Shown here: positions 1-64,000 of the stretch, piece after piece
How the letters are laid out: each line of letters opens with the position of its first letter
Numbering within the stretch: position 1 is the first letter of the stretch
Virus record (IMG/VR): IMGVR_UViG_3300044712_000557
Location: 1-64,000 of that record
From: a virus
Direction: 5' to 3' (one strand)
DNA length: 64,000 nt
Notes under the pieces: model-generated
The model's input: the letters and a program-made list of their open reading frames with translations, nothing else
Databases searched by the model: none
Told to the model about the DNA's origin: nothing
Program-made: the position numbers and the translations under genes

Positions 1-534
1 GCTGTGTTCAATCGTCCACCAGCACGGCTCGACTTTATTGCGGTAGTCAGACAACGCCTGACCACCTAGTTTGTTGTAGAACTCACGGGTGAGATACAGA
101 AACGTTGCGTCATTGATGATGCGCTTTGCGGAAGGCTCACCCCACGCCCAACGATCACTAGGCGCGGGGGAGCCACCAACGAAGAGGCCGCCCGGCTTTA
201 GGATGCGCCAAAGTTCCTGCATCCCCTTGAAGAATCCTTCAGCATTGCCCTGTTGCCCATAGAGCCCCATGACCGAATAGGCATGGATCTCATCGAAAGA
301 TCCGCTAGGGCAGGGGATCATGCTAGTGGTATATCCATCAGATGTGATCCAGTCCGATGTGGTCCAGTCCGAAGGCTGCTCAATGCTGTTTAGGTTGAAG
401 AGGATATCGGGCCTGCAGCGAAAGTCTGCGTCTAGGGTCGTCCATTCGATGGTTGCGTCGGCTGTGTTTGGCAGAAAGAGCTTCCTCTTCTTACCGTCGT
501 TGCCAGCTCCCAACGACAAGCACTTCAAGATCAC
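1..534 (-). CDS. Class I SAM-dependent methyltransferase, N-terminal part (runs off left edge)
   Basis: The first 178 codons are present and the 3' end lies beyond position 1. The N-terminus has a Rossmann motif I-like stretch (LSLGAGNDG, residues 6-14) and an acidic strand end (TTLDAD), followed by FDEIHAYSVMGLYG and ELWRILKPGGLFVGG, the order seen in class I methyltransferases. The substrate cannot be told. GTG at 534 is chosen as start because it overlaps the stop of the upstream gene as GTGA. Residues 55-67 hold a short internal repeat (SDWTTSDWITSDG) from a tandem duplication of 15 bases. It is the last gene seen of a leftward operon. Confidence 0.7.
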   Translation of the reverse strand, partial: MILKCLSLGAGNDGKKRKLFLPNTADATIEWTTLDADFRCRPDILFNLNSIEQPSDWTTSDWITSDGYTTSMIPCPSGSFDEIHAYSVMGLYGQQGNAEGFFKGMQELWRILKPGGLFVGGSPAPSDRWAWGEPSAKRIINDATFLYLTREFYNKLGGQALSDYRNKVEPCWWTIEHS

Positions 535-674
535 TTGATCACCTTCTTGCAGTCACACCACTGAGCGGTACACCCACGAGGGCCGTGGATAGATTCGAAG
601 TGCCTGCAGCCCTTGCAGGTTCCAGGCACCACGATCTTCTTTGCCTTACTCGGTGCTGCCTTTTGGCTTCTCAT
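531..674 (-). CDS. Small cysteine-rich protein, 47 aa
   Basis: Function not recognised. The protein is basic at the N-terminus and carries CKGC near the middle and CTAQWCDC near the end with a histidine between them, consistent with one structural zinc site. The start ATG lies inside the 3' end of the RNA ligase gene and the stop overlaps the methyltransferase start, so translation is probably coupled across all three. A longer reading of the same frame up to 770 was rejected because it would overlap the ligase heavily. Confidence 0.55.
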   Translation of the reverse strand: MRSQKAAPSKAKKIVVPGTCKGCRHFESIHGPRGCTAQWCDCKKVIK

Positions 675-1293
675 CGTTTTTGATCGTTGTCTTGAAGTAC
701 GCCTTCGCAGCATGATGATACACGACAACGCCCTCTGGGTCCATGAAGTTTGGTGCGCATCTTGAGCCAAACGTCTTTAAGTTGAAGATTTGATCTTCAA
801 CTTCACGAGTGAGGAACGGACCTTCGTAGAGAAGCGGCACAACGCCAAGGCCCTCGGGGATCGGAAGGCTAGCCGCAGCACGGCCAGACAAGACCGGACC
901 CCACTGAGACGTATTGAACAGCGAGAAACGCTTGTCGTTACCCGTGAGTCCGTACCTACGCTGGATACCCGCGCCCCAGAACTCTCCGTAGTGGCGACCT
1001 TCGCCTAGTACGTCAAAGAGCCCTTCGACACGCTCAAGCACCCAGGCAGCAAAACCGCTGTTGTCCTGGCCCTTTGTCGGATAGACCCAGCGGTTGCGCG
1101 AGCCGGCGTAGATATGGAAGCGTCCCTCTGGCCTATCAATCGAAACTAGAGGATCGGCCCATGCCGGTCCAGTCGGGCTCCACTCACAGCTCAGTGCATT
1201 TTGGATCAGGATCTGCCCGTTCGTCCCGTCGATCTTCTCGGTGATGGTGCAGTCGCGGAACAGCCTTGGGATCTTCTTGAACTCCTCAAACAT
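646..1293 (-). CDS. RNA ligase (Rnl2-like nucleotidyltransferase domain)
   Basis: The protein (215 aa) shows the covalent nucleotidyltransferase signature: motif I is EKIDGTN with K20 as the expected adenylated lysine, a motif III-like FWGAGIQRRYG lies near residue 105, motif IV is EGVVVYH and motif V is AYFKTTIKND at the C-terminus. Enzymes of this family seal nicks or breaks in RNA using ATP. The protein is shorter than T4 Rnl2 and looks like a catalytic core without an added C-terminal domain. With the cREC protein at 15803-16240 and the tRNA array it fits a tRNA or RNA repair role (inference). The start overlaps the stop of the preceding 43 aa gene. Confidence 0.85.
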   Translation of the reverse strand: MFEEFKKIPRLFRDCTITEKIDGTNGQILIQNALSCEWSPTGPAWADPLVSIDRPEGRFHIYAGSRNRWVYPTKGQDNSGFAAWVLERVEGLFDVLGEGRHYGEFWGAGIQRRYGLTGNDKRFSLFNTSQWGPVLSGRAAASLPIPEGLGVVPLLYEGPFLTREVEDQIFNLKTFGSRCAPNFMDPEGVVVYHHAAKAYFKTTIKNDEKPKGSTE

Positions 1294-1417
1294 TCTTCAG
1301 CCTCCTACGGAACACGCGGAAGGAGATCGGCTTCATCCCCTCAGGAACGTGCGGCAGCACCCCCTTCAGCCAGATGTTGTACATCTTGGCCAGCCTCTTG
1401 ACCTTGACTCCGCGCAT
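1286..1417 (-). CDS. Small basic protein, 43 aa
   Basis: Not recognised. It starts at ATG 1417, one base into the stop of the MazG-like gene (TGATG), and its stop overlaps the RNA ligase start by eight bases. The product is rich in Arg and Lys (MRGVKVKRLAKMYNI at the N-terminus) with no cysteine or membrane segment. The coupling on both sides is the main reason to call it. Confidence 0.5.
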   Translation of the reverse strand: MRGVKVKRLAKMYNIWLKGVLPHVPEGMKPISFRVFRRRLKNV

Positions 1418-1746
1418 CAGATTTCCTTTCCGCCGTGACGAAACGCCCTAGTCGTGTTGTAGTTCATCTTTGTGCGGAGTACCAGCTCAAGGTCCACGTC
1501 ATTGGCTTCGCACCAGTCGAAGATCCTGATCACCGCATCTGCCATCTCAACCGGGATTCCTTCCGGCTTCCCATCCTTGAGATAAACCTCGTTCAGTCCA
1601 CGCCCATTGCGGAACTCCTCGACGGCCTCGGAGATCTCGGACACGATGAGCAGCATCTTCTCGCAGAAGAGTGCCCGACCCGCCGACTCCCACCCCTTAG
1701 CTTTGTTGTTGACGCGGATTTCCTTCATCGTCTCAGCGATGTTCAC
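1417..1746 (-). CDS. MazG-like nucleoside triphosphate pyrophosphohydrolase
   Basis: The 109 aa protein has the all-alpha NTP pyrophosphohydrolase pattern: an acidic helix LLIVSEISEAVEEFR (residues 32-46, the EExxE-type metal site) and a second helix VEMADAVIRIFDWCE (about 66-80, the ExxD metal ligands). Such enzymes hydrolyse (d)NTPs to monophosphates and in phages are thought to tune nucleotide pools or alarmone levels. It sits between RNA and nucleotide metabolism genes, which fits. The start ATG overlaps the stop of the upstream 66 aa gene as ATGA-type coupling. Confidence 0.8.
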   Translation of the reverse strand: MNIAETMKEIRVNNKAKGWESAGRALFCEKMLLIVSEISEAVEEFRNGRGLNEVYLKDGKPEGIPVEMADAVIRIFDWCEANDVDLELVLRTKMNYNTTRAFRHGGKEI

Positions 1747-1943
1747 TCTGCCTCCTCAACGGAATATCCAGCGATCGTCTTCACGCAAAAGACCGCGTGC
1801 CCGAAGTTGTCAGTCGCCTCACCCTTGGCGTTCTTCACGTTGTATGTAAACGCTACGTAGTCCGGGGTCGGAGCCTTGACGGCCTCCACCCCATCGAACC
1901 GAAGATGCGCCCCGTACGGCAAGAACACACGAACCGTCTTCAT
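1743..1943 (-). CDS. Hypothetical protein, 66 aa
   Basis: Not recognised. It begins MKTVRVFLPYGAHLRF and has an even mix of beta-type residues, one cysteine and an acidic end. The start overlaps the thyX stop and its stop overlaps the MazG start, so it belongs to the same translationally coupled leftward operon. Confidence 0.6.
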   Translation of the reverse strand: MKTVRVFLPYGAHLRFDGVEAVKAPTPDYVAFTYNVKNAKGEATDNFGHAVFCVKTIAGYSVEEAE

Positions 1944-2563
1944 GCTTCCTCCACTTTGATGTCATCGAACAGCACGGCAACACTCGCCTGGAATTGCTTC
2001 AGCAGTGGCACTGCGATCTCTCGCATCTGAGGGTGCGCGCCCTTCGCCGTACGCTGCTTGAAGAAGTTCCGCCAGGACCGCAGGTTGAGCGTCATAATGA
2101 TCTCGGTCTTCAGGTTGGTAGGCAAAACGCCGCGTGCAATCTGAGGCTTCACTCCAAGATCGAGAAGAGCGAAGTAGCATCTCTCACACGTTGACATCGC
2201 CTCAACCCAATGTCGGTATTCCGCCATGCCGAGCCCTGGGGGCTGGACAACAGTGATCTCTCGTCCGAAGCATTCCTTGCTGTAGTTGCAGTACCGAGTG
2301 GACTCTTGCGAGTACGACGCGATGCGATTCCGCACGATCTCATGAGAGATTCCACGGTCGCAGATAATCCTGACGGTAACAACCTCATGCTCGATCACGC
2401 TTTCATGCTGTCTGTCGATGAGCGACTTTGCGAAGATCTCAGCGGTTCCCTTCGCGATGCGGCCCTCACTCTTATAGCAAACCCGGCCGTACTTTTCAAT
2501 GTTCTGTAGCGTCCAAGGGTCAAGCCCGGCTAGGATTTCAAAGCTAGCGGGAACGATCTTCAC
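1940..2563 (-). CDS. thyX: Flavin-dependent thymidylate synthase
   Basis: The 207 aa protein matches the ThyX family: HESVIEHE near residue 53, the signature region SHEIVRNRIASYSQESTRY (residues 73-91), and a C-terminal NLRSWRNFFKQR region. ThyX makes dTMP from dUMP with methylenetetrahydrofolate, FAD and NADPH. The usual RHRx7S motif reads R78-N79-R80 then seven residues then S88, so the central histidine is asparagine here. Length is typical. It lies between a metallophosphoesterase and a MazG-like gene, a nucleotide metabolism group. Start ATG at 2563 overlaps the upstream stop. Confidence 0.93.
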   Translation of the reverse strand: MKIVPASFEILAGLDPWTLQNIEKYGRVCYKSEGRIAKGTAEIFAKSLIDRQHESVIEHEVVTVRIICDRGISHEIVRNRIASYSQESTRYCNYSKECFGREITVVQPPGLGMAEYRHWVEAMSTCERCYFALLDLGVKPQIARGVLPTNLKTEIIMTLNLRSWRNFFKQRTAKGAHPQMREIAVPLLKQFQASVAVLFDDIKVEEA

Positions 2564-3393
2564 AGTACCACCTGTCCCCTGAAGTACACGCGCCCCTCAG
2601 GCGTAGCCCAGACCATCTCGGGGCCAACGAACTTGCCACCCTTGAAGCCAAGGATCACGAAGCCAGACTGCCAATTCTGCGAGTTGTCTTCGGTGTAGTT
2701 CGTGAACTGAGCGCTCTCAACTGTGCTGATGGTGCCAGCATCGATGCCCCAACGTAGACCTCGATAGTCGGAGAAGGGCTTGACCCAGAGCCGGTGATCA
2801 TGTCCCGTAACAATCGATACTCCTGAGGCGATAGCATTGTTGTAAGCTCCATACTCACCGCCCTTGAATCGATGCTTGATAACAACCTCAGGGATCGCCT
2901 GATTCCCGATCCACGTAGCCCACGCAGGAAGCCAACCAGGGAAGTGATCCTTCAGCGTCGTGCCGAAGACGCCTGCGTACTCTGGAACCTTCTCGGCGAG
3001 CTTCGTCTCAAAGCGAGCATCGTGGTTCCCCAAGTTCCACACGCGGTACTGCACGAATGGAAGCTCCTCGTATTCTTTGAACCGAGCTGCTGTTTCCTTC
3101 AACTCAGCAACCACGGTGGGACGCTCCTTCAGCTCAACGAAGGACGACACGGGCCAGCGAGAGATGGACGCACCGTCGATGGCGTCACCGTTCGCAATGA
3201 TGGCCCAGGGACGCAGCGCGTTGGCGAGCAGGATGCTTGCCTTGTGCGCGGGCGAAGGAGGCGCATCGGGATGGTAGTGCTGGTCGGACACAACGAAGAC
3301 GTAGCCGTCTAGCGCGGGCAGGAGAACGCGTGCGCCGAAGCGCGCCCGTCCATAGTTCTGGTTGGCTGTCACGAAATGATCAAGCTCGTTCAT
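2560..3393 (-). CDS. Calcineurin-type metallophosphoesterase
   Basis: All family metal-binding blocks are present in order in the 277 aa protein: SDQHYH (DxH), NGDAID (GDxxD), GNHD, a histidine in VVIKH and GHDH. Such enzymes hydrolyse phosphodiesters or phosphomonoesters with two metal ions; phage members act on nucleotides or nucleic acid ends, but the substrate is not readable from sequence. The start at 3393 lies 14 bases inside the upstream gene and the stop overlaps thyX. Confidence 0.85.
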   Translation of the reverse strand: MNELDHFVTANQNYGRARFGARVLLPALDGYVFVVSDQHYHPDAPPSPAHKASILLANALRPWAIIANGDAIDGASISRWPVSSFVELKERPTVVAELKETAARFKEYEELPFVQYRVWNLGNHDARFETKLAEKVPEYAGVFGTTLKDHFPGWLPAWATWIGNQAIPEVVIKHRFKGGEYGAYNNAIASGVSIVTGHDHRLWVKPFSDYRGLRWGIDAGTISTVESAQFTNYTEDNSQNWQSGFVILGFKGGKFVGPEMVWATPEGRVYFRGQVVL

Positions 3394-3604
3394 TGTTCTT
3401 CATGGCCTCGCAGTAATCACGAACCGTAGTGCGGCTGCAGGTAAATCCCTTGGTTCGTAGATACTTGGTGATGTCGGAGTGGCGGTTGTCGGTAAATGCT
3501 CTACTACTTAGGATTGTATCCCTAAGTGCCTTATTGGCCTGAAGCAGATCGCGCAACTGCTGCAGGGCGCTGGGCTTGAACATCGCGTCGAGTTCGTTTA
3601 CCAC
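3380..3604 (-). CDS. Small helix-turn-helix-like protein, 74 aa
   Basis: Not assigned to a family. The second half (HSDITKYLRTKGFTCSRTTV) has the spacing of a helix-turn-helix, so DNA binding is likely. GTG at 3604 is taken as start because it overlaps the stop of the antirepressor gene; an ATG at 3583 is the alternative. The stop lies inside the metallophosphoesterase gene. Being next to a KilAC antirepressor it may be regulatory (inference). Confidence 0.5.
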   Translation of the reverse strand: MVNELDAMFKPSALQQLRDLLQANKALRDTILSSRAFTDNRHSDITKYLRTKGFTCSRTTVRDYCEAMKNNERA

Positions 3605-4425
3605 CCGTAGCTCCTCTTCACAATACCGCTGGCGAAGGCAGTTGCGCGCAGAGATTCTGCCCACTTCTCGTTCTCAACCGCAGGCTCTGGCTCCTGCTTT
3701 GCCCCCTTCGGCTGGGAATCCCACTGCTGAGCAAACCACGCCAGCCCCGCGTGTGTAAAGAACGTCTGTCGGTAGTACTTCTTGTCGTCGTGGTTCTCGC
3801 GAAGTGGGAACTTGAAGTAACCGGCGTAGATGTACTGCTTGCTTGGGCGCAGCTTCCCAATGTGATTTTTCCTAGCTGGCTCTCGGTATAGGATCCCCTT
3901 GTCGATTGCAAACTTCGCCGCTGCCTTTTCTGAGATGCCAAGGTGAGCGCATCCATCGCTCCACCTAATGAGGCCATCCGCGCTAAGGAACCGGTCAGCC
4001 ATCTCCGCTTTTGGAGTCAGCGCCTTGATAGTCTCCACGCTCTCCGCAACGCGGGCCTTCTGCTTCTCAATCATGTCATTCGCAAGACGCAGCGCGTGTG
4101 CGAAGACCATCTCTGGAGTCTGCCAAGCTTCCTCCAGCTTGAGCAGATACTTCTTGGCCTCAAGAGAGCCCTCGGCCCTTGCACTGATAGCAATCAGCTT
4201 CGCCGCAGCGAACGTGAGTATGTAGACATCTCTTGGCCGACCGCCCTGGGGGTTTACCCGGTTTTCCGGGTAAACTCTAAAGTCAATCCCTTCATCGAGT
4301 TGTAGGCGCGAGATGTTGTACTTGATCCAGGTGTTGAAGTCCCATCCCATGCCCAGTCGCTCGTAAAGCTCTCGTGCGTCCACTTCGTTCGTCGGCTGCG
4401 CGTACACCGTTACTGCGCTGCTCAT
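3598..4425 (-). CDS. Phage antirepressor, AntA/AntB plus KilAC domains
   Basis: The 275 aa protein has an N-terminal AntA/AntB-type domain (DARELYERLGMGWDFNTWIK, residues 17-36, then a YILTFAAAKLIAISARAEG helix) and a C-terminal KilAC-type DNA-binding domain (SADGLIRWSDGCAHLGISEK, followed by YFTHAG-like FFTHAGLAWF). Antirepressors of this type bind DNA or repressors to change phage gene expression. A linker of charged residues joins the two domains. It overlaps its neighbours by 4-7 bases. No cI-like repressor or integrase is visible in the window, so a temperate lifestyle cannot be concluded. Confidence 0.85.
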   Translation of the reverse strand: MSSAVTVYAQPTNEVDARELYERLGMGWDFNTWIKYNISRLQLDEGIDFRVYPENRVNPQGGRPRDVYILTFAAAKLIAISARAEGSLEAKKYLLKLEEAWQTPEMVFAHALRLANDMIEKQKARVAESVETIKALTPKAEMADRFLSADGLIRWSDGCAHLGISEKAAAKFAIDKGILYREPARKNHIGKLRPSKQYIYAGYFKFPLRENHDDKKYYRQTFFTHAGLAWFAQQWDSQPKGAKQEPEPAVENEKWAESLRATAFASGIVKRSYGW

Positions 4426-4901
4426 CGCTCGTCTCCATCCTGACGAGTCCAGTCATATTCGACGTGAGCCTCGTCGGCCTTCGTAAACTTCCCACCCTGA
4501 CGCGCAGCCCTTGCTGCACGCTTCTGCCCAGCGATACGCTTCTGCTCCAACCATCCTTCGTACTTATCCCGGTCGTGGTACTCAGCGAAGGCCGGGATGC
4601 GGTACCCGTTTTCGAGAATCTCAAGACGTGCCTCGCCAGGGTTCGTCCGGCTGTGCATGTCCGGCGAGGTAAGACGCTGGATCGCACGGTCGAACTCATC
4701 ACGCGGAAGGAACGCCTTGCGAAGCAGGTTGCCCGGAGTGATGATGATCACACCCTCACCGTGGGATCGGTTGATCGGATCCTGCGCGAGGGCCAGGAGA
4801 GTCAACCAAAGAACCCTGGTAGCAGGATCCTCTTCCCACACCGAAGACTCAAAGAGTCGACGGTTGACTTTGAAGAACGGCTCGTCCTTGTACCTAGACA
4901 C
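4422..4901 (-). CDS. Possible replisome-organiser type (winged-helix) protein
   Basis: The 159 aa protein begins SRYKDEPFFKVNRRLFESSVW and continues with a helical region (TRVLWLTLLALAQ) and a strand-turn region (GVIIITPGNLLRKA), a layout like the N-terminal winged-helix domain of phage replisome organisers; the C-terminal third is Lys/Arg-rich and ends acidic. Start GTG 4901 is chosen because it overlaps the stop of the upstream membrane protein. The neighbouring iteron-like repeats (5298-5594) would suit a DNA-binding initiator (inference). A plain hypothetical protein is the alternative. Confidence 0.5.
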   Translation of the reverse strand: MSRYKDEPFFKVNRRLFESSVWEEDPATRVLWLTLLALAQDPINRSHGEGVIIITPGNLLRKAFLPRDEFDRAIQRLTSPDMHSRTNPGEARLEILENGYRIPAFAEYHDRDKYEGWLEQKRIAGQKRAARAARQGGKFTKADEAHVEYDWTRQDGDER

Positions 4902-5082
4902 GCGACTCGATCTCCTCCCACAGAGAGACAGCGAGAACGACGCTATGCCACACGGGCCAACCCAGGGCCAAGACGATAGACGCAGTCGGAAGCATCTCGG
5001 TGTCTGACCACTCAGATACGAACGCGTAGGTAACGAGCACCCCAACCAAGTACATCCAACCTACCAGCAGCCACGCGATCAT
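4894..5082 (-). CDS. Small membrane protein, 62 aa, two helices
   Basis: Two hydrophobic segments (WLLVGWMYLVGVLVTYAF and ASIVLALGWPVWHSVVLA) are separated by an acidic loop, so an inner-membrane hairpin is expected. No family recognised. Its start touches the stop of the next membrane gene and its stop overlaps the downstream GTG start. Confidence 0.6.
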   Translation of the reverse strand: MIAWLLVGWMYLVGVLVTYAFVSEWSDTEMLPTASIVLALGWPVWHSVVLAVSLWEEIESRV

Positions 5083-5295
5083 CTAGATTTTCCCCCTAAG
5101 AAAATCATCGAATCGTCCCTGGCTCCAAGCCCAAGAGGCGATTCCAATGAGCCCGCAAGTCCAACCTCCGAGGAATCCAATGAGGTACTCTCCTACCTTC
5201 CCGGACTCTCCGGTGACCAGCCATACGATGAGCGACCCGGTCACCATCCCAAACCAGAACAGGAAGACTCTCAACTGCCACATCAACATCTCCAC
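5083..5295 (-). CDS. Small membrane protein, 70 aa
   Basis: Two or three hydrophobic segments (VFLFWFGMVTGSLIVWLV and LIGFLGGWTCGLIGIASWAW) and a short polar tail. First gene leftward of the repeat-rich gap at 5296-5653. Function unknown. Confidence 0.6.
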   Translation of the reverse strand: MEMLMWQLRVFLFWFGMVTGSLIVWLVTGESGKVGEYLIGFLGGWTCGLIGIASWAWSQGRFDDFLRGKI

Positions 5296-5500
5296 CTCCG
5301 CTGGTGAGTATCTGCCTCCTACACCAGCGAGTCAAGGTTCTCGGTGGTTGGATTCGCCATTCCGCTGGTTGCTTGATGGATGGTTGGTGGTTGCTTGACG
5401 GGAGTCCATTCCCAGGCCATGTCCACGCGGCGTGGGCGCGTCCTAAAAGTGGACATCCACCAGCTTCCGATGGCTTATTTCAGAATGATGTCGTAAATAG

Positions 5501-5517
5501 ACCAGCGGGCCGCTGGT
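5501..5517. promoter_or_regulatory. Perfect 8 bp palindrome, likely protein-binding site
   Basis: ACCAGCGG-G-CCGCTGGT, arms of eight bases around one base. It is the most symmetric copy of the iterated site of this gap and is followed within 25 bases by two further copies, as in an operator or initiator array. Confidence 0.5.
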
Positions 5518-5558
5518 CGCCACCAGCGAAACACTTTTTTCCGCTGGTCCAAAACCAG

Positions 5559-5594
5559 CAAGAAAGAGAACAAGAAAGAGAACAAGAAAGAGAA
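5559..5594. repeat. Three tandem 12 bp repeats (CAAGAAAGAGAA)
   Basis: Three perfect head-to-tail copies of a purine-rich 12-mer abut the last ACCAGC site and are followed by TTAACAGATATACAG, the most AT-rich stretch nearby. A strand-separation element of an origin, or a polypurine binding site, would look like this (inference). Confidence 0.75.
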
Positions 5595-5653
5595 TTAACA
5601 GATATACAGTTCTACCTCATTGGAGATGAGGGGTCTGGGGAGAAGAACCTTGT

Positions 5654-5788
5654 TCATTCCACCCATTCCTCTTCCCCACAAGTACGGCAACGGACCCTTA
5701 GACCGTAAACGGACACGGACACCAGCTCCACCCCATGACATCCGAAGAGATGAACGACACGATGCCAGAACTTCTTCAGACCCTGCAT
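5654..5788 (-). CDS. Small zinc-ribbon-ended protein, 44 aa
   Basis: Not recognised. Starts at ATG 5788 inside the end of the upstream gene and ends with CRTCGEEEWVE; with an earlier GCHG it could hold a metal. Leftward operon member. Confidence 0.45.
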   Translation of the reverse strand: MQGLKKFWHRVVHLFGCHGVELVSVSVYGLRVRCRTCGEEEWVE

Positions 5789-6018
5789 AGGTTCTCCTCG
5801 CAGTAGTCGCAGATCTTCGGAGAGCAGGCGCAGGTATCGAAGCGCTGGTTGCATCCGCAGTTGCACTCGCACGTCACCTCGGAGAACCAATGAGGGCACT
5901 CATATTTAACTCTGGCCTCCAAGATAGATCTGAGGTATATGAATTCTTCATGGGTGATCTCGATGGCCTTGAAGGCGTTTGCCAGATCCATAACGTGCGG
6001 ACGGATGTCAGCGAGCAT
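5776..6018 (-). CDS. Cysteine-rich small protein, 80 aa
   Basis: The N-terminal half is helical (MLADIRPHVMDLANAFKAIE). The C-terminal half has ten cysteines in the pattern CP..CECNCGC...CACSPKICDYC, which suggests one or two zinc sites. Start ATG 6018 is used because it sits in the end of the upstream gene; a longer frame would overlap that gene fully. Confidence 0.55.
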   Translation of the reverse strand: MLADIRPHVMDLANAFKAIEITHEEFIYLRSILEARVKYECPHWFSEVTCECNCGCNQRFDTCACSPKICDYCEENLCRV

Positions 6019-6283
6019 GATCGATTCCCCTTTCGCGAGCCCACTCCTCGTGAAGCTCAAGATTCTCTGGAGTCGGATTGGCGAAGTCACAAGTCGGACA
6101 AGGCTTCGACCCTCCGACCCTGACCGGAAGCACGTAGATATCCCCATCACCTTCAGGAATATCTACGAGGCCCTTCTCATAGTCCACGATACTGGCGTGC
6201 TTGACCCAATGCTGCAGATGGAGCATGAGTTGTTCTAGAGGAGCGTCGTCGGGACGTACGACGCCTAGAATGAACATCTTCAT
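6008..6283 (-). CDS. Small protein with a C2H2-like finger, 91 aa
   Basis: After a beta-rich start (MKMFILGVVRPDDAPLE) the C-terminus carries CPTCDFANPTPENLELHEEW...H, a spacing that fits one C2H2-type zinc finger. Family unknown. The start overlaps the stop of the next zinc protein as ATGA. Confidence 0.6.
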   Translation of the reverse strand: MKMFILGVVRPDDAPLEQLMLHLQHWVKHASIVDYEKGLVDIPEGDGDIYVLPVRVGGSKPCPTCDFANPTPENLELHEEWARERGIDHAR

Positions 6284-6432
6284 TCCGATTCCTCCTCACG
6301 GTCCATGTAGCACGCCCAATGAACGAACTTGCCTTCGGTGCCCATTACGGTCACCTGTCCGTAGACGAACGGCTTTCCGCAGTCGGGACAGGTGTGCTGA
6401 GCCTTGGTGTCCTTTGGTAGGTCGAATTCCAC
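6280..6432 (-). CDS. Zinc-finger-like microprotein, 50 aa
   Basis: Starts at GTG 6432 preceded by GGGAGAAA at good spacing. It contains CPDCGKPFVYG followed by HWACYMD, giving a C..C..H..C metal site of the treble-clef or LIM kind. It lies in a run of four small zinc-type genes transcribed leftward. Confidence 0.6.
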   Translation of the reverse strand: MEFDLPKDTKAQHTCPDCGKPFVYGQVTVMGTEGKFVHWACYMDREEESE

Positions 6433-6468
6433 AGAAATTTCTCCCAGAAAATAGGGGGTGGCCTGTTT

Positions 6469-6714
6469 TTAAGACCCCCCACCCTTCATCGCAGTAAGAA
6501 CTTGCAGCAGTGAAACTACCAGGATGATGTAGAGCAAGGTCAGTGTTCCCAGCATGAAGTTATCGCATGAGTCCGACTGGAATCCGCCGTACTTGTGGGC
6601 AAGGTTGCCGACCCAGCACGCCGCCCAGATCGGCACCGACAAGATCGTACCGATAGCCACGGCGTAGCCGAAGAGCACGAACGCTTGGTAGACCCACGCG
6701 AGCAGGAAGGCCAT
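6469..6714 (-). CDS. Small membrane protein, 81 aa
   Basis: Two long hydrophobic segments (AFVLFGYAVAIGTILSVPIW and FMLGTLTLLYIILVVSLL) around a polar loop with two cysteines. Function unknown. It ends next to a C-rich run (6473-6484); no good terminator is seen there. Confidence 0.6.
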   Translation of the reverse strand: MAFLLAWVYQAFVLFGYAVAIGTILSVPIWAACWVGNLAHKYGGFQSDSCDNFMLGTLTLLYIILVVSLLQVLTAMKGGGS

Positions 6715-6980
6715 CAGTAGATCTCCCTGAACTGATCACACGAGTGGCAGCAGTCACACTCCGGGATGTGGCTATGGAACCCGTGCCCACACCTCTTGCA
6801 GATGGGCTCCCCGAGGAGCGGATCCGTGCCCTCGTTCTCATCACGCCCAGACTTGTAGCACTCCATGTCCTCGACAATCCCCTGGAGCTTCTCTTGCACC
6901 TCGGTGATGAAGTAGTACAAATCCTTCACCTCCGACCGTAGATACGCTAGACGTACAGCGTCAGCATCACTCTGCTTCAT
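6714..6980 (-). CDS. Cys/His-rich small protein, 88 aa
   Basis: The N-terminal part is helical and charged; the C-terminus has CKRCGHGFHSHIPECDCCHSCDQF, a likely zinc site with four or more cysteines and three histidines. Start ATG 6980 overlaps the stop of the upstream membrane gene. Confidence 0.6.
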   Translation of the reverse strand: MKQSDADAVRLAYLRSEVKDLYYFITEVQEKLQGIVEDMECYKSGRDENEGTDPLLGEPICKRCGHGFHSHIPECDCCHSCDQFREIY

Positions 6981-7210
6981 TTCACACCCCCAACCTCGTA
7001 AAGACGCAACGTCATCACAAACGACACGATCAGCGACATCAGCAGGAGCACCTGGAGCGCAATCTTCTGGTCGTACGTCATGCTCCCCCATTCCCCCAGC
7101 CAATCGCTAATCTTCACCAACACCCAGAAGAACCCGTACACCGCAGCGATAGCCAGGACCGTACTCCCGAATACCGCCAGGAAGCTCAGAGCCCACAGAA
7201 CCAAGAACAT
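6977..7210 (-). CDS. Small membrane protein, 77 aa
   Basis: Two hydrophobic segments (LVLWALSFLAVFGSTVLAIA and VLLLMSLIVSFVMTLRLY) flank an amphipathic stretch. A GGGGGAG ribosome binding site lies seven bases before the ATG at 7210. Function unknown. Confidence 0.6.
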   Translation of the reverse strand: MFLVLWALSFLAVFGSTVLAIAAVYGFFWVLVKISDWLGEWGSMTYDQKIALQVLLLMSLIVSFVMTLRLYEVGGVK

Positions 7211-7220
7211 CTACTCCCCC

Positions 7221-7448
7221 TTATTCTTTGAGTGTGTCACGCTCAAGTGACTTTTGGCGAAAAAGTTCCCATGGTGTTTGGGGTATGGCGCGAAAGCAAT
7301 GAGGTCGCGTTCGACGGCTACTCCCCCCTGCCACCGCCCAGGCTGGCCCTGTGACGCGCCAGGAGACGCCAGGACAAGAGCTAGCGCACGAGCACGAGTG
7401 CTTTGCCTGCCTGCTCTTGCTACGTCGCTCCTGGGCGATCCTGCTCAC
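7221..7448 (-). CDS. Possible small basic protein, 75 aa
   Basis: Called mainly because GTG 7448 overlaps the stop of the upstream gene and the stop falls just before the ribosome binding site of the next gene, completing the operon tiling. The product is rich in Arg, Ser and Cys and has no known motif. It could be a chance frame. Confidence 0.35.
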   Translation of the reverse strand: MSRIAQERRSKSRQAKHSCSCASSCPGVSWRVTGPAWAVAGGSSRRTRPHCFRAIPQTPWELFRQKSLERDTLKE

Positions 7449-7825
7449 TTGCGCAACCAGCCACTAGCGCGCCAGGGCGACCCCTTGCGAGCACGCTTGC
7501 GTGGGGATCCAACGTTGTTCGCGAGACGTGTCACCAGAACGTGCGTGTCGCCTCGTAGAGCAGCGCGCCATGCTGCGTCCAAGTCAACATCGGTCATGCG
7601 AGCAGCGGCTCGTCCTAGCGTGTCCTGGCTCGTCCTGGTGCGCGTGTAGAGCAGATCCCTGGCGCGCAGACGAGCACGATCGCGTGACGCTGCAGCCAGC
7701 GATTCACGCAGCCAGTCCAGCGCATCTCGACTCTTGAACCAGCGCTCGCTGGTCGCTCGGAACATAACCTCGATAACATCTCTTACCGGAAGTACTGCCC
7801 GGCCACCCTTGTCTTTACTGCTCAA
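7445..7825 (-). CDS. Hypothetical basic protein, 126 aa
   Basis: Helical, Arg-rich sequence (LAAASRDRARLRARDLLYTR) with a lysine/arginine tail, of the kind found in nucleic-acid-binding proteins. No family recognised. Overlaps its upstream neighbour by 11 bases. Confidence 0.6.
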   Translation of the reverse strand: MSSKDKGGRAVLPVRDVIEVMFRATSERWFKSRDALDWLRESLAAASRDRARLRARDLLYTRTRTSQDTLGRAAARMTDVDLDAAWRAALRGDTHVLVTRLANNVGSPRKRARKGSPWRASGWLRK

Positions 7826-8153
7826 GATGCACCTCGTCCACCGCTGGGATAGTTGTCAGAACTACGTCCTGGCTCTCGCACTGGTCGCTGGTCGGTCGCT
7901 GGTCGAGAGGCTTGAACGCGATCGGCACCTCATCGTCCTGGCGTGCCCTGTAGCGAGTCAGACGCGCGTCCCTGCACGCTTGCTCCCATCGCTCGTCCCT
8001 GCGTCGTCTACGGACGACCTTGGCCCTCTTGGCCATGGCTCGATCCGCTTGCGCTCCACGCAGGCCGATCGCGGCCAGGACGATCTCGCGCGCCTCGTCC
8101 AGATCTCCCACGAAAAGTTCGTATGCTGCGTCACGGGCCATGTCTTCCATCAT
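7815..8153 (-). CDS. Hypothetical protein, 112 aa, first gene of the leftward operon
   Basis: Not recognised. The start ATG 8153 is preceded by GGAG at about nine bases. The N-terminal part is an acidic helix (MMEDMARDAAYELFVGDLDE), followed by a very basic stretch (MAKRAKVVRRRRRDERW) and a polar tail. It opens the leftward transcription unit at the divergent control region. Confidence 0.6.
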   Translation of the reverse strand: MMEDMARDAAYELFVGDLDEAREIVLAAIGLRGAQADRAMAKRAKVVRRRRRDERWEQACRDARLTRYRARQDDEVPIAFKPLDQRPTSDQCESQDVVLTTIPAVDEVHLEQ

Positions 8154-8299
8154 CTCAGCCCGCTCCAAGGTTCTCGCCCTGGTACGCAGATCTCTACTAG
8201 TTCTTTAGTAGCCGAAAACTTTATTACGAATGTCTTCAATAACTTATGGATGACACGTACGATTTCTATTGACACCGTAGTCGGCAACTGTGCGATGAT
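8154..8299. promoter_or_regulatory. Divergent control region
   Basis: Leftward genes start at 8153 and rightward sequence begins near 8300, so promoters for both directions are expected here. It is the most AT-rich stretch in the neighbourhood. TTGACA at 8269-8274 looks like a -35 element for the rightward unit, but the best -10 candidate (GATGAT, 8294-8299) is 19 bases away and weak, so a phage-specific or activated promoter is possible. Confidence 0.35.
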
Positions 8300-9085
8300 T
8301 CGCCTGTCACCAACCCCCCGAGGTTGGGATCTTTGAAAACCTGGGTCGAAAGCGCGGTCGAGGGCGAAAGCCTTCGAAGGCGTAGGTTCCGAATCCCTTC
8401 TGGGATCGCGAACCCTGCGGTGCCTCGCAATCCACGGTGTCCTGGGACGCTCCAGGGGGCTGGGCTGGGACGAGATCCACGAGATGGGGATAAGCGGTTG
8501 CAAGAGGGAGTCGGAAGGCCTGGAGCGCAAAGCCAGATTCGGAATGCTCCAAACGGTGGCTGCCCTACAGCAAGTAGACCCTAGATAAGCCCCCGATGGT
8601 AAGAACAGCGATCGGACGCCGCTAGCGCAGTGCTAGACGCGTTTGAATCGTTGCTTAGAGTCTCGGTACCAGGGAGCGACGATGGATGCGGTGTAACACC
8701 TAGTGGGTGCGCTCGACAGCCATCTAGCCTCCTGGGCCGGTCCAGGGTTCAGCGCTAAGCGTACACAAGGCGACGCACCAGCACCTGGACAGACGGACGA
8801 AGGCAACGAGAGGGAGTGAGCAACTCCCGCAACGATCATTGATCTACGACAGCGACGCGGGGCGATTCCAGTGGCGACTATCCAGGCCTGAGGGCCAACC
8901 GGATGACAGCCGAGAGGATCGCCTTAGCGTGCGAGGCCAGAAAGAGCGCAGTCCGCGAAGTGAGCCTAAGACGCCCACGCGGCGAGGCAGCATTCAGCTA
9001 GTTGCCAAGTTCGACGGCCGATGTAGACGAGATGCGAAGTTCTAGGGTAGGGGGCGAGGAGGGGGCGAGGGAAACAGAACCTTCG
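8300..9085 (+). ncRNA. Candidate large structured non-coding RNA, about 790 nt
   Basis: No credible ORF is present on either strand, but hairpins follow one another: 8310-8327, 8359-8376 (seven pairs with a G-U closing on a GAAA tetraloop), 8393-8406, 8441-8456, 8622-8636, 8690-8700 and 8812-8828. The GAAA loop and the G-U pair favour the plus strand as the transcribed one. Size, density of structure and presence in a tRNA-rich phage recall the large ornate phage RNAs such as GOLLD and ROOL, but membership cannot be decided by eye. Boundaries are approximate. Confidence 0.5.
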
Positions 9086-9175
9086 CTCTCTTTGCTATGT
9101 AGCCGAGCAGGCGCGTCCAGGCCCTGCTGCCAACGTGAGGTTGGTCCTTGAGAGGCGGCTACAGAGCAAAGGGAC
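9085..9175 (+). ncRNA. Three-way-junction RNA element before the first rightward gene
   Basis: A 16 bp stem with one mismatch (9090-9105 with 9156-9171) encloses two hairpins: AGCAGG...CCTGCT and CCAAC-GTGAG-GTTGG. It ends 16 bases before the ribosome binding site of the gene at 9198. It may be the 3' domain of the large RNA, a leader element or a processed RNA. Confidence 0.6.
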
Positions 9176-9197
9176 ACACTCTCTTTTGGAGGATCAC

Positions 9198-9380
9198 ATG
9201 GACAGCATCCTGATCGAGAACGAGAACTTCTGGATCATCATCGACCCCAAGGACGGCTCGACGTGCGAGGTCCACTGCGCCGTCTCGATGCACACCGACT
9301 TCGACGTCTGGGTGTGCGTCTGGTCGGTGTACTCGTGGGATCGCTACACCCAGGCGCGCTTGACCTACCGCAGCTACTAG
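9198..9380 (+). CDS. Hypothetical protein, 60 aa
   Basis: Not recognised. ATG 9198 follows TTTTGGAGGATCAC, a very strong ribosome binding site shared in form by several genes of this region. The product is rich in Trp, Asp and Ser (MDSILIENENFWIIIDPKDG). It is the first protein gene of the rightward early block. Confidence 0.6.
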   Translation: MDSILIENENFWIIIDPKDGSTCEVHCAVSMHTDFDVWVCVWSVYSWDRYTQARLTYRSY

Positions 9381-9427
9381 CGGGAGCCGGTGCGGGAGGA
9401 CAGCGTCCTGGACGAGGGAGAGATCCG

Positions 9428-9580
9428 ATGATTTGGGTCATCGAGTCGTACGACAGCGAGCGTGAGCAGTGGCACCCAATCACTTGGAATTGCTACGACA
9501 CGCGTCGCGAGGCCAGGATCGTCCTGGCGCGGTTGCGCATGGGGCGCAAGGGTCGCATTCGAGCGTACACGCAAGCGTAG
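9428..9580 (+). CDS. Hypothetical protein, 50 aa (paralogue of 13263-13469)
   Basis: Starts MIWVIESYDSEREQWHPITW; the gene at 13263 starts MSNIVWVIEVRRGRNKRWEP with the same WVIE core, a basic middle and a conserved Trp-Pro, so the two are probably duplicates. GGGAGAG precedes the ATG. Function unknown. Confidence 0.55.
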   Translation: MIWVIESYDSEREQWHPITWNCYDTRREARIVLARLRMGRKGRIRAYTQA

Positions 9581-9592
9581 CAACTCTGAAAG

Positions 9593-9659
9593 CAGTCCGG
9601 GCTCGCGGAGGGCACCGTAGGGGCCAGCCTCAGTAGACCTCGGCTTGCTTCCTGGACTG
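9593..9659 (+). ncRNA. Structured intergenic RNA element
   Basis: CAGTCCGGG (9593-9601) pairs over nine positions with CCTGGACTG (9651-9659); the one G-U pair forms only in the plus-strand RNA. The enclosed 49 bases can form a second GAGG/CCTC stem. It lies between two tiny genes. Confidence 0.5.
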
Positions 9660-9706
9660 TATTGAGCGTTGCTGCTTACACATCTCAAAACTAAGTGGAG
9701 GATGCG

Positions 9707-9883
9707 ATGGCGACCTTCTATGCTCTGCCCCTTGCTGACAAGGGCTTCGTCCCGGTCAACGAGTTCAGCAATCCCGTGCGCTGGTACGTGGCTCAGGACG
9801 GAAAGGACTGGCCGGTCTACGGCCCGTACGCGTCGCGTGAGGCGGCTGAGGCTGAGGCCAAGCGTCGCTCTGGAGGCTTCTAA
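9707..9883 (+). CDS. Hypothetical protein, 58 aa
   Basis: Starts at ATG 9707 after GTGGAGGATGCG. Sequence MATFYALPLADKGFVPVNEF then WYVAQDGKDWPVYGPYASRE and a helical Ala/Glu-rich end; this resembles small one-domain proteins with repeated aromatic strand motifs but no family is recognised. The stop overlaps the next start (TAATG). Confidence 0.6.
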   Translation: MATFYALPLADKGFVPVNEFSNPVRWYVAQDGKDWPVYGPYASREAAEAEAKRRSGGF

Positions 9884-10077
9884 TGCGCAAGTGCCAGAAG
9901 TGCAACGAGCCGTCTCTGACCGCTCAGTTTCGCGAGCGGTCGCTCCCTGGCCTCAAGATCCTCTGCGCCGAGTGCAACGTGGACGTGCGCACGTCCTCGA
10001 CGCGCAAGGTCACGTTCCAGACGCGCACGGTCGAGGACCGCTACACGCTGCTCGCGCGCAAGCACGGGCTGGCGTAG
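9883..10077 (+). CDS. Zinc-ribbon protein, 64 aa
   Basis: MRKCQKCNEPSLTAQFRE then LKILCAECNVDVR gives two CxxC knuckles 22 residues apart, a classical zinc ribbon. Such proteins bind nucleic acid or other proteins. It is followed directly by the tandem pseudoknots. Confidence 0.65.
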   Translation: MRKCQKCNEPSLTAQFRERSLPGLKILCAECNVDVRTSSTRKVTFQTRTVEDRYTLLARKHGLA

Positions 10078-10086
10078 GCAACGTGT

Positions 10087-10142
10087 CGTAAGCTGGCTGG
10101 AGAGCGGGCTACCGGCTCCCAGGGGCGACCAAGACAGGTAGC
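10087..10142 (+). ncRNA. Pseudoknot RNA element, copy 1
   Basis: Stem 1: CTGG-A-GAGC (10097-10105, bulged A) pairs with GCTC-CCAG (10115-10122). The nine-base loop contains GCTACC (10108-10113), which pairs with GGTAGC (10137-10142) downstream, giving an H-type pseudoknot. The linker ends CCAAGACA. Copy 2 keeps the fold with different bases in both stems. Confidence 0.7.
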
Positions 10143-10152
10143 ACGCGACGTT

Positions 10153-10212
10153 CGTAAGGCTGGCTGGATACCGGGGCACCGGGTACCAGGGGCCAAATCC
10201 AAGACAGGTGCC
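10153..10212 (+). ncRNA. Pseudoknot RNA element, copy 2
   Basis: Same fold as copy 1: CTGG-A-TACC (10164-10172) pairs with GGTA-CCAG (10182-10189), and loop GGCACC (10175-10180) pairs with GGTGCC (10207-10212). Relative to copy 1, stem 1 changed from GAGC/GCTC to TACC/GGTA and stem 2 from GCTACC/GGTAGC to GGCACC/GGTGCC, so pairing is kept by compensatory changes. Unpaired parts (CGTAAG, GGG, CCAGGGGC, CCAAGACA) are conserved. Confidence 0.7.
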
Positions 10213-10222
10213 GCCTCAAAGC

Positions 10223-10292
10223 CGAGACTCAAGGTGTACCGTAATGAATCTCGCTAGCGCGGCGAGCGGTCTATAAACCACTTTGAGTCTCG
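10223..10292 (+). ncRNA. Long-stem hairpin directly upstream of a ribosome binding site
   Basis: CGAGACTCAAGGTG (10223-10236) pairs over 14 positions with CACTTTGAGTCTCG (10279-10292), one of them G-U in the plus strand. The interior holds CTCGC-TAGCGCG-GCGAG. The stem ends three bases before the TTGGAGG of the next gene, so it may protect the 5' end or set translation. Confidence 0.6.
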
Positions 10293-10306
10293 ACTTGGAG
10301 GCGATC

Positions 10307-10480
10307 ATGGACGAGTCCTATAGCAATTCATTCGATGACTGCTGCCCTGAGTGCGGCGGTCTTGGCTGCGCCCTTGGAACCTTGGGCATGCTGCTCCATC
10401 TGCGTTGCCGTGACTGTGGCATGGACTGGTCGGTGCCTTCTCCTGACGCGTACGAGTCTGACTGGAGCGACAAGCTCTAG
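10307..10480 (+). CDS. Zinc-ribbon protein, 57 aa
   Basis: CCPECGGLGC in the N-terminal third and CRDCGMDW near the middle form a two-knuckle zinc ribbon; the tail is acidic. ATG 10307 follows CTTGGAGGCGATC. Function unknown. Confidence 0.6.
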   Translation: MDESYSNSFDDCCPECGGLGCALGTLGMLLHLRCRDCGMDWSVPSPDAYESDWSDKL

Positions 10481-10493
10481 TCAACCAGCGCGA

Positions 10494-10652
10494 GCCTCGT
10501 CGCTTAGTAACGAGGCACCTTCTACGCTGAGCACGTAAGTGAGAGGCAAGCCTAGCGCCTGCAGTACTAGTCAACTCAGGCCTCCTAGGGCAGAGTCAGC
10601 ACGCTTGTCATCGTCCCGTCAGACTCAATCGGGATGTACGTGTTCAGCGTAG
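10494..10652 (+). ncRNA. Structured intergenic region
   Basis: A hairpin GCCTCGT-CGCTTAGTA-ACGAGGC (10494-10516) is followed by a long-range perfect nine-base stem, CTACGCTGA (10522-10530) with TCAGCGTAG (10644-10652), that encloses about 110 bases. No ORF is convincing. It again ends shortly before a strong ribosome binding site (10675-10682). Confidence 0.5.
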
Positions 10653-10690
10653 AGGGTTCGTTTCACGTCGCACTTGATTGGAGGTTGATC

Positions 10691-10978
10691 ATGTTCAACA
10701 CGCGTCAGGCCTACGGCTACGTCAACGTCAACCTGGGGCAGATGAGCGGCCTCGCGCAGATCGCGAAGCCCGTCGTGCGTCGCACCCTGGACGTGCAGCG
10801 CAAGCGCAACGGGCGCGCCCTGGTCAAGGCCCAGGCGCAGGCGCAGGCGGGCCAGTCCCCCAGCCTCCAGGCGCTCGTGGAGCGCAACAAGGCGGCGCGG
10901 CTGCAGCGCGAGGCCGAGCGCGAGGCGGCGCTGACCATCGTCTGCTCCAACGGTCGCACCATCCGCCCGATCAAGTAG
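10691..10978 (+). CDS. Hypothetical basic protein, 95 aa
   Basis: ATG 10691 follows TTGGAGGTTGATC. The N-terminus (AYGYVNVNLGQMSGLAQIA) resembles a segment of the gene at 15320 (MYGYVNLSLDKLLKLAE). The middle is a highly charged Gln/Ala/Arg-rich helix and the end is TIVCSNGRTIRPIK. Unknown function; nucleic acid binding is plausible. Confidence 0.6.
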   Translation: MFNTRQAYGYVNVNLGQMSGLAQIAKPVVRRTLDVQRKRNGRALVKAQAQAQAGQSPSLQALVERNKAARLQREAEREAALTIVCSNGRTIRPIK

Positions 10979-10985
10979 GGGCATC

Positions 10986-11255
10986 ATGGACGCCAAGATC
11001 AACATCACCATCGGCAACAGCACCTTTGAGAAAGAGTACGTCGTGGGGCTCACGCGGGCATCGCGCGACTACGACTACTACGGGGTGATACAGGTCGAGA
11101 CGGGAAGCCAGCGTATCGTGGCGATCCCCGCTGAGGACGTGGAGATGCAGGTCGCTCGCTACGAGAGCGGCATGTACAACTTCGCGCCCTGCGGCTCCGA
11201 TCTTCTCGACGCGGAAGTGCTGATCGATCTGGTCGTCTCACGCTTGCTCAGGTAG
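10986..11255 (+). CDS. Hypothetical protein, 89 aa
   Basis: Beta-rich N-terminus (MDAKINITIGNSTFEKEYVV) and a mixed C-terminus ending LIDLVVSRLLR. Starts seven bases after the upstream stop with GGGGC before the ATG. No family recognised. Confidence 0.6.
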   Translation: MDAKINITIGNSTFEKEYVVGLTRASRDYDYYGVIQVETGSQRIVAIPAEDVEMQVARYESGMYNFAPCGSDLLDAEVLIDLVVSRLLR

Positions 11256-11265
11256 GGGGCTCATT

Positions 11266-11445
11266 ATGCCGCGCTTCAAGCTGTACGTGACTGAGACGGT
11301 CGAGTACGTCATCCTCGTGGACGCTGGCAGCGAGGAAGAGGCGCGTGATGCGCTCGACGTGGCGGGAGTGGACTGCGGCGAGATCATGCACACCGAGCGC
11401 CACTCCGAGATCGAGCGTGTCGAGATGGAAGACAATGAGGACTGA
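11266..11445 (+). CDS. Small acidic protein, 59 aa
   Basis: MPRFKLYVTETVEYVILVDA followed by SEEEARDALDV and an acidic tail with a Cys and two His. The strand-strand-helix start resembles small DpnD/PcfM-like domains, but this is a weak guess. AGGGGGC precedes the ATG. Confidence 0.55.
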   Translation: MPRFKLYVTETVEYVILVDAGSEEEARDALDVAGVDCGEIMHTERHSEIERVEMEDNED

Positions 11446-11530
11446 GTCCTCCGGGCACGATCCAGTGGATGCCCTCTGGGTCGTGCCCATCATCATCCTG
11501 CTGTTCGCGTTCATGATTCACTTGATTTGA
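11435..11530 (+). CDS. Single-pass membrane peptide, 31 aa
   Basis: Overlaps the end of the previous gene by 11 bases in another frame. A short polar start is followed by WVVPIIILLFAFMIHLI, which would span the membrane, and the stop (TGA) is next to the ribosome binding site of the next gene. Small phage membrane peptides of this kind often modify host envelope processes. Confidence 0.5.
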   Translation: MRTESSGHDPVDALWVVPIIILLFAFMIHLI

Positions 11531-11541
11531 GGAGAAAGCAA

Positions 11542-12243
11542 ATGAAGTTCAACGCTGGCGACAAGGTTCGACATGTGAGCGGCCCGGTTCTCGGTACCGT
11601 GCTGAAAGACCCCGCCCCGTCTGCCCCCTTCGACATCGAAGGCGATACGTCAAAGTACGTCTTGATCCGATGGGACGACCAGGATGGTCCCCGTACGGAG
11701 TCTAACCTCCGAGATAACGTTGTGCTCGTGCAGCCCACTCCCCTCGTTGAGCCCGGCAAGGAAGACGGCATCAAGGAAGAGGAGGTCGTTGTGTCCAAGC
11801 CCCTGACTCAGCGTGAGCATCTGGCGATCCTGCGCGACTACGCTCTCGACCTGGGAGCCGTTGCCAACGTGCGCAAGAACAGCTACGGGGAGTACGAGGC
11901 GCGCGTCAAGATGAACGGCGAGCGCGAGCCCTACGTGGCTTTTGAGAGCACGTTCTCGGACGCGTACGACACCGTCAAGGCGATGCTGGACGAGATCGCC
12001 AAGCGTCAGCGTGCTGAGGGCGAGCGCCGCGAGCGCGAGTACCAGCACGAGCTAGACAAGGCTTACGAGCAGGCGCGCACGATCATGGGCTTCGTCAACT
12101 GCACCGTGACGCGTGATGGTGAGACTGTGACGTTCCATAGCCCGAAGACGGGCAGCCACTCGCTCTGTATGGCCTTGGGCGTGCGTCCCGTGTCTGACCT
12201 GATCGCTCACGCGTGCGGGTTCGCTGAGCAGCAGACGCACTGA
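11542..12243 (+). CDS. Protein with N-terminal SH3/KOW-like domain and coiled coil, 233 aa
   Basis: The first 70 residues (FNAGDKVRHVSGPVLGTVL ... YVLIRWDDQDG) look like a small beta-barrel of the Tudor/KOW type. A second part (residues 90-160) is mixed and leads into a charged helix (KRQRAEGERREREYQHELDK). The end has a cysteine-containing strand region. ATG 11542 follows GAGGAGAAAGCAA. No function assigned; it is the largest protein of the early small-gene block. Confidence 0.6.
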   Translation: MKFNAGDKVRHVSGPVLGTVLKDPAPSAPFDIEGDTSKYVLIRWDDQDGPRTESNLRDNVVLVQPTPLVEPGKEDGIKEEEVVVSKPLTQREHLAILRDYALDLGAVANVRKNSYGEYEARVKMNGEREPYVAFESTFSDAYDTVKAMLDEIAKRQRAEGERREREYQHELDKAYEQARTIMGFVNCTVTRDGETVTFHSPKTGSHSLCMALGVRPVSDLIAHACGFAEQQTH

Positions 12244-12377
12244 TCGTTCGTACCCTCTCCCCTTGGGGTCCAGGGGTGATGCTGACTGCGGTGCGCGTCA
12301 GGCCCAGGGATAGGCTGACTACGTCGCGCCCGAGGAGCGCTATCGCATCGCAGGGCAGTGCAGAGCAGTTATCCAGG

Positions 12378-12411
12378 GGCGCACCCCTTGATCGCTCACA
12401 GGGGGTGCGCC
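12378..12411 (+). promoter_or_regulatory. Perfect 10 bp hairpin in a 186 bp leader
   Basis: GGCGCACCCC (12378-12387) pairs perfectly with GGGGTGCGCC (12402-12411) across a 14-base loop. No T-run follows, so it is not a simple terminator. The gap 12244-12429 has no gene; further upstream a CTGAC/GTCAG hairpin is possible. The kinase-like gene starts at 12430. Confidence 0.5.
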
Positions 12412-12429
12412 TCAAGCAATGAGGAAGGC

Positions 12430-12888
12430 ATGCGAGCACCCAAGGTTGAAGTCACACTGGATCCCGTTGACGCTTGCAAGTCAGTCGTTCTAGTCAACGG
12501 CAAGAGGGCAGCCTTCACCTTTGAGGCTGTCTCGTGCCGCGTGATCTTTATGACTGAGCGTTACGTCGTGAAGGTTGTCGATCCTAACGCGAACGACGCT
12601 GGCTACAGCGACCTCAATCCCAGGGCTCAGAATCGATGCGAGGTTCGCACCTGGAAGCGCATCTCCAAGAGCGACGATAGGGCACGCTTCGCAGAGATGC
12701 TCTGCTGGGATCCCAAGTACACCTGGGTGTGCCAGGAGCGTGTTCGTACGTCTCGGCGAGCTACAACTCAAGAGCGCAACTTCCTAGAGGAAGTAGCCGC
12801 ACGCTACAACGTTGGCGACATCCATCGTGGCAACATTGGCAGACGTAAAGGACAGCCAGTCATCCTCGACTATGGCTGCAAAGGCTAG
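12430..12888 (+). CDS. Mini protein-kinase-like / APH-fold protein, 152 aa
   Basis: The motif order follows the kinase fold: RYVVKVV with a candidate ATP-binding lysine (about residue 50), an acidic helix CEVRTWKRI (about 75), a hinge-like TWVCQERV, a catalytic loop VGDIHRGNIG (D and N as in D-x-H-x-G-N) and a metal-binding ILDYG in place of DFG. At 152 aa it is about half the usual length, lacking most of the C-lobe. It could phosphorylate a host protein or be a binding-only pseudokinase. ATG 12430 follows GAGGAAGGC. Confidence 0.6.
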   Translation: MRAPKVEVTLDPVDACKSVVLVNGKRAAFTFEAVSCRVIFMTERYVVKVVDPNANDAGYSDLNPRAQNRCEVRTWKRISKSDDRARFAEMLCWDPKYTWVCQERVRTSRRATTQERNFLEEVAARYNVGDIHRGNIGRRKGQPVILDYGCKG

Positions 12889-12895
12889 GAGGCCT

Positions 12896-13084
12896 ATGGC
12901 CCTTTCGGCGTACCTGAGTCCCTCCAAGGCTGCCCGCAAGGCTGCCTACTGTCGTGACGTGGAGCGACTTGTTGTCGCTGCTCGTCCCGACGTGGCGGGA
13001 CGAATGGATTGGGATGACGTGCTCTATCACTTCCACTACGGCCATTCCGTAGAGGAAGCGGTGGCTGCCATCCTGAGCCATTGA
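12896..13084 (+). CDS. Hypothetical protein, 62 aa
   Basis: Helical protein (SPSKAARKAAYCRDVERLVV ... VLYHFHYGHSVEEAVAAIL). AGGAGG lies only three bases before ATG 12896; ATG 12872 is an alternative without a binding site. Family unknown. Confidence 0.5.
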   Translation: MALSAYLSPSKAARKAAYCRDVERLVVAARPDVAGRMDWDDVLYHFHYGHSVEEAVAAILSH

Positions 13085-13099
13085 CGGCACCAGCGCCTC

Positions 13100-13214
13100 G
13101 TCCTGCCGCCTAGTAGCGGGACGCTCGTACACCCCAGGGAGTGAGGCGTGGGGTGCCTGGGCATTTACGCCTAGGCACTTGCAACCAGTAACGCTCACGC
13201 GTTGCAACGTGAGC
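13100..13214 (+). ncRNA. Four-hairpin intergenic RNA element
   Basis: Hairpins: 13100-13122 (seven pairs, one U-G), 13130-13155 (CACCCC/GGGGTG), 13154-13177 (nine pairs with one G-U valid only in the plus strand) and 13193-13214 (seven perfect pairs). The second and third share two bases, so they may alternate. No ORF. It precedes the gene at 13263. Confidence 0.55.
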
Positions 13215-13262
13215 CTGCTGCCATTGCCTCACTTCCTGAGTTGTACGAATTGGAGGAAGACA

Positions 13263-13469
13263 ATGAGCAACATCGTCTGGGTCATTGAGGTTCGCCGTGG
13301 TCGCAACAAGCGTTGGGAGCCGTATCACACCACGCAGGATCGGCATCATGCCGTGAGCCTCATGGAGCGTGTCTCTCGCGAGGCTGCCAAGGATCGGTTC
13401 CCTCATCGCAAGAGCGAGTCGTTCAGGCTGTCTGTCGCAGCATTGATCCCCGTTGCGGACGTGCTCTAG
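13263..13469 (+). CDS. Hypothetical protein, 68 aa (paralogue of 9428-9580)
   Basis: MSNIVWVIEVRRGRNKRWEP, then a charged helix. Shares the WVIE...W-P start with the protein at 9428. ATG follows TTGGAGGAAGACA. Function unknown. Confidence 0.6.
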   Translation: MSNIVWVIEVRRGRNKRWEPYHTTQDRHHAVSLMERVSREAAKDRFPHRKSESFRLSVAALIPVADVL

Positions 13470-13479
13470 TGAGGATGCC

Positions 13480-13704
13480 ATGAAGAACCTCTGTAGCAAG
13501 ACGGTCAAGCGTGCTGACGCGTACGAGGTCTGGCGCTCGTTCGATGGCTCGTGGACGTGGTACTGCCTGAAGAAGTGGCAAGCAGACGACGCGAAGCCCC
13601 ACGCTCGCTGGTTCTGCGACGTTGTCACTCCCTTCGTTCCCGAGGGCGAGATGGGAGACGTGTATGTCTCCGAGATCAAGTCCAATGCCGTGCGCGTGAA
13701 GTGA
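13480..13704 (+). CDS. Hypothetical protein, 74 aa
   Basis: MKNLCSKTVKRADAYEVWRS then WTWYCLKKWQ; rich in Trp and Lys with three cysteines. GAGGATGCC precedes the ATG. No family recognised. Confidence 0.6.
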   Translation: MKNLCSKTVKRADAYEVWRSFDGSWTWYCLKKWQADDAKPHARWFCDVVTPFVPEGEMGDVYVSEIKSNAVRVK

Positions 13705-13714
13705 GGAGAGCGAG

Positions 13715-14011
13715 ATGAAGTGCTACTGCTACGACAACGGCATCGCCCACGAGAAGTACGCATGCACATGCCCGTGTCACTCCGAGGTTGCAGCCAAGCC
13801 TCGTACGCTGACGCAGCTTCTGGAGGAGCGTAGGCAGCTTCAGATAGACGAGGAAGCATTGCGGAAGTCGATGCTCTCCATCAGCGTTCGCATCCGCGAA
13901 CTGCAGGATGAGTTTGTGGATCGCCTGGAGGAAGGCCATTGCGTCGTCTTTGGCGGTAGCGTCTACGCGAACGTCAACGGCGAATTCATGTCCTTCGTCC
14001 AGAGGAGTTAG
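13715..14011 (+). CDS. Cys-rich N-terminus plus coiled coil, 98 aa
   Basis: The N-terminus MKCYCYDNGIAHEKYACTCP CH cluster gives a probable zinc site; residues 35-75 form a long charged helix (LLEERRQLQIDEEALRKSML) that could be a coiled coil. The tail is beta-rich. GAGGAGAGCGAG precedes the ATG. Confidence 0.6.
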   Translation: MKCYCYDNGIAHEKYACTCPCHSEVAAKPRTLTQLLEERRQLQIDEEALRKSMLSISVRIRELQDEFVDRLEEGHCVVFGGSVYANVNGEFMSFVQRS

Positions 14012-14013
14012 GC

Positions 14014-14262
14014 ATGGTCGAGATCAAAGATCGAGTGATGCTTCCCGGCGAAGCGATGTGGGATCGCCTCGACCCACAGGACATCAAGGCCTCAACTGGA
14101 TGGTGCGAGGTCCACTTGAGTCATCGCGTGCTCGACAACGAACACTGGTGGCGCGTAGAGCACGACGTTCGCGATTGGGTGGGAGAGGGGCGTACCCCTA
14201 CTGAGGCCTTCGCGAGCTACAGGCTGGCCGTGGACGCTTGGTTGAGAGGAGACATGCTGTGA
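14014..14262 (+). CDS. Hypothetical protein, 82 aa
   Basis: Mixed sequence with STGWCEVHLSHRV and EHWWRVEHDVRDWV followed by TPTEAFASYRLAV, a strand-helix ending reminiscent of small HicB-like domains; this is only a resemblance. Coupled to the next gene by GTGA overlap. Confidence 0.55.
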   Translation: MVEIKDRVMLPGEAMWDRLDPQDIKASTGWCEVHLSHRVLDNEHWWRVEHDVRDWVGEGRTPTEAFASYRLAVDAWLRGDML

Positions 14263-14616
14263 AGATCTTTCAGTGGTACGACGAGATGAAGCCGGTCACC
14301 TGGGTGCCGGGCAAGGCTCGCGTCTTTCGGGGCCGAGCACGACGGCGTCACGCTGAGCCTCTGCCTTGGCTACGATAGCTCCTCCAACTGTCGCGACGGT
14401 GGAGACGAGAACGAGACGATGGAGGTTGCCATCTTTCTGGGAGACGAGATAGTGACCCTGCCCAACAGTGACACCGTGCAGGGATATGTGCCGGCGCTTC
14501 TGCTGCCTGTCTTGCTCGCGCATGTGGCGAACGATCAGCCTGCCGATGTGCGCGTGAAGGGCATGGTGGAAGTACTGGCTGCCTTTCAGAGACTGCAGGA
14601 AGGGGTGATCGGGTGA
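14259..14616 (+). CDS. Hypothetical protein requiring a +1 frameshift
   Basis: GTG 14259 (GTGA overlap) opens a frame MKIFQWYDEMKPVTWVPGK that would stop at 14378. The coherent coding sequence instead continues in the +1 frame, open from before 14330 to 14616 (GAEHDGVTLSLCLGYDSS ... MEVAIFLGDEIVTLP). The switch point is at 14325-14328, TTT C, where a phenylalanine tRNA could slip from TTT to TTC before the codon CGG. It is either a programmed frameshift, a natural mutation or a sequencing error. The joined product would be about 118 aa. ATG 14419 may alternatively start a separate 65 aa protein. Confidence 0.5.
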
Positions 14617-14792
14617 GCATCACACACCTCACGTCCAGCGAGGTCGTGGAGTTCTCACGCGGGTATATCGTCCTGGGATACGGCACAGTCTTCGAAGTGT
14701 CCTGGGATCCTTTCTCGCAAAAGTGGAACCTCGCCGAGTTTCCTTATCGGCAGTACACGATCTACCAGGGCAAGGTGAGCGAGCCGCGCTAG
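14613..14792 (+). CDS. Hypothetical protein, 59 aa
   Basis: GTG 14613 overlaps the preceding stop. Beta-rich, with YIVLGYGTVFEVSWDPFSQK. No family recognised. Confidence 0.5.
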   Translation: MSITHLTSSEVVEFSRGYIVLGYGTVFEVSWDPFSQKWNLAEFPYRQYTIYQGKVSEPR

Positions 14793-14810
14793 CCAAAAAA
14801 GGGGGGGCAG

Positions 14811-15041
14811 ATGCCCAGCTTCAAGTTCGCAGATCTTCATCGCCTGTTCCCCGCTCACAACCTCTGCCAGTGCGGGCACCAGCGGCTCTGGCATCGAGAG
14901 ATGCCTACTTGGTACGGTGCCCCGCACACCAAGACTCAGTGCCAGGGCAAGTGCCCTTGCAAGACATTCGAAGCCCTTCCTGAACAGCCCGACGCGAACT
15001 TCTGGAAGCAAGAGCAGGAGGGGAAGCTTCACTCTCACTAA
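14811..15041 (+). CDS. Cys/His-rich small protein, 76 aa
   Basis: NLCQCGHQRLWHREMP followed by TQCQGKCPCKTF: five cysteines and several histidines in zinc-site spacing, of the kind seen in many phage and actinobacterial small proteins with a CxCGH start. A run of G precedes the ATG. Function unknown. Confidence 0.6.
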   Translation: MPSFKFADLHRLFPAHNLCQCGHQRLWHREMPTWYGAPHTKTQCQGKCPCKTFEALPEQPDANFWKQEQEGKLHSH

Positions 15042-15098
15042 TGGTCGCATCCTGCAGTCGACCACGTCGAATGCAGGCTAGGATCATTGGAGGTCATC

Positions 15099-15323
15099 AT
15101 GTCGCTACGTGCTCCTGACGGTACGGGGATCAAGGGTGGGCTCACGAGCTATCACGCAGAGCGTATGCTGCGTGCCCTTTCCTTTGTTCCACAATTCGAC
15201 TCCATCAGCGAGACAGCTACGCAATTCGCAGTAGACGTTGCCGTAGACCATGCACGACTGGCCGCTCGTGCAGCCCTCAACGGTATGTACAATGGCAAGC
15301 GGCCATTTGGAGGAAACAAGTGA
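15099..15323 (+). CDS. Hypothetical protein, 74 aa
   Basis: ATG 15099 follows CATTGGAGGTCATC. Helical Ala-rich sequence (TQFAVDVAVDHARLAARAAL) with a Gly-rich end. A CTGCA...TGCAG hairpin (15052-15076) precedes it. Unknown function. Confidence 0.55.
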   Translation: MSLRAPDGTGIKGGLTSYHAERMLRALSFVPQFDSISETATQFAVDVAVDHARLAARAALNGMYNGKRPFGGNK

Positions 15324-15613
15324 AGCACCCGACCGTTGAAGAGGCCAAGGCTTTCGTGCTTGCCCTGTGGCCGAATGATCACAACCAGAACGTCAGCGTG
15401 CGGCAGGTCAGTAGAGGCTACACGATCGAGATCGCTCGCATGTACGGCTACGTCAACCTGAGCCTGGACAAACTGCTGAAGCTGGCAGAGTTCTTCGGCA
15501 CCATGAACATCGACACGTCTGATCGATGGGCCAGTCGTGGGTGTGATACGTGCGACTACGGCTCTTCGTACACGGTGTCGTTGTTAGTAGAGGATGACAA
15601 TGAATCTCGATGA
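15320..15613 (+). CDS. Hypothetical protein, 97 aa
   Basis: GTG 15320 after GGAGGAAACAA and overlapping the previous stop. The sequence IARMYGYVNLSLDKLLKLAE is similar to a segment of the protein at 10691; two cysteines in GCDTCDYGSS; acidic tail. No family recognised. Confidence 0.6.
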   Translation: MKHPTVEEAKAFVLALWPNDHNQNVSVRQVSRGYTIEIARMYGYVNLSLDKLLKLAEFFGTMNIDTSDRWASRGCDTCDYGSSYTVSLLVEDDNESR

Positions 15614-15806
15614 AGTCGGCTCCGTCATAGAGGAAGACGATTGGGACGGGCACGCTCCGTCTGATCGCGTCTACTGGTGCCAGGAGGAGCGTGCTTGTCG
15701 TAAGGGGCGCGATCGTGACGAACTGCAGGATCTCTGGCGCGAGGAGACTCAGCGGCGCAAGCGTGAGCGTGCGCCTTCGTTCTATCGAAAGGGAGCATGG
15801 CTGTGA
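15600..15806 (+). CDS. Hypothetical charged protein, 68 aa
   Basis: ATG 15600 is used because AGAGG lies six bases before it; ATG 15594 is too close to the same site. Acidic first half and Arg-rich second half (WREETQRRKRERAP). Coupled to the cREC gene. Confidence 0.55.
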   Translation: MNLDEVGSVIEEDDWDGHAPSDRVYWCQEERACRKGRDRDELQDLWREETQRRKRERAPSFYRKGAWL

Positions 15807-16240
15807 GTACCATACTCTTCCTCGATGACATGCCGATCAGGCACACCGTCTTCAAGGATCTGGCCGCCAGGGATGGCTTCCTGGTGGACTCTGCCTACAC
15901 CGCAGAGGAGGCCATCAGGCTCCTGGAGTCACACGAGTACGTAGGGGCATCCCTCGACCACGACCTGGGAGAGGATCACTACATGGGTCCGTACGTCTCG
16001 CCTAGCATGGGCGGGACAGCCCACAGTGGTCGTGCTGTGGCTCGATGGATCGCCGAGCACGGCAAGCCGTTCTTCGTGATGATCCACAGCTACAATCCAG
16101 ACGGGGCAAGGGAGATGTTCCAGATTGTTTGGGAGTCGGACCACCCCCTGAATGTTCGTAGTCAGCCATTCAACACTGCTGCCTTCAGGACATGGTTCAG
16201 TGACATTCACTGGTCAGAGGAAGCGAAGGAGGAGAAATGA
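15803..16240 (+). CDS. Cyclic-phosphate-processing receiver (cREC) domain protein
   Basis: The 145 aa protein has the family pattern: ILFLDDMPIRH at the N-terminus, TAEEAIRLL, VGASLDHDLGE (the SLDHDLG core), a helix HSGRAVARWIAEHGK, and MIHSYNPDGAREM. These receiver-like domains are predicted to process cyclic phosphate RNA ends in RNA repair systems. With the phage RNA ligase it may heal and seal cleaved tRNAs (inference). GTG 15803 is preferred over ATG 15797 because GGGAG is at proper distance and the GTGA overlap is typical here. Confidence 0.8.
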   Translation: MSTILFLDDMPIRHTVFKDLAARDGFLVDSAYTAEEAIRLLESHEYVGASLDHDLGEDHYMGPYVSPSMGGTAHSGRAVARWIAEHGKPFFVMIHSYNPDGAREMFQIVWESDHPLNVRSQPFNTAAFRTWFSDIHWSEEAKEEK

Positions 16241-16605
16241 TCACGTATCACGAAGAGTACCCCAGCCTTGATCGGCCGCTTCGTGCGGTGACGTTGTCGG
16301 ACGAGAACTGCCTGCTCACGTTCTCGTTCACTGGTGGGAGCGTGGCGCAGTACCGTGCGGTGGGCGACTGCTGCTCGCACTCCTGGATCGAGCACCTGGA
16401 GACGCCTAACGAGTTTGAGGGGCGTAGGATCGTTGCCGTGGAAGACGTGGACGTTGTCCCCCAGCCCGAAAACGACCCCGAAGAGTACGAATACATCAGG
16501 GTCTACAAGACCGTCTTCCGCCTCGACAACGGGGAGGCGATCACGGCCGAGTACCGCAACAGCAGCAACGGCTACTACGGTGGCTGGCTGGAGAGGATCT
16601 CATGA
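16237..16605 (+). CDS. Hypothetical protein, 122 aa
   Basis: Beta-rich protein with LTFSFTGGSVAQYRAVGDCCSHSWIEHLE, then a second strand-rich half ending NGYYGGWLERIS. The GDCC-S-SW block is found in small phage and bacterial proteins of unknown function (DUF7448-like, from memory). Start ATGA overlap with the cREC gene. Confidence 0.6.
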   Translation: MITYHEEYPSLDRPLRAVTLSDENCLLTFSFTGGSVAQYRAVGDCCSHSWIEHLETPNEFEGRRIVAVEDVDVVPQPENDPEEYEYIRVYKTVFRLDNGEAITAEYRNSSNGYYGGWLERIS

Positions 16606-16841
16606 GCGTACGCAGGTTCAAGATCAAGGCGAAGCTCGACGGTGCCGATGAGGTCACCGTCGAGATCAAGCCTACGGCAGGAGATAACGACGCCATCGTC
16701 TCAGTGCGCCCCAAGCATCAGAGGATCGTCTACACGGGCCTCCTGAGTGACGTGGCACTTATCGTCGCGGCCCGGCACTGCAAGGCCTTGGCAGCCCAGC
16801 AGGGCATTGCAGTGCCCACTGCGAGGAAGGTGAAGCGATGA
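16602..16841 (+). CDS. Hypothetical protein, 79 aa
   Basis: Beta-rich first half (VRRFKIKAKLDGADEVTVEI) and a helix LIVAARHCKALAAQQ; basic tail. Overlaps both neighbours by four bases. No family recognised. Confidence 0.6.
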   Translation: MSVRRFKIKAKLDGADEVTVEIKPTAGDNDAIVSVRPKHQRIVYTGLLSDVALIVAARHCKALAAQQGIAVPTARKVKR

Positions 16842-17083
16842 GGCGGATCGTTGCTGCAGTAGCCATGATCGTGCTCCTGGTTGGATGCAGTAGCACGTCA
16901 CGCTATGTCGTTACCATGAAGGATGGAAGGCAGTTCAGGGTCAACGCTGCTGGAGTAGAGTTCCCCGAGTTGCATTGCATGAGGATGTACGACCTGAATG
17001 GGACTCTAGTCTTCAGGTCTTGCGAAGTGGAGAAGTACGAAGTCGTTGAGGCGTGGCCCCCGGAGAACCAAGCGCAACGTTAG
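16838..17083 (+). CDS. Small lipoprotein, YgdI/YgdR-like
   Basis: Signal peptide MRRIVAAVAMIVLLVGC with a clear lipobox (LVGC, Cys17 lipidated). The mature part (YVVTMKDGRQF ... LNGTLVFRSCEVEKYEVVEA) resembles the small SH3-like YgdI/YgdR lipoproteins. Placed in the host membrane it could alter receptor or envelope function, for instance in superinfection exclusion (inference). Length 81 aa is typical. Confidence 0.7.
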   Translation: MRRIVAAVAMIVLLVGCSSTSRYVVTMKDGRQFRVNAAGVEFPELHCMRMYDLNGTLVFRSCEVEKYEVVEAWPPENQAQR

Positions 17084-17100
17084 CCGCCTCTCCCGGCGGC
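17083..17100 (+). other. GC-rich hairpin
   Basis: GCCGCC-TCTCCC-GGCGGC immediately after the lipoprotein stop. No T-run follows, so termination is doubtful; it may stabilise the mRNA end. Confidence 0.4.
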
Positions 17101-17140
17101 GGGCACGGTCAAATCACTGACTGTTAAAAAGGGAGAGCAT

Positions 17141-17362
17141 ATGCAGACCATGCAGACTGTCGTTGCCGTGGACGGTTCCGTTCGTAGCGTGCGCGTTGGT
17201 TCCTCTTCGCGTCCTGGCGTCGTCCACAAGGTTGTCCTCTCGTGCTCGTGTGAGGGCTTCCAGTACGTTGGTCACTGCCGTCACCTGGGCGAGGCCGCCG
17301 TGGTCCTCTGTGAGGACACGCGTGCTGCTCGCCTGCGCACTCGTGTGCGCCTGAGCCGTTAG
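17141..17362 (+). CDS. SWIM-type zinc finger protein, 73 aa
   Basis: The central part KVVLSCSCEGFQYVGHCRHLGE matches the CxCx(n)CxH SWIM pattern. SWIM fingers bind DNA or protein, often in transposases and helicase partners; a free-standing SWIM of 73 aa is small. AAAAAGGGAGAG precedes the ATG. Confidence 0.65.
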   Translation: MQTMQTVVAVDGSVRSVRVGSSSRPGVVHKVVLSCSCEGFQYVGHCRHLGEAAVVLCEDTRAARLRTRVRLSR

Positions 17363-17442
17363 TCTTTACCGGGCCTTAGCAGTCCTATAGGGTGGGCTAG
17401 GGACGCTTGCGTGCGAGGCAGGGGGCACGCAGAGGAGATCGC

Positions 17443-17634
17443 ATGGAATCTGAGATTGTCGTGAGTACTCTTCCGACCGAGGAAGATCGAGAGACGTTCT
17501 GGGAGATGCTCTACCTGCTCTCAGGCTGGGGTCTGTGTGATCCTGAGTTTCACAAGCTGGGGGCCAAGCTGTTCAACGACGAGTCGTTCACTGATGACAT
17601 GGAAGGACTACACGGCAAATGCCACATTCAATGA
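17443..17634 (+). CDS. Hypothetical acidic protein, 63 aa
   Basis: AGAGGAGATCGC precedes ATG 17443. Acidic helical protein (EEDRETFWEMLYLLSGWG). A GCGTGC/GCACGC hairpin (17409-17430) lies in the leader. Function unknown. Confidence 0.55.
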   Translation: MESEIVVSTLPTEEDRETFWEMLYLLSGWGLCDPEFHKLGAKLFNDESFTDDMEGLHGKCHIQ

Positions 17635-17825
17635 TGGGAACCCGAGGATCCATCCGCTTTCGAGGGAAGAACAGCCCGCGCTACCGCAAGGAAGCGTACA
17701 GGCTGGAGCAGGAGACGTACCTGCGCGCCCTGGCGCACAAGGCCCAGGTGGAGGCGAAGCAGGCCAAGGACGCACTGGAGCGTGAGCGTCGTCCTCTGGC
17801 GCGCAAGCTCTGGCCGACAAGGTGA
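17631..17825 (+). CDS. Hypothetical basic coiled-coil protein, 64 aa
   Basis: Very basic start (TRGSIRFRGKNSPRYRKEAY) and an Ala/Lys/Glu helix. ATG 17631 overlaps the preceding stop. A GTG at 17822 overlapping its stop opens a further 14-codon frame that ends next to the following gene; that frame may be chance. Confidence 0.5.
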   Translation: MMGTRGSIRFRGKNSPRYRKEAYRLEQETYLRALAHKAQVEAKQAKDALERERRPLARKLWPTR

Positions 17826-17862
17826 AGGGCTTCACGTCGCGGCTCTTCGGAAGGAAGACGGG

Positions 17863-18033
17863 ATGAAGGAAGAGACTGCCCGCAAGTGGATCGACCTGGA
17901 GCGCTGCTTGCCCGAGGGCGCAATGGAAGCCATGAAGCAGAGCCACAAGGGTGAGTGGTGTACTCAGTTTTGCGGGGCCAAGTTCTTCTTCAAGAAGCTT
18001 GAGCAGGCAAAGCGCGAGTACCCGGAGCTGTGA
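17863..18033 (+). CDS. Hypothetical protein, 56 aa
   Basis: MKEETARKWIDLERCLPEGA then WCTQFCGAKFFFKKLEQAKR: helical with three cysteines. AAGGAAG precedes ATG 17863. No family recognised. Confidence 0.5.
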   Translation: MKEETARKWIDLERCLPEGAMEAMKQSHKGEWCTQFCGAKFFFKKLEQAKREYPEL

Positions 18034-18041
18034 GGTAGATT

Positions 18042-18260
18042 ATGTGCCTATGCGGTGGCGTGCTAGAGACTGCTACGCTTGTGGCAGCCGGGGGATACAT
18101 TGTGAAGAAGCAGTGGAAGATCAAGCTGCCATCGCTTGCGACGATCGTGGCCGGAATGCGCGCTGGTGTGCGTCCCGGCCAAGTGTTCAAGGACAAGCGT
18201 AGGCCTGCCAGGGTCAACGAGAAGGCACAGGTGAAGGCGGATGCTGCGGATCACTGCTGA
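18042..18260 (+). CDS. Hypothetical protein, 72 aa
   Basis: MCLCGGVLETATLVAAGGYI may be a short membrane-interacting N-terminus; the rest is basic (FKDKRRPARVNEKAQVK). GAGGTAGATT precedes the ATG. Unknown. Confidence 0.45.
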   Translation: MCLCGGVLETATLVAAGGYIVKKQWKIKLPSLATIVAGMRAGVRPGQVFKDKRRPARVNEKAQVKADAADHC

Positions 18261-18453
18261 CGTAAACGGCAAGCCCATTGGGTACATCTTCGCCCACAAC
18301 GTTGGGACGCTGAAGGGTGAGATCTGCTCGTATGACGCAGCCATCTGGAACCCTGCTGCAGATGATGGAGTCCTGGGGCTGGAGGGAATCACCCACTTTA
18401 GGCCTGACGGATGGATTTCTCTGGTGAGGAAGGTGATCAATGCTGTCACCTAG
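18241..18453 (+). CDS. Hypothetical protein, 70 aa
   Basis: Beta-rich (MLRITADVNGKPIGYIFAHN ... GLEGITHFRPDGWISLV). Overlaps the previous gene by 20 bases and the next by 14. Function unknown. Confidence 0.55.
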   Translation: MLRITADVNGKPIGYIFAHNVGTLKGEICSYDAAIWNPAADDGVLGLEGITHFRPDGWISLVRKVINAVT

Positions 18454-18607
18454 GCTTCGTTTCATGTTCCGCGCACGACGGGCCTTTGAGCAGGGATGGA
18501 TGGCTGTCGCTGAGCGCAGTGGTGGAAAGCTGGCATTTGCAGATTGCCCCTACTGGAGCCTGCTGGATCTGATGGACGAGAGGCGCGCATATTGGGAGGG
18601 AAAGTGA
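18440..18607 (+). CDS. Hypothetical protein, 55 aa
   Basis: Basic N-terminus (MLSPRLRFMFRARRAFEQGW) and an acidic end. The stop overlaps the GTG of the AAA+ gene. Not recognised. Confidence 0.5.
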   Translation: MLSPRLRFMFRARRAFEQGWMAVAERSGGKLAFADCPYWSLLDLMDERRAYWEGK

Positions 18608-20166
18608 GCAACCAAGCTCTGATCGATCAGTTGCTGGCAGCACGCGAGGTTAGCACGCCGCTGATCGCGATCACCACGCCTGATCAGCCGGCAGTGGCGA
18701 GCGCCATCACGAAGTCGCTGAATGGCAAGACGCCTGTCATCTCGTGGGATCGCGTGAAGGGCTTCCAGCCCAAGAACAAGAAGGGTGTCGAGGCCCTGGA
18801 GTCGTTCTGCAACGCGAACGACATCAAGCCTGAAGATCTGTCCTTCGCTACCGCCGAGGCGAGGGACGCGTTCCGGCTTGCGATGACCCTGCCTGAGCAC
18901 ACTGTCCTGATCGCGTTCTCCCTGGACCGGTTCATGCGTGAGGAGTCTGGGGCAGTGGTCGTGCAGGCGATCCTGAACCTGCGTGATGCGTTCCTCAGCA
19001 ACCATCGCATGCTGATCGGCCTCAGCCCTGACTTCTCGTTGCCTGCCGAGATCCAGCATGACGTGATCCTACTGGACGATCCTCTGCCTGACGATGACAC
19101 CTATCGCGAGATCGTGAAGACGGCCATCAAGAACACCAAGGATGGCGGGCACGAGATCGAGAAGGTGTCCACTGAGACGGTGACGCAGACGGTTCGCGCT
19201 ATCCGTGGCCTGTCTCCATTCGAGGCCGATCAGGTTGTTTCGATGTCGATCGCCTCGACCGGCATGAAGAAGATCGACCTTGCGTCAGCGTGGAAGCTCA
19301 AGGTGGGAGCTACGAATAAGATCAAGGGTCTGACGATGACCCTCGACGGTCCCGACCTGAAGGATCTGCGTGGACTTAATCAGATCACCAGCATGCTCAA
19401 CGACCTTTGGGCTGGGCCTGAGCCGCCCGAGCTGGTCGTGCGCGTAGACGAGATCGACAAGACGATGGCTGGCCTGGGCAGCAATGGTGGCCCTGGCGAC
19501 AACACTGGTGTCTCCCAGGATCTCAACCAGAACTTCCTCGTCAACATGGAAGACAACGGATGGGTGGGCGCCATCCTGGTCGGCATCCGTGGCTCTGGCA
19601 AGACGATCCTCACGCAGAGCATCGGGGCTGCGCATGGTGTGCCAACGATCGCGATGGACGCTGGCGCGATGAAGGGCAAGCATGTGGGAGAGAGCGAGCA
19701 GGCATTCCGCGAAGCCTTCCGTACGATCAAGTCGATCGGAGGCTCTCGTGTTTGCGTGCTTGCTACCTGCAACAAGCTGGATGTCCTTCCTCCTGAGTTG
19801 CTGCGCAGGTTCAAGCTGCAGATCTGGTACTTCGATCTTCTGACCAAGGAAGAGCGAGATGCCCTGTGGCCCATCTACCTCAAGCGTTACGGTCACGACC
19901 TTAATGCCGAGCGTCCACATGACGAAGGGTGGACCGGCGCAGAGATCCGCAACTGCTGCGAGATGGCTTACAAGCTGCGCCGAAACGTGAAGGAGTACGG
20001 GAATACGTGCATCGTGCCCGTTACGAAGTCTGACCCTCGATCGGTTGAGGCCCTTCGTGACAAGGCGCAAAACTGTTTCTTGTCCGCTTCGTACCCTGGA
20101 CCGTATCGTAAGCCAGTGGCCGAAGTGGTCGAGTTCTCTGGTCGTCAGTTGGGAGGTAAGAATTGA
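18604..20166 (+). CDS. AAA+ ATPase with Walker B placed before Walker A
   Basis: The 520 aa protein has an N-terminal half that is not recognised and a C-terminal AAA+ module. Walker B-like VRVDEID is at about residues 279-285, before Walker A GIRGSGKT at 327-334; then GKHVGESEQAFREAF, a sensor 1 region LATCNKLD (about 386-393) and PPELLRRFK with candidate arginine fingers. The strand order therefore differs from canonical AAA+ proteins. GTG 18604 overlaps the upstream stop and follows GGGAGGG. The next gene is DUF3150-like and a VWA protein is encoded at 41796, so a MoxR/CobS-like chaperone role is likely (inference). Confidence 0.75.
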   Translation: MSNQALIDQLLAAREVSTPLIAITTPDQPAVASAITKSLNGKTPVISWDRVKGFQPKNKKGVEALESFCNANDIKPEDLSFATAEARDAFRLAMTLPEHTVLIAFSLDRFMREESGAVVVQAILNLRDAFLSNHRMLIGLSPDFSLPAEIQHDVILLDDPLPDDDTYREIVKTAIKNTKDGGHEIEKVSTETVTQTVRAIRGLSPFEADQVVSMSIASTGMKKIDLASAWKLKVGATNKIKGLTMTLDGPDLKDLRGLNQITSMLNDLWAGPEPPELVVRVDEIDKTMAGLGSNGGPGDNTGVSQDLNQNFLVNMEDNGWVGAILVGIRGSGKTILTQSIGAAHGVPTIAMDAGAMKGKHVGESEQAFREAFRTIKSIGGSRVCVLATCNKLDVLPPELLRRFKLQIWYFDLLTKEERDALWPIYLKRYGHDLNAERPHDEGWTGAEIRNCCEMAYKLRRNVKEYGNTCIVPVTKSDPRSVEALRDKAQNCFLSASYPGPYRKPVAEVVEFSGRQLGGKN

Positions 20167-21059
20167 GCGCAGAGCCGCAGATCTCCGACTCTACCGTCGT
20201 ACTCAGCCTGGAGCTTGGTCGTGTCTCCAATCGCCGTCGCATCAAGAGCGACACCGAGGCGATCACGACTGATATCGACAGGTCGATGCTGCACCTTGGC
20301 GTCGACCTGTTCGACGCCCCTGAGCTTCGCGCGTGCCAGAACTTCCTGGTGAAGCTGAAGGCCTCCATCAAGCTCTTGACCGTTCCGTCGTTCTTCCGTG
20401 GCGGCATGTACCTCGTCAAGCTGGAGGCCTTCGAACAGGTCGACAAGCTGATCGAAGAGGCCAAGGAGGAATTCAAGCCTCTCGTGGAGGCATTCGCCAA
20501 CGCGGTCGATCAGCGTCGTGACGAGGCCAAGGAACGCCTCAAGGGTGCGTTCAATGCTGCTCTCTACCCGAATCGAGAGCAGGTTCTGGCGGCCTACAGC
20601 ATCTCGCATCAGTGGCTCACGCTGGCTACACCAACCTCGCTCAAGAAGATCAACATGGCCCTCTTTGAGCGAGAGCGTGTGAAGGCCGAGGAGGCCCTTA
20701 AGGTCGCCACCGAGGGAATCACAGCCCTGCTAGCAACGGAAGCCAAGCACCTCAGCGAGCACCTGATCGATCGCCTTACGCCTGATGCTGATGGTGAGGC
20801 GAAGCAGATCCGCAAGGGCTCAGTGAATGGCATTACTGAGTTCCTCTCCACGTTCCATCTCCGCAACATCGGAACCAGCGAAGAGCTTGATGCCCAGGTC
20901 GAGAAGATCAAGCGTCTGATGACCGGTGTCGACGTGGTCGATCTCCGTGGCAATGAGACGTTGCGCAACGACGTTGCTAAGGGGTTCAAGGAAGTTGCCT
21001 CTGCGCTCGATGCGCTGATCGTGGACAAGCCAAAGCGCTACATGGGCGGCGATGAGTAA
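20163..21059 (+). CDS. DUF3150-like partner of the AAA+ ATPase, 298 aa
   Basis: Start TTG 20163 overlaps the ATPase stop and follows GGGAGGT. The protein opens with a strand region (LGRVSNRRRI) followed by long amphipathic helices (VDKLIEEAKEEFKPLVEAFA ... ERVKAEEALKVATEGITALL). Position right after an AAA+ ATPase and the mostly helical make-up match DUF3150 proteins of phage MoxR-type operons. Role: probably substrate or adaptor protein of the ATPase. Family assignment is from layout and should be tested. Confidence 0.6.
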   Translation: MSAEPQISDSTVVLSLELGRVSNRRRIKSDTEAITTDIDRSMLHLGVDLFDAPELRACQNFLVKLKASIKLLTVPSFFRGGMYLVKLEAFEQVDKLIEEAKEEFKPLVEAFANAVDQRRDEAKERLKGAFNAALYPNREQVLAAYSISHQWLTLATPTSLKKINMALFERERVKAEEALKVATEGITALLATEAKHLSEHLIDRLTPDADGEAKQIRKGSVNGITEFLSTFHLRNIGTSEELDAQVEKIKRLMTGVDVVDLRGNETLRNDVAKGFKEVASALDALIVDKPKRYMGGDE

Positions 21060-21231
21060 CTGCCTGGAAGGGGCTACGGTATGTCCAGAGTGTAGGTGCC
21101 TGCTCTTCTGGGTAGATGATAGGCGGCACGACCTTTGGCATACTGCTCTTGAGGAAAGGATAAAGGCTCTTGAGCTACGCGAACATCCCGGAGGGGATGG
21201 AGGCATCATCTCTTTCGTGGCGCAGAAGTAA
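21052..21231 (+). CDS. Small CxxC protein, 59 aa
   Basis: MSNCLEGATVCPECRCLLFW gives a single zinc knuckle, followed by a charged helix. ATG 21052 overlaps the preceding gene. Unknown function. Confidence 0.5.
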   Translation: MSNCLEGATVCPECRCLLFWVDDRRHDLWHTALEERIKALELREHPGGDGGIISFVAQK

Positions 21232-21388
21232 GCGGGCGCACGGAAACGCACGCCTCAGCGTCAAGTGCGCACTTGAGGTCAGGGCATGGCGGGGGCACCT
21301 TAGCTCCCGCCAGACCGCCGAGATGTTTGGTGTAACGAAGAACACCGTCTTGAACATCTGGCGCGGAGCAAGCTGGAGGTACGTGTGA
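21170..21388 (+). CDS. Helix-turn-helix microprotein, up to 72 aa
   Basis: The C-terminal RQTAEMFGVTKNTVLNIWRG is a clear helix-turn-helix of the type found at the end of HNH proteins or as single-domain regulators. Start is uncertain: TTG 21170 (AAAGG upstream) or ATG 21197. It overlaps the CxxC gene in another frame. Confidence 0.55.
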   Translation: MSYANIPEGMEASSLSWRRSKRAHGNARLSVKCALEVRAWRGHLSSRQTAEMFGVTKNTVLNIWRGASWRYV

Positions 21389-21495
21389 ACAATGAGCGGT
21401 CTATGCCAGTCACCATGGCAGTGGTTGTCCTCGTGGGCATGCTGCTATGGTGGCTGGTGACGAAGGGGCTCGACGCCCTGAGGAGGATCGGGTGA
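21385..21495 (+). CDS. Single-pass membrane peptide, 36 aa
   Basis: GTG 21385 overlaps the preceding stop (GTGTGA). MAVVVLVGMLLWWLVTKGL is a membrane span with a positively charged end (LRRIG). The stop overlaps the next GTG start. Confidence 0.5.
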   Translation: MNNERSMPVTMAVVVLVGMLLWWLVTKGLDALRRIG

Positions 21496-21830
21496 GCGCA
21501 GACGTGGTCTGGATGGGGTGGCTGATTCTCTTCCTCTTGTACGAGATCTACGCAGCTAAGGCGGCACCGAAGGGCGATACACTCAGCGAGAACGTCTGGG
21601 ATTGGTTTGGGGTTAAGTCCTACAAGCCGTTAAGCGGATTCCGCAGGGCGATTCTGGGAGCCTTCATGGGAGTCCTGGGCTGCCACTTCGTATTTGGCGA
21701 GCCTGGGGGCCTAGGCGTCATCCTGGCGGGCATCCCCGTGGGGTGCGTAGTCGTCTATTCGATTCTGTTTGAGCGGAAGCCGGTTCGATACGAGGTTTAC
21801 TACCCTGAGGAGGGTGACGATGAGCATTGA
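21492..21830 (+). CDS. Membrane protein, 112 aa
   Basis: GTG 21492 follows GAGGAGGATCGG. Three hydrophobic stretches (MGWLILFLLYEIYA, AILGAFMGVLGCHFVFG, LGVILAGIPVGCVVVYSI) and an acidic tail. Function unknown. Confidence 0.6.
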   Translation: MSADVVWMGWLILFLLYEIYAAKAAPKGDTLSENVWDWFGVKSYKPLSGFRRAILGAFMGVLGCHFVFGEPGGLGVILAGIPVGCVVVYSILFERKPVRYEVYYPEEGDDEH

Positions 21831-22143
21831 GCAGCCTGATCAGATCTACGCGGACGCATTCGGCGGGCCGTACCCGGTTTGCACCCAGGGCCAGAAGGAA
21901 CGTCTGGAGGCAGCCTATAAGAAGATGATGGAGTATCTCGCCACGACCGACCACCCTGGACGGACGAAGCAGAAGGGCTGCGACTGCGAGCTTCTGATCT
22001 CTCTCATGGAGAGCCCTGATCGGGACGACCTGATTGCTGCGGCAGTAGTCCTCTCTGAGATCATCTACGCGCAGAAGACTGCCATGTCTGCGTTGCGGGC
22101 GTCCCTGCTCGACATGGTGGCCCAGCAGGGCGGGATCAACTGA
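21820..22143 (+). CDS. Hypothetical protein, 107 aa
   Basis: ATG 21820 after GAGGAGGGTGACG. Helical protein with KQKGCDCELLISLM and a C-terminal hydrophobic helix. No family recognised. Confidence 0.6.
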   Translation: MSIEQPDQIYADAFGGPYPVCTQGQKERLEAAYKKMMEYLATTDHPGRTKQKGCDCELLISLMESPDRDDLIAAAVVLSEIIYAQKTAMSALRASLLDMVAQQGGIN

Positions 22144-22379
22144 TGGGGCTAACTTACTACGCGATCAAGGGTGACGCCGGGTACTACCATGGGTACTCTC
22201 AAGGCGGCAAACATTGGCGAGACTATCCCAAGCTCTGGAGGCGGCGCGGAGAGGCCAAGCAGTCTCTCAATGCTCTCCAGGTGTACCATCGGCTGGACAG
22301 GAAGACATTCCAGATGGTCAAGGAAACTAGGAATGCGGACGCCCACATCGTTGTCTTCGACGTTTCGGAGGTCAAATGA
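22143..22379 (+). CDS. Hypothetical protein, 78 aa (paralogue of 28683-28904)
   Basis: MGLTYYAIKGDAGYYHGYSQ ... PKLWRRR. The gene at 28683 has the same skeleton (YAIMDANGRYFNG ... PKLWSRM), so they are duplicates. Probably a small beta-sheet protein; function unknown. Confidence 0.6.
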   Translation: MGLTYYAIKGDAGYYHGYSQGGKHWRDYPKLWRRRGEAKQSLNALQVYHRLDRKTFQMVKETRNADAHIVVFDVSEVK

Positions 22380-22807
22380 GTCACGTTGCTGAGTGCAAGG
22401 CCGAGCTGAAGAACCTCGACGTCATCGAGGCTGCAGCGAAGCGTCTTGGCGGTCGACTGGTGCGAGGCCAGAAGACGTACAAGTGGTTTGGTCAGTGGGT
22501 TGGCGATACCCCGATGCCGAAGGGCATGACCAAGGCTGACCTGGGCAAGTGTGACCACGCGATCGTCTTCCCTGACGCCTCGTACGAGGTTGGAGTTCGC
22601 GTCCAGTCGGACGGAACATTCTCCCTGGCCTGGGACTGGTGGGGTGAGGGACGCTTGCTCCCAAAGATGGGCGACACCGGGGCCGGGAAGTTCGTCCAGG
22701 CCTACGGAATCGAGGCTGCGAAGCGTGCGGCTATCAGGAAGGGCTATGTCGCTCGTGAGACTGCCAAGTCTGACGGGAGTGTGATGCTGGAGCTTCTGTG
22801 TCACTGA
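22376..22807 (+). CDS. DUF1257 (Ycf35-like) protein, 143 aa
   Basis: Starts MSHVAECKAELKNLDVIEAA and ends EAAKRAAIRKGYVARETAK, the conserved ends of the DUF1257/Ycf35 family, with a strand-rich middle. In cyanobacteria and phages DUF1257 and DUF2997 genes tend to lie near each other and near AAA ATPases; here DUF2997 is at 23762. Biochemical role unknown. Confidence 0.75.
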   Translation: MSHVAECKAELKNLDVIEAAAKRLGGRLVRGQKTYKWFGQWVGDTPMPKGMTKADLGKCDHAIVFPDASYEVGVRVQSDGTFSLAWDWWGEGRLLPKMGDTGAGKFVQAYGIEAAKRAAIRKGYVARETAKSDGSVMLELLCH

Positions 22808-23004
22808 TTAAGTCGTTGGTCGATATGTTCTGTGGGACAAGCTGGGCCAGCATGTTTTGGGGCGGCATCAATCTAGGGTTTGGCCTTGGCATTCTGACCG
22901 GGATGCCTGGGTTCCCACGTTGGGTTGTTGTCGTGTCGTTTCTTTGTGCTGCGATTTGCTTTGGCGGTGCCTACTGGAGGAGAGGAGGTCGCTTTGTGGA
23001 TTAA
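22798..23004 (+). CDS. Membrane protein, 68 aa
   Basis: Starts at GTG 22798 inside the end of the previous gene. Two membrane segments (MFWGGINLGFGLGILTG and WVVVVSFLCAAICFGGAY). Unknown function. Confidence 0.55.
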   Translation: MSLIKSLVDMFCGTSWASMFWGGINLGFGLGILTGMPGFPRWVVVVSFLCAAICFGGAYWRRGGRFVD

Positions 23005-23359
23005 GACCGACAAGGGTCGTTGCCAGTGCAGCATCGAGTCGCTGGCCGCGCTGGAGCCGGACGTGCTCAAGGTGCGTGAGGCCTATCGCAAAGCCTGCGC
23101 TGAGCGTCCCCAGGACAAGGACGCGCACGGTAGCGCTGTCCTTAAGTGGTCCATGAAGAACTTCGGGCCGTACATCTTCAATCGCGACTTCGAAGCCGTT
23201 TGCGGACGAGGGGTTGAGACTCCTACCGGAATCAGCTACGGTGGCTGTGCCGGTGTTGCGAAGTGGGACGCTTTCATCGAGTCGAAGCCTTTGGAATACC
23301 GCAAGTGGTACCTAGACCCCACAGTGGTGGCTGGGTGCATCATGGGAGATGATGAATGA
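22994..23359 (+). CDS. Hypothetical protein, 121 aa
   Basis: TTG 22994 is the only start with a binding site (GAGGAGGTCGC). Begins WIKTDKGRCQCSIESLAAL; six cysteines in all. Ends with a stop overlapping the next ATG. No family recognised. Confidence 0.55.
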   Translation: MWIKTDKGRCQCSIESLAALEPDVLKVREAYRKACAERPQDKDAHGSAVLKWSMKNFGPYIFNRDFEAVCGRGVETPTGISYGGCAGVAKWDAFIESKPLEYRKWYLDPTVVAGCIMGDDE

Positions 23360-23565
23360 AGTTCAAGGCGAAGCATCGAGTGCGGATCGAGTTTGAGTTG
23401 ACCACGAAGTCTGACGAAATCTTGACGCCTGCAGCCATCGAGGAGGCGATTCGAGAGCAGTGGTACCTCAGGGCAGGGAATGACTCCATGCCTATCGGCG
23501 AGGGCGGGCTGATCCCGATTCGATATGGGAAGATGAGCGTCACGATCAAGACGATCAAGGAGTAG
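23356..23565 (+). CDS. Hypothetical protein, 69 aa
   Basis: Basic beta-rich start (MKFKAKHRVRIEFELTTKSD), helix, then strand end. Overlaps the preceding stop. Unknown. Confidence 0.6.
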   Translation: MKFKAKHRVRIEFELTTKSDEILTPAAIEEAIREQWYLRAGNDSMPIGEGGLIPIRYGKMSVTIKTIKE

Positions 23566-23567
23566 TG

Positions 23568-23765
23568 ATGGGAGCTACTCGTACGTACTGTAAGGACTGC
23601 CTATGGTTTGATCTACGTCCTTACTTTGGGCAGGATGGTGAAACCTTGGGATACTGTCGAATCGGCCCCGCGATCATGATGCCGTCTACTCGCTGTGATG
23701 AATCTATGGGTCGTTGGCCGATCGTTTCTGCTGAAGATTGGTGCGGTCACGGGGTGGGCAAGTGA
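23568..23765 (+). CDS. Small metal-binding protein, 65 aa
   Basis: Pattern YCKDC...YCRIG...RCDESMGRWPIVSAEDWCG is shared by a family of small phage and bacterial proteins with four or five cysteines, probably binding zinc or an iron-sulfur cluster. ATG 23568 chosen; the adjacent GTG 23565 is possible. Confidence 0.65.
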   Translation: MGATRTYCKDCLWFDLRPYFGQDGETLGYCRIGPAIMMPSTRCDESMGRWPIVSAEDWCGHGVGK

Positions 23766-23947
23766 AGAAGATCGTCATCGTGTTCGATAAGAAGGGACAG
23801 AGCACCATCGAGGCTTTCGGGTTTTCTGGCGGTGAGTGCCTTAAGGCCACGAAGGACATCGAGGAGGCCATTGGCAAGGCTGAGGGTCGCAAGATGAAGT
23901 CTGGTAGTGGCGACGTTGCCGACCAGAAGCGAGTCGTGACGCAGTGA
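23762..23947 (+). CDS. DUF2997 protein, 61 aa
   Basis: VKKIVIVFDKKGQSTIEAFG then GGECLKATKDIEEAIGKAEG matches the short DUF2997 family. It lies about 1 kb after the DUF1257 gene. GTG 23762 gives GTGA coupling. Function unknown; the two families may work with the AAA+ protein (inference). Confidence 0.75.
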   Translation: MKKIVIVFDKKGQSTIEAFGFSGGECLKATKDIEEAIGKAEGRKMKSGSGDVADQKRVVTQ

Positions 23948-24090
23948 CCGAGAAGGAATGGATTGTCCTCGCCTGCATCGTGCTGGCATATCTGGCAGGA
24001 GGGCCGGGGTTGGCGGTCATCCCTCTGGTTCTCTTGCTGATCATGGCCCACGACAGGAAGCCTCGTCCACCGTATGGGGGTGTCGCATGA
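23944..24090 (+). CDS. Small membrane protein, 48 aa
   Basis: GTG 23944 with GTGA overlap. WIVLACIVLAYLAGGPGLAV and IPLVLLLIMA form one or two membrane spans, basic tail. Unknown. Confidence 0.55.
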   Translation: MTEKEWIVLACIVLAYLAGGPGLAVIPLVLLLIMAHDRKPRPPYGGVA

Positions 24091-24347
24091 AGGTCACGTT
24101 CGAAGTCGACGGCAAAATCCGGTTCATCTACGAAGACGAGGGGGCCAGCCTGATGCAGGAGGTTGGACCGCTAGAGGTAAAGCGAGCCTCTCATGTCGAG
24201 CCGAAGTCTGGGCCGTATGGGACTTGGTGGCACGCCGACATGTCCCCGGTCGGTGGGCCTAGCCTTGGGCCATTTTCCACTCGCGCAGAGGCCCTGGAGG
24301 CCGAGCGTGACTGGCTGATCGCAGAAGGGATCCCGAAACCGCGATGA
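24087..24347 (+). CDS. Hypothetical protein, 86 aa
   Basis: Beta-rich start (MKVTFEVDGKIRFIYEDEGA) and a C-terminal PFSTRAEALEAERDWLIAEG helix, a common ending in small phage proteins that add a helix after a sheet. Overlaps neighbours by four bases. Confidence 0.6.
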   Translation: MKVTFEVDGKIRFIYEDEGASLMQEVGPLEVKRASHVEPKSGPYGTWWHADMSPVGGPSLGPFSTRAEALEAERDWLIAEGIPKPR

Positions 24348-24592
24348 GTATCTACTTGGCGTTTGTGTGTGTCGTAGGTATCACCATCGCCTGCCTGCTG
24401 GTCTTGGGTGCGCTTGGATGGATCTACGTGACCATCGAAGACTGGCTGGGGTGGAATGGGGATCTCTTTGGGGCCTCTTGCGTAGCCCTCGCGCTCTTCG
24501 TGTTCTTGGGGATTTCCTCTGTCGCCTTCCAGGATTGGTTCAATAGGAACTACACTCAACGTCGACCCCCGGCAGAGGCGGTGCAGCAGTGA
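24344..24592 (+). CDS. Membrane protein, 82 aa
   Basis: Two long hydrophobic segments (YLAFVCVVGITIACLLVLGA and ASCVALALFVFLGISSVAF). Polar, Pro-rich tail. Function unknown. Confidence 0.6.
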   Translation: MSIYLAFVCVVGITIACLLVLGALGWIYVTIEDWLGWNGDLFGASCVALALFVFLGISSVAFQDWFNRNYTQRRPPAEAVQQ

Positions 24593-24870
24593 GGATCCTA
24601 GATATCTACGCAAAGCCGCGTCGTATCCAGATCAACCTGGATCACGTAGACATGTGGTCAGTGGAGGAAGGGCAGGAGCACAGCATGTACTCCTCGTTCA
24701 ACATCTACATGTCTGGTAGCGAAACCCCGCTGACCATCTGGCTTAAGCGCGACACTACGGAGGATGTCATCTTCGTTAGGCTCCGTAAGGCCCTTGCCCC
24801 GCTCTACGAGTCGCGACAAGGTACAGTCCTTGGCATCTATTTGACCTTAGACCTGAGGGATCTGCAGTGA
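24589..24870 (+). CDS. Hypothetical protein, 93 aa
   Basis: GTG 24589 with GTGA overlap. Beta-rich with INLDHVDMWSVEEGQEHSMY and a helix VRLRKALAPLYESR. No family recognised. Confidence 0.6.
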   Translation: MRILDIYAKPRRIQINLDHVDMWSVEEGQEHSMYSSFNIYMSGSETPLTIWLKRDTTEDVIFVRLRKALAPLYESRQGTVLGIYLTLDLRDLQ

Positions 24871-25142
24871 AGATTCTGAGGATCGAGTGCGATGCCTGCG
24901 GAGGCACTGGCCTCTACAGTGGGATGTGTGAAGCTGCCGGGCAGGCCGTTGTGTGTCTGGACTGCTCTGGAACCGGCTGCAAGAACATCTCGTATGAGCC
25001 ATACACCGGCAGGAAGCGTAAGCGTGGGGTCAAGGGGATTAGGTTCTCGCGTGGCCGTCTGATCGTTTCGGGTGTTGGCGGCACCGGCAAGCCGATGACC
25101 TACGCAGAATTTGAGGCCACAATCCCAGAGGAGCGGACCTAG
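24867..25142 (+). CDS. DnaJ-type zinc-knuckle protein, 91 aa
   Basis: CDACGGTGLYSG and CLDCSGTGCKN are two CxxCxGxG repeats as in the DnaJ cysteine-rich domain; the second half is basic and beta-rich. Probably binds zinc and an RNA or protein partner. Confidence 0.65.
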   Translation: MKILRIECDACGGTGLYSGMCEAAGQAVVCLDCSGTGCKNISYEPYTGRKRKRGVKGIRFSRGRLIVSGVGGTGKPMTYAEFEATIPEERT

Positions 25143-25143
25143 T

Positions 25144-25443
25144 ATGGCAGATGACCGTGAGACAGTAGAAAGGATGCGAGCAGTCAGAGAGCCCACCAGA
25201 GACAAGTCGAAGTCGTTCATGGCTGCGTCAGAGGTGCTACGGCTTCGCCAGACGGTGATGCGCGTGTCGCAGGCCCGTCTGGCGGCCCAGCTCATTAGCC
25301 CCGAAGACGGGGAGCCAATCTCCCAGGGTGCCGTTTGGCTCTGGGAGAATGGCCGTAGGGCGGTGCCTCTCTGGGCTGCTCGTCAGATCCGCGCTATTGC
25401 GGAAGCTTGCAAGCGGTACGATGCCCGCCAGGAGAGTGCATGA
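25144..25443 (+). CDS. XRE-like helix-turn-helix protein, 99 aa
   Basis: Residues 30-90 (VLRLRQTVMRVSQARLAAQL ... ISQGAVWLWENGRRAVPLWA) follow the Cro/CI-type fold, with an insertion between helices 2 and 3. A small transcription regulator placed before the recombination genes. Confidence 0.7.
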   Translation: MADDRETVERMRAVREPTRDKSKSFMAASEVLRLRQTVMRVSQARLAAQLISPEDGEPISQGAVWLWENGRRAVPLWAARQIRAIAEACKRYDARQESA

Positions 25444-26300
25444 GTACATTCAACCGTTGGAGCAACAGTAGCCTTACGACGCTTCAGATGTGCGCGCATA
25501 AGTTCAAGCTGAAGCACCTCGACAAGATGTATCGCCAGTCTGGCTATCAGGCCAAGCGTGGGATAGCGGTCCATCACGTTGCCAAAGAAGCACACAAGCG
25601 TCAGATGGTGACAGCCAACCTCTGGACCGGAACATTGCCAGAGTTGAGCGAAGACCCTGGCAGCCCTCGCTCGATCGAGGAGGCGCGAGACATCGCGGCT
25701 AAGGAATTCGAGCGCGCTGTCAGTGACGGCGTGACGATGAGTACCAAGGACAAAGAGATCGGCGCAGATAAGCTCAAGGCTTCCTGCAAAGACACAGCAG
25801 TGGTCCTGGCTGCTCTCTACGTCTCAGACGTCGCACCACGCGTGAAGCCGGTAGCCGTTGAGCGCAAGGTTGAAATCAAGCCGCGCGACATGGATATCAC
25901 CATCATGGGCTACATCGACCTCGTTGAAGATGATCTTGGAGATGTCATCCGAGATCTAAAGACGGGGGAGAAGGCACCCTTCAAGGACGCGGCAAAGCTG
26001 TCGCAGCAGTTGACGATGTACGCCATGATTCGAGCCGCCGAGACTCGCAAGATGCCTCGCGAAGAGAGACTCGTGCATCTTGTGCGTACGCCTAAGTCGG
26101 AAGAGACAAGCATCGTCGTGCAGGCTACGACTCGTGATGTGGAAGACCTTGTGCGCCTTCGTGAGCGACTCCAGACAGCTATCGAGGCTGTCGACAAGGG
26201 TGTCTTTGTCCCCGCCGACCCATCGGCCCCTGGGAGCCCATGCAACTGGTGTGAGTACCGTGACGGTACGTGCAAGTACGTGAGGAAGCAGGAGGTCTGA
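25440..26300 (+). CDS. PD-(D/E)XK exonuclease, RecB/Cas4 type
   Basis: The 286 aa protein begins SNSSLTTLQMCAHKFKLKHL, has the active-site DLKTG near residue 172-176 and QQLTMYAM after it, and ends SPCNWCEYRDGTCKY. One N-terminal and three C-terminal cysteines fit the iron-sulfur staple of AddB/Cas4-like nucleases. It should resect double-stranded DNA 5' ends and supply the single strand for the RecT protein encoded at 27290. Confidence 0.85.
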   Translation: MSTFNRWSNSSLTTLQMCAHKFKLKHLDKMYRQSGYQAKRGIAVHHVAKEAHKRQMVTANLWTGTLPELSEDPGSPRSIEEARDIAAKEFERAVSDGVTMSTKDKEIGADKLKASCKDTAVVLAALYVSDVAPRVKPVAVERKVEIKPRDMDITIMGYIDLVEDDLGDVIRDLKTGEKAPFKDAAKLSQQLTMYAMIRAAETRKMPREERLVHLVRTPKSEETSIVVQATTRDVEDLVRLRERLQTAIEAVDKGVFVPADPSAPGSPCNWCEYRDGTCKYVRKQEV

Positions 26301-26773
26301 TGCGCGATCGGTATGAGTACGTGGGTGGGTCTTCGCGCAAGTTCTGGGAGATCGAAAAGCCACGTTGCGCAGATGGCAAGTGGGGAGACTGGCTAGTGAC
26401 AGTGGTGTTCGGTCGCATCGGAACTGCTGGCCAGTCGCACACGAAGGTCTTTGGATCTAAGTGGACAGCGGAGAGCTACTACTCTAGCAAGGTCAGCGAG
26501 AAGGTCGGCAAGGGATACGTGCCTAAGGGCAAGATTGCCACCGTCTCTCCGAAGCTCCAGCAGATCCAGGGCAGTGCCATCCCGCAGTACGTAGTGCCCA
26601 AGGTAAAGCCGAAGCCTGCCTGTGCTCATCCCACCTTGACTCGCAAGGGAAATACCTACGAATGCGCAGCCTGCAAGAGCAAGGTCGAATTCGACAAGCC
26701 TCAGGCCTCCACCGTGCAGGTCTTTGAGATCGAACAGCAAGTTCGTCGCTACTTCGCGAGGGCTGGAGAATGA
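26300..26773 (+). CDS. WGR domain protein with C-terminal zinc knuckle, 157 aa
   Basis: Residues 5-75 (YEYVGGSSRKFWEIE ... VVFGRIGTAGQ ... FGSKWTAESYY) are a WGR domain, known from PARP and bacterial proteins as a DNA-end or nucleic-acid-binding module. A linker leads to CAHPTLTRKGNTYECAACKS. Lying between the exonuclease and RecT it may bind recombination intermediates (inference). Confidence 0.8.
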   Translation: MRDRYEYVGGSSRKFWEIEKPRCADGKWGDWLVTVVFGRIGTAGQSHTKVFGSKWTAESYYSSKVSEKVGKGYVPKGKIATVSPKLQQIQGSAIPQYVVPKVKPKPACAHPTLTRKGNTYECAACKSKVEFDKPQASTVQVFEIEQQVRRYFARAGE

Positions 26774-27297
26774 AGGGTCCGTATATCCGTTCGTGCAGAA
26801 AACACCAGAGTGAACTCAAGGCTCGCTATGATCCTGCAGGGCACGAGAGCCTCTGGTGTACCAGTAGTCCACATGGATCGCACAAGTGCCGCTCCTGGAA
26901 CGTCAAGGATTCCAACGGGGAGACAATCTTCGTTGGCCACATCGACGCAACCTACCAAGTCGTATCTCCTGAGGTTGGCTTCCTCGATGAGGATCCCTTT
27001 CTTCCGCCCATGCCAGTTGGAGCTTGCCAGCGTGGTCATGAGAACGAATGGGTTTTGACGTCTGACATCCGCTATCGGTGCCGAGCGTGCTTGAAGATTG
27101 GTCAGGCCCGGAGGAACGCGAAGCGCAAGGCTGACCTAGAGGCAAGAGAGGCATACAAGAAGACTCCAGCGTACATTGCTAGGCTGGCTAACCAGCGAGA
27201 GTACCGCAAGAGGATGCGAATCAAGTACCCAGAGAAGTACGCTCAGTACCAGTCTAACCGTCGTCTAAAGAGAAAGCAGAGGCAGAAGAATGTCTGA
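26770..27297 (+). CDS. Zinc-binding basic protein, 175 aa
   Basis: N-terminus with SCRKHQ, WCTS, HKCRSW; middle with CQRGHENEWVL and RCRACLKIG, a pattern used in HNH-type phage nucleases; very basic C-terminus (RRLKRKQRQKN). The HNH catalytic block is not clear. Probably a DNA-binding or nuclease-like protein. Confidence 0.5.
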   Translation: MKGPYIRSCRKHQSELKARYDPAGHESLWCTSSPHGSHKCRSWNVKDSNGETIFVGHIDATYQVVSPEVGFLDEDPFLPPMPVGACQRGHENEWVLTSDIRYRCRACLKIGQARRNAKRKADLEAREAYKKTPAYIARLANQREYRKRMRIKYPEKYAQYQSNRRLKRKQRQKNV

Positions 27298-28102
27298 TCC
27301 CAACCCTATCGATCCCAACGTTACGCCAGCTCAGCCGGCTCCCGTGACTGCCATCATGGTCCCGCCGCAGCGTTCCGAGGTTGCCCACTTCAATCCCGAT
27401 GACCCTGCATCGATGTTCATGCAGACGAACGTCTTCGAACAGTTGCAGCGGGTTGCGAAGCTTATGGCCAGCAGCCAGCTCGTGCCCAAGCACCTGCAGG
27501 GGAATGCTGCCGACTGCTTCCTTGTCGTCTCTCAGGCTGTGCAGTGGAAGATGAACCCATTCGCCGTGGCGCAGTCCTGCTACGTACTGCAGGGTAAGGT
27601 TGGCTACGAGGGCAAGCTGATTGCCGCCATCGTCAACTCCTACCCTCGCCTCGCGAAGAAGCTGAACTACGAGTACAGCGGCACAGGTGCTCAGCGTCAG
27701 GTGCGTGTCTTCGGAACCCTAAAGGGCGAGGATGCTCCGCGTGAGGTCATCGGCAAGGTGTCCGACTGGAAGACCTCGAATCGCCAGTGGGAGACACAGA
27801 CCGACCAGATGCTCTCGTACCGTGGCGCTCGTGAGTGGGCTCGCCGGCACATGCCCGAAGCTGTACTTGGGGTGTATGCTGAGGAGGAGTTGGTGGTTGT
27901 CGCCAACGCGGCTCCCGTGGTCGTGGAGGCTCCCAGCTTGACTGACGTTACTGGCGTGGTCGTAGAGGCTCAGGACGACCCTGGAGAAGAGATCCGCTCT
28001 TCGCGCAGGAAGCCCAACGTCAAGAAGCTAGAGCCTGAGCCGATTGACGCCGAGCCGATCGTTGAAAAGGACTCCGAGATCGACAAGCTCTTCACCAAGT
28101 GA
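27290..28102 (+). CDS. recT: RecT family single-strand annealing protein
   Basis: The region FEQLQRVAKLMASSQLVPKH, CFLVVSQAVQWKMNPFAVAQ, YVLQGKVGYEGKLIAAIVNS is the conserved RecT core. The C-terminal 70 residues are acidic and Pro/Val-rich, as usual. It anneals complementary strands and works with the exonuclease upstream; both are in one rightward operon with seven-base or shorter overlaps. Confidence 0.92.
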   Translation: MSDPNPIDPNVTPAQPAPVTAIMVPPQRSEVAHFNPDDPASMFMQTNVFEQLQRVAKLMASSQLVPKHLQGNAADCFLVVSQAVQWKMNPFAVAQSCYVLQGKVGYEGKLIAAIVNSYPRLAKKLNYEYSGTGAQRQVRVFGTLKGEDAPREVIGKVSDWKTSNRQWETQTDQMLSYRGAREWARRHMPEAVLGVYAEEELVVVANAAPVVVEAPSLTDVTGVVVEAQDDPGEEIRSSRRKPNVKKLEPEPIDAEPIVEKDSEIDKLFTK

Positions 28103-28353
28103 AGCATCCCCACGATCCGAAGAAGTACTTGCACTGCGCTGAGTGCGAGAATTCACGGCCTGACGGAGAGCATGCGCGCGTCTACGCACGGCTCTCCGTC
28201 GCCGTGACGTTAGAGGGACACCTACTGATCACTTGCGTCCGTCATGAATGCGTCGTTGCCTTCCTAGAGAACCAGAAGATCGCTGACATCCTGTCCGATA
28301 TCGCCCTCGCAGAGTGCGATTGCGGAGAGCACAAGAACGAGGTGACACATTGA
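28099..28353 (+). CDS. Hypothetical Cys/His protein, 84 aa
   Basis: HCAEC near the N-terminus, CVRHEC and ECDCGEH later: likely one zinc site. GTG 28099 overlaps the recT stop. Unknown function. Confidence 0.55.
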   Translation: MKHPHDPKKYLHCAECENSRPDGEHARVYARLSVAVTLEGHLLITCVRHECVVAFLENQKIADILSDIALAECDCGEHKNEVTH

Positions 28354-28541
28354 GGATCCCCGTGTTTGCCGTACGCCAGCCCGACAAGGCCGGGAAGCTG
28401 TTCGTTGTTTCCGCCTGGACCGATGAGTACTGCGCGAAGTACGAAGCGGCTCGCTGGACGCAGGATCTAAAAGAGGATTGGGACTATGTTCCTGCCGTGC
28501 TTGTCGTGGAAGAGAACGACGATGCGCCGACTACTGAGTGA
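28350..28541 (+). CDS. Hypothetical protein, 63 aa
   Basis: TTG 28350 overlaps the preceding stop (TTGA). Starts LRIPVFAVRQPDKAGKLFVV, acidic end. No family recognised. Confidence 0.45.
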   Translation: MRIPVFAVRQPDKAGKLFVVSAWTDEYCAKYEAARWTQDLKEDWDYVPAVLVVEENDDAPTTE

Positions 28542-28686
28542 CCTCTTCTGTGGGCTGCGTGAGCGATGGGAGCATGAAGATCGCTTACGCATGAAGGCGA
28601 TTGCCCATCTCTACGGAGAGCTCGCGTCGATGAATGGAGAGGTCATCAAGAGCACCGGGCAGATCGTCGCGAGGGATAGCGCATGA
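28522..28686 (+). CDS. Hypothetical protein, 54 aa
   Basis: ATG 28522 inside the end of the previous gene; charged helical sequence (GLRERWEHEDRLRMKAIAHL). Unknown. Confidence 0.45.
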   Translation: MRRLLSDLFCGLRERWEHEDRLRMKAIAHLYGELASMNGEVIKSTGQIVARDSA

Positions 28687-28904
28687 AATGGACCATGTAT
28701 GCCATCATGGACGCCAATGGAAGGTACTTCAACGGCCAGCATCATCGGTATTCGGCCACGACGCATCCTAAGCTTTGGTCAAGGATGCGTGACGTGAAGT
28801 ATGCCCATCAAAGCGAAAGCAGGGCGGGGAACGTCTTCAAGTGGTTAAACATCGCGTTACCACTCACCATCATCGAAGTGGAGGTAAAGCATGGCAAAGC
28901 GTAA
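28683..28904 (+). CDS. Hypothetical protein, 73 aa (paralogue of 22143-22379)
   Basis: MKWTMYAIMDANGRYFNGQH ... HPKLWSRM shares order and key residues with the protein at 22143. Overlaps both neighbours. Unknown function. Confidence 0.6.
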   Translation: MKWTMYAIMDANGRYFNGQHHRYSATTHPKLWSRMRDVKYAHQSESRAGNVFKWLNIALPLTIIEVEVKHGKA

Positions 28905-29370
28905 GCTGGCTCCAGGGCTGGGTCGCCTTGACGAGATGAAGATCGACCCACTCTACGATCAGGCCCGCGACCTGATGGAGCAACTTACCAAGTTTTTCAA
29001 CGTTGCGTTCCAGCGAAAGACCGCTGGCGGGATCGAGTTCCTGGGTGAGATCATTCGAGCCCTGCGAGACGGATATGGTCCAGAGGAGCTTCGCGTAGCT
29101 TATTGGGTTGCGCGCTGTCTCACTGGCAAGGCCTCATGGCTCAGCGGGGCCTTGCGTGGCGATCTCTTGCCGTCCATCGTGCTGCGCCATGATGGAGGCA
29201 TCAATCCCAAGACGGGGAAGCCTGCCGTGCGATGGCTTGACGACATGCTGGCGCGCAGGATGGAAGTTAGCCATGCCATGGTGCAGGCACTCTACGACAA
29301 CCTTCCTGACGACCTGAAGGAGTCCGAGAAGGAGATCGTTCCTCTCATGGGGGTGAAACTGAATGTCTGA
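28891..29370 (+). CDS. Possible helicase loader / replication protein, 159 aa
   Basis: The middle (IIRALRDGYGPEELRVAYWV ... LRGDLLPSIVLRHDG) resembles the conserved C-terminal domain of phage replication proteins (Phg_2220_C-like: R..GY..e.L followed by W and L.P). It directly precedes and overlaps the DnaB gene, the usual place for a helicase loader. Assignment is by resemblance and position. Confidence 0.5.
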   Translation: MAKRKLAPGLGRLDEMKIDPLYDQARDLMEQLTKFFNVAFQRKTAGGIEFLGEIIRALRDGYGPEELRVAYWVARCLTGKASWLSGALRGDLLPSIVLRHDGGINPKTGKPAVRWLDDMLARRMEVSHAMVQALYDNLPDDLKESEKEIVPLMGVKLNV

Positions 29371-30712
29371 AGAGGTTGTAGACCTAGATAACCCAGAGGT
29401 TCTCTTGATCGCCGGGGCCTTGATGAAGCCAGCCCTGGCGATCGAGGCGGCTCGCTACGTGACCCATGATGACTTCCAGGACCATCGTATCGGTCAGATC
29501 TGGGGGATCATCATCAAGATGGTCAACGACGGGCTCAAAGAAGACGAGATCGATATCGTAGGCATTGCACATCGGTATAGTACGAACCCGAATGAGCAGC
29601 GGAATATCCGCATGCTCTGCTCTGCGATCACCGATGGGATGCCTCGTGCGACGTCCCTCGTCCTGCTGGCCCAGCGAGTGCGACGTCGCGCTACGATGCG
29701 ATTGGCGATGGGCGAGATCCGCAAGATCGCCGTCGAGCTTCAGTCGCAGATCACTTCCAACGATGGCGACATGCCAGACCTGGACCTGAGGCTGTCTGGG
29801 CTCTCGGTGGCCGTCCATACACGATCTGACCTAACCAAGAAGCGCACGCAGTACAAGGATCTGGGCTCAGAGGTCAGTCGGTACTTCGACGGGCTCATCA
29901 GCGGGGATAAGGGACTCTACGTGCCCACGGGGCTCCCAACCCTGGACCGATACCTTGGTGGAGGATTGCGCCCTGGGCAACTCCACGTCGTCCTAGGGGG
30001 CACGGGATCGGGCAAGACGGCCTTTACCTCGCAGCTATGCGATCGGGCCTCTCTGGCGGGCAAGCGTGCCCTTATGTTCTCGATGGAAGTCGACCCCCTG
30101 GACGTCTACATCCGCGACGTGGAACGGGTAGCTGGGGTGAGCCGCTGGGATCTTAGGTCGAGGGTCCAGGCGGAACGTGAGGCGGCCCAGATGGCCCTCA
30201 TGGAAGCCCAGAATATCATCCTCAACCAGCCTCGTGGGAAGACCGTATACGGGGAGCCGATGTCCCTGGAAGGGATCCGGCAGGCGGTCCTAACGGAGCG
30301 TGTCAGGGGCGGCAAGGTAGACATGATCGGTGTCGACCATGCCCAGGTAACTTTGCCTTCCGAGGGCGAGCTTCGTACGATGCCGCGCTATCTTCAGGTG
30401 AAGAGTACCGCTGAAGGCCTGCGCGCACTGGCTCGCCAGCTAGGCATCGCAGTCGTCTTGACCGCTCAGTTGAATCCGCCACCGAAGGGTGAAGAGCCCA
30501 CGATGGCGATGGTGCGCGAGTCCAAGGACATCAACAACGCCGCTGAAGTTGTCATGCTCATTTTCCATAAGAAGGAAGAGGAGCCGATGACAGGGCAGAT
30601 GTTCATCTCAGAGTCCTGGCTCATCCTTGAGAAGGTGCGCGCTGGCCGCGAGGGGCGCATCGCTCTTAAGTATGACGGCAAGTGCTTCAGGTTTACGGAG
30701 GCTACGTTGTGA
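29363..30712 (+). CDS. dnaB: Replicative DNA helicase, DnaB family
   Basis: The 449 aa protein has an N-terminal helical domain (LLIAGALMKPALAIEAARYV), a linker, Walker A GGTGSGKT near residue 212, the following FSMEVDPLDVYIRDVERVAG, Walker B-like KVDMIGVDHAQ, and a sensor region VLTAQLNPPPKGEEPTMAMV...SKDINNAAEVVMLI. It unwinds the phage replication fork as a hexamer. Length is typical. Confidence 0.93.
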   Translation: MSEEVVDLDNPEVLLIAGALMKPALAIEAARYVTHDDFQDHRIGQIWGIIIKMVNDGLKEDEIDIVGIAHRYSTNPNEQRNIRMLCSAITDGMPRATSLVLLAQRVRRRATMRLAMGEIRKIAVELQSQITSNDGDMPDLDLRLSGLSVAVHTRSDLTKKRTQYKDLGSEVSRYFDGLISGDKGLYVPTGLPTLDRYLGGGLRPGQLHVVLGGTGSGKTAFTSQLCDRASLAGKRALMFSMEVDPLDVYIRDVERVAGVSRWDLRSRVQAEREAAQMALMEAQNIILNQPRGKTVYGEPMSLEGIRQAVLTERVRGGKVDMIGVDHAQVTLPSEGELRTMPRYLQVKSTAEGLRALARQLGIAVVLTAQLNPPPKGEEPTMAMVRESKDINNAAEVVMLIFHKKEEEPMTGQMFISESWLILEKVRAGREGRIALKYDGKCFRFTEATL

Positions 30713-31230
30713 GCATCGAAGAGAAGTTCGCCGAGGTCGTATCGGAAGGTGTAGGCCCTAGTGGAATCATCTGGCGCGATGAGGTTCGTCGCGTTGGCGA
30801 TCTGCTCGAATGGCCCGACAACCCGCGTAGGATCACCGATGAGCAGGCAAAGCATCTGGCTAAGAGCATCGTCCTCTTCGGCTACGCGGATCCGATCCTC
30901 ATCAACACCGACAACATGATCGTTGGTGGCCACATGCGGCTTCGCGTGATGCGTGTTGCGGGCATGGTGCATGACAACACCAAGATCGCGGTGCGAGTTC
31001 CTAGTAGGCCACTTGACCCAGAGGAATTCGAAGAGCTGGCGATCCGCCTCAACAAGAACGTGGGCACCTGGGATTTCGAGAAGCTCTCTATGAGCTTTGA
31101 CCAGACCAACCTGCGCAATTGGGGCTTCAGCCCGATGGAGTTTGGTATGCAGAGTCAAGATCTGAAGCCCACCAAGCTCAAGCCTGCCCAACAGAAGACA
31201 TGCCCTGAATGTGGAGCGATTCTTCCATGA
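30709..31230 (+). CDS. ParB/Srx-like nuclease-domain protein, 173 aa
   Basis: VGDLLEWPDNPRRITDEQAK ... GYADPILINTDNMIVGGHMR is the ParB N-terminal (Srx-fold) signature with the GGHMR motif. The C-terminus has CPECG. In phages such proteins often accompany DNA methylation or DNA modification and may nick or bind DNA. GTG 30709 overlaps the dnaB stop. Confidence 0.8.
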   Translation: MSIEEKFAEVVSEGVGPSGIIWRDEVRRVGDLLEWPDNPRRITDEQAKHLAKSIVLFGYADPILINTDNMIVGGHMRLRVMRVAGMVHDNTKIAVRVPSRPLDPEEFEELAIRLNKNVGTWDFEKLSMSFDQTNLRNWGFSPMEFGMQSQDLKPTKLKPAQQKTCPECGAILP

Positions 31231-32087
31231 CGCTAGAAGAGATGGCCATAGCACAGCTAGGTAGTACAATCCGTCGCTTACTTGTCAATCTCTCTCATGC
31301 CGAGGCGAAGACGGAGCAGGCACAGCAGCGGGTGGCAGAGCTGGAGCACCAGCTAGCGACCCATCCGCAGCACGAAGCCTGCCCGAAGTGCTGGCTACGG
31401 CTACAGTCAGTACAGAAGCGCGCGGAGGCTGCGGAGGATCAAGTTCGCAAACTGTCCAAAGAGCGGGACAATCTGCTCGATCGTCTATTGGATGAGCAAA
31501 CTCGAAATGAAGTGGAGCCTTCCGTTAGTGACTGTGGGCATGATTACAGTTGTGGGTTCTGTCGCGCAAGGCGCACTAGATTGGAGGCTGCGGAGCAGCG
31601 AGTGCGTAACGCCGATCAATCGGCGTCACATGCGCTAGCAGTGTCGGAGAAAGCGATAGGGCGCGCGGAGGCTGCGGAGGCTGAGGTGGAGCGGCTCAAG
31701 CGCCTGCTCGCGGAAGGGCACGAGCTGATGGCCGATCTGCACTCCACTCTGGCACAGACGCGGGCCGACCGAGAGGTGTACTTCAAGGCTGGGCAAGAGG
31801 CACAGCGTGACGTAGAGCAGGCACTGGCCGAGGTGGAGCGGCTCAAAGCCGAAGTCGGCATAGGCGCAGGCGTGAAGACGGCAGCCGAAGTGAAGGCACT
31901 GGAGCGCATCGCCAGTCTGGAGGCAGCGCTGGACAGGATCAACACCGAGGTTGAACTTCAGCTTCGCACTGCAACCGGCAAGGATGGCATGACTCACTAC
32001 TTCCAAGGCGACGTTGCCGAGGTTGTGAAGCGCATCACCCAAGTTGTGCGCGAGGAGCGCAAGAAGGCGGGGGTGGGCCGTGGCTGA
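31227..32087 (+). CDS. Coiled-coil protein with internal zinc knuckles, 286 aa
   Basis: Long heptad-rich segments (AEAKTEQAQQRVAELEHQLA; AEAAEAEVERLKRLLAEGHE; QALAEVERLKAEVGIGAG) are interrupted by EACPKCW and DCGHDYSCGFCRARR. The AEAAE/VERLK units recur, suggesting growth by repeat duplication. Function unknown. Confidence 0.6.
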   Translation: MTLEEMAIAQLGSTIRRLLVNLSHAEAKTEQAQQRVAELEHQLATHPQHEACPKCWLRLQSVQKRAEAAEDQVRKLSKERDNLLDRLLDEQTRNEVEPSVSDCGHDYSCGFCRARRTRLEAAEQRVRNADQSASHALAVSEKAIGRAEAAEAEVERLKRLLAEGHELMADLHSTLAQTRADREVYFKAGQEAQRDVEQALAEVERLKAEVGIGAGVKTAAEVKALERIASLEAALDRINTEVELQLRTATGKDGMTHYFQGDVAEVVKRITQVVREERKKAGVGRG

Positions 32088-32259
32088 CGCTAAGCCAACA
32101 TTGGTCGAGATCGACATTCGGCTGGAAACTCTCCAGCGAATCGCTGAGAGGCTCACGACAGGAAACGTCGCCCACGACGGGGCCGAACTCGCCGCCGCGA
32201 TCCGAGCACTTCGCCGACGAATCGGAACGCGGGCGTTCAAGGAGGCCGATCGTGGCTGA
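32080..32259 (+). CDS. Hypothetical protein, 59 aa
   Basis: GTG 32080 overlapping the coiled-coil gene. Helical (LVEIDIRLETLQRIAERL ... AAAIRALRRRIG). Unknown. Confidence 0.5.
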   Translation: MADAKPTLVEIDIRLETLQRIAERLTTGNVAHDGAELAAAIRALRRRIGTRAFKEADRG

Positions 32260-32635
32260 GCCCAGCGTGTGCCCTCGCTTCGTAGTCCCGTGGGATGAGC
32301 AGCAGGGATTCAACCCAACCCGTGACGGAGATGTGTCCTGCGATGCTTGCGGTAGGCCACACAGCGAGCACAAGGTGAAGACTCCCAAGCCAACCGCGCG
32401 CAATCTGGAGATGGCAGCGGAGTGGTATCTCGACACCATCCAGACCGTCTCGTCTTTGGCTGAAGTGATTGCCGTGGCCCGCGATGAGGTCCGCGCCGAG
32501 GAGCGGAAGCGGGCAGTGAGGATCATTCAACACGTGTTCGCTCGTGCGAAGAGAAACGAAATTATGCTCAGCCCCCCCGTAATTGGACGCGCGATTGGGG
32601 AGATCCTGCGCCGCCTGCGGGAGGAGGGGGCGTGA
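32252..32635 (+). CDS. Hypothetical protein, 127 aa
   Basis: GTG 32252 overlaps the previous gene. DVSCDACGRPHSEHK near residue 30 is a single metal knuckle of the type often found at protein ends; the rest is helical and basic. Unknown function. Confidence 0.55.
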   Translation: MAEPSVCPRFVVPWDEQQGFNPTRDGDVSCDACGRPHSEHKVKTPKPTARNLEMAAEWYLDTIQTVSSLAEVIAVARDEVRAEERKRAVRIIQHVFARAKRNEIMLSPPVIGRAIGEILRRLREEGA

Positions 32636-32805
32636 GTCTCTGGCGAACATGGGTAGCTCCAGATGATGGCTTGGTCACCTTCTGGAGCTACCGACGTCTT
32701 CCCGATGGAAGCTTTAAGGCTGATTTTGAGCTACAGCTCCCTTATGAGGAAGTGCTGGATCAGAATGGAAACACCCTTTCCGAGGTAGAGGTTGACGATG
32801 AGTGA
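32632..32805 (+). CDS. Hypothetical protein, 57 aa
   Basis: GTG 32632 with GTGA overlap. Beta-rich, aromatic (SLWRTWVAPDDGLVTFWSYR), acidic tail. No family recognised. Confidence 0.5.
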   Translation: MSLWRTWVAPDDGLVTFWSYRRLPDGSFKADFELQLPYEEVLDQNGNTLSEVEVDDE

Positions 32806-32995
32806 GGCACTGGTCAAGAGGATCGAACAGCTAGAGGAGGCCTTGCGCTACATCAGGGACGGCTGGGACCACGACGAAGATTGTCATAGGTACTCCACTG
32901 CGTGCTTCATTTGCGTAGCCGATGAAGCTCTCAAGCCTGTGGTACTCTACGATACCAACCCATTTACGGGGCATCCTGAATGTGTGAAGCAGTAG
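32798..32995 (+). CDS. Hypothetical protein, 65 aa
   Basis: ATG 32798 overlaps the previous stop. A helix (SEALVKRIEQLEEALRYIRD) precedes EDCHRYSTACFICVADE, three cysteines and a histidine. Unknown; a small zinc helical hairpin is possible. Confidence 0.55.
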   Translation: MSEALVKRIEQLEEALRYIRDGWDHDEDCHRYSTACFICVADEALKPVVLYDTNPFTGHPECVKQ

Positions 32996-33276
32996 ATACT
33001 ACCGATAGCCGCTACCCTGGTTGGTACTGCTGTCGAGACAACACGTTCAACGGCGCTCGCGCCAAGGCATGCCGCGTCTGTAAGCATGCGAGGGACAACA
33101 AAGAGACTCCAGTGGTCATCCCACGTCCTCCGCGTAGGAAGAAGAGGATCGTGAGTGAAGCCACGCCAGTGCAGCAAGTGCAGAAAGCCAAGCCTGTGGC
33201 GCAAGGTAAAGCCCGAAGGGTCAAACCGAAACAGATTCGAATGCGTAGAGTGCGGAAGTCCAACAAGGCCGATTAA
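32980..33276 (+). CDS. RanBP2-type zinc finger protein with basic tail, 98 aa
   Basis: SRYPGWYCCRDNTFNGARAK ACRVC fits the W-x-C-x2-C-x10-C-x2-C RanBP2/NZF pattern. The C-terminal 60 residues are Lys/Arg/Pro-rich. Its last 122 bases overlap the NinG-like gene in another frame, so part of the basic tail may be a by-product of that gene. Confidence 0.5.
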   Translation: MCEAVDTTDSRYPGWYCCRDNTFNGARAKACRVCKHARDNKETPVVIPRPPRRKKRIVSEATPVQQVQKAKPVAQGKARRVKPKQIRMRRVRKSNKAD

Positions 33277-33679
33277 GGGGCTGCGCAAGAAGTCGTACAT
33301 GCCGCCTGGGCTGTACGGCTATCGGCAGAAGGTGAAGGTGGCGAATGATCTTTGGCGACATCTCATCTACGCCAAGGCGAATGATGGTCGGTGCGCAGTC
33401 TGTGGAACCCAAAAAGGTCTACAGGCCATGCACCTATTCCCGAAGGGTCGCTATCCCCATTTACGTTTCGAGCTGGACAATGGCGCTCCCGGTTGTCCAG
33501 GCTGCCACCGACGTCTCACTAACGATCACGAAGCCCATCGTGACTTTTGCATAAGGTATCTGGGCGCAGAGAAGTATGAGGCCCTCAGGCTCATGTCGAT
33601 CTCGCGCGGGAAGGTAGATGTGGCGCTAGTGATTCTGCGTCTTCAGAAGTTGACCGATGAAAACAAGCATAGCGGCTAA
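33155..33679 (+). CDS. NinG-like HNH recombination endonuclease, 174 aa
   Basis: GTG 33155. An N-terminal zinc ribbon (QCSKCRKP ... FECVECGSP) is followed by CAVCGTQKGLQAMHLFPKGR, LRFELDNGAPGCPGCHRRLT and AHRDFCIRYLGAEKYEALRL, matching the order of the NinG/Rap-type HNH domain. NinG-like proteins act on recombination intermediates, in keeping with RecT and the exonuclease upstream. Confidence 0.75.
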   Translation: MKPRQCSKCRKPSLWRKVKPEGSNRNRFECVECGSPTRPIKGLRKKSYMPPGLYGYRQKVKVANDLWRHLIYAKANDGRCAVCGTQKGLQAMHLFPKGRYPHLRFELDNGAPGCPGCHRRLTNDHEAHRDFCIRYLGAEKYEALRLMSISRGKVDVALVILRLQKLTDENKHSG

Positions 33680-34226
33680 GCTATGGCAGCGCCCGCAGCC
33701 CACTGAAACGAAATTCGTTGATTGCTACGTATCGAGGCCAGCGCCGCTCATCATCAAGAAGACTAGTGATCTCTGGAGCAATCCTAAGGTCTTAGTGGAC
33801 AGCGAGATCAATCCGTACGACAAGGATCTCCTTCACTTCAAGCTGAACTATGTACTAGAGGAAACGAAGTACCAAGAGGAGATTGCCGTCTACTCAGAAG
33901 TCTCTCGCGAAGAGGCTGAGGCTGTACAGAAAGTCGTCCAGGACGAGATAGCCAAGATAGAGCGGAAGGCGGAAGAGCAGCAACAGGCGAAAATCGCCAG
34001 TCAAATGGCCGCCTTCGGCGCAGCCCAGCTTCAGAAGATGCAGGAGCAGCTAGTCGTTAAGTCGACGCAGGCGCAGCCATTCTTCGATTACTATGGAACT
34101 ACGCATGGGTATCTACCCAAGCATACTGCAGTAGCTACTGCCCCTAAGATCGAGCCGCCCGTTGAGCCGAAGCCCGCATTCGAAGTGCCAGAAGAACCTA
34201 AGAGGTGGATGAAGAAAGATGGATGA
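33657..34226 (+). CDS. Hypothetical protein with coiled coil, 189 aa
   Basis: The first 80 residues are mixed; residues 80-130 (SREEAEAVQKVVQDEIAKIE ... KAEEQQQAKIASQMAAFGAA) form a long charged helix; the tail is Pro-rich. Overlaps neighbours. Function unknown. Confidence 0.6.
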   Translation: MKTSIAAKLWQRPQPTETKFVDCYVSRPAPLIIKKTSDLWSNPKVLVDSEINPYDKDLLHFKLNYVLEETKYQEEIAVYSEVSREEAEAVQKVVQDEIAKIERKAEEQQQAKIASQMAAFGAAQLQKMQEQLVVKSTQAQPFFDYYGTTHGYLPKHTAVATAPKIEPPVEPKPAFEVPEEPKRWMKKDG

Positions 34227-34404
34227 AATGGAACGCTGGAAGGCGTACAAGACTTTCGTGGCCGAGTTGTATGACGCCCTGGAAGATGGAGAGTGGGGAA
34301 TGATCGCCTGGGACGATGAGGACAAGGGTGACTTTCAGGAGGCGATCCGTACGGCTTGGGCGCGAACATTCCCGGTGGCAAATCCTAACACCAGGGAACC
34401 TTGA
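34219..34404 (+). CDS. Hypothetical acidic protein, 61 aa
   Basis: MDEMERWKAYKTFVAELYDA, acidic and Trp-rich. Last protein gene before the tRNA array. Unknown. Confidence 0.6.
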   Translation: MDEMERWKAYKTFVAELYDALEDGEWGMIAWDDEDKGDFQEAIRTAWARTFPVANPNTREP

Positions 34405-34435
34405 CCCGTAGTGTAATCTGCTAGTTAAGGACGTT

Positions 34436-34507
34436 GGGAGTGGGTGCTGAGCACGGGGCAGCCTCCAAAGCTGAACCGGCAGGGTTCGATTCCTTGCACT
34501 CCCGCCA
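34436..34507 (+). tRNA. tRNA-Trp(CCA)
   Basis: GGGAGTG pairs with CACTCCC, then G73 and encoded CCA. Anticodon loop CTCCAAA. T arm CAGGG-TTCGATT-CCTTG is regular. Only 15 bases separate acceptor and anticodon stems, so the D arm is reduced. Between here and the next tRNA (34508-34616) only a GCCAG/CTGGC hairpin is seen. Confidence 0.75.
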
Positions 34508-34616
34508 TCCTGCTCGTGCCGAGAAGGGCATGAGAGCCAGTTGGAGGATGTAGCTGGCACGGCGCGCACTGATCGCCGGGATGTCTTTGACAACGCGGAT
34601 CGTAAGTAACTACTGA

Positions 34617-34690
34617 GCGGCAGTGGTGTAGCGATAGCACGCGATTCTGCCAAGTTCGCAGTGCGGGTTTAACTCCCGCCTGCCGCTCCA
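34617..34690 (+). tRNA. tRNA-Gly(GCC)
   Basis: GCGGCAG/CTGCCGC acceptor, T73, encoded CCA, D stem GTGT/GCAC, anticodon loop CTGCCAA, T arm GCGGG-TTTAACT-CCCGC. The anticodon stem has one mismatch. Confidence 0.88.
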
Positions 34691-34699
34691 AATTCGTAT

Positions 34700-34790
34700 G
34701 GGGGGTTAGCCTCAATCTGGTAAGGCACCCGGCTGTAACCCGGCGGTTGGTCACCATGCCATCGTGGTTCAAATCCACGACTCCCCACCA
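34700..34790 (+). tRNA. tRNA-Tyr(GTA)
   Basis: GGGGGGT/ACTCCCC acceptor with one G-T pair, A73, CCA. Anticodon loop CTGTAAC and a long variable arm, as expected for bacterial tRNA-Tyr. Confidence 0.88.
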
Positions 34791-34796
34791 TTCAGC

Positions 34797-34870
34797 GCGT
34801 CCTTGGTGTAGCACTAACACGCTATCCTTCCAAGTTAGAGTCGAGGGTGGGACTCCCTCAGGACGCTCCA
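34797..34870 (+). tRNA. tRNA-Gly(TCC)
   Basis: GCGTCCT/AGGACGC acceptor, T73, CCA, anticodon loop CTTCCAA, T arm GAGGG-TGGGACT-CCCTC. D arm nearly identical to tRNA-Gly(GCC), suggesting duplication. The gap 34871-34940 holds only a CCCCC/GGGGG hairpin. Confidence 0.88.
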
Positions 34871-34940
34871 TCACAGCTAGGGCAAGAACGCGCCTAGCTA
34901 GCCGTGCCCCCGTGGTCCAGACTGGCCAGGGGGTTCGTTC

Positions 34941-35014
34941 GCCGCCCTAGTTCAATAGCAGAATGGATCCTTGGTAAGGATCTGACATCGGAGCGTAACC
35001 GATGGGCGGCTCCA
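34941..35014 (+). tRNA. tRNA-Thr(GGT)
   Basis: GCCGCCC/GGGCGGC acceptor, T73, CCA. Anticodon stem GATCC/GGATC with loop TTGGTAA. The T loop reads AGCGTAA instead of TTCRANT, which is unusual. Confidence 0.85.
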
Positions 35015-35015
35015 T

Positions 35016-35090
35016 CCCTCACAGGTGTTATGGCAGCATTCCAGGCTCTTAACCTGCGCGGTCAGAGTTCAAATCTCTGGTGGGGGACCA
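35016..35090 (+). tRNA. tRNA-Lys(CTT)
   Basis: CCCTCAC/GTGGGGG acceptor, A73, CCA, anticodon loop CTCTTAA, T arm CAGAG-TTCAAAT-CTCTG. Closely similar to tRNA-Lys(TTT) at 37975. Confidence 0.88.
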
Positions 35091-35095
35091 AATTC

Positions 35096-35173
35096 GCGAG
35101 TGTGACGGTAACTGGCAAACCTAGCAGGTCGAGAGCCTGCTGTTTGTGGGTTCAACTCCCACCGCTCGCACCA
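35096..35173 (+). tRNA. tRNA-Leu(GAG), short variable loop, C33
   Basis: GCGAGTG/CGCTCGC acceptor, A73, CCA. Perfect anticodon stem GCAGG/CCTGC with loop TCGAGAG; the central triplet is GAG, with C instead of T at position 33. Variable loop is five bases (TGTTT), unlike normal class II tRNA-Leu. The amino-acid call is therefore less certain. Confidence 0.65.
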
Positions 35174-35174
35174 T

Positions 35175-35250
35175 GCCAGCGTACTCCAACAGCAGAGAGA
35201 CGCGACTCAGACTCGCGACAGTGGTGGTGCGAATCCACTCGCTGGCACCA
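35175..35250 (+). tRNA. tRNA-Leu(CAG), short variable loop
   Basis: GCCAGCG/CGCTGGC acceptor, A73, CCA. Anticodon stem CGCGA/TCGCG with loop CTCAGAC. Variable loop of five bases, class I shape. Confidence 0.78.
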
Positions 35251-35251
35251 T

Positions 35252-35327
35252 GGCGCACTATCCCAACGGCAGAGGAACGGGTCTTAGAAGCCCGCAAGTC
35301 TGGGTTCAAATCCCAGGTGCGCCACCA
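35252..35327 (+). tRNA. tRNA-Leu(TAG), short variable loop
   Basis: GGCGCAC/GTGCGCC acceptor, A73, CCA. Anticodon stem CGGGT/GCCCG, loop CTTAGAA, variable CAAGT, T arm CTGGG-TTCAAAT-CCCAG. Confidence 0.8.
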
Positions 35328-35420
35328 ACCTGACGTGCTTTGCGCCTATGACTCGTGATCCTTGAGGGGAGGGACACGACGAGGATGCGCTCCTTAAGCA
35401 AGAGTGAAACATTCCCTCAT
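35328..35420. other. Gap without recognised gene
   Basis: No tRNA or ORF could be fitted in these 93 bases between two leucine tRNAs. Confidence 0.5.
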
Positions 35421-35496
35421 CGGCACGTAGCCCAACGGCAGAGGCAGCAGCCTTAAAACCTGCTCAGTGAGAGTTCGAATCTCTCGGTGCCGACCA
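35421..35496 (+). tRNA. tRNA-Leu(TAA), short variable loop
   Basis: CGGCAC/GTGCCG acceptor (last pair mismatched), A73, CCA. Loop CTTAAAA, variable TCAGT, T arm GAGAG-TTCGAAT-CTCTC. Confidence 0.78.
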
Positions 35497-35497
35497 T

Positions 35498-35575
35498 CGC
35501 CGACTGATGTAACTTGGCAAACATCCTCGTCTCAAAAACGAGGTCTTCTGGGTTCAACTCCCAGGTCGGCGACCA
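35498..35575 (+). tRNA. tRNA-Leu(CAA), short variable loop
   Basis: CGCCGAC/GTCGGCG acceptor, A73, CCA. D stem ATGT/ACAT, perfect anticodon stem CTCGT/ACGAG with loop CTCAAAA, variable GTCTT. Confidence 0.82.
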
Positions 35576-35592
35576 TCTTGATTCTTCATGAA

Positions 35593-35671
35593 GGGGTACG
35601 AGAGAGCTTGGCGTTCTCTCTGCGTTGTCAGCGCAGGTAATCGGTGGGTTCAAATCCCACGTACCCCGCCA
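35593..35671 (+). tRNA. tRNA-Asp(GTC)
   Basis: GGGGTAC/GTACCCC acceptor, G73, CCA. Anticodon stem CTGCG/CGCAG, loop TTGTCAG, T arm GTGGG-TTCAAAT-CCCAC. Confidence 0.9.
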
Positions 35672-35697
35672 TGAGTAATCAAGAAGCAGGGGCAGGA

Positions 35698-35714
35698 GTG
35701 GGTTCGAATCCCAC
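35698..35714 (+). pseudogene. T-arm relic of a tRNA
   Basis: GTGGG-TTCGAAT-CCCAC is a perfect T arm followed by CA but no matching acceptor or anticodon arm is found upstream, so it looks like a remnant of a recombination event in the array. Confidence 0.5.
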
Positions 35715-35721
35715 CATGAAT

Positions 35722-35804
35722 GCGGGAGCGTTCGTGTGGTGTATAGGAAGCACGTCCCCTTAAAAGCATAAGCGGGTGGAGCGGTTCGACTCCGCACTGT
35801 CGCA
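35722..35804 (+). pseudogene. Degenerate tRNA-like sequence
   Basis: Ends GCGGGAG and CTGTCGC pair at six of seven positions and a GCGG-TTCGACT-CCGC T arm is present, but no regular anticodon stem fits and no CCA follows. Possibly a decayed leucine tRNA (a CTTAAAA stretch is present). Confidence 0.4.
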
Positions 35805-35858
35805 GTGTCCTAGGAATCACACAGAGTGGTCATGCCCACGCGAAAGGCGCTCTGACGT

Positions 35859-36030
35859 GACAGCTTAGTGTAACGGTAGCACACCCGCACATACCAAAGC
35901 ACACACGAATGATCTTCCGATGCGTGCGCTCTACGGCTCTGCAGGGCCGGCGATACGAAGATCATATTAGCCCCGTGGTACGAGCGCTGTGGAGCGCCTG
36001 TGGCCACAGCAGCGCAAACGGCCACGGGGT
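35859..36030 (+). ncRNA. Structured insert with tRNA 5'-half-like start
   Basis: 35859-35882 looks like the 5' half of a tRNA (acceptor GACAGCT, TA, D stem GTGT/GCAC) but the rest is missing. It is followed by GATCTTC (35911-35917) pairing with GAAGATC (35957-35963), and CCCCGTGG (35971-35978) with CCACGGGG (36022-36029) enclosing a CTGTGG/CCACAG hairpin. Not a tRNA as a whole. Confidence 0.5.
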
Positions 36031-36040
36031 ATTACAATTC

Positions 36041-36114
36041 GGGCGACGAGTAGGACGGGAATACGGCTGGTTTGCACCCAGCAAGACAGGGTTCGACTCC
36101 CTGGTTGTCCACCA
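36041..36114 (+). tRNA. tRNA-Ala(TGC)
   Basis: GGGCGAC/GTTGTCC acceptor with two G-T pairs, A73, CCA. Anticodon stem GCTGG/CCAGC, loop TTTGCAC, T arm CAGGG-TTCGACT-CCCTG. Confidence 0.88.
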
Positions 36115-36287
36115 AATACTGCCAGCGGTGATGCTGGTTGTGGGGATGCCGGCTATCCCACGGCGACTTCTTTGCGTGAGTGGAGCAATAGTAGTCGCAG
36201 ATTAGTCCGGCCAGCGTGAAACGCAAGGTCACTCCTTAGTGACAGGGGGATCCGGCAATGCCTGAGGCATCCAGTACTCCCCCATTT
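36115..36287 (+). ncRNA. Structured non-tRNA insert
   Basis: No ORF and no tRNA. Hairpins GTCACT-CCTT-AGTGAC (36228-36243) and ATGCC-TGA-GGCAT (36258-36270); GGGGGA (36245-36250) pairs with TCCCCC (36278-36283) around the latter. The region may be an RNA gene or a processing spacer. Confidence 0.45.
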
Positions 36288-36364
36288 GGCCTCGTCTTCT
36301 AACTGGTCGAGGATACTGCCCTCTCAAGGCGGCGATACCGGTTCGATCCCGGTCGAGGCTACCA
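36288..36364 (+). tRNA. tRNA-Glu(CTC)
   Basis: GGCCTCG/CGAGGCT acceptor (first pair G-T), A73, CCA. Anticodon stem CTGCC/GGCGG, loop CTCTCAA, T arm ACCGG-TTCGATC-CCGGT. Confidence 0.88.
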
Positions 36365-36379
36365 TCCGATAGGAGACGA

Positions 36380-36730
36380 ATGTCGTACGATCATAAGTTG
36401 TACATGAGAGAGTGGTACAAGAAGAACAAGAAGAAGCACGTTGGGTACGTTTCTTCTTCCAAGTCTTCTGTATGCCTCTACATCGACAACGCAAAGAGGT
36501 GCCCATGTTCCGACTGCGGGAAGACTTACCCCACTTATGTGATGCAGTTTGATCACGTCCGTGGTCGTAAGTTGGTAGCTCTCTCAAGAGCTGCCCAAAG
36601 CGGGCTTGGGATGCAAAGAGTCAAAGACGAGATAGCAAAATGCGAGGTTGTGTGCGCGAATTGCCACGCCGAGCGAACTCATCAAAGGTTGTTGTTGCGG
36701 GGTAGGGCAGTCCCTACACAAGTCTCATAA
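36380..36730 (+). CDS. HNH endonuclease (homing type), 116 aa
   Basis: CSDCGKTYPTYVMQFDHVRG and KCEVVCANCHAERTHQR are the HNH core with its zinc cysteines. Related to the second HNH gene at 37092. It starts 15 bases after tRNA-Glu, so it is a free-standing homing-type nuclease inserted in the tRNA array. Confidence 0.85.
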   Translation: MSYDHKLYMREWYKKNKKKHVGYVSSSKSSVCLYIDNAKRCPCSDCGKTYPTYVMQFDHVRGRKLVALSRAAQSGLGMQRVKDEIAKCEVVCANCHAERTHQRLLLRGRAVPTQVS

Positions 36731-36769
36731 ACTTGATGGCGAGCGTGCAACTCGCTCCTCCGCTCCCAT

Positions 36770-36844
36770 GGTTCTCTAGTGAAATGGCCATCACGACAGG
36801 CTTACACCCTGTTATTCAGAGTTCGAATCTCTGGGGAACCACCA
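36770..36844 (+). tRNA. tRNA-Val(TAC)
   Basis: GGTTCTC/GGGAACC acceptor, A73, CCA. D stem GTGA/TCAC, anticodon stem ACAGG/CCTGT, loop CTTACAC, regular T arm. Confidence 0.9.
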
Positions 36845-36845
36845 T

Positions 36846-36919
36846 GGCAGTCCAAGATGGAGTTTCAGGCGCGCTCATAACGCGTATCTGGGCAGGTTCG
36901 AATCCTGCGGCTGCCACCA
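36846..36919 (+). tRNA. tRNA-Met(CAT)
   Basis: GGCAGTC/GGCTGCC acceptor, A73, CCA. Anticodon stem GCGCG/CGCGT, loop CTCATAA. The first pair is G-C and the three G-C anticodon-stem pairs of initiators are absent, so elongator Met (or Ile2 after lysidine modification) is likely. Confidence 0.85.
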
Positions 36920-36932
36920 TCTACGGTTAGAA

Positions 36933-37000
36933 GTAGGCCCACTCAAATGAGAGCGACCCAGCGGAATTGCTAACCGCTCATCGGTTGCGTGTGGGTCTAC
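36933..37000 (+). other. Ten-pair hairpin with tRNA-Ser-like core
   Basis: GTAGGCCCAC (36933-36942) pairs with GTGGGTCTAC (36991-37000). Inside, AGCGG-AATTGCTAA-CCGCT looks like an anticodon arm with a nine-base loop. No T arm or CCA, so it is not called as a tRNA. Confidence 0.45.
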
Positions 37001-37002
37001 TT

Positions 37003-37078
37003 GTGGCCGTAGTGTTAACGGTAAGCACGGGGAGTTGTGGCCTCCCTAGTCGCAGTTCAAATCTGCGCGGTCACCCCA
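37003..37078 (+). tRNA. tRNA-His(GTG)
   Basis: GTGGCCG/CGGTCAC acceptor with C73 as in histidine tRNAs, CCA. Anticodon stem GGGAG/CTCCC, loop TTGTGGC, T arm CGCAG-TTCAAAT-CTGCG. The -1 base is T in the gene, so G-1 must be added. Confidence 0.88.
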
Positions 37079-37091
37079 ATTGAGGAGAGAG

Positions 37092-37379
37092 ATGCCAAGC
37101 AGGGGAGCGAAGCGTACTGGGCAGTTCAAGGCGAGGTATAAGCTACGCTACGAATTGATCAACAGGCTAAAGGACAAGCCATGCGCTGAGTGTGGAAGTA
37201 CGTTCCCGACATACGTGATGGAGTTTGATCATGTACGTGGCGAGAAGAAGTGCAACGTGCCAAAGTTGTGGCATTGCAGCGAGGCGGTCTTTCTAGAGGA
37301 AGTATCGAAGTGCGACGTGGTGTGTTCCAATTGCCACAAGATTCGCACGAGGACAAGAGTTCACGGGGATGTAGGGTAG
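37092..37379 (+). CDS. HNH endonuclease (homing type), 95 aa
   Basis: CAECGSTFPTYVMEFDHVRG and KCDVVCSNCHKIRTRTR form the HNH core. Close relative of the gene at 36380. ATG 37092 follows GAGGAGAGAG. Its last 15 bases are the 5' end of tRNA-Pro(TGG), so gene and tRNA overlap. Confidence 0.82.
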   Translation: MPSRGAKRTGQFKARYKLRYELINRLKDKPCAECGSTFPTYVMEFDHVRGEKKCNVPKLWHCSEAVFLEEVSKCDVVCSNCHKIRTRTRVHGDVG

Positions 37380-37440
37380 TGGATTGCCCGCGTGGTTTGG
37401 GACCACGAAAGCGCAGGTTCGAGTCCTGTCATCCCCACCA
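37365..37440 (+). tRNA. tRNA-Pro(TGG)
   Basis: GGGGATG/CATCCCC acceptor, A73, CCA. Anticodon stem CGTGG/CCACG, loop TTTGGGA, T loop TTCGAGT. The 5' acceptor strand also codes the end of the HNH protein. Confidence 0.9.
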
Positions 37441-37506
37441 TTCGGGCGAGTAGCTGCGCCCTGCGAAGATTGACGCAGAACCTACGACGTAGGGGCTACA
37501 CAGAAC

Positions 37507-37585
37507 GGGGATATAGAGAAGCCTGCATTTTCTCACTCGCTTCGGAGGCGAACAAGCGCTGGTTGAAATCCAGCTATCCCCACCA
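37507..37585 (+). tRNA. tRNA-Pro(CGG)
   Basis: GGGGATA/TATCCCC acceptor, A73, CCA. D stem GAGA/TCTC, loop TTCGGAG, T arm GCTGG-TTGAAAT-CCAGC (T loop TTGAAAT). Confidence 0.85.
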
Positions 37586-37812
37586 TCTCATGAGGCGGCT
37601 CGCCCAAGGAGCCGTACGCCCGATGCGAGTGAGCAGAAGGCTGAAGGTGCGACGGCATCGCTTGGGCACAGAATGTAGCGCGGGCAGTAAGCTAGACCAT
37701 GGGGACGCTAAGCGCCCCTGGGTCAAGTGCTCCTCAATCCTTCCTGGCCTACGTGCTCACACACGTAGTGGATCGGAGCCTGGGCTGCCCCCACTTGAAT
37801 TCATAGACTTAT
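37586..37812 (+). ncRNA. Structured non-tRNA insert, about 220 nt
   Basis: Hairpins at 37597-37613 (GGCTC-GCCCAAG-GAGCC, seven-base loop), 37701-37718 (GGGG.CGC-TAA-GCG.CCCC) and 37749-37768 (CTACGTG-CTCACA-CACGTAG), with GGGCAG (37682-37687) pairing to CTGCCC (37785-37790) around the last two. No ORF. Looks like an independent folded RNA. Confidence 0.5.
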
Positions 37813-37888
37813 TGGGGCTTAGCATAATGGCAGTGCGGTAGGCTCTGACCCTACGCCAATAGAGGTTCGACTCCTCTAGCCCCAGCCA
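37813..37888 (+). tRNA. tRNA-Gln(CTG)
   Basis: TGGGGCT/AGCCCCA acceptor, G73, CCA. D stem GCAT/GTGC, anticodon stem GTAGG/CCTAC, loop CTCTGAC, T arm AGAGG-TTCGACT-CCTCT. Confidence 0.9.
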
Positions 37889-37896
37889 ACTTCCGT

Positions 37897-37973
37897 TCCT
37901 CAGTGGTGTAACTGGTAAGACCCCCGACTGTTAATCGGTGAGATTGTAGGTTCGAATCCTACCTGAGGAGCCA
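37897..37973 (+). tRNA. tRNA-Asn(GTT)
   Basis: TCCTCAG/CTGAGGA acceptor, G73, CCA, loop CTGTTAA, T arm GTAGG-TTCGAAT-CCTAC. Confidence 0.9.
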
Positions 37974-37974
37974 T

Positions 37975-38049
37975 CCCTCGCAAGTGTTACGGCAGCATAG
38001 CGGGCTTTTAACCCGACAGGTCAGAGTTCGAATCTCTGGCGAGGGACCA
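37975..38049 (+). tRNA. tRNA-Lys(TTT)
   Basis: CCCTCGC/GCGAGGG acceptor, A73, CCA, loop CTTTTAA, T arm CAGAG-TTCGAAT-CTCTG. Near copy of tRNA-Lys(CTT). Confidence 0.9.
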
Positions 38050-38056
38050 TTTCTAC

Positions 38057-38130
38057 GGGCTCTTAGTGAAACAGCATAACGCCTGCCTGATTAGCGGGAG
38101 TTCGCGGTGCGAATCCGTGAGAGCCTACCA
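38057..38130 (+). tRNA. tRNA-Ile(GAT)
   Basis: GGGCTCT/AGAGCCT acceptor (first pair G-T), A73, CCA. Anticodon stem CCTGC/GCGGG, loop CTGATTA, T loop TGCGAAT. Confidence 0.87.
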
Positions 38131-38136
38131 CTTCGT

Positions 38137-38212
38137 GCCGGTAAGGTGTCGAAGGAGACGCGCTCGCCTCGTAAGCGAGAGATGGCGGGTTCGATCCCCG
38201 TAACCGGCTCCA
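38137..38212 (+). tRNA. tRNA-Thr(CGT)
   Basis: GCCGGT/ACCGGC acceptor (last pair mismatched), T73, CCA. Anticodon stem CTCGC/GCGAG, loop CTCGTAA, T loop TTCGATC. Confidence 0.85.
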
Positions 38213-38216
38213 TCTC

Positions 38217-38368
38217 GGTGAGGGGCTGTGTTCGGCGTCTCGACAGTAAGAGACATGTGGTGCGGACACACCTGAGTTGCCCAGAGCGGATAAACACCGC
38301 CATGTATGGTAGCTTGGCACAGCGTAAAACGAAGGCGTCACTGCACGCCAACCTCACCTTTTCTTTTT
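38217..38368 (+). ncRNA. Structured insert ending in a T-rich tract
   Basis: GGTGAGG (38217-38223) pairs with CCTCACC (38352-38358), immediately followed by TTTTCTTTTT (38359-38368), terminator-like. Inside, GTCTC-GACAGTAA-GAGAC (38237-38254). Could be a small RNA with its own terminator. 38369-38400 shows nothing. Confidence 0.5.
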
Positions 38369-38400
38369 CGAGTCACGATCCGCAGACTCAAAGACCTTAA

Positions 38401-38476
38401 GCCGACTTAGCAATGACAGTTCATGCGCCCGCCTGAAGAGCGGGATATGTTGGGGCGGCACCAACAGTCGGCACCA
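38401..38476 (+). tRNA. tRNA-Phe(GAA)
   Basis: GCCGACT/AGTCGGC acceptor, A73, CCA. Anticodon stem CCCGC/GCGGG, loop CTGAAGA. T stem GTTGG/CCAAC is good but the T loop is GGCGGCA, without the TTC of normal tRNAs. Confidence 0.8.
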
Positions 38477-38482
38477 TTCTAC

Positions 38483-38559
38483 GGGCCTTGGCCCAGCATA
38501 TTCTGGGATGATCGATCTCAACGCAGATACCTCTCGGTGACAATTCTGCGGGTCCACCA
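38483..38559 (+). pseudogene. tRNA-like sequence ending in CCA, anticodon not assigned
   Basis: GGGCCT pairs with GGGTCC (G-T pairs), followed by A-CCA. Inside are CCCAG-CATATT-CTGGG and GCAGA/TCTGC hairpins, which do not give a standard cloverleaf. Confidence 0.35.
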
Positions 38560-38838
38560 GTTCGCCATGTGGGATCGCGAAAGGGTGGCGGAAAACCCGG
38601 AACCGCCAGCAAGAGTAACCTTAGGCGCGTGAAAGCTTCATGCTCGATATGGATGGCTGGGGCCAATGATAGGTTGCGACGACGGCTTACTTCTAGTGCC
38701 CCACATGGCACATCTCTATGGGACAGAAGACTCGCTGTTGTGTTCGTAAGCGTCAAGGATGGTACCGTCCTGAGCTACTACGGCACGATGGAGATCAGAA
38801 GACATCGTGGGGTAGGACCACACTGTCCCTCAATTCTT
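38560..38838. other. Non-coding spacer with hairpins
   Basis: No ORF or tRNA. Short hairpins such as GGCGG...CCGCC, GTGCC-CCACAT-GGCAC and GGATGG-TAC-CGTCC. Length (279 bases) and structure suggest another RNA insert, but no closing stem was found. Confidence 0.4.
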
Positions 38839-38909
38839 GCCGGTCGAGCTAGGCTCAGAGCGGTCCTGTAAACCGCCCTTGCTCGGTGCGATACCGAGGA
38901 CCGGCTCCA
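38839..38909 (+). tRNA. tRNA-Thr(TGT), C33
   Basis: GCCGGTC/GACCGGC acceptor, T73 as in the other threonine tRNAs, CCA. Anticodon stem GCGGT/ACCGC, loop CCTGTAA with C at position 33. Short D arm; T arm CTCGG-TGCGATA-CCGAG. Confidence 0.75.
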
Positions 38910-38913
38910 CTTC

Positions 38914-38988
38914 GGGGTCATACGCCAACGGCTAAGCGGACTGCCTTTCAAGCAGTTGATGAGGGTTCAATTCCCTCTGACCCTACCA
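38914..38988 (+). tRNA. tRNA-Glu(TTC)
   Basis: GGGGTCA/TGACCCT acceptor (first pair G-T), A73, CCA. Anticodon stem ACTGC/GCAGT, loop CTTTCAA, T arm GAGGG-TTCAATT-CCCTC. Confidence 0.9.
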
Positions 38989-38993
38989 TCTAT

Positions 38994-39064
38994 GCCGGGA
39001 AGAGCAACGCTGGACGGCACGGCTACCGCAATGGTCGGCTGCATAGGATCCAGCCCCGGCACCA
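38994..39064 (+). pseudogene. tRNA-like sequence ending in CCA, anticodon not assigned
   Basis: GCCGGG pairs with CCCGGC, then A-CCA. GGCTG/CAGCC could be a T stem with a nine-base loop. No regular anticodon arm; a GCACGGC stretch might be a decayed Arg loop. It lies just before the arginine group. Confidence 0.35.
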
Positions 39065-39069
39065 TCTGT

Positions 39070-39146
39070 CCTCCCGTAGCCCTAAGGATAGGGCACCAGC
39101 CCCCGAAGCTGGAGCTTAGTGGGTTCGATTCCCACCGGGAGTACCA
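39070..39146 (+). tRNA. tRNA-Arg(CCG), C33
   Basis: CTCCCG/CGGGAG acceptor (first pair C-T), A73, CCA. D stem GCCC/GGGC, perfect anticodon stem CCAGC/GCTGG with loop CCCCGAA, so position 33 is C. T arm GTGGG-TTCGATT-CCCAC. Confidence 0.78.
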
Positions 39147-39161
39147 TCCAAAGGAGTCGCA

Positions 39162-39197
39162 ATGAGCAACGGAGGAACGTCATGCTTATGTAGCTAA
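39162..39197 (+). CDS. Leader peptide (11 aa) upstream of 39213
   Basis: AAGGAG precedes ATG 39162; the frame MSNGGTSCLCS ends at TAA 39195-39197, which overlaps the AGGAGG of the next gene. Its last codons lie in the 5' arm of a hairpin that hides the next start, so its translation could open that hairpin. Confidence 0.45.
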   Translation: MSNGGTSCLCS

Positions 39198-39215
39198 GGA
39201 GGCTACCCAAGCATG
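39181..39215 (+). promoter_or_regulatory. Hairpin that sequesters a ribosome binding site and start codon
   Basis: CATGCTT (39181-39187) pairs with AAGCATG (39209-39215), which contains the ATG of the 56 aa gene. Within it GTAGC (39190-39194) pairs with GCTAC (39202-39206), leaving AAGGAG in the loop. A translational switch coupled to the leader peptide is likely. Confidence 0.6.
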
Positions 39216-39383
39216 GCTGCTTCGAACGATCGTTCCGCGAAGGACAAGCAGATGGCTGCGCGTCTGAAGGCTGAAGGTGATGACCGGCACATCGGCCGCT
39301 GCTGCATCTGCTACCGTATCATCTCCAACGGCGCTGCGTGCGAGAACCACTACGGTGCTCACGCGCGTGGTGCTAGCGACTAA
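39213..39383 (+). CDS. Small Cys/His protein, 56 aa
   Basis: Basic helical start (SAKDKQMAARLKAEGDD) and RCCICYRIISNGAACENHYG AH, a C..C..C..H..H zinc site. Flanked by tRNAs and controlled by an unusual leader. RNA binding is a guess from context. Confidence 0.6.
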   Translation: MAASNDRSAKDKQMAARLKAEGDDRHIGRCCICYRIISNGAACENHYGAHARGASD

Positions 39384-39439
39384 GCAGTATAGCTGCGGGC
39401 GACAGCTAAGTGGGGCTCATGCCGCCACATCGCCCTCAT

Positions 39440-39516
39440 GGCCCATTCGTTCAACTGGATGAGGATACCGGGCTACGAACCCGGAGATTGCAGTTCGAAT
39501 CTGCAGTGGGCCACCA
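39440..39516 (+). tRNA. tRNA-Arg(ACG)
   Basis: GGCCCAT/GTGGGCC acceptor, A73, CCA. Perfect anticodon stem CCGGG/CCCGG, loop CTACGAA, T arm TGCAG-TTCGAAT-CTGCA. Confidence 0.9.
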
Positions 39517-39520
39517 TCTT

Positions 39521-39595
39521 GGCGCTATAGCTCAACGGACAGAGCGCGAGTTTCCTAAACTCAAGGTCCGAGTTCGACTCTCGGTAGCGCCTCCA
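39521..39595 (+). tRNA. tRNA-Arg(CCT)
   Basis: GGCGCTA/TAGCGCC acceptor, T73, CCA. D stem GCTC/GAGC, loop TTCCTAA, T arm CCGAG-TTCGACT-CTCGG. Confidence 0.9.
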
Positions 39596-39607
39596 ACCTA
39601 GGAGCAT

Positions 39608-39793
39608 ATGGAACACCCAAGTGGATTCCCAATGAGTTCTTCGTTCTCCGTTGCTGTCAGAGTGCAAGATGACAATGGAGTCACCATCAAGCAAGAGCAG
39701 TTCTCGCTGACTGGCTACTTCAAGGACTCCTCCGAGATGTTAGCTAAAGCAGTCGAGTGGACGGACAAACAGAAGAGAGAAGCTAGAGAGTAA
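39608..39793 (+). CDS. Hypothetical protein, 61 aa
   Basis: TAGGAG precedes ATG 39608. Beta-rich (SSSFSVAVRVQDDNGVTIKQ) with a charged C-terminal helix. Unknown. Confidence 0.6.
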   Translation: MEHPSGFPMSSSFSVAVRVQDDNGVTIKQEQFSLTGYFKDSSEMLAKAVEWTDKQKREARE

Positions 39794-40338
39794 TGGACTC
39801 AGAGACAAAGGCCGGGTTGAGCGTGATCCTTGGAACCTTCCTCGCAGTCATCCTGCTGTCGTGGGTGGTCCAGGGAAACGACTGCTGGATGTTCAAGATC
39901 TTCGCACCGAAGTACGAGCAGCAGGAGATTCTTCTAAAGGAGGCAGCCGCCCAGACCGGGATGCCTGCTATTGCAAACTTCCGAGAGCGCAAGCTTCTCA
40001 AGGACATCATCGAGCTTCGTGACCAGAACGGGCTCGTGACCTATACGTACGTTTGGAACGAGTTCAATGGAAAGATGGTATTCTTCTGCGATAGCATCGG
40101 GTATGGAATCCCGTACGCTACGCAGTACACTTCCCCGGAGAAGATGGTCGGATACAACAGTGCGCCGGCCGTGGTTCCCCAGGCAGATCCCAACGGGCTC
40201 TTCTCCCCGGCATCAGCCGAGGGCACCTGGGTCATGTGTAAGAACCCCAACGGAAAGGAAGTGCGCCCTGTTTACGTAGAACCGCGCATCATCGTCTCCC
40301 CGTTCCCACTGACGAAACAGCCAGCGGAGCAGAACTAG
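39793..40338 (+). CDS. Membrane-anchored conserved phage protein, 181 aa
   Basis: One N-terminal membrane helix (LSVILGTFLAVILLSWVV) is followed by a conserved soluble domain with NFRERKLLKDIIELRDQNGL, MVFFCDSIGYGIPYATQYT and ADPNGLFSPASAEGTWVMC. From memory this is a widespread phage and plasmid-borne family of unknown function with the same blocks. The soluble domain should face the periplasm or outside. Confidence 0.65.
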   Translation: MDSETKAGLSVILGTFLAVILLSWVVQGNDCWMFKIFAPKYEQQEILLKEAAAQTGMPAIANFRERKLLKDIIELRDQNGLVTYTYVWNEFNGKMVFFCDSIGYGIPYATQYTSPEKMVGYNSAPAVVPQADPNGLFSPASAEGTWVMCKNPNGKEVRPVYVEPRIIVSPFPLTKQPAEQN

Positions 40339-40360
40339 AATCAACAGGGTCTGTTGATTC
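40338..40360 (+). other. Perfect 10 bp hairpin
   Basis: GAATCAACAG-GGT-CTGTTGATTC directly after the stop of the previous gene, without a T-run. It is followed by CACAGCG/CGCTGTG (about 40361-40400), another closing stem. Probably an mRNA 3' end or processing signal before tRNA-Arg(TCT). Confidence 0.5.
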
Positions 40361-40422
40361 ACAGCGAGTGTCGAGAAATCAACCGGTCGTGCGCTGTGAC
40401 CGTACTCGCGACAGCGCGCCAT

Positions 40423-40500
40423 GGCCCCTTGGTGTAACCCGGACAAGCATACTTGGCTTCTAACCTTGAGGCGACAGTTCGAATCTGTCAGGGGCCTCCA
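40423..40500 (+). tRNA. tRNA-Arg(TCT)
   Basis: GGCCCCT/AGGGGCC acceptor, T73, CCA. Loop CTTCTAA, T arm GACAG-TTCGAAT-CTGTC. The anticodon stem CTTGG/CCTTG has two T-T mismatches. Confidence 0.8.
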
Positions 40501-40506
40501 TCTTTC

Positions 40507-40600
40507 AGTGGCGTAGTGTATGGCAGCACGGGGGGACTTATAAACCCTATAGCGCCAGATTAGCGCACCGGATTGGGTTCGATTCCCAACGCCACTACCA
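40507..40600 (+). tRNA. Long-variable-arm tRNA, anticodon TAT (Ile?)
   Basis: AGTGGCG/CGCCACT acceptor, A73, CCA. D stem GTGT/GCAC. The best seven-base loop is CTTATAA, giving TAT. A long variable arm with GCGC-CAGATTA-GCGC is present, which isoleucine tRNAs normally lack. A Tyr- or Leu-derived tRNA with a changed anticodon is possible, so identity is open. Confidence 0.6.
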
Positions 40601-40601
40601 T

Positions 40602-40692
40602 GGAAGGGATGATCGAGTTGGCAGATCACCTACCTGCTAAGTAGGACAGCCCTCATAAGGCTGCGAGAGTTCGATTCTCTCCCCTTCCGCCA
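40602..40692 (+). tRNA. tRNA-Ser(GCT)
   Basis: GGAAGGG/CCCTTCC acceptor, G73, CCA. D stem GATC/GATC, anticodon stem CCTAC/GTAGG, loop CTGCTAA, long variable arm, T arm GAGAG-TTCGATT-CTCTC. Confidence 0.9.
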
Positions 40693-40705
40693 CCTTAGTG
40701 AGACT

Positions 40706-41068
40706 ATGGAAAAACCAAGGCGTCTTCTGTTTTCGGTCACGGCGAAGGACTTAGATATCCAGACCTTCTGTACGGGTGGCAATGGAGGCCAGCACAGGAA
40801 CGCCAAGCAGAATGGCGTACGACTCATCCATCGGGCCTCAGGAGCCCGCGCAGAGCATCGGGACGGACGGGACCAGGGGAAGAACCGCAGGGAGGCCTTC
40901 CTGAAGCTCCTAGAGACTCCAGAGTGGAAGGCGTGGTCGAAGATGGAAGTCTCCAGAAGGCTAGGACTGATCACTGCGGCTGAGAATGCTGTAGAGGAAG
41001 CCATGGCAGCTCCCAACCTACGTATCGAGGTTAAGGGAGACGACGGCACATGGCACGAGATTGAATAA
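40706..41068 (+). CDS. Release-factor-like protein with GGQ motif, 120 aa
   Basis: FCTGGNGGQHRNAKQNGVRL (GGQ at 27-29) followed by HRASGARAEHRDGRDQGKNRREAF matches the catalytic domain of class I release factors and ArfB/ICT1-type peptidyl-tRNA hydrolases. There is no stop-codon-recognition domain. The C-terminus is helical, then acidic, not the basic tail that ArfB uses to enter empty ribosomes. It may free stalled ribosomes or cleave peptidyl-tRNA. It sits between serine tRNAs. Confidence 0.85.
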   Translation: MEKPRRLLFSVTAKDLDIQTFCTGGNGGQHRNAKQNGVRLIHRASGARAEHRDGRDQGKNRREAFLKLLETPEWKAWSKMEVSRRLGLITAAENAVEEAMAAPNLRIEVKGDDGTWHEIE

Positions 41069-41069
41069 C

Positions 41070-41143
41070 GGTAGGCATGCTTAGGGACATAGCCGAGATT
41101 CGAACCTTTGGCTAGCTGGGTTCGAATCCCAGGCCTACCGCCA
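41070..41143 (+). tRNA. tRNA-Ser(CGA), short variable loop
   Basis: GGTAGGC/GCCTACC acceptor, G73 as in Ser tRNAs, CCA. The best anticodon loop is TTCGAAC (CGA) on a weak stem with G-T pairs. Variable region is short (GCTAG), unlike normal class II serine tRNAs. Confidence 0.65.
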
Positions 41144-41158
41144 TCTTAAGGAGAAACG

Positions 41159-41374
41159 ATGTGTTGCTGTAGATGTAGCCGTGCGCACGACGAGGCTATT
41201 GCCGACATGGTTCTGGCGGAAGCTATCCTGACGGAGCATGCCTTTCGGGCTATGCACCCAAACCTCCACCCAGCCGTTGAGGAAAGGATGATTAGGCTGG
41301 GCAGCCTTATCTCTCCTGGCCTCAATGAGTCGATGCTGGCCTATCTTACCAAGCTGTGGAGACTAGCTAAGTGA
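41159..41374 (+). CDS. Hypothetical protein, 71 aa
   Basis: MCCCRCSRAHDEAIADMVLA: four cysteines at the N-terminus, then helical. AAGGAGAAACG precedes the ATG. Unknown. Confidence 0.55.
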   Translation: MCCCRCSRAHDEAIADMVLAEAILTEHAFRAMHPNLHPAVEERMIRLGSLISPGLNESMLAYLTKLWRLAK

Positions 41375-41655
41375 AAGACTTCCTAGGAAAAGAGATCACG
41401 GTCGGATGCCTGATCGCGTATCCGGCGCGCATGAGTTCTTCAGTCTGGATGAACGTCGCGCGAGTCGTTGGATTTAGCACACGCAAGGATACCTGGGCTA
41501 GGAAGAACGTTCCATCTCTCAAGCTGAAGCGCGTGTCTAGCACAGACAGCTACTTCAAGCCTGGGACCACCACAGAGATCTACGCCCTCGACAACGTACT
41601 CGTGCTTGAGGAGGCAGATGTCCCGAAGCAAGAAGAGGCCGTACACCAAGAGTAA
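41371..41655 (+). CDS. Hypothetical protein, 94 aa
   Basis: GTG 41371 overlaps the previous stop. GKEITVGCLIAYPARMSSSV WMN and a basic middle; small phage beta-barrel proteins have this IxVGxxIAY start. Function unknown. Confidence 0.6.
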   Translation: MKDFLGKEITVGCLIAYPARMSSSVWMNVARVVGFSTRKDTWARKNVPSLKLKRVSSTDSYFKPGTTTEIYALDNVLVLEEADVPKQEEAVHQE

Positions 41656-41866
41656 GCGCTTCGACGCGACATGTCGTAGCCATGGCGGTTGCCCGTACTG
41701 CCAGGGGAATCGAAAGCATTCGACCAATCGTAGGAGCTATCCATTGCGGGCAGAGGTAGCCGAAGGCGTTTGGTCATTTGAGGAGTGGCAAGCTAGTGAA
41801 GAAGGGTGCAACCGAGATTGTTGTCGTACTCGACCGTTCGGGGTCGATGCAGAGCACGAAGACTGA
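41618..41866 (+). CDS. Basic Cys-rich protein, 82 aa
   Basis: MSRSKKRPYTKSKRFDATCR then HGGCPYCQGNRKHST is a block I know from small phage proteins of unknown function. It overlaps 38 bases of the previous gene and the start of the VWA gene. Confidence 0.55.
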   Translation: MSRSKKRPYTKSKRFDATCRSHGGCPYCQGNRKHSTNRRSYPLRAEVAEGVWSFEEWQASEEGCNRDCCRTRPFGVDAEHED

Positions 41867-42497
41867 CGCAGAGGGCGGCCTGAAGGCATTCGTGGAGAAG
41901 CAGCGAGAACTTCCCGGCGAGTGCGTGCTGACCCTGTATCGATTTGACGATACGATCGAGCGCGTCTTTGAGGAGAAGCCTCTGGTACGAGTCGAGCCAT
42001 ACGACCTCCAGTTGGTCCCTAGGGGTTCTACGGCCCTCCTAGACGCCATGGATCGAGCCATCGATGAGGTGGGATCGCGTCTCGCTCGTCGTGCCGACTA
42101 TGATCGTCCAGAGTTCATCTACTTCGTGACGATCACAGATGGCTACGAGAACGCCTCCAGGAAGGCCTCTCCCGCCAGCGTCTTCGATAAGGTTACGCAT
42201 CAGCGTGACAAGTACGGCTGGCAGTTCGTCTTCATCGGTGCCAACCAGGACGCTATCGCCACGGCTTCGAAGCTGGGTATCGGGGCGCAGTACTCCCTTA
42301 CATATCGTGATAGCTCCATGGGTACCAAGAGTGCTTACAACAGCATGAGCGACGGCATCCTGCGTTCTCGCCAGCTTGGCGGGCAGGCTGTGTGCTTTAC
42401 CGCTCAGGAGCGCACGGAGGCCATGGCCAGCGATGACGACATCAAGGCTCTTAAGACGACCTTCGGAACATCGAGTGTGACAACTCCAAGAAAGTAA
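41796..42497 (+). CDS. von Willebrand factor A domain protein, 233 aa
   Basis: IVVVLDRSGSMQ is the MIDAS DxSxS motif, with PRGSTALLDA supplying the threonine and FVTITDGYENASR the aspartate. VWA proteins bind metal-dependent protein ligands and often pair with MoxR/CobS-type AAA+ ATPases; the AAA+ and DUF3150-like genes at 18.6-21.1 kb are the candidates. GTG 41796 is chosen because GGAG lies before it; TTG 41778 is an alternative. Confidence 0.85.
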   Translation: MKKGATEIVVVLDRSGSMQSTKTDAEGGLKAFVEKQRELPGECVLTLYRFDDTIERVFEEKPLVRVEPYDLQLVPRGSTALLDAMDRAIDEVGSRLARRADYDRPEFIYFVTITDGYENASRKASPASVFDKVTHQRDKYGWQFVFIGANQDAIATASKLGIGAQYSLTYRDSSMGTKSAYNSMSDGILRSRQLGGQAVCFTAQERTEAMASDDDIKALKTTFGTSSVTTPRK

Positions 42498-42501
42498 CGT
42501 G

Positions 42502-43020
42502 ATGGCCTCAAAATGGAAGACTCTCAGCGGGGAGAACATCGCTGACATCGTGCAGTTCCTGAAGGACTCTAACCGCCATGGTCAGATCCTTCACGTTGGT
42601 ACAGACTCGCTGCAGACTGGAAGGTACACGCAGTTTGTGACTGTCGTGGTCCTGCTGAACCCCAGGCGTGATGGGGTGGGATCTGGCGGCAGGGTCTTTT
42701 ATCAGAGAGACATCGTTCCCCGCATCAACTCACTACGCGAGCGGCTTACTAAGGAAGTTTGGAAGTCGCTCGACCTTGCCATGCAACTGCCTGAGTTTGA
42801 CTTGACTGTGCATATCGATGCCAACCCATCGGAGAAGCATATGTCCAGCAAGTACCTGCAGGAGCTGGTTGGGATGGTCGTAGGGCAAGGGTTCAAGGCG
42901 CTGTGGAAGCCAGATAGCTGGGCCGCAACGCATGCCGCCGACCACGTCGTACGAATCAAAGGGAGACTGCCGAGCACTGGTGCTCAACTGGGCTTGAACC
43001 CCAGGGTAGCCACTGGCTAG
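42502..43020 (+). CDS. YkuK/DUF458-like RNase H-fold protein, 172 aa
   Basis: HVGTDSLQTGRYTQFVTVVV, TVHIDANPSEKHMSSKYLQE and GFKALWKPDSWAATHAADHV are the blocks of the YkuK family, which has an RNase H-like fold. Activity is unproven. The last 59 bases lie inside tRNA-Ser(TGA), so its C-terminus (GRLPSTGAQLGLNPRVATG) is encoded by tRNA sequence. Confidence 0.8.
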   Translation: MASKWKTLSGENIADIVQFLKDSNRHGQILHVGTDSLQTGRYTQFVTVVVLLNPRRDGVGSGGRVFYQRDIVPRINSLRERLTKEVWKSLDLAMQLPEFDLTVHIDANPSEKHMSSKYLQELVGMVVGQGFKALWKPDSWAATHAADHVVRIKGRLPSTGAQLGLNPRVATG

Positions 43021-43047
43021 GGGTTCGATCCCTCCAGTCTCCGCCAC
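42962..43047 (+). tRNA. tRNA-Ser(TGA)
   Basis: GGAGACT/AGTCTCC acceptor, G73, CCA. D stem GAGC/GCTC, anticodon stem CTGGG/CCCAG, loop CTTGAAC, long variable arm. Overlaps the end of the YkuK-like gene. Confidence 0.88.
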
Positions 43048-43145
43048 TCTAAGAGCGCCACAAACTATCTGGTTCCAATGGGGTCTACGTTGTGGCCCGG
43101 CGCTGAACCCTGCAATCCCCTCTAAGCGGGGAATAATGTCCGCAT

Positions 43146-43182
43146 CCCCCTGGGAAGCTTAGCTCTGCAGGGGGCTTTCCTT
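43146..43182 (+). terminator. Terminator-like hairpin
   Basis: CCCCCTG (43146-43152) pairs with CAGGGGG (43168-43174), followed by CTTTCCTT. A second hairpin CCCC-TCTAAGC-GGGG and a GCCACAA/TTGTGGC stem lie upstream (43048-43135) in the otherwise empty stretch after tRNA-Ser(TGA). Confidence 0.55.
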
Positions 43183-43193
43183 ACTGAGGCGTA

Positions 43194-43622
43194 ATGCTTG
43201 TTGGAATAGTCGGCGTCGAAGCAGCAAAGCTGGACGCCCCAACCAAAGAGAGAGCGCTGATCAGGCTAGAGCAGATCATCTCTAGCCCACATACATCTCT
43301 CGTCGTGAGCGGGCATTGCCATCTAGGGGGGATTGACATACTCGCCGAGGAGACAGCAGCAAGGCTAGGCAAGCCTTTCCTGATCTTCCCTCCCAAGAAC
43401 TTGCAGTGGTCCACTGGCTACATGCCTCGCAATCTACAGATCGTCAAGTTCAGCGATGTCGTCATCTGCCTAACGGTCAAGGAGCTTCCTGAAGGCTACG
43501 ACGGGATGCGCTTCGACCTCTGCTACCATTGCGGGACTAAGGAGCATATCAAGAGCGGGGGATGCTGGACCGTCAAGCAGGCAATCAAGGCAGGAAAGAA
43601 GGGACGCGTAGAGGTCATATGA
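43194..43622 (+). CDS. SLOG/DprA-like nucleotide-binding protein, 142 aa
   Basis: VGIVGVEAAKLDAPTKERAL, SLVVSGHCHLGGIDILAEET and GKPFLIFPP follow the Rossmann-like SLOG fold (DUF2493/YspA-like), with a zinc-type tail CYHCGTKEHIKSGGCWT. SLOG proteins bind nucleotides or their derivatives. Possible role in sensing a nucleotide signal; unknown. Confidence 0.65.
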   Translation: MLVGIVGVEAAKLDAPTKERALIRLEQIISSPHTSLVVSGHCHLGGIDILAEETAARLGKPFLIFPPKNLQWSTGYMPRNLQIVKFSDVVICLTVKELPEGYDGMRFDLCYHCGTKEHIKSGGCWTVKQAIKAGKKGRVEVI

Positions 43623-43942
43623 GCGATGACTTGGATTACGAACAGTTAGACCCTGGGATCATAGGACTCGTAGCTCTCCTGCGCGCCCATGGGTTCGAAA
43701 CGACTGACTCTGGCGATGGAGTGAGCAAGAAGGCCAAGGGGATCGATGATGCATTGCCCTACCCTCACGTCTTCTGCGTGGTCGACCCAGATAGACTCGT
43801 CATCGAGGCTAAGAGAGCTTGGCACACGTTGAACGTCTATCCAGAGTACGAAGATCTCTCTATCGAGGCTAGCTACAGCCCCGATGACAACGCTGCGATT
43901 CTTGCCATCTATGGCAACGTCGTCTCTGGTGGGAGCTTGTAG
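43619..43942 (+). CDS. Hypothetical protein, 107 aa
   Basis: Acidic protein with GIIGLVALLRAHGFETTDSGDG and ALPYPHVFCVVDPDRLVIEA, a pattern common to small phage proteins. Its last 15 bases are the 5' acceptor strand of tRNA-Ser(GGA). Confidence 0.6.
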   Translation: MSDDLDYEQLDPGIIGLVALLRAHGFETTDSGDGVSKKAKGIDDALPYPHVFCVVDPDRLVIEAKRAWHTLNVYPEYEDLSIEASYSPDDNAAILAIYGNVVSGGSL

Positions 43943-43999
43943 GACAGAGGCGGGCTTGGAAAGCTCGCCGTTCGGGTTCGACTCCCGATCCCACCGCCA
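43928..43999 (+). tRNA. tRNA-Ser(GGA), short variable loop
   Basis: GGTGGGA/TCCCACC acceptor, G73, CCA. Anticodon stem CGGGC/GCTCG, loop TTGGAAA, five-base variable loop, reduced D arm. The 5' end is shared with the coding region upstream. Confidence 0.78.
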
Positions 44000-44066
44000 C
44001 TCTCGTGGCCATGATAGTTATCGTGGCCATGTTCGAAGTTACTGAACGATCCGCGAAGTTGAACAT

Positions 44067-44143
44067 GTGGATGTCGCCAAGAGGCTCAAGGCGCTAGGCT
44101 GCAACCCTAGTATTCGGTGGTTCAAATCCACTCATCCACTCCA
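44067..44143 (+). tRNA. tRNA-Cys(GCA)
   Basis: GTGGATG/CATCCAC acceptor, T73, CCA. D stem GCC/GGC, anticodon stem CTAGG/CCTAG, loop CTGCAAC, T arm GGTGG-TTCAAAT-CCACT. Confidence 0.9.
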
Positions 44144-44144
44144 C

Positions 44145-44219
44145 AGGGCCTTGGCCGAGAGGACTAGGCAGCGGGCTTTGACCCCGCTAAGACAGGTTCG
44201 ATTCCTGTAGGCCCTGCCA
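44145..44219 (+). tRNA. tRNA-Gln(TTG)
   Basis: AGGGCCT/AGGCCCT acceptor, G73, CCA. D stem GCC/GGC, anticodon stem GCGGG/CCCGC, loop CTTTGAC, T arm ACAGG-TTCGATT-CCTGT. Last tRNA of the array. Confidence 0.9.
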
Positions 44220-44242
44220 ACCTCCCAGAAAGAAGGCTATAC

Positions 44243-44413
44243 GTGTCTGCTGTGTCTGGCCCCGTTGATATGAGGATGCGTCTCTCTGAGCTAGAGAATG
44301 AATGGATGGACCGCGATACGATCTCGCTGGGGTTCCTGGCGAGGGCGCTGTTCCTGATAGCCGCGATCCTCATCTTGATCCTAGAGTCTATGCAGGAGAA
44401 GCAGTATGTGTGA
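44243..44413 (+). CDS. Single-pass membrane protein, 56 aa
   Basis: GTG 44243 follows AAGAAGG. Charged N-terminal part (SELENEWMDRDTISL) and FLARALFLIAAILILILES as membrane span near the C-terminus. Unknown. Confidence 0.5.
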   Translation: MSAVSGPVDMRMRLSELENEWMDRDTISLGFLARALFLIAAILILILESMQEKQYV

Positions 44414-44759
44414 AGACTGCGTCGAAGCCGATGCGGAGCGTGATCGACTGGAGTTAGAGCGTCAGCTAGTCGACCTTCTTGAGAAGTACGAAGCTGCCAA
44501 CAGCAAGCTTGAATCTGCCGAGTCTAGAGCTTCTACCCTGGAGGCTGCCCTGCGAGGCGTACACGGGGTCGTACTTGACGATGGCTATGAGGTCAATGTA
44601 GCCGACCTAAAGGGACGCCTAGACGAGATCGCCGATCTCCATCAGCCGTTAGAGCTTCACGGGGAGATCCTCGTAGACAACTGTGGTCGGTCGAAGTGTG
44701 GGGGGTGCCTAGGAGTTTGGCCCTGCGCGACTGATAGTCTTCTCCACCGAGAGCCTTAA
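44406..44759 (+). CDS. Coiled-coil protein with Cys ends, 117 aa
   Basis: MCEDCVEADAERDRLELERQ, heptads through residue 55, then a beta part and CGRSKCGGCLGVWPC. The short coiled coil and metal knuckles recall the gene at 31227. Last rightward gene. Confidence 0.55.
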   Translation: MCEDCVEADAERDRLELERQLVDLLEKYEAANSKLESAESRASTLEAALRGVHGVVLDDGYEVNVADLKGRLDEIADLHQPLELHGEILVDNCGRSKCGGCLGVWPCATDSLLHREP

Positions 44760-44912
44760 TCCGCACCTCGCCCCCTCCTTTTCGTAGATCGATCAGGCCC
44801 GCATGATATGTGGGCCTCATTCGATAGGCGAAATCGTCTACGATACACATCCAATATCGGAGTGTACATCCTCAGCGAGGCGCATTAGCGGAGAACTCTT
44901 GCTAAGCGGCAA
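44760..44912. other. Convergent intergenic region
   Basis: No gene. Contains TCGTAGA pairing with TCTACGA and a GCCCGCA-TGATA-TGTGGGC hairpin (about 44797-44815), possibly a first, weaker terminator. Confidence 0.4.
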
Positions 44913-44945
44913 GGGGCGGGAAGAGGGATCCTCCCGCCCCTTTTT
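44913..44945 (+). terminator. Rho-independent terminator for the rightward block
   Basis: GGGGCGGGA (44913-44921) pairs perfectly with TCCCGCCCC (44932-44940), followed by TTTTT. It separates the rightward array from the leftward late genes ending at 44947. Confidence 0.88.
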
Positions 44946-44946
44946 A

Positions 44947-45180
44947 CTATCGTCGTGGACCGTTGACGATAATAGGCCCCGGTCGATGCTGGGTCTTGTC
45001 GAATGGAGATTCCTTGGGGGCATAGATTCCACCACCGCCCATCGGATTCCCATCCCTGTCCAGTAGAATCTCAGTACCCCCAGGCAACGTAACCTTGCTG
45101 CCCCTGATGGCGTCCAAGACCTTCCTGATTGGGCCGCTCTTGATGAACGCGCGCAGGATGTCGCCTAGTGGGAATCCCAT
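44947..45180 (-). CDS. Hypothetical protein, 77 aa
   Basis: Last late gene. Basic start (MGFPLGDILRAFIKSGPIRK), Gly-rich middle and ...VNGPRR end. Not recognised. Confidence 0.6.
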   Translation of the reverse strand: MGFPLGDILRAFIKSGPIRKVLDAIRGSKVTLPGGTEILLDRDGNPMGGGGIYAPKESPFDKTQHRPGPIIVNGPRR

Positions 45181-45181
45181 C

Positions 45182-45226
45182 TCAGCAGCCCTTGCCCTTC
45201 TTGCCCTTGCCCTTACTCTTCTTCAT
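45182..45226 (-). CDS. Lys/Gly-rich micro-ORF, 14 aa
   Basis: MKKSKGKGKKGKGC, preceded by GAGGTGCGAG. The composition matches the start of the 35 aa gene at 45440 and other KG-rich tails of this block, so it may be real, but it is very short. Confidence 0.3.
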   Translation of the reverse strand: MKKSKGKGKKGKGC

Positions 45227-45234
45227 CTCGCACC

Positions 45235-45429
45235 TCACCACTTCTCGATAGCCTTGAGAAGCTTCTTCTTACGCTTCTCTTTCTTGATGACCTTCTCGTC
45301 ATCCTGCTCCTCATCGAGGAGCCCCATGTCGCCCGTCACTTTGGCGACCTTCTTCTTGGGCATTGAGCTGGCCTTACCGGCTAGCTCCCCTTCCGGCCCG
45401 AAGATCTCCTCTGCTAGACTCTTTACCAT
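45235..45429 (-). CDS. Hypothetical charged protein, 64 aa
   Basis: MVKSLAEEIFGPEGELAGKA, acidic middle and very basic C-terminus (KVIKKEKRKKKLLKAIEKW). Possibly a small virion or DNA-binding protein. Unknown. Confidence 0.55.
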   Translation of the reverse strand: MVKSLAEEIFGPEGELAGKASSMPKKKVAKVTGDMGLLDEEQDDEKVIKKEKRKKKLLKAIEKW

Positions 45430-45439
45430 GTTCTAGTCC

Positions 45440-45547
45440 TCAGCACTTGCAGGACGACTTGCCACAAGAGCAGGAACGAGTCTGCCCGCCCGACTTACTG
45501 CCGCCCTTGCTTGCTGCTGCCTTGACCTTCGATGCGCCCTTGCCCAT
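45440..45547 (-). CDS. Basic Cys-rich peptide, 35 aa
   Basis: GAGGAGACGAAA precedes ATG 45547. MGKGASKVKAAASKGGSKSG followed by SCSCGKSSCKC: a KG-rich arm with five cysteines at the end. Unknown; small virion-associated or DNA-contacting peptide possible. Confidence 0.5.
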   Translation of the reverse strand: MGKGASKVKAAASKGGSKSGGQTRSCSCGKSSCKC

Positions 45548-45558
45548 TTTCGTCTCCT

Positions 45559-46161
45559 CTACTGGTTAAACCGAAACGCCGAAAGCATCCTTCTGATGCT
45601 GGCATCATCGTACTGCGGTGCGACTGCCGAAGTCTGCGTAGCTGGAACCAATGGTGTCTCTTCGCGCATTAGGCCCTGGAGCATCTTCGCAATGCGGTCT
45701 TGATGGGCCGCATCTGGTACGGAGAACTCAGGGCTTAGCTCGTCAGCAAACGGCTGCCCAGGCGCAGTCACATCAGCAATTGTACCACCCACCGTGTTGA
45801 CGTAGCCCTGAGCGCTAGGAGCCACTCCCCCAGCCCTGCGTGTCTTTCCAGGGCCGGCGTTGTAGGCAGACACAGCCTGCCTAGGATCCTTGAAGCTGTG
45901 TAGCATCTTGGCGATGTATCCCCCAGCCGCGTCGATAGCCTTGTCGGGATCCAGCATGTCACGATGCGCGTAGCCCATCTCCTTAGCGGCTGCAGGATGC
46001 ACCTGGAAGAGCCCCAGGGCCTTCCCCTGGTCACCAACGACACTAGGATCCCCCTGGCTCTCTCTCATGGCGATTGCGTACAGCAGAGACGCGGGAATGC
46101 CCAGGGGCTTCGCAGCCCTGCGGGCCATCTCTACGAGTTGATTCTGAGGGATCTCAGGCAT
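45559..46161 (-). CDS. Soluble lytic transglycosylase (SLT) domain protein, 200 aa
   Basis: LLYAIAMRESQGDPSVVG carries the catalytic glutamate (E34), ALGLFQVHPAAAKEM and QAVSAYNAGPGKTRR are the other SLT blocks. It cuts peptidoglycan, most likely as a virion enzyme for DNA entry since it lies among structural genes; no holin is seen. The C-terminal 70 residues are unrelated. Confidence 0.87.
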   Translation of the reverse strand: MPEIPQNQLVEMARRAAKPLGIPASLLYAIAMRESQGDPSVVGDQGKALGLFQVHPAAAKEMGYAHRDMLDPDKAIDAAGGYIAKMLHSFKDPRQAVSAYNAGPGKTRRAGGVAPSAQGYVNTVGGTIADVTAPGQPFADELSPEFSVPDAAHQDRIAKMLQGLMREETPLVPATQTSAVAPQYDDASIRRMLSAFRFNQ

Positions 46162-46164
46162 TAC

Positions 46165-46392
46165 TTACGCTCCAAAGAGGTCGGCCGCGAAGCTGTCACG
46201 TCCAACGGCCTTCGCCTTCTTCTTGCCCTTCTTCTTCGCCTTCTTCTTGTCGCTCTTCCCGGTGACCGGTGCGCTCTTGTGCTTGCTGTTGTAGATAGCA
46301 GCGGCCTTCGACTGAGCAGCATCGTACTCTGGAGAATCGACTGGCGCTCCCTGTGCGAACTTGTTCCTCATCGCCTCGTATGCCTTTGGCAT
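46165..46392 (-). CDS. Lys-rich hypothetical protein, 75 aa
   Basis: MPKAYEAMRNKFAQGAPVDS then a KKKAKKKGKKKAKAVGR tail. The N-terminus (YEAMRNKF.......YDAAQSKAAAIYN) is a pattern common in small phage late proteins of unknown function. Confidence 0.6.
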   Translation of the reverse strand: MPKAYEAMRNKFAQGAPVDSPEYDAAQSKAAAIYNSKHKSAPVTGKSDKKKAKKKGKKKAKAVGRDSFAADLFGA

Positions 46393-46402
46393 CTCCGTCC
46401 TC

Positions 46403-46669
46403 CTACAAAGTGAACTTGTGCTCTCCACCATGAGCACGATTTAGGTGGCAGTAGTACTCCGAATAGTGAGCGTTCTGGTCAGGGTTCTTCGCATCGCACT
46501 TGGCCAGAGACTCGTAGAGAGCCTTATCCTCTGCCTCTCTACGCTTGCGATCCTTGCGATCTTCCAGATACCACTTAGGAAGGTAGTACGGAAGCCCGAT
46601 GGTGAGCGCGAATAGGGCCTTCCCCCACTGTTTCTTGGTTGGCGGACGGAACGTATCTAGAGATCCCAT
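46403..46669 (-). CDS. Hypothetical protein, 88 aa
   Basis: Short hydrophobic stretch (WGKALFALTIGLPYYLPKWY) followed by a charged helix and C/H residues (KCDAKN ... YYCHLNRAHGGEH). Unknown; membrane contact possible. Confidence 0.6.
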   Translation of the reverse strand: MGSLDTFRPPTKKQWGKALFALTIGLPYYLPKWYLEDRKDRKRREAEDKALYESLAKCDAKNPDQNAHYSEYYCHLNRAHGGEHKFTL

Positions 46670-47047
46670 TTAGCCCTTCTTCCCTACTCTGTCCATTATA
46701 ATCTTAGCTCTAGAGCTAGGTGCCTGGACTGTCTTTCCAGAGGCATCTTTACGCCAGCCTAGGCCAAAATTCCCATCTTTCCCATTGGAATACGCCTTCT
46801 TCAGCTCGTCTGGAGAGAATTGAGCAGCGGTAGGATCTACCTTCGATCCATCTGGCTTCTCTAGCCACCAATGGGTCATGTCGCGTCCCTTGGAATCCTT
46901 CCCTAGGTTCGCCACCTTTGGCTTCAGAGTGCGCCCTGTGAGCCACCACGTCGCTTCAGCGGCTGCGTAGCAGTGCCCGGCGGTTGAATGGTCATCCGGC
47001 GTGCGTAGACTCCTCCACTGAGGATTCAAGAGATCCGGGGTGAGCAC
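46670..47047 (-). CDS. Conserved hypothetical, papain-like residues, 125 aa
   Basis: GHCYAAAEATWWL, MTHWWLEKPDGSKVDPTAAQFSPDEL: a Cys, a His and an Asp in the order of papain-fold hydrolases, with DPTA-QF conserved-looking. GTG 47047 is used; there is no good alternative. Enzymatic function is inferred only from the residue order. Confidence 0.5.
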   Translation of the reverse strand: MLTPDLLNPQWRSLRTPDDHSTAGHCYAAAEATWWLTGRTLKPKVANLGKDSKGRDMTHWWLEKPDGSKVDPTAAQFSPDELKKAYSNGKDGNFGLGWRKDASGKTVQAPSSRAKIIMDRVGKKG

Positions 47048-47070
47048 CGACTCGACCTTCTTCGCTACGG

Positions 47071-50000
47071 CTACTTCGCTTTTGGGCCGCTACCGCTTCC
47101 CTTCGGCTTCCCCAGAGCCGTACGGCTGTAGTACTTGCTCTGAGTCTCGAAGGCACCGCGAGGACGATTCGGATACGACGGCCTGTTGCGCGACACGACG
47201 GCCGTAGATACGCTACTGAGCCCGGTCTTGACGCCCGGTTCTACGGTATGGCCTGGGAAGAGAGCCTTCAGCTCGTCTACGAGTTCTCCAGGCTGATAGA
47301 ACTTCTGGAACGTCCTCGTATCCTTCGCGCCATCCTTAGGTGGCGGTCCCATGAGGACGCCATCAAAGATTGGCTCGCCGCCCATGTTCTTTTCTGCGCG
47401 CACAGCAACGTACATCTTGTCCTTCGCGCGGCCCATCGCCTCGATCCACATCGAGTGGCGCATGTTTGGCGGGATCACGTTACCAACGAAGGTGTTCGTT
47501 ACGATGTCGGCCATGCCTTCTGGCTTCGTTGGGCTGTGAGTAGGATCGTAGCCCTTCACGTTTGCCGCGCCCGCCTCCTCGTAGTGCTTGAGGTCGGCTC
47601 CCTTGCCGGATCCCCAGTCGAATACGGTCTTGCCCTTGATGGCCTCGCCGATAGCTTTCGCATGCGACGAAGATCCAGAACGAGCCATAGCCGTACGGCC
47701 AGCGTTCGCTACAACCTGCTCCTCAGTGTACTTGCGAGGGTTCCATTCCTTGCTGTATGGCACCGGGCGACCGTACTGCTTTGGAAGCTCAGATAGGGAA
47801 GCCTGAGAAGGAGCCTTGCGCAGTGGGATCGTCTTCTTGTCAGGCTCAGCTACGCCGAGAGACTTCGCAGCCGCCTTGCGCATCTGAGTGAGCGTGTCCT
47901 CAGAGAATGGAGACTTGTCGGGCGCTGCCTCTGGGGCATTGCCGGCCATGAAATCTCTGACGACATTCTTATCGGCCTGATTGGAGTCGTGCCCACCCTT
48001 ATACTCAGCCATCATCTTGTTGATGTACGGCATATCGAACTTGAATTGGATCTTCTGCTGCTTAATGAACTTCCCATTCTTGTCCCAGATGCGTCGGTCG
48101 GTCAGCAGCTTCTCATAGCCGGGCCAGTTGCGCATACGTTCGAACGGGGGCTTGACGCCACGCTGCTTACATAGCGCATCCAGCTTCTTTAAGTCGCCCT
48201 GCCACTCATCGATGAAGATCTCGACTGGAGCGGTGTCGATACGCTCCTGGCGATCCTTGGCATCCAGCTTGTCCCACGCCTCCTTGAGCAGGCGACTCTC
48301 AGCGTAGGCCTGTGGGTTCTTGGCTCCCTTCGCTGTTCCCTCGGCGATCTTAGCCGCCATCGTCTTCGCGTCGATCTTCGGGAGATGCTGCTCGCTGAAC
48401 TGGTCAAAGGCAACCTTCTCAGGGTCGAGGCCGACCTTCTCGCCAGTCTTAGCGCTCCTCCAGTTCTGCTCTTCAGAGTAGTCCTTCCAGTTCTCCATGC
48501 GGTTGACTAGCTGGTGCTCCCTGCTAAGGCCAGAATCGTGATACGGAATGACGTAGTCGATATCCTTTGAGGCCAGTAGCGCCTTGATATGCTTATCACT
48601 GATCCCGATTGCCTCGACGCCGACATTGTCGTACTTGTCACGCAGTTCATATGCACGCTTCATGTTGCGGATGGACTCGCGCTTATTAAATCTGAGCGAG
48701 CCGTCCGGGTTGAAGCCGTCACCCTCGGGGATGACGCTGCAATTGATCATCTCGTTCGTGTCCTTCATGGACTCGACGTACTCGATCTCCTTGGTGTAAG
48801 CCTGACCCTTGAGGCCACGCAGAGCCTTGTCCATTACGGCCTGCATCTTGTCGAGTAGATGCGGAACCTCAAAGTCAGACCAAGAGTTGGAGCGAGCGCC
48901 AGAGTAGCGGTTCATCTTGTCGATCTGACTCTGCTTCATGCTGAGATACTCGCCCTTGTACTCAGCTCGTCCGATAGGCACCTTGGCGTTCAGGCCAGCA
49001 AATGCAGCAGACAGAACAGCGTACTGCTCTGGGTCATCTACGAACATCTTGTTGCGGCCTTCCTGCGTCAGGGCTAGCTTAGCGTTCTCTGCCGTAAGTT
49101 GTGCGATCTGGCCCTTGCCCTTGCCAGTCTTAATCTCGTAGCCCTCAATGGCCTTATTGATCGCCGTGTCCATCTTGATGCGACGGGACTCGACGTAGCA
49201 AGGTCCGCAGTTAACTTCGTGGCCCTTGTCCTCAAGCATGCGTCGGATCTTCAAGATGTCATCTGCCTCAAGCATCTTGCCGCGCGCCTTCTGGATGGCG
49301 TCAACAGTGTCCGACAGCTTATAGCGGCGACGGCACATCGTCGTGTAGTCCTCGCTCACCGGGTAACGAGGATCGCCATTCTTCTTGATGCCAGTGGCAC
49401 CGTTGAGTGCGACGAAATCGAGCCGATCAGGATCGGCATTGACTGCAGCCGCAACGCTACGGAGGTCAGCCTCAAATGACTGCATCTGCTTTTCCGTAAA
49501 GGCCTTGACCTTCTTATTGGCCTTGCGAGCAGCATACATCGTTTCGTTCACGGTACGAGTGGAGTACTTAGCGGGCGCTACCGCCCCTCGCGTCATGACC
49601 ACGCCATTCTTCTGGACCACGCCCTCGCCCTTAGATCCAGCGTTGAACAGCGGCTCATCAGCGGGAGACTGCTTGCCCATACGAGGCTTCAAGTCCGTCT
49701 TCTGAGTCTCCAGAAGCCCCTTCTGCCCAGAGCGCGGCTGCGCAATGTTGCCAGCTCGTTCTAGCATCGACCCAGTAGAGCTGCGTAGAGGCTTCGGGCC
49801 TACGCTAGCCTTCGGTTCGATTCCATAGGCCTCGTATCCCTTCGCCTTCATGCCCGCATTCGAAGCTTCGCGCTCGAATGCCTTGCCAGTGCTCATGCTC
49901 TCAAAGATGGACTCTGGATCTGGATGAACTGCGCGCAGAGCTGTCGTGAAGAAGTCACTGACCTTCTTGAAGTACTTGCCAATCACGCCCTGTGGCTGCC

Positions 50001-53000
50001 ACTGTGGGTTGGCCTGACGGCGGTTGAAGTACTCACGATAAGCGTCAGAGATAACTTCGTCTACGCCACGGTTGGCTGCCTCTGCAATCGGGCCATACTT
50101 CTTCTGTAGAACTGCACGCTCCTTCGGTGTTGCGAAGTGATCCAAGAAGACGTGGCCAAATTCGTGAGGGATCGAACCCTTGCGAACGACTTCGATGATT
50201 GCTTCCTTGTCGAGGACAGTCTTGAGCCCCTCTGCGACCATCTTGCCAGCGCGCACGCCTTCGATCGCCCCTGGGGAGTACTCTCCAGCAAGAGTACTTG
50301 GGTCGACCTCGATGCGATCCTTCGGGATGATGCGGATGTTTCCGCCTGGAGTCTCAATGACGAGCGACCCGTCCGTCTCATCGACGTAGGCGCTCTTCTT
50401 GAAGTTGTCAGGCAGGCTTCTGATGATCTGCGTCGGAGTTACGAGCGGACGACGAGACTCTACGAGGTCGGAGAGCGCGTGCTCCTTAACGTTGAGTTCA
50501 AACTGACCGTTCTCTAGCCAGCGTCCCTCTCCACGAGCAGCTAGGCGATCACGCATCGCGATAGCAGCCTTGGTGACGATACCTTCCGACACGCCGACCT
50601 TGTTAGAGCTTGGGAAGATGATCTTGTCGGCACCGTTGGCCTCGGCGAATTCACGTACGGCCTGGATCATCGCTGCGGAGTTCTCTCCCTCGCCCTTGTC
50701 TAGGTGCCACATCTCCACCTTTCCCTTGCGCAGGCGAACGGACACGGACTCTCCGTCCGGGCCATGGAGTTTGGACTTTCCTAGGTTGCCCTCCTCGACT
50801 CCGAATCCCCCAGGCAGGTAAGGTAGTTTGTCGCTATCTACGAGGTAACTCTTCGCAGTATCGCCAGCCTTACGAAGAGCCTGTTTGATGCCGCCCATAA
50901 CCTTGGTAGCGGGTTCTGCCCTGAACGGCCCCTCGACTTTTGGGGGCATCCTCAGCTCAGGCTTCTCCTTCGTCTTCTGGTAGTCCTCGGCCAGGGAGTA
51001 CTGCTTGCCCCCTCCTTCGACAAATTCCTTCTTAACCGATGGCCTTACTCTGCTTGGGGTTCCATCGGAGTCGATCGAGGTGATCATGGATCCGTCTGGG
51101 TGGACATATCCAATACGGTTGCCATGAATATCTTTAGCGTCTGGGTTGGGCGCAGTCTCACGGGCCAGCTTAGCGGCTGCTGCGAAGTCACGCTTGTTCA
51201 CCAGGGCCTTGATCTGGTCTACCTGTTCTGGGGTGCGTGCGGTCCTAGGAGCCGTCTTTGCTTCAGGCGCAGTCTCCGGGGCCACCTCGGCCACTGGAGT
51301 AGCTTCTGGGGCCGCCTGGGCCTCCACGGGGGCCTTCTTCGGAGTCTTCTTGCCTGTCTTTTCGGCCCGAACCTTATCGTAGGCAGCCTCAGCTTGTTCA
51401 CGAGTCGTCTCAATACCCTCGCGAGCCTGGGTAGCCTGGATGGTCGAGGACATCATGTCCTTGCGCTGCCCCTCGTCGGCCAGAATCTTCTTGACGTTTA
51501 CCCTCTTGCTCTTCTTGGTCGGAGCCGGCGCTGGAGCTTCAGGTGGGGCTGGTGGCGGATCAGGAGCAGGCGGCTCGGAAGCCTTCCGCTCGATTACCGC
51601 GTCTACGGCCTTGATGTCTGCCTGGAGATTGGCTGCGTCAACCGGATGCTCTTCGGTCTTAGCGGCAGCCTCTAGTTGATCACGAAGGCGCGCGAGAGCC
51701 GGTAGATCGAGGGCGTCGAGGCCCTTGCTTTGAGTCTCGGCGAATTTCCCTTCGATCCCCGTTGGTCCCGTTGGCTGCTCGGCCTTCGGCTCGACCAGAG
51801 CCTTCCCCTTCTGCTCACGATAACGCTTCAGAGAGTCCTGAAGGAGAGGCTCAAAGGTGGCCTGATCAACGTGCCTCTTGATGAGTCGTGCGCGGATTGC
51901 CCCTGCGTTCCCCTGGCTCTCTGCCACGAGGGCATCCATGGCGGCCTGAGGAGACGTAGACATTCCAGATCCAGCGATAGCGCCAGCCGTCGCGTTCTGC
52001 TTCGCGTTCTCACGCTCGGCAACGATAGCCTTAACGGCACGATCACGCGCGATAGCTCGCATGATCTTAGAACCAGCCTCGTCCTGTGGGATTGGAACGT
52101 CCTCTACGACTCCAGTATCCTTGTTCTTCTTTCTCTGGGTAAGCTTACCAGTCCTCCACTCCTCAACGGTACGGTCGTACTCTGGGTGGAAGTCCTGCTC
52201 ATTACGACCGATCCCGAGATCCTTCGCACGCTGCTCGCCCTTCGACACTTCAGGCTCAGGCACACCAGCTTCCTTCATCGTCTTCGTAACATCAGCTAGA
52301 GGCGTGTGAGGAGTCTGCTGGAACGGATCGGCTGCGGCAACTTCGGCGGCATTGCGCTCAGGAGCACCAGGGACTACACGCGGAGACTCGCCACGTACTT
52401 CAGGCGCAAGCATGCCAAGAAGCTGTGCCTGCTCTTCTGGCGTGAACCCTCCTAATCCTCCACGCTCAGTCTTGCTCTGCCATGGATCTGGAGCCATCAA
52501 CTGAGACTGCTGCTCAGGTGTTAGCTGGATAGGCGGCTCAGAGTAAGGAGCCTGCAGTGGCTCGCCCCACTTGATCCCCTTCGCAGCTTCAGCGTTCGCG
52601 ATGTTGTCTGCGATGCCTAGGTCTTCTCTTTGGCGAGCCTTGGCCATCTGAGTCTCGTAGGCCTTCATCGCAGGCTCTAGGGCCTCAGATGGATCCATGC
52701 CGTATGCCTTCGCATAGGCCTTTACCATCTTCTCTAGGCCAGGGTTCTGCTCGTACTTGTCGAGTAGGTCTAGCTCTGCTTGGGCCTTCTGCTCAGCAAT
52801 CTGAGCCTTACGCTGCTTGAGAGTCTCCACTGCAGACGGAGGCGGTGCCTGGTCGGCCTGTTGCGTTGCTGCTAGCCCTTCGTTGAGGGGCGCTTCCATC
52901 GCAGCCTGATCGAACTCAGTCGCAGGACGACCAGCAAATGGATCGAGGCCAGCCCTTGCAGCGAGAAGCTGCTCTGGGCTACCAGCCATAGCTCCAGTGA

Positions 53001-54645
53001 TGCTCTTTGGATCGACGCCCTGTGTTGCGGCTAGCTGCTCAACAATGAAGCCAACGTCTGGGCTTGCGTTGATCTGCTTCCAGTTCGCAGGGTCTAGGCT
53101 GTCGCGCCCCTGAAACAGCTCTGCGTCGGTAGCCATCCCCGGTCGTCCACTTTCCGGCGGGAGATAGCCCTCATTGACTGGAGCTTTACTCCCACTTACG
53201 GCTCTGGCTAGCTTGGCCCCTAGTCTTTCTCCAGCCGCACCCATGCGCTTTCGAATTGCATATCCTAGCGCTAGTCCCATGTATGGGCTACCCGTCAGTG
53301 CGGTTCCGGTCGCAGCTCCCCCAGCATAGCCCGCCACCTCGCCGGCCATCTTTCCAGCCTTAGGCAGGAAGGACGAGGCTTCCGATGTGGCCTGCGCAGA
53401 TACAGGCTTTTCACCAACCGTCTCTACCCTCATCCCCGTTAGATTTGGATCCGGCGTACCTTCTGTGGCTACTGGCTTGTTGGACTTGTAAGCCTCTAGG
53501 GCCTTCGATACTACGTCCTTTGCACCATTAACTACGTCGCCCTGTGGCCCTACTCCCTCAGCTAGATGCTTACCAGAGTGAAGGGCGAAATATGCATCGG
53601 TGCCGGACCCCACGATGGCAGGCAGCGCCTTCTTCAGGTCGCCCTCAGCCAATGCCTCGCCAGCCTGTCCTCCCTGCTCGGCAGCTCCCATTGCCATAGT
53701 TGGAGTGAAGTAGCCAGAGATCGCCTTATTGGCAGCAGAAGCCGTCTTACCCGATGCTACGCGACCCTTTAGAAATGCTTTTGTCCTAGGATCAGCGGCA
53801 GAGAAAATCTCAGACAGAGGGCCGGCAGTAGAGGCTTCAGTCTTCTTGATTCCCTCTAGAGTCTTGGCAGCATTTGCTCCCCTAGCCGCCTCAGCACCAG
53901 AGAATCCCATAGCCAACATCGTGGGATCTCCACCGGCCATGGCTACGCCAAGATCAAAAGGCTTAGACGCAGCCTGCTCAAAAGAATTCATCCATGGATT
54001 CTGCTCGGCGATAGACTCCTGCACCTCAGTAGGAGATCCAGCCTCTGACTGAGGATCGAGGGCATGCACGTTTAGCCCGATGGAAGCGCGCAATCCACGG
54101 TTGACAGCCTCTGGGAGGCTCTTCGGAGCATCAGTCCTAGCCCATTCGTTCAAGCGAGTTTGAGCGCCACCACGACCAAGCTGATAGATAGGACTACCGT
54201 TGGGATCAAGACGAGTTCCAGTAACGGCCTCCATGAGGCCTCGGCGTTCTCCAGCCACCGGCTTGATATTTCTCCCGCCGGTCTGAATGGAATCGAGCAC
54301 CCTGCCAAGTACGTCCGCAGGGATACCCATCGTGTCGCCTACAGCTCCGACTGTGGTGCCAGACGCAGCCCTTACCGCATCGAGAGTTGGACTACCAGTT
54401 GATGGAGCAGGCTCAGATGTACTAGGAGCGTTCAGCCACGGAGAATTCTTGACCCCAGACGCAGCATCTCCAAGTTGGGCCATCATTCTCGTCCCAAGGC
54501 CAACTTCAGACTTTTGCTTCATGGCGTCTTGGAATTTGGCCATGGCGATCGGCTGAGTCTGAATGGACTTCTCTAGGTCATCATCGTCCCAAGAATCAAA
54601 CTCGCCTGGGAATACTTCCCTGATCTGCTTTGCTAGGATGCCCAT
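47071..54645 (-). CDS. Large polyvalent virion protein, 2524 aa (metallopeptidase and methyltransferase domains)
   Basis: Residues 1-1200 are low-complexity, Ala/Pro/Glu-rich and helical with scattered domains. At about 1490 IPHEFGHVFLDHF is a zinc HExxH peptidase site. At about 1810 VNCGPCYVESRR begins a Cys-rich domain with radical-SAM-like cysteines. At about 2335 VFDWGSGKGADLKHY is motif I of a class I methyltransferase, with KGYDP after it. Such proteins are packaged in the head and injected with DNA. The gene tiles exactly between neighbours (start overlaps the 492 aa gene's stop). Confidence 0.8.
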   Translation of the reverse strand: MGILAKQIREVFPGEFDSWDDDDLEKSIQTQPIAMAKFQDAMKQKSEVGLGTRMMAQLGDAASGVKNSPWLNAPSTSEPAPSTGSPTLDAVRAASGTTVGAVGDTMGIPADVLGRVLDSIQTGGRNIKPVAGERRGLMEAVTGTRLDPNGSPIYQLGRGGAQTRLNEWARTDAPKSLPEAVNRGLRASIGLNVHALDPQSEAGSPTEVQESIAEQNPWMNSFEQAASKPFDLGVAMAGGDPTMLAMGFSGAEAARGANAAKTLEGIKKTEASTAGPLSEIFSAADPRTKAFLKGRVASGKTASAANKAISGYFTPTMAMGAAEQGGQAGEALAEGDLKKALPAIVGSGTDAYFALHSGKHLAEGVGPQGDVVNGAKDVVSKALEAYKSNKPVATEGTPDPNLTGMRVETVGEKPVSAQATSEASSFLPKAGKMAGEVAGYAGGAATGTALTGSPYMGLALGYAIRKRMGAAGERLGAKLARAVSGSKAPVNEGYLPPESGRPGMATDAELFQGRDSLDPANWKQINASPDVGFIVEQLAATQGVDPKSITGAMAGSPEQLLAARAGLDPFAGRPATEFDQAAMEAPLNEGLAATQQADQAPPPSAVETLKQRKAQIAEQKAQAELDLLDKYEQNPGLEKMVKAYAKAYGMDPSEALEPAMKAYETQMAKARQREDLGIADNIANAEAAKGIKWGEPLQAPYSEPPIQLTPEQQSQLMAPDPWQSKTERGGLGGFTPEEQAQLLGMLAPEVRGESPRVVPGAPERNAAEVAAADPFQQTPHTPLADVTKTMKEAGVPEPEVSKGEQRAKDLGIGRNEQDFHPEYDRTVEEWRTGKLTQRKKNKDTGVVEDVPIPQDEAGSKIMRAIARDRAVKAIVAERENAKQNATAGAIAGSGMSTSPQAAMDALVAESQGNAGAIRARLIKRHVDQATFEPLLQDSLKRYREQKGKALVEPKAEQPTGPTGIEGKFAETQSKGLDALDLPALARLRDQLEAAAKTEEHPVDAANLQADIKAVDAVIERKASEPPAPDPPPAPPEAPAPAPTKKSKRVNVKKILADEGQRKDMMSSTIQATQAREGIETTREQAEAAYDKVRAEKTGKKTPKKAPVEAQAAPEATPVAEVAPETAPEAKTAPRTARTPEQVDQIKALVNKRDFAAAAKLARETAPNPDAKDIHGNRIGYVHPDGSMITSIDSDGTPSRVRPSVKKEFVEGGGKQYSLAEDYQKTKEKPELRMPPKVEGPFRAEPATKVMGGIKQALRKAGDTAKSYLVDSDKLPYLPGGFGVEEGNLGKSKLHGPDGESVSVRLRKGKVEMWHLDKGEGENSAAMIQAVREFAEANGADKIIFPSSNKVGVSEGIVTKAAIAMRDRLAARGEGRWLENGQFELNVKEHALSDLVESRRPLVTPTQIIRSLPDNFKKSAYVDETDGSLVIETPGGNIRIIPKDRIEVDPSTLAGEYSPGAIEGVRAGKMVAEGLKTVLDKEAIIEVVRKGSIPHEFGHVFLDHFATPKERAVLQKKYGPIAEAANRGVDEVISDAYREYFNRRQANPQWQPQGVIGKYFKKVSDFFTTALRAVHPDPESIFESMSTGKAFEREASNAGMKAKGYEAYGIEPKASVGPKPLRSSTGSMLERAGNIAQPRSGQKGLLETQKTDLKPRMGKQSPADEPLFNAGSKGEGVVQKNGVVMTRGAVAPAKYSTRTVNETMYAARKANKKVKAFTEKQMQSFEADLRSVAAAVNADPDRLDFVALNGATGIKKNGDPRYPVSEDYTTMCRRRYKLSDTVDAIQKARGKMLEADDILKIRRMLEDKGHEVNCGPCYVESRRIKMDTAINKAIEGYEIKTGKGKGQIAQLTAENAKLALTQEGRNKMFVDDPEQYAVLSAAFAGLNAKVPIGRAEYKGEYLSMKQSQIDKMNRYSGARSNSWSDFEVPHLLDKMQAVMDKALRGLKGQAYTKEIEYVESMKDTNEMINCSVIPEGDGFNPDGSLRFNKRESIRNMKRAYELRDKYDNVGVEAIGISDKHIKALLASKDIDYVIPYHDSGLSREHQLVNRMENWKDYSEEQNWRSAKTGEKVGLDPEKVAFDQFSEQHLPKIDAKTMAAKIAEGTAKGAKNPQAYAESRLLKEAWDKLDAKDRQERIDTAPVEIFIDEWQGDLKKLDALCKQRGVKPPFERMRNWPGYEKLLTDRRIWDKNGKFIKQQKIQFKFDMPYINKMMAEYKGGHDSNQADKNVVRDFMAGNAPEAAPDKSPFSEDTLTQMRKAAAKSLGVAEPDKKTIPLRKAPSQASLSELPKQYGRPVPYSKEWNPRKYTEEQVVANAGRTAMARSGSSSHAKAIGEAIKGKTVFDWGSGKGADLKHYEEAGAANVKGYDPTHSPTKPEGMADIVTNTFVGNVIPPNMRHSMWIEAMGRAKDKMYVAVRAEKNMGGEPIFDGVLMGPPPKDGAKDTRTFQKFYQPGELVDELKALFPGHTVEPGVKTGLSSVSTAVVSRNRPSYPNRPRGAFETQSKYYSRTALGKPKGSGSGPKAK

Positions 54646-56123
54646 TACTTGCGTCCCCCAACACTGACTACCCCAAGAGAGTTCTTACCTTGCAGTGATT
54701 CCTTGCCCATCTTCAGCTTCCACCCAGCACTGTCGTGGTTATAGTTCCAGTTGCCACCAAACATCGGCGTGTCTTGAACCGATGGCACACCAAAGGCGCT
54801 CTTCCACACCTCTTCTTGGGCGTCTGCTCGCTGCTCGATAGCGGCCTTGAAGCTGTCAATGATAGCTTGACGCTCTGCTGGTGCAGTAGTCGTATCCCTT
54901 AGAATGGCGAATGCCCTATTGTCCTCGTTTGTAGGCGCTCCACCCTTCAATGTCGCAATGTACTCATTGATGACCGTGTTGGCCAAAGCCTCATAGGCAC
55001 GCAGTGGACCCTTCTTGCCGGCACGGGTGAATCTCTGATCTAGCGAGTTGATAGTCTGCCAGTCGCTGTTGGCCAAATGCTTATTGATCTCATCGGATGC
55101 GGACTGCAATTCGTCCAAGTGCCCCGCGAACTGGTTGATTCTTGTGATCTGTCCACCACGGCTGCTCTGGGAGCCCTTAACGACGTCCTTGCGCAGGGCC
55201 TCCCTTTCTCCCACAACCTGCATATTAAGCTTGGGGTTATACTTCCAAGCCATCTGCTGTAGAAGGTTTACGTTGGTTCCAGCCCTCGGCCGAATGCCAC
55301 GACCCTCAGTGAAGGCCACAACCATGTCGCGATACTGCTGAGGGATCGTACTCGGATCGCCCGGAACGATACTATCCAGCATGGCATTATCGGCGGCATC
55401 CTTCTCGGCCTTAATGTCTGATGGAGACTTCTTGTTCATCATTGCGCTGAGTCGAGCATTGGCCATACGCTCCTGAGACGCGAGGCGCTCATCGGCCTGG
55501 AGGTCGGCCATGTGCTGTCGATATAGACCCATGATCGTAGCTGGAACCACATCTTCGTAGTGGCCCAGGCCTAGCTTGTCCAAGGACGCTGTCAGCTCAG
55601 GAGTAGCAACTACTACCTGCCCGCTATCGATGCGTTCACGCTTCTTCTGAGCCTCAGCCTGCTGTCCTCCCCAGTCGGCAATCCCCGTCGACTTTCCAAA
55701 CTGCTTCGTGCGAACGAGCTTCTTCTTAGTGATGGTTCCGGCCGGAATTTCCTTTCCAGTCGTGGGATCTAATCCCGGAGGCCCGGCCAGCTCTTCCGTG
55801 TAGTCCTGGGTGAACTCCGGGATTTTCATCGCCTCTTCTACAGGCAGAACCCTGGCGTTCTCTTCGAACTGCTTCGCCAGCATCGCATCCGTCTTGTCCT
55901 GACGGTCTTCCTTCATCCATTGATGCTGCTGAGCCTGCTGAGCCATCATCTCTGCGCGGATCTTGTTCTCCTGCGCCTGCTCAGCTTCGAACTTCTTCTG
56001 CTTCTGGTATTCCTGATAGTAGCCGAGAACCTGCCCTAGGCCCCTGTTGATGGCATCACCAGCAACCGACCAAGTGCTTCCGTAGTTTGGAGCGCGGCCC
56101 GCTTCAATTACATTCGTCGGCAT
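54645..56123 (-). CDS. Probable internal virion protein, 492 aa
   Basis: Long charged helices (YYQEYQKQKKFEAEQAQENK ... MKEDRQDKTDAMLAKQFEEN) and Gln-rich segments, no enzyme motif. The start MPTNVIEAGRAPNYGSTW resembles the start of the next gene (MPTNIIGSQAPSTTAGSTW), so both may share an assembly or packaging signal. Position before the polyvalent protein suggests an ejection protein. Confidence 0.6.
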   Translation of the reverse strand: MPTNVIEAGRAPNYGSTWSVAGDAINRGLGQVLGYYQEYQKQKKFEAEQAQENKIRAEMMAQQAQQHQWMKEDRQDKTDAMLAKQFEENARVLPVEEAMKIPEFTQDYTEELAGPPGLDPTTGKEIPAGTITKKKLVRTKQFGKSTGIADWGGQQAEAQKKRERIDSGQVVVATPELTASLDKLGLGHYEDVVPATIMGLYRQHMADLQADERLASQERMANARLSAMMNKKSPSDIKAEKDAADNAMLDSIVPGDPSTIPQQYRDMVVAFTEGRGIRPRAGTNVNLLQQMAWKYNPKLNMQVVGEREALRKDVVKGSQSSRGGQITRINQFAGHLDELQSASDEINKHLANSDWQTINSLDQRFTRAGKKGPLRAYEALANTVINEYIATLKGGAPTNEDNRAFAILRDTTTAPAERQAIIDSFKAAIEQRADAQEEVWKSAFGVPSVQDTPMFGGNWNYNHDSAGWKLKMGKESLQGKNSLGVVSVGGRK

Positions 56124-56132
56124 AGCTACCTC

Positions 56133-56540
56133 TTACTGTCCACCATACTGGAATGTCTTGAAGGCCCCAGAGGCCTGAGGGAATAGCTGCGGGAAGCGCT
56201 GAGCAAAGACGCTAGAAAGGCCCTTCCCCATCATCATTCCGCGCTGCATTACTGGTGCTGGTGCCGAAGCCGTTACGGCGTCCATCGTAGCCTGTGGGTC
56301 ACCTAGGATCCCAATAGGCATGGCCTGGGTATCTACCCCAAGATTACTCATGGGGTCGATAGGCGCAGGAGCCACTACTGGAGGAGGAGCGGCTGCCCTC
56401 TTAGCAGCATCGGCCGCACTCTTCGCAGCGAACGCCTGCCCCAGAAGGGCTCCTAGCCCCTGCAGGCCCGATCCCATGGCTCCCCAGGTACTTCCAGCGG
56501 TCGTAGATGGAGCTTGGCTTCCGATGATGTTCGTAGGCAT
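56133..56540 (-). CDS. Virion-associated protein, 135 aa
   Basis: MPTNIIGSQAPSTTAGSTW start like the 492 aa protein, a Gly/Ala-rich helix (GLGALLGQAFAAKSAADAAK), Pro-rich middle and aromatic end. Probably structural. Confidence 0.55.
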   Translation of the reverse strand: MPTNIIGSQAPSTTAGSTWGAMGSGLQGLGALLGQAFAAKSAADAAKRAAAPPPVVAPAPIDPMSNLGVDTQAMPIGILGDPQATMDAVTASAPAPVMQRGMMMGKGLSSVFAQRFPQLFPQASGAFKTFQYGGQ

Positions 56541-57259
56541 TAGACCACCACTTCCTTGTTAACCGGGCTACCAGCGCGAAGGGCAGCCAGCATCGTTCCG
56601 TAGTCTGGCCCGCCGGTCGTGGTGCCGCCGCCCCTGGAGTTCTGGGTCTGCTTTGTATTCGTACGCTGATACAGATTCTTCAGTACGCTCGTTAGGTCGC
56701 CGAATGCCTGTCTACGATTATCCTGAGACTTCTGCCCAATCGCATTGTTGTTAGCCAGCCTCTGCGCGTTGAGAGCCTGGGTGGCCCCAACCTTCATCAT
56801 GCTGGGGTTGACTCCCATTCGAGCCGCCTGATTGTTGATCGTGCGATTAACGTTCTGACCCTGTGATGCTAGATCTCGCTCTGCGGCAGCCTTCTGCTCG
56901 GCTAGAAGGTTGTTCACCTCAAAAGGAGCATTGCGAGCAGCCGTCAGGACATCCCCGGCCGCAGCATTCCCCTCAGGACCAAAGTCCATCGACTGCGTAG
57001 AGTCGGAGTTGGAGTTCTGCCAGCTAGAGTTGGTCGTTGTCTGTGGTCCAGAAGCTCCTGCCATAATGCTGCTCAGGGAACCAGTGATCTGGTCCTGATA
57101 GGCTTTATTGGTAGCGTAGTTCTCATCAACTACGGCCTGGATAGCAGCCTTCCTGGCCGCATCCGCCTTCTCCTGGGCTGACATTGCCTTGTGCTGTCCG
57201 ATGGCGTTCATCCCCATTCCAACGAGGCTTACTGCGGCTGGAACTGCGACTGCTGGCAT
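56540..57259 (-). CDS. Internal virion / DNA-transfer-like protein, 239 aa
   Basis: A possible membrane-active start (VAVPAAVSLVGMGMNAIG), then helices rich in Ala, Gln and Asn (ALNAQRLANNNAIGQKSQDN) and a Gly-rich end. This profile matches ejection proteins of podoviruses. No enzymatic motif. Confidence 0.55.
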   Translation of the reverse strand: MPAVAVPAAVSLVGMGMNAIGQHKAMSAQEKADAARKAAIQAVVDENYATNKAYQDQITGSLSSIMAGASGPQTTTNSSWQNSNSDSTQSMDFGPEGNAAAGDVLTAARNAPFEVNNLLAEQKAAAERDLASQGQNVNRTINNQAARMGVNPSMMKVGATQALNAQRLANNNAIGQKSQDNRRQAFGDLTSVLKNLYQRTNTKQTQNSRGGGTTTGGPDYGTMLAALRAGSPVNKEVVV

Positions 57260-57262
57260 GTG

Positions 57263-57637
57263 TTACTCCTTTGAGGCGTCCCAATAATAAAGGGTACCAT
57301 CGACCTTCTTGCCACCGAACCAGTGGGCAAACTTCTTTAGAACGGGAGTGGAATCAAGCACTACCGTGTATACGCAGGCGATGTTGGAGGCCTTAATCAT
57401 GGCCTTCATGTGCTCTGCCATCCTTCTCAAGATGGTCATAGACTTACGGTAGTCTTCTCTGACCCAGAAGGGCTCAATGTGGACCATGGCAAACATCGTC
57501 CAGGTGGCTACGACCTCTCCCTGCTCATTGAATGCAGCCAGGATTCTGGAGTTCCCCGCCTCATATACGTCAGACCCAGGCACTTCTCTAGGAGCTAAGT
57601 GGAACTCGTCCGGCTCAAGTTCTCGATAGGTGATCAT
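57263..57637 (-). CDS. GNAT-like acetyltransferase-fold virion protein, 124 aa
   Basis: GNSRILAAFNEQGEVVATWT, VHIEPFWVREDYRKSMTILR and VYTVVLDSTPVLKKFAHWFG follow the strand-helix order of GNAT folds. Podovirus head-tail regions encode such proteins (T7 gp13-like internal virion protein A). Catalytic activity uncertain. Confidence 0.6.
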   Translation of the reverse strand: MITYRELEPDEFHLAPREVPGSDVYEAGNSRILAAFNEQGEVVATWTMFAMVHIEPFWVREDYRKSMTILRRMAEHMKAMIKASNIACVYTVVLDSTPVLKKFAHWFGGKKVDGTLYYWDASKE

Positions 57638-60334
57638 CTAGAATGTCTTCCAGTCTCGACGGATCCAATCCATGGTCCAATGGGCAACAGTAGTAGCTCC
57701 ATATTGGTCTAGCTGCAGATTGAAGTGATGCACCGTCATGGTCTTAGTGTATGTCCCTACCTGGAACCATACTTCTCCGTCCAACGACCCCCACACCGAC
57801 CAGACAGACCCAGTCCTCTGAAGATGGATATATGAGACATGCAGCGCTGCTACGGCCTGACTGGATCGATTGTATGTCCAGCTACTGCTATCCTTCGTTG
57901 CCAGTCTGAACCCCCATCCTCCATAGTACTGAGCGTATGCCATAACGGCATCGCTTTCATCGCTGTCATAGGCTATCAACCTAACGTTCTGATAGCTAGT
58001 AAATGGAGTGATGCCAAACTTCCACGTCAGAGAAAAGTCTCCAGCGGGGGCGTACGCCTGGGAGATTTCCCACGTAGCGTTTCCGGGCAGCTTCAGCGTA
58101 ATCCTAGACGATGGAGAATTATAGGCAATCACCGGAGATCCAGTGTTGATCGTAACGCTCCATTTGGCGTCTAGGCTGCTACCCGTAAACTCGTCATCCT
58201 GGGTATTAGGAGATCCAGGAGGAGTGTCGGGACTCCACAAGCTAGACCCTCCAGATGCGGCCACCGTAACGTTTACTCGGTCGTTGCCCGCGTCATCGGC
58301 CACCGTTAGCGTTACGTTAGATCCCTCTACTAGGTTTACATTCTTTCGGGTACCTACAAGTGATCCGGCCTTAGAGACTTGGATCTTCTGCGCATCGGCC
58401 AACAACCCCGAAAGCCCCGTTACTCCGATTTCGTCTGCCCCACCATCCTGATGAGACGAGGCGTGTGATGCAGGAGTTCCTGCCGCCGCTGGCTTCCAAG
58501 TAGACGTAGCTGACTCGTATGCCAGCACATTAGTGTTGGCTGCGCCAGCAGTATCAACGTCAGTCAGATCGTTTAGAGCGCTAGCTCCACCGCCGCCACC
58601 AGTGCTCCATACCACGCCACCAGCTCCATTGGGGGCCAGCCTCTTACTTGTGTCCGTCTCGGAGGCACTCATCGCCGTGATAGGGTGAGCCGGGAAGTCG
58701 CTTCGCCCACTAAGAGAATTGTGAACTGTTGCGCTCCCAGACTGAGTTATCTGAATCCCCTTGGCGTGGATGAGGGTCACTGCCACGATCCGCGACTTAT
58801 GCGTTCCTGCATATGTAGATTTACAGTGAAGCGTCAACTTCGCAATCGGCACTACCTCTTCGAATGGCAACGTGCCCCAGGATAGAGTTAGGTAGTCCTC
58901 CCCCTGAGCTGACGCCAATGTTGCATGGGTAGCTTGTCCTGGAATCCACGCGAACTGTTTGGCAGCAACGTTGCATGGATGCGCCGCCAGGAACACGTTC
59001 ATATAGTTCCCGCTGGATAGCCCGTCCATCTCCGTGAGCTGCCAAGCTCCACCAGTTAGCTGGTTCCACTTCGGGTATGTTGTCCCGCTGATGAACGGGA
59101 AGGTTGGAGTGTCATCCCAGACCCATTCTCCCGTGGCTCCAGTACGGTACATGACATGGTATGGACCGCCATCAGATACGGCAGACAGGGTTCTAACTAC
59201 GTCCTCGTCGGCGATGATTGCCGAAGCTACAGCGGGCGTAATCGCCGCATCGGAGTCAGTATCCAGCGTGTACCCAGTGATTGCTGCTCCTGAGATTAAC
59301 TCCGTCCCCTCAGTGAAGTGGTGAGTATAATGCTCCCAGATATCCCTCTCGGCACCATGGGCTTCGAAGTAGGAGATCCCATCAGAGAGCGTATTGGAAT
59401 AATAGACCGCAGCTACTGGAATAACCGTGCGGTCCAAGATGGACCATGGGGTGGCCACGGCACTTACGGACAATACTCCGCTTGCATTGTAGTAGAAGTA
59501 GTACATGCCCGTAGATGTGCCATGCCCAGTCCCAGCGGTTTCTGTGGTCTTGACATACTTCACGCCATCAATCCAGATGGTGAAGTTCGCACCGGTTGGA
59601 GTAACCGTGATCTTGCGAGTAGTCTTGTCGTAAGAGATCGTTACCAGGGCCGATCCATCGGTAGCCCTCTTGAATCCATGCTTCCTCTGGTAAAGATCGT
59701 GGTCATCATCGCCTAATCCCGTTAGGGCCAATCCATGATCCAGAGTGCCGCAGTTCGCAGCATTCTGGTGCGTGTGATCTGGCACCTCAGAAGCTAGCCC
59801 CCCAGACGCCTCTTCTTTTAGGTATTGAGTATGGTCATCATCCAGGAGTCCGGCGATATCACTGCCGTGATCGATCTGCCTAGGCTCGCCATAGTTGGAG
59901 CTGGCATTCCAGAATACAACATCCTTATCAACAAGAGTCTCTCTATTGATATTGGAAAGCTCATACATGGACGGCAGTACAGTGATGTTTACTGCAACAT
60001 CAAAAATACCGCCACCATGCCCGTACGATACGGTGCCGATCATCACCTGTGGCGTGGGGGCTACCGGACGAGTATTGGTTAGCACCCCACCAAGCTTGGC
60101 CCAGAGAGTGTCTCCTACGGCCCATGTGTCTCCGCTGGTCTGCGTCATAGACCTAAGTAGGCCCTTGCGCAATACCCATACCTTTTGCCCAACTGTAGAG
60201 TCGGACATCGTAACGCCGGCAATTTTGTGGCCGTTGGATAGCCCTGGCTTTTCTGCTGCGCCTGACCATACCTGGATAGTGGGAGTAGCCCCTCCCGATC
60301 CGCCATGCTGGACGACAGTTCCCCTTAGGATCAC
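57638..60334 (-). CDS. Tail fibre/spike protein with C-terminal lectin-like domain, 898 aa
   Basis: N-terminal beta-rich domain, then collagen/fibre-like spacers (LLDDDHTQYLKEEASGGLAS, GGADEIGVTGLSGLLADAQK), typical of phage fibres, and a C-terminal jelly-roll-like region beginning DDEFTGSSLDAKWS, as in concanavalin-like sugar-binding domains. It likely contacts the host surface. Confidence 0.75.
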   Translation of the reverse strand: MILRGTVVQHGGSGGATPTIQVWSGAAEKPGLSNGHKIAGVTMSDSTVGQKVWVLRKGLLRSMTQTSGDTWAVGDTLWAKLGGVLTNTRPVAPTPQVMIGTVSYGHGGGIFDVAVNITVLPSMYELSNINRETLVDKDVVFWNASSNYGEPRQIDHGSDIAGLLDDDHTQYLKEEASGGLASEVPDHTHQNAANCGTLDHGLALTGLGDDDHDLYQRKHGFKRATDGSALVTISYDKTTRKITVTPTGANFTIWIDGVKYVKTTETAGTGHGTSTGMYYFYYNASGVLSVSAVATPWSILDRTVIPVAAVYYSNTLSDGISYFEAHGAERDIWEHYTHHFTEGTELISGAAITGYTLDTDSDAAITPAVASAIIADEDVVRTLSAVSDGGPYHVMYRTGATGEWVWDDTPTFPFISGTTYPKWNQLTGGAWQLTEMDGLSSGNYMNVFLAAHPCNVAAKQFAWIPGQATHATLASAQGEDYLTLSWGTLPFEEVVPIAKLTLHCKSTYAGTHKSRIVAVTLIHAKGIQITQSGSATVHNSLSGRSDFPAHPITAMSASETDTSKRLAPNGAGGVVWSTGGGGGASALNDLTDVDTAGAANTNVLAYESATSTWKPAAAGTPASHASSHQDGGADEIGVTGLSGLLADAQKIQVSKAGSLVGTRKNVNLVEGSNVTLTVADDAGNDRVNVTVAASGGSSLWSPDTPPGSPNTQDDEFTGSSLDAKWSVTINTGSPVIAYNSPSSRITLKLPGNATWEISQAYAPAGDFSLTWKFGITPFTSYQNVRLIAYDSDESDAVMAYAQYYGGWGFRLATKDSSSWTYNRSSQAVAALHVSYIHLQRTGSVWSVWGSLDGEVWFQVGTYTKTMTVHHFNLQLDQYGATTVAHWTMDWIRRDWKTF

Positions 60335-61054
60335 TTACGGCCTCCATCCGGCAAAGATATACTCTGGCGTTCCAGCGCCCACTCTTCCTTGCCAACGATA
60401 ATTAGTTCCACCATTTGGAGATGTTCCAAGCGCGGTATACCTAGCGGATGTTCCTATATTCAGAGCTGTGACGCCGCTGAAGTATGGAACCCCGGAGACA
60501 TCGTATGGGTTTACGGTCTGGTTGCTGAAGACATGATCGGGCCAGTTGCTCTGAGTGATTCCGAAGGCCGTGTATAGCGGGATAGAGTAGCTGGGGAAAC
60601 TGTTAGCATCAACTCCATGGATAACCGTGCCGCCAGCAAGAATAAAATCCCTCACGGAATTATTTCCAGTTGTAATGTAGTCTGGGCCTGGGGCAATCTC
60701 TAGGTAATTAAGGCCGTTATAGATGAATACGTCATGAGTGCTCACAGATAGCGGCGTTGTTTTATTGCTAGCATTCCTATCCGTGATGGTATGACCCTGC
60801 GAGGCTAGCCAAGCCTTAAAGGTTGGGTCAATGCTCACATCGAACAAGATACGCTTAGCACCAGCCCCGGCCATTGCGGTAATGACATTCGTAGTAAGCG
60901 CCTGTATCGATGCTGCCTGCGCCTCATAGGATTCTGATCCTGGAGGCCAGTGTGTCCAGAAAAGATTGTCCCCAATTCCGAATAGGCCACCGGGCTGCTC
61001 GGAGTTCTGAGCTAAGAACGCCTCCCAACCTAGGGCCAACTTAACGTCTGTCAT
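60335..61054 (-). CDS. Tail-fibre-associated protein, 239 aa
   Basis: Mixed alpha/beta sequence with GAKRILFDVSIDPTFKAWLA and LAGGTVIHGVDANSFPSYSI, which looks like a Rossmann-type or hydrolase-like fold; not recognised. It sits between two fibre genes, so a receptor-binding or fibre-tip role is likely. Confidence 0.5.
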   Translation of the reverse strand: MTDVKLALGWEAFLAQNSEQPGGLFGIGDNLFWTHWPPGSESYEAQAASIQALTTNVITAMAGAGAKRILFDVSIDPTFKAWLASQGHTITDRNASNKTTPLSVSTHDVFIYNGLNYLEIAPGPDYITTGNNSVRDFILAGGTVIHGVDANSFPSYSIPLYTAFGITQSNWPDHVFSNQTVNPYDVSGVPYFSGVTALNIGTSARYTALGTSPNGGTNYRWQGRVGAGTPEYIFAGWRP

Positions 61055-61055
61055 G

Positions 61056-61916
61056 CTATACCCCGCTTGCCACGTAGGCTACCAACGTGCCCTCTAAAGT
61101 GTCCCAGGACATTAGGCCTTCGCCCGCAGCATAATCAACCCCAGCCTCAACAGCGGAATTCCATTCTACCCTAGATGGGTTGTCGATTACTGACTTCGTA
61201 GGCTCAGTATTGAACTGCACTCTTTCTAGCCCGTCGACTCTGGCTTCATCGTTCACATCATCCCCGGCCATATGGATAGCACGCGGATTATCAATGCGTC
61301 CTTCCCCTGTGCCAGAGACAGACATGTCGATGTGCTTAACGCCTGTTATCTCTCCATCTCCGGTCATGTAAATGGTACGAGCCTGATCGATGATGGCGTG
61401 TCCGACTCCACCAGTAAAGACTAGATCCTTAACGTCTCCGATAGCATTGCCGCCCATATCGAGGTCGCCCAGCATGTCCTGGGCTCCAGACCTAGCGAGC
61501 TTCTCGCTATCCAGCTCTTCAATGGCAGCCTTAACATTGACAGCAGATACATATCCAGACCCAACATGCGTAATCTGGTCAGATGGGTGCGTGTGTGGTC
61601 CTGGGGTGCCTCCAGAGGCCACCGACCAGCTACCATCCTCCCTGAGGAACTTCGTGGTCCCAGGGGTGACTCCGGGGTCGGGAACGTAGCCATGCATGTG
61701 GGCAGGGCCACTGCCACGGAAGACGTCATTGGGGTCTAGGTAGGTGGGAGTCTTGCCAAGGCGCACTACGGCCCCCTGAAGCTCCTCTACGGCCTTCGGA
61801 GAGGGCATGGCGGCCTTGGCGTCGGCCAGGGCCTTCTTTAGCTCCCGGATTTCGTCATTCAACTCCCGGATTGAAACCTTGACGTCCAGCGATGCTTCCT
61901 GTGGAACGCGTGCCAT
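61056..61916 (-). CDS. Tail fibre protein, 286 aa
   Basis: N-terminal coiled coil (VSIRELNDEIRELKKALADA), THPSDQITHVGSGYVSAVNV repeat-like spacer and LARSGAQDMLGDLDMGGNAI, a motif found in many phage fibre shafts. Probably trimeric. Confidence 0.7.
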   Translation of the reverse strand: MARVPQEASLDVKVSIRELNDEIRELKKALADAKAAMPSPKAVEELQGAVVRLGKTPTYLDPNDVFRGSGPAHMHGYVPDPGVTPGTTKFLREDGSWSVASGGTPGPHTHPSDQITHVGSGYVSAVNVKAAIEELDSEKLARSGAQDMLGDLDMGGNAIGDVKDLVFTGGVGHAIIDQARTIYMTGDGEITGVKHIDMSVSGTGEGRIDNPRAIHMAGDDVNDEARVDGLERVQFNTEPTKSVIDNPSRVEWNSAVEAGVDYAAGEGLMSWDTLEGTLVAYVASGV

Positions 61917-64000
61917 TACTGATCACTCCTCTGGTCCGTATCTCCTACGCTTAGCTCGGTCCAGTTGCCGGTAGACTGGTGGCGAACGCGAACCATGTAT
62001 GTCTCAAATCCATGGAAGCCTTCAGAGCTGGCGTAGGAAGTACGCAACTTGACGGCCAGCCTGCGGCCCTTCGTGTCCCTTGGCAAGATGACCGTGTAGA
62101 CGTCTCTAACATCTGGGTCGACCACAACAGTTTCGGTGCAGTGGAGATGGCCGTTCTTATAGATGTCCAGATACAAATTATGCAAGCTCTGGATCTCCAA
62201 CTCTACCTGATTGATCCAGGCCAAGTCGCCACCGTTGGGTGGGATGATATTACCAAGGTCCATCGAGTACACATGCTGAGGACGGGCATTGTAGGTAACC
62301 CCGAAGCCATGGAACGACAATGCGCTCATGGCCCCAAAGATCTCTACCTGCACCCTCATAAATGGACCCAAGTCCAGGATGTCTGCCCTCCAGATGCCCT
62401 CTCGCATCATCGAGTACGAGAGTGTTTTGTTAGGAGCAGCAGGGAACTCGGTCGCATCGGTGTACAGATTAACGGTTCCTACGGACCCTCCAGTCTTACC
62501 GTGAATCTGAAGGTCGGCAGGATCCTTTCGAGTCAACGGAGAATCGCCTTCGATATACGGAGATAGCATCTCAATGTAGATGTCGCTCCCACTATCAAGC
62601 TCTCCGTCCTCAATCTTGATCACGTTTCCTTCGTAGCTGCCGGCGATCAGGCCCCCATCGTATTCGCGATGAAGCGACATGATGGTGTTTACCCCATACG
62701 TGAAGCGGCACCATTCGTCTCCGTAGAACTTCCACAGGGACGTAGATGCAGTTTCGAATACCGACTCCTTAGCGTACGGGGAACTGCAGTATAGGAATAG
62801 CTTGCTCCCAGGGGTAGCTGTCAGCGTCAGAATGCCAGAGCTGGTATCGATCGTGGCAACCACGGAAGGGTGCGCTGAGGCAACCTGATAGTCTCCAGCA
62901 ACTCCTCCCGTGCCATTGATAGCGTGCATCATGTTGGTCCACGAGATGTCAGCGTCGTTACCGATCAGCACTTCTCCGTTGGCATTCACCTCGTTTGTTA
63001 CGAAGCGATACGTACGGCTGTCGATGATGACCTTGTCGCCATTTCTAGGGTTCGTCGTCTCATAGCTGATCGTAGCGATAGGGTTGGAACCCTCAGGGGC
63101 CAGCATATAAAGGTTGTGGTCGTCCATCTCATAACGGAATCGACCGTTCTTGGTATCTAGCGCCGATACTCCATAGCGATCGTAACCCTTCCAGAGCATA
63201 CTGGTTCCAGCGAACGGTACCGGCTCTCCGCTAGCTCCCGTGAATACCATGGGTCCGTCTGCGGCACGGTAGTACACGCTATTCCCGTCTACGGTCACAG
63301 AGCTGTCTACGGGCGGGTTAGCCACACTGAGAGGATCTGGGTAGAGATCGGCCAAGAGATTGTCTTCTAGCACGTCTCCACTGCCGGCAATGCGTACGAT
63401 GTCCTTGCTCATGCCAACGAAGATGCCAGAGGACGTCTTGACGCACCACTTTGGCTCACCATACATGCGCAGATCGATCGTCTGATAGAGGCTAAAGCTG
63501 GACGGAGAACGCTGCGAGGATGGGTAAAGCCACCCCTCCTTCGTAAGGGCGAAGATCCTCTTGTTCCATGGCCCCGCCACAGAGATGATGTTGTCTGGAG
63601 GCCCTACGGACCCAGCTTCGTACACCTCATTCTCGATGAGCGCCTCAAGCTCGCTCTTGTAGATCTTGGCCACCAGATCTGGCGTCTCATCCGACTCATT
63701 GGTCGTCTCTGAAAACGCATACGAAGACAGTCTTGCCCACTCGCCTGGGTCATCTAGAAGATTTGGTTCTGAGATGTCATCGATCGTCATCCCGCCGCCA
63801 GGAGAAGCTGGTAGAATCGCCACGCGATAGTAGGTGTCTAGCCATCCGCCATATAGGTAGACCCATACCTGATTGACCTGGGAGTCCTTCAGGTTCATCG
63901 TTGCGGCCGGGACAGTGAACTGCAGCGTCTGCTGCTGGAGTACGATCGACTTAGAGATCGGGGACATCGGGGACAGCTCTGTGTAGACCTCCGCGCCACC
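61916..64000 (-). CDS. Beta-propeller-like tail protein, 5' end beyond right edge
   Basis: At least 695 codons, open to the window edge (a Met at 63967 is internal; upstream codons GGAEVYTELSP are in frame). Repeated strand blocks with WNKRIFALTKEGWLYPSSQR and Trp-containing turns suggest a beta-propeller like P22 gp10-type tail-stabilisation proteins. The C-terminus is beta-rich. It is upstream of the fibre genes, as expected for a tail hub or stabiliser. Confidence 0.65.
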   Translation of the reverse strand, partial: GGAEVYTELSPMSPISKSIVLQQQTLQFTVPAATMNLKDSQVNQVWVYLYGGWLDTYYRVAILPASPGGGMTIDDISEPNLLDDPGEWARLSSYAFSETTNESDETPDLVAKIYKSELEALIENEVYEAGSVGPPDNIISVAGPWNKRIFALTKEGWLYPSSQRSPSSFSLYQTIDLRMYGEPKWCVKTSSGIFVGMSKDIVRIAGSGDVLEDNLLADLYPDPLSVANPPVDSSVTVDGNSVYYRAADGPMVFTGASGEPVPFAGTSMLWKGYDRYGVSALDTKNGRFRYEMDDHNLYMLAPEGSNPIATISYETTNPRNGDKVIIDSRTYRFVTNEVNANGEVLIGNDADISWTNMMHAINGTGGVAGDYQVASAHPSVVATIDTSSGILTLTATPGSKLFLYCSSPYAKESVFETASTSLWKFYGDEWCRFTYGVNTIMSLHREYDGGLIAGSYEGNVIKIEDGELDSGSDIYIEMLSPYIEGDSPLTRKDPADLQIHGKTGGSVGTVNLYTDATEFPAAPNKTLSYSMMREGIWRADILDLGPFMRVQVEIFGAMSALSFHGFGVTYNARPQHVYSMDLGNIIPPNGGDLAWINQVELEIQSLHNLYLDIYKNGHLHCTETVVVDPDVRDVYTVILPRDTKGRRLAVKLRTSYASSEGFHGFETYMVRVRHQSTGNWTELSVGDTDQRSDQ

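Follow-up and report, generated by a model that had tools for sequence, protein, structure and literature searches.

Repeatedly, H-type pseudoknots in which the core is conserved have turned out to be ligand sensors, and to our knowledge few pseudoknot regulators of phage mRNA have been described. Among the closest known systems, the guanidine III aptamer keeps the sequence of its core while P1 varies freely (PMC5696562), and guanidine-III (ykkC-III, RF01763) requires ACGA, conserved without exception, in the strand that precedes P2 (PMC2864571). STAXI is a tandem pseudoknot motif of two or more repeats with frequent UUCG tetraloops (PMC2864571). In phages, the gene 32 operator of T4 and T2 is a single pseudoknot, after which comes a leader that is A+U-rich and unstructured (PMC3014915), and the HK022 put RNA consists of two stem-loops that bind RNA polymerase (PMC9378689).

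Here we analyzed a window of 64,000 bases, part of the 93,162-base virus record IMGVR_UViG_3300044712_000557 from an uncultured tailed phage, in which two pseudoknots lie in tandem; a third copy is found in a related phage. Like guanidine-III, these elements are small H-type pseudoknots upstream of a start codon, with a conserved core, a variable P1 and an A-rich third strand. However, ACGA is absent and the three copies have just GG at that place, L1 is 2 nt whereas about 6 nt (C6–U11) occupy the P2 groove in guanidine-III, and no guanidine-related gene adjoins the element. Membership of that family, suspected by eye, was rejected, as the RF01763 model was not matched at E up to 10 and ACGA is missing. 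The locus resembles STAXI in its tandem pseudoknots and in a weakly antirestriction-like gene nearby, yet the Rfam model of STAXI is unmatched at E up to 10, UUCG occurs in no copy, and the copy in the related phage is solitary. With the T4/T2 operator it has in common an H-type pseudoknot in phage mRNA upstream of a start codon, but a hairpin of -46.5 kcal/mol stands here where the gene 32 leader is unstructured, and no single-strand-binding protein gene is adjacent. The put RNA is likewise a cis-acting RNA of about 60–70 nt in a phage early operon; it has two adjacent stem-loops without a pseudoknot, whereas each copy here is a pseudoknot. Rfam as a whole gave no relevant match at E up to 10 for 130–291 nt of the window or for the copy in the relative, in agreement with an earlier note, made from the sequence of the window, that no named family fits. 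The plan is partly common to guanidine-III, STAXI, gene 32 and put while their defining features are not, and a common plan is not membership.

Two predicted H-type pseudoknots lie in tandem between two small genes

The two copies are on the + strand at 10087–10142 (56 nt) and 10153–10212 (60 nt), as established by exact decomposition, pair count and model match, with a start-to-start spacing of 66–67 nt. The earlier note had given these positions, lengths and period, and every string that it named was verified. A stretch of 35 bases is common to both copies at 83% identity without gaps, and a one-base insertion places the copies in different reading frames.

Copy 1 reads CGTAA, P1b GCT, GG, P1 CTGG-A-GAGC, GG, P2 GCTACC, G, P1' GCTC-CCAG, G, P1b' GGC, GACCAAGACA, P2' GGTAGC. 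Its P1b (GCU/GGC as RNA) pairs 10092–10094 with 10124–10126, below an internal loop of GG (10095–10096) with G (10123). P1 pairs 10097–10100 and 10102–10105 with 10115–10118 and 10119–10122 around a bulged A at 10101, and P2 pairs 10108–10113 with 10137–10142; the loops are L1 (GG, 10106–10107), L2 (G, 10114) and L3 (10127–10136). Copy 2 reads, in the same order, CGTAA, GGCT, GG, CTGG-A-TACC, GG, GGCACC, G, GGTA-CCAG, G, GGCC, AAATCCAAGACA, GGTGCC. Here P1b (GGCU/GGCC as RNA) pairs 10158–10161 with 10191–10194, the internal loop is formed by GG (10162–10163) with G (10190), P1 pairs 10164–10167 and 10169–10172 with 10182–10185 and 10186–10189 around a bulged A at 10168, and P2 pairs 10175–10180 with 10207–10212, the loops being L1 (GG, 10173–10174), L2 (G, 10181) and L3 (10195–10206).

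The 8-bp stem 1 with its bulged A and the 6-bp stem 2 had been described correctly, with their pairs intact in both copies; our analysis adds the lower helix P1b, which lies below the conserved GG/G internal loop. In all three copies (two in the window, one in the relative), L1 is 2 nt, L2 is 1 nt, P2 is 6 bp and P1 is 7–8 bp. Exact decomposition gives the order S1-L1-S2-L2-S1'-L3-S2', in which L3 is longer than the short L1 and L2. This is the classical H-type arrangement, and by its predicted fold class each copy fits a classical H-type pseudoknot.

The copies occupy a gap of 229 nt, from the upstream stop codon (ending at 10077) to the likely ATG at 10307, and not of 178 nt as previously reported. 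In the open reading frame list, the upstream gene, here called A (9883–10077, + strand), encodes a small Cys-rich protein of 64 aa that is 52% identical to its homologue in the related phage. The downstream gene, Z (10307–10480, + strand; phrog_33891), encodes a zinc-ribbon protein of 57 aa that is 72% identical there. The homologue of Z in that phage matches Pfam Lar at 7.6e-5, below the Pfam cut-off, by which Z would be weakly Lar-like.

Covariation supports a selected RNA fold

All counted pairs, P2 included, are standard in both window copies (17/17). Over 56 aligned positions, leaving out two indels, the copies differ by 10 substitutions, eight of which fall on both sides of four pairs that all remain Watson–Crick, while no pair is altered on one side only and none is broken. 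The compensatory change claimed earlier is therefore real. When 10 substitutions were placed at random, all pairs were kept with four compensated in 1 of 200,000 trials. Of 3,000 dinucleotide shuffles of 10078–10220, 24 contained such a pseudoknot and none contained two, and sliding the 3' partners by 1–3 columns left only 27–50% of cells paired. Column shuffling reached 35/500, a weak control, since just two sequences are compared. Nested-fold stability gives no signal for the copies (z of -0.9 and +0.5); because ordinary nested folding is not unusually stable here, the case for the fold is one of pairing and covariation. Together with the third copy described below, the covariation and the shuffles bear out the earlier proposal of a selected RNA fold, whose existence we regard with high confidence as well supported.

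A third copy is present in a related phage

The relative, IMGVR_UViG_3300013232_000161 (34,402 bases; hereafter G001), was reached through gene Z. It is syntenic with the window phage and has many proteins in common with it, mostly at 40–65% identity, reaching 81% for the terminase and about 43–72% near the pseudoknot locus. A covariance model built from the two window copies, with P1 and P1b pairs supplied and P2 pairs withheld, was searched directly with cmsearch and found a single copy in G001 at L005:4540–4588 (27.8 bits, E 1.2e-4 over 266 kb). This was the one further significant match, the next-best having an E of 0.5.

The G001 copy reads AGC, GG, CCCATGC, GG, GGCACC, G, GCATGGG, G, GCT, AGCCAAGCACA, GGTGCC. 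As MAFFT misplaces its P1, the pairs were checked by exact decomposition, which shows a P1 of 7 bp with 7/7 pairs kept and no sequence in common with the window P1. The loops follow in identical order and, like stem 2, have hardly changed: between the two phages L1, L2 and L3 are retained, as are the ACC/GGU half of P2, CGGGGCACCGG and CCAAG(C)ACAGGTGCC. The earlier note had made homologues with maintained pairing in related phages the main test of the fold; the two-copy model, run on related phages, recovered a third copy with all pairs kept, so that by this test the fold is not refuted. Both window copies carry a U.G pair in P1b where G001 has C-G, and because this change keeps pairing only in + strand RNA, it favors + strand RNA.

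At both loci all copies are co-oriented with the neighboring genes, and the distance from the preceding stop codon to P1b is 14 nt in the window (gene A) and 18 nt in G001 (a gene I), where at least five early genes precede the copy. The copy is followed by Z in the window and by another gene, y, in G001, with Z further downstream. As the flanking genes differ (A and Z against I and y), they suggest neither a target gene nor a ligand. The tandem arrangement is not general, with two copies in the window and one in G001.

Searches elsewhere gave no additional copy. When the region and the element were compared at the DNA level with 50,697 phage records, neither had a match, in the case of the element even at E 10, and searches with the flanking proteins led to G001 only. 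Other relatives found through the terminase are fragments that end short of the corresponding place and are uninformative on the presence of a copy. A wider, structure-filtered pattern scan of viral contigs returned only the window and G001 among the matches listed. In other pattern scans, a single viral-contig match without stem 1 was set aside as a chance match, only G001 was genuine among 14 contigs, and seven matches in one genome scan all lacked stem 1. The candidate with an E of 0.5, in another GC-rich phage (L170:12795–12737, minus strand; 5-bp P1, 14.6 bits), is not significant and is not claimed; this place (12737–12795) adjoins degenerate tRNA-like sequences.

The nearest cultured genome by its AAA protein (32%), Tunturiibacter phage Tunturi_3, has no pseudoknot copy. 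An AAA ATPase and the next gene (18544–21059 in the window) are common to both phages at 29–32% identity, and this region shared with an acidobacterial phage may hint at the host group. The 93-kb window phage also carries 34 tRNA genes (34617–44219). Inside this tRNA region, an open reading frame (40706–41068) is 57% identical to a Tunturi_3 protein annotated as an RF-1 domain peptide chain release factor. In the late block, a single open reading frame of 2,524 aa (47071–54645, minus strand) is probably a multi-domain polyvalent protein.

A predicted hairpin buries the ribosome site of gene Z

Copy 2 adjoins a long hairpin at 10212–10303 (+ strand), an inverted repeat with 25-nt arms that are 88% complementary, which has one base in common with P2 of that copy and a predicted stability of -46.5 kcal/mol (z -6.4). 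The Shine–Dalgarno sequence of Z (GGAGG, 10297–10301), ahead of the likely ATG at 10307, is paired inside its 3' arm, with a predicted unpaired probability of 0.20 whether or not the P2 strands are held as in the pseudoknot. No competing-structure switch onto this site is visible in the predicted accessibility for the window phage. In G001, the ribosome site downstream is predicted to become more accessible when the P2 strands are so held, rising from 0.53 to 0.71. Since the accessibility of the Z site is unchanged by the pseudoknot, its predicted burial in either state argues against a simple translational switch at the Shine–Dalgarno in the window phage.

Very stable hairpins with long arms are found repeatedly in early intergenic gaps of the two phages, at 9087–9170, 9577–9675, 10212–10303, 10517–10657 and 12369–12410 in the window and at L131:12817–12919 and 17481–17572 (minus strand) in G001, and several sit directly before a Shine–Dalgarno and start codon. 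Their recurrence suggests that these hairpins, including 10212–10303, may be RNase III processing sites. The loop of the G001 hairpin at L131:12817–12919 (minus strand) could form a pseudoknot of its own, CCTGAC/GTCAGG with CATGG/CCATG, in a different geometry; GGGGCTAGCC is present both in this loop and in the G001 pseudoknot copy.

Discussion

We propose, with a probability of about one half, that the two repeats represent a new family of phage cis-acting RNA, an aptamer-like pseudoknot whose core is recognized by a ligand or protein. The repeats would be modules within a transcribed early mRNA, each made up, in order, of P1b, the GG/G internal loop, P1, a GG loop of 2 nt, P2, a G loop of 1 nt and a third strand that is rich in A and terminates in CCAAG(C)ACA. 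P1 would serve as a structural strut that is free to vary in sequence, while the sequence-conserved L1-P2-L2-L3 core would be the most likely recognition surface for a small ligand or for a phage or host protein. Such recognition would set the expression or lifetime of the surrounding early-gene mRNA. Against this reading, just three copies are seen, in two uncultured phages, the flanking genes differ between the loci, and the window shows no simple Shine–Dalgarno switch.

The leading alternative, which we consider unlikely, is a processing and stability element, in which an RNase III cut in the adjacent hairpin would free the next Shine–Dalgarno and the pseudoknots would then protect the upstream mRNA against exonucleases entering from its 3' end. 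It would account for copies that begin 14–18 nt past a stop codon at both loci, for the adjoining 25-nt-arm hairpin that contains the Z Shine–Dalgarno, and for the repetition of long-arm hairpins in the early gaps of both phages. However, no such hairpin follows the G001 copy, and a passive barrier has no need of conserved loops and core. As the conserved core stands on a variable P1, as in the guanidine III aptamer, our analysis favors an aptamer-like cis element over a passive exonuclease block.

A role as antiterminator like that of HK022 put RNA, with the element acting on RNA polymerase in the early operon, appears improbable. Modules of about 60 nt near where the rightward block of early genes begins recall the put RNAs of about 70 nt downstream of early promoters (PMC9378689), but those are two stem-loops without a pseudoknot, no terminator-like site was found nearby on the + strand, and the G001 copy comes only after at least five early genes. 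We give equally little credence to a single-stranded DNA structure for replication, recombination or packaging, as considered for STAXI. All pairs except the U.G of P1b are possible in DNA, and genes for DNA handling and antirestriction are found close to the pseudoknots of STAXI (PMC2864571), a setting that the weakly Lar-like Z may echo; yet that U.G favors + strand RNA, the copies are always co-directional with genes, and their position is not the same in the two phages. Chance or a by-product of coding sequence, already disfavored, is very improbable: the frame past the gene A stop is open for about 60 codons and an in-frame GTG open reading frame spans the G001 copy, but the two window copies are not in the same frame, in G001 the reading frame of the upstream gene runs straight into more stops, and the shuffles and the substitution simulation reject chance. 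The same immediate closure in G001 and the difference in frame rule out readthrough of the gene A stop, and a frameshift signal is ruled out as the copies sit after stop codons.

Returning to the aptamer-like element, it is probably a novel regulatory RNA in early genes. More tentatively, it may stand for a new class of phage-encoded pseudoknot aptamer, a riboswitch or protein sensor, in tandem here, that would control early genes during infection. Ordinary annotation would miss the element because none of the cultured phages compared is closely related to this lineage. As a compact new phage RNA backed by covariation, it can be used directly as a model for searches, and its small size suits it to probing.
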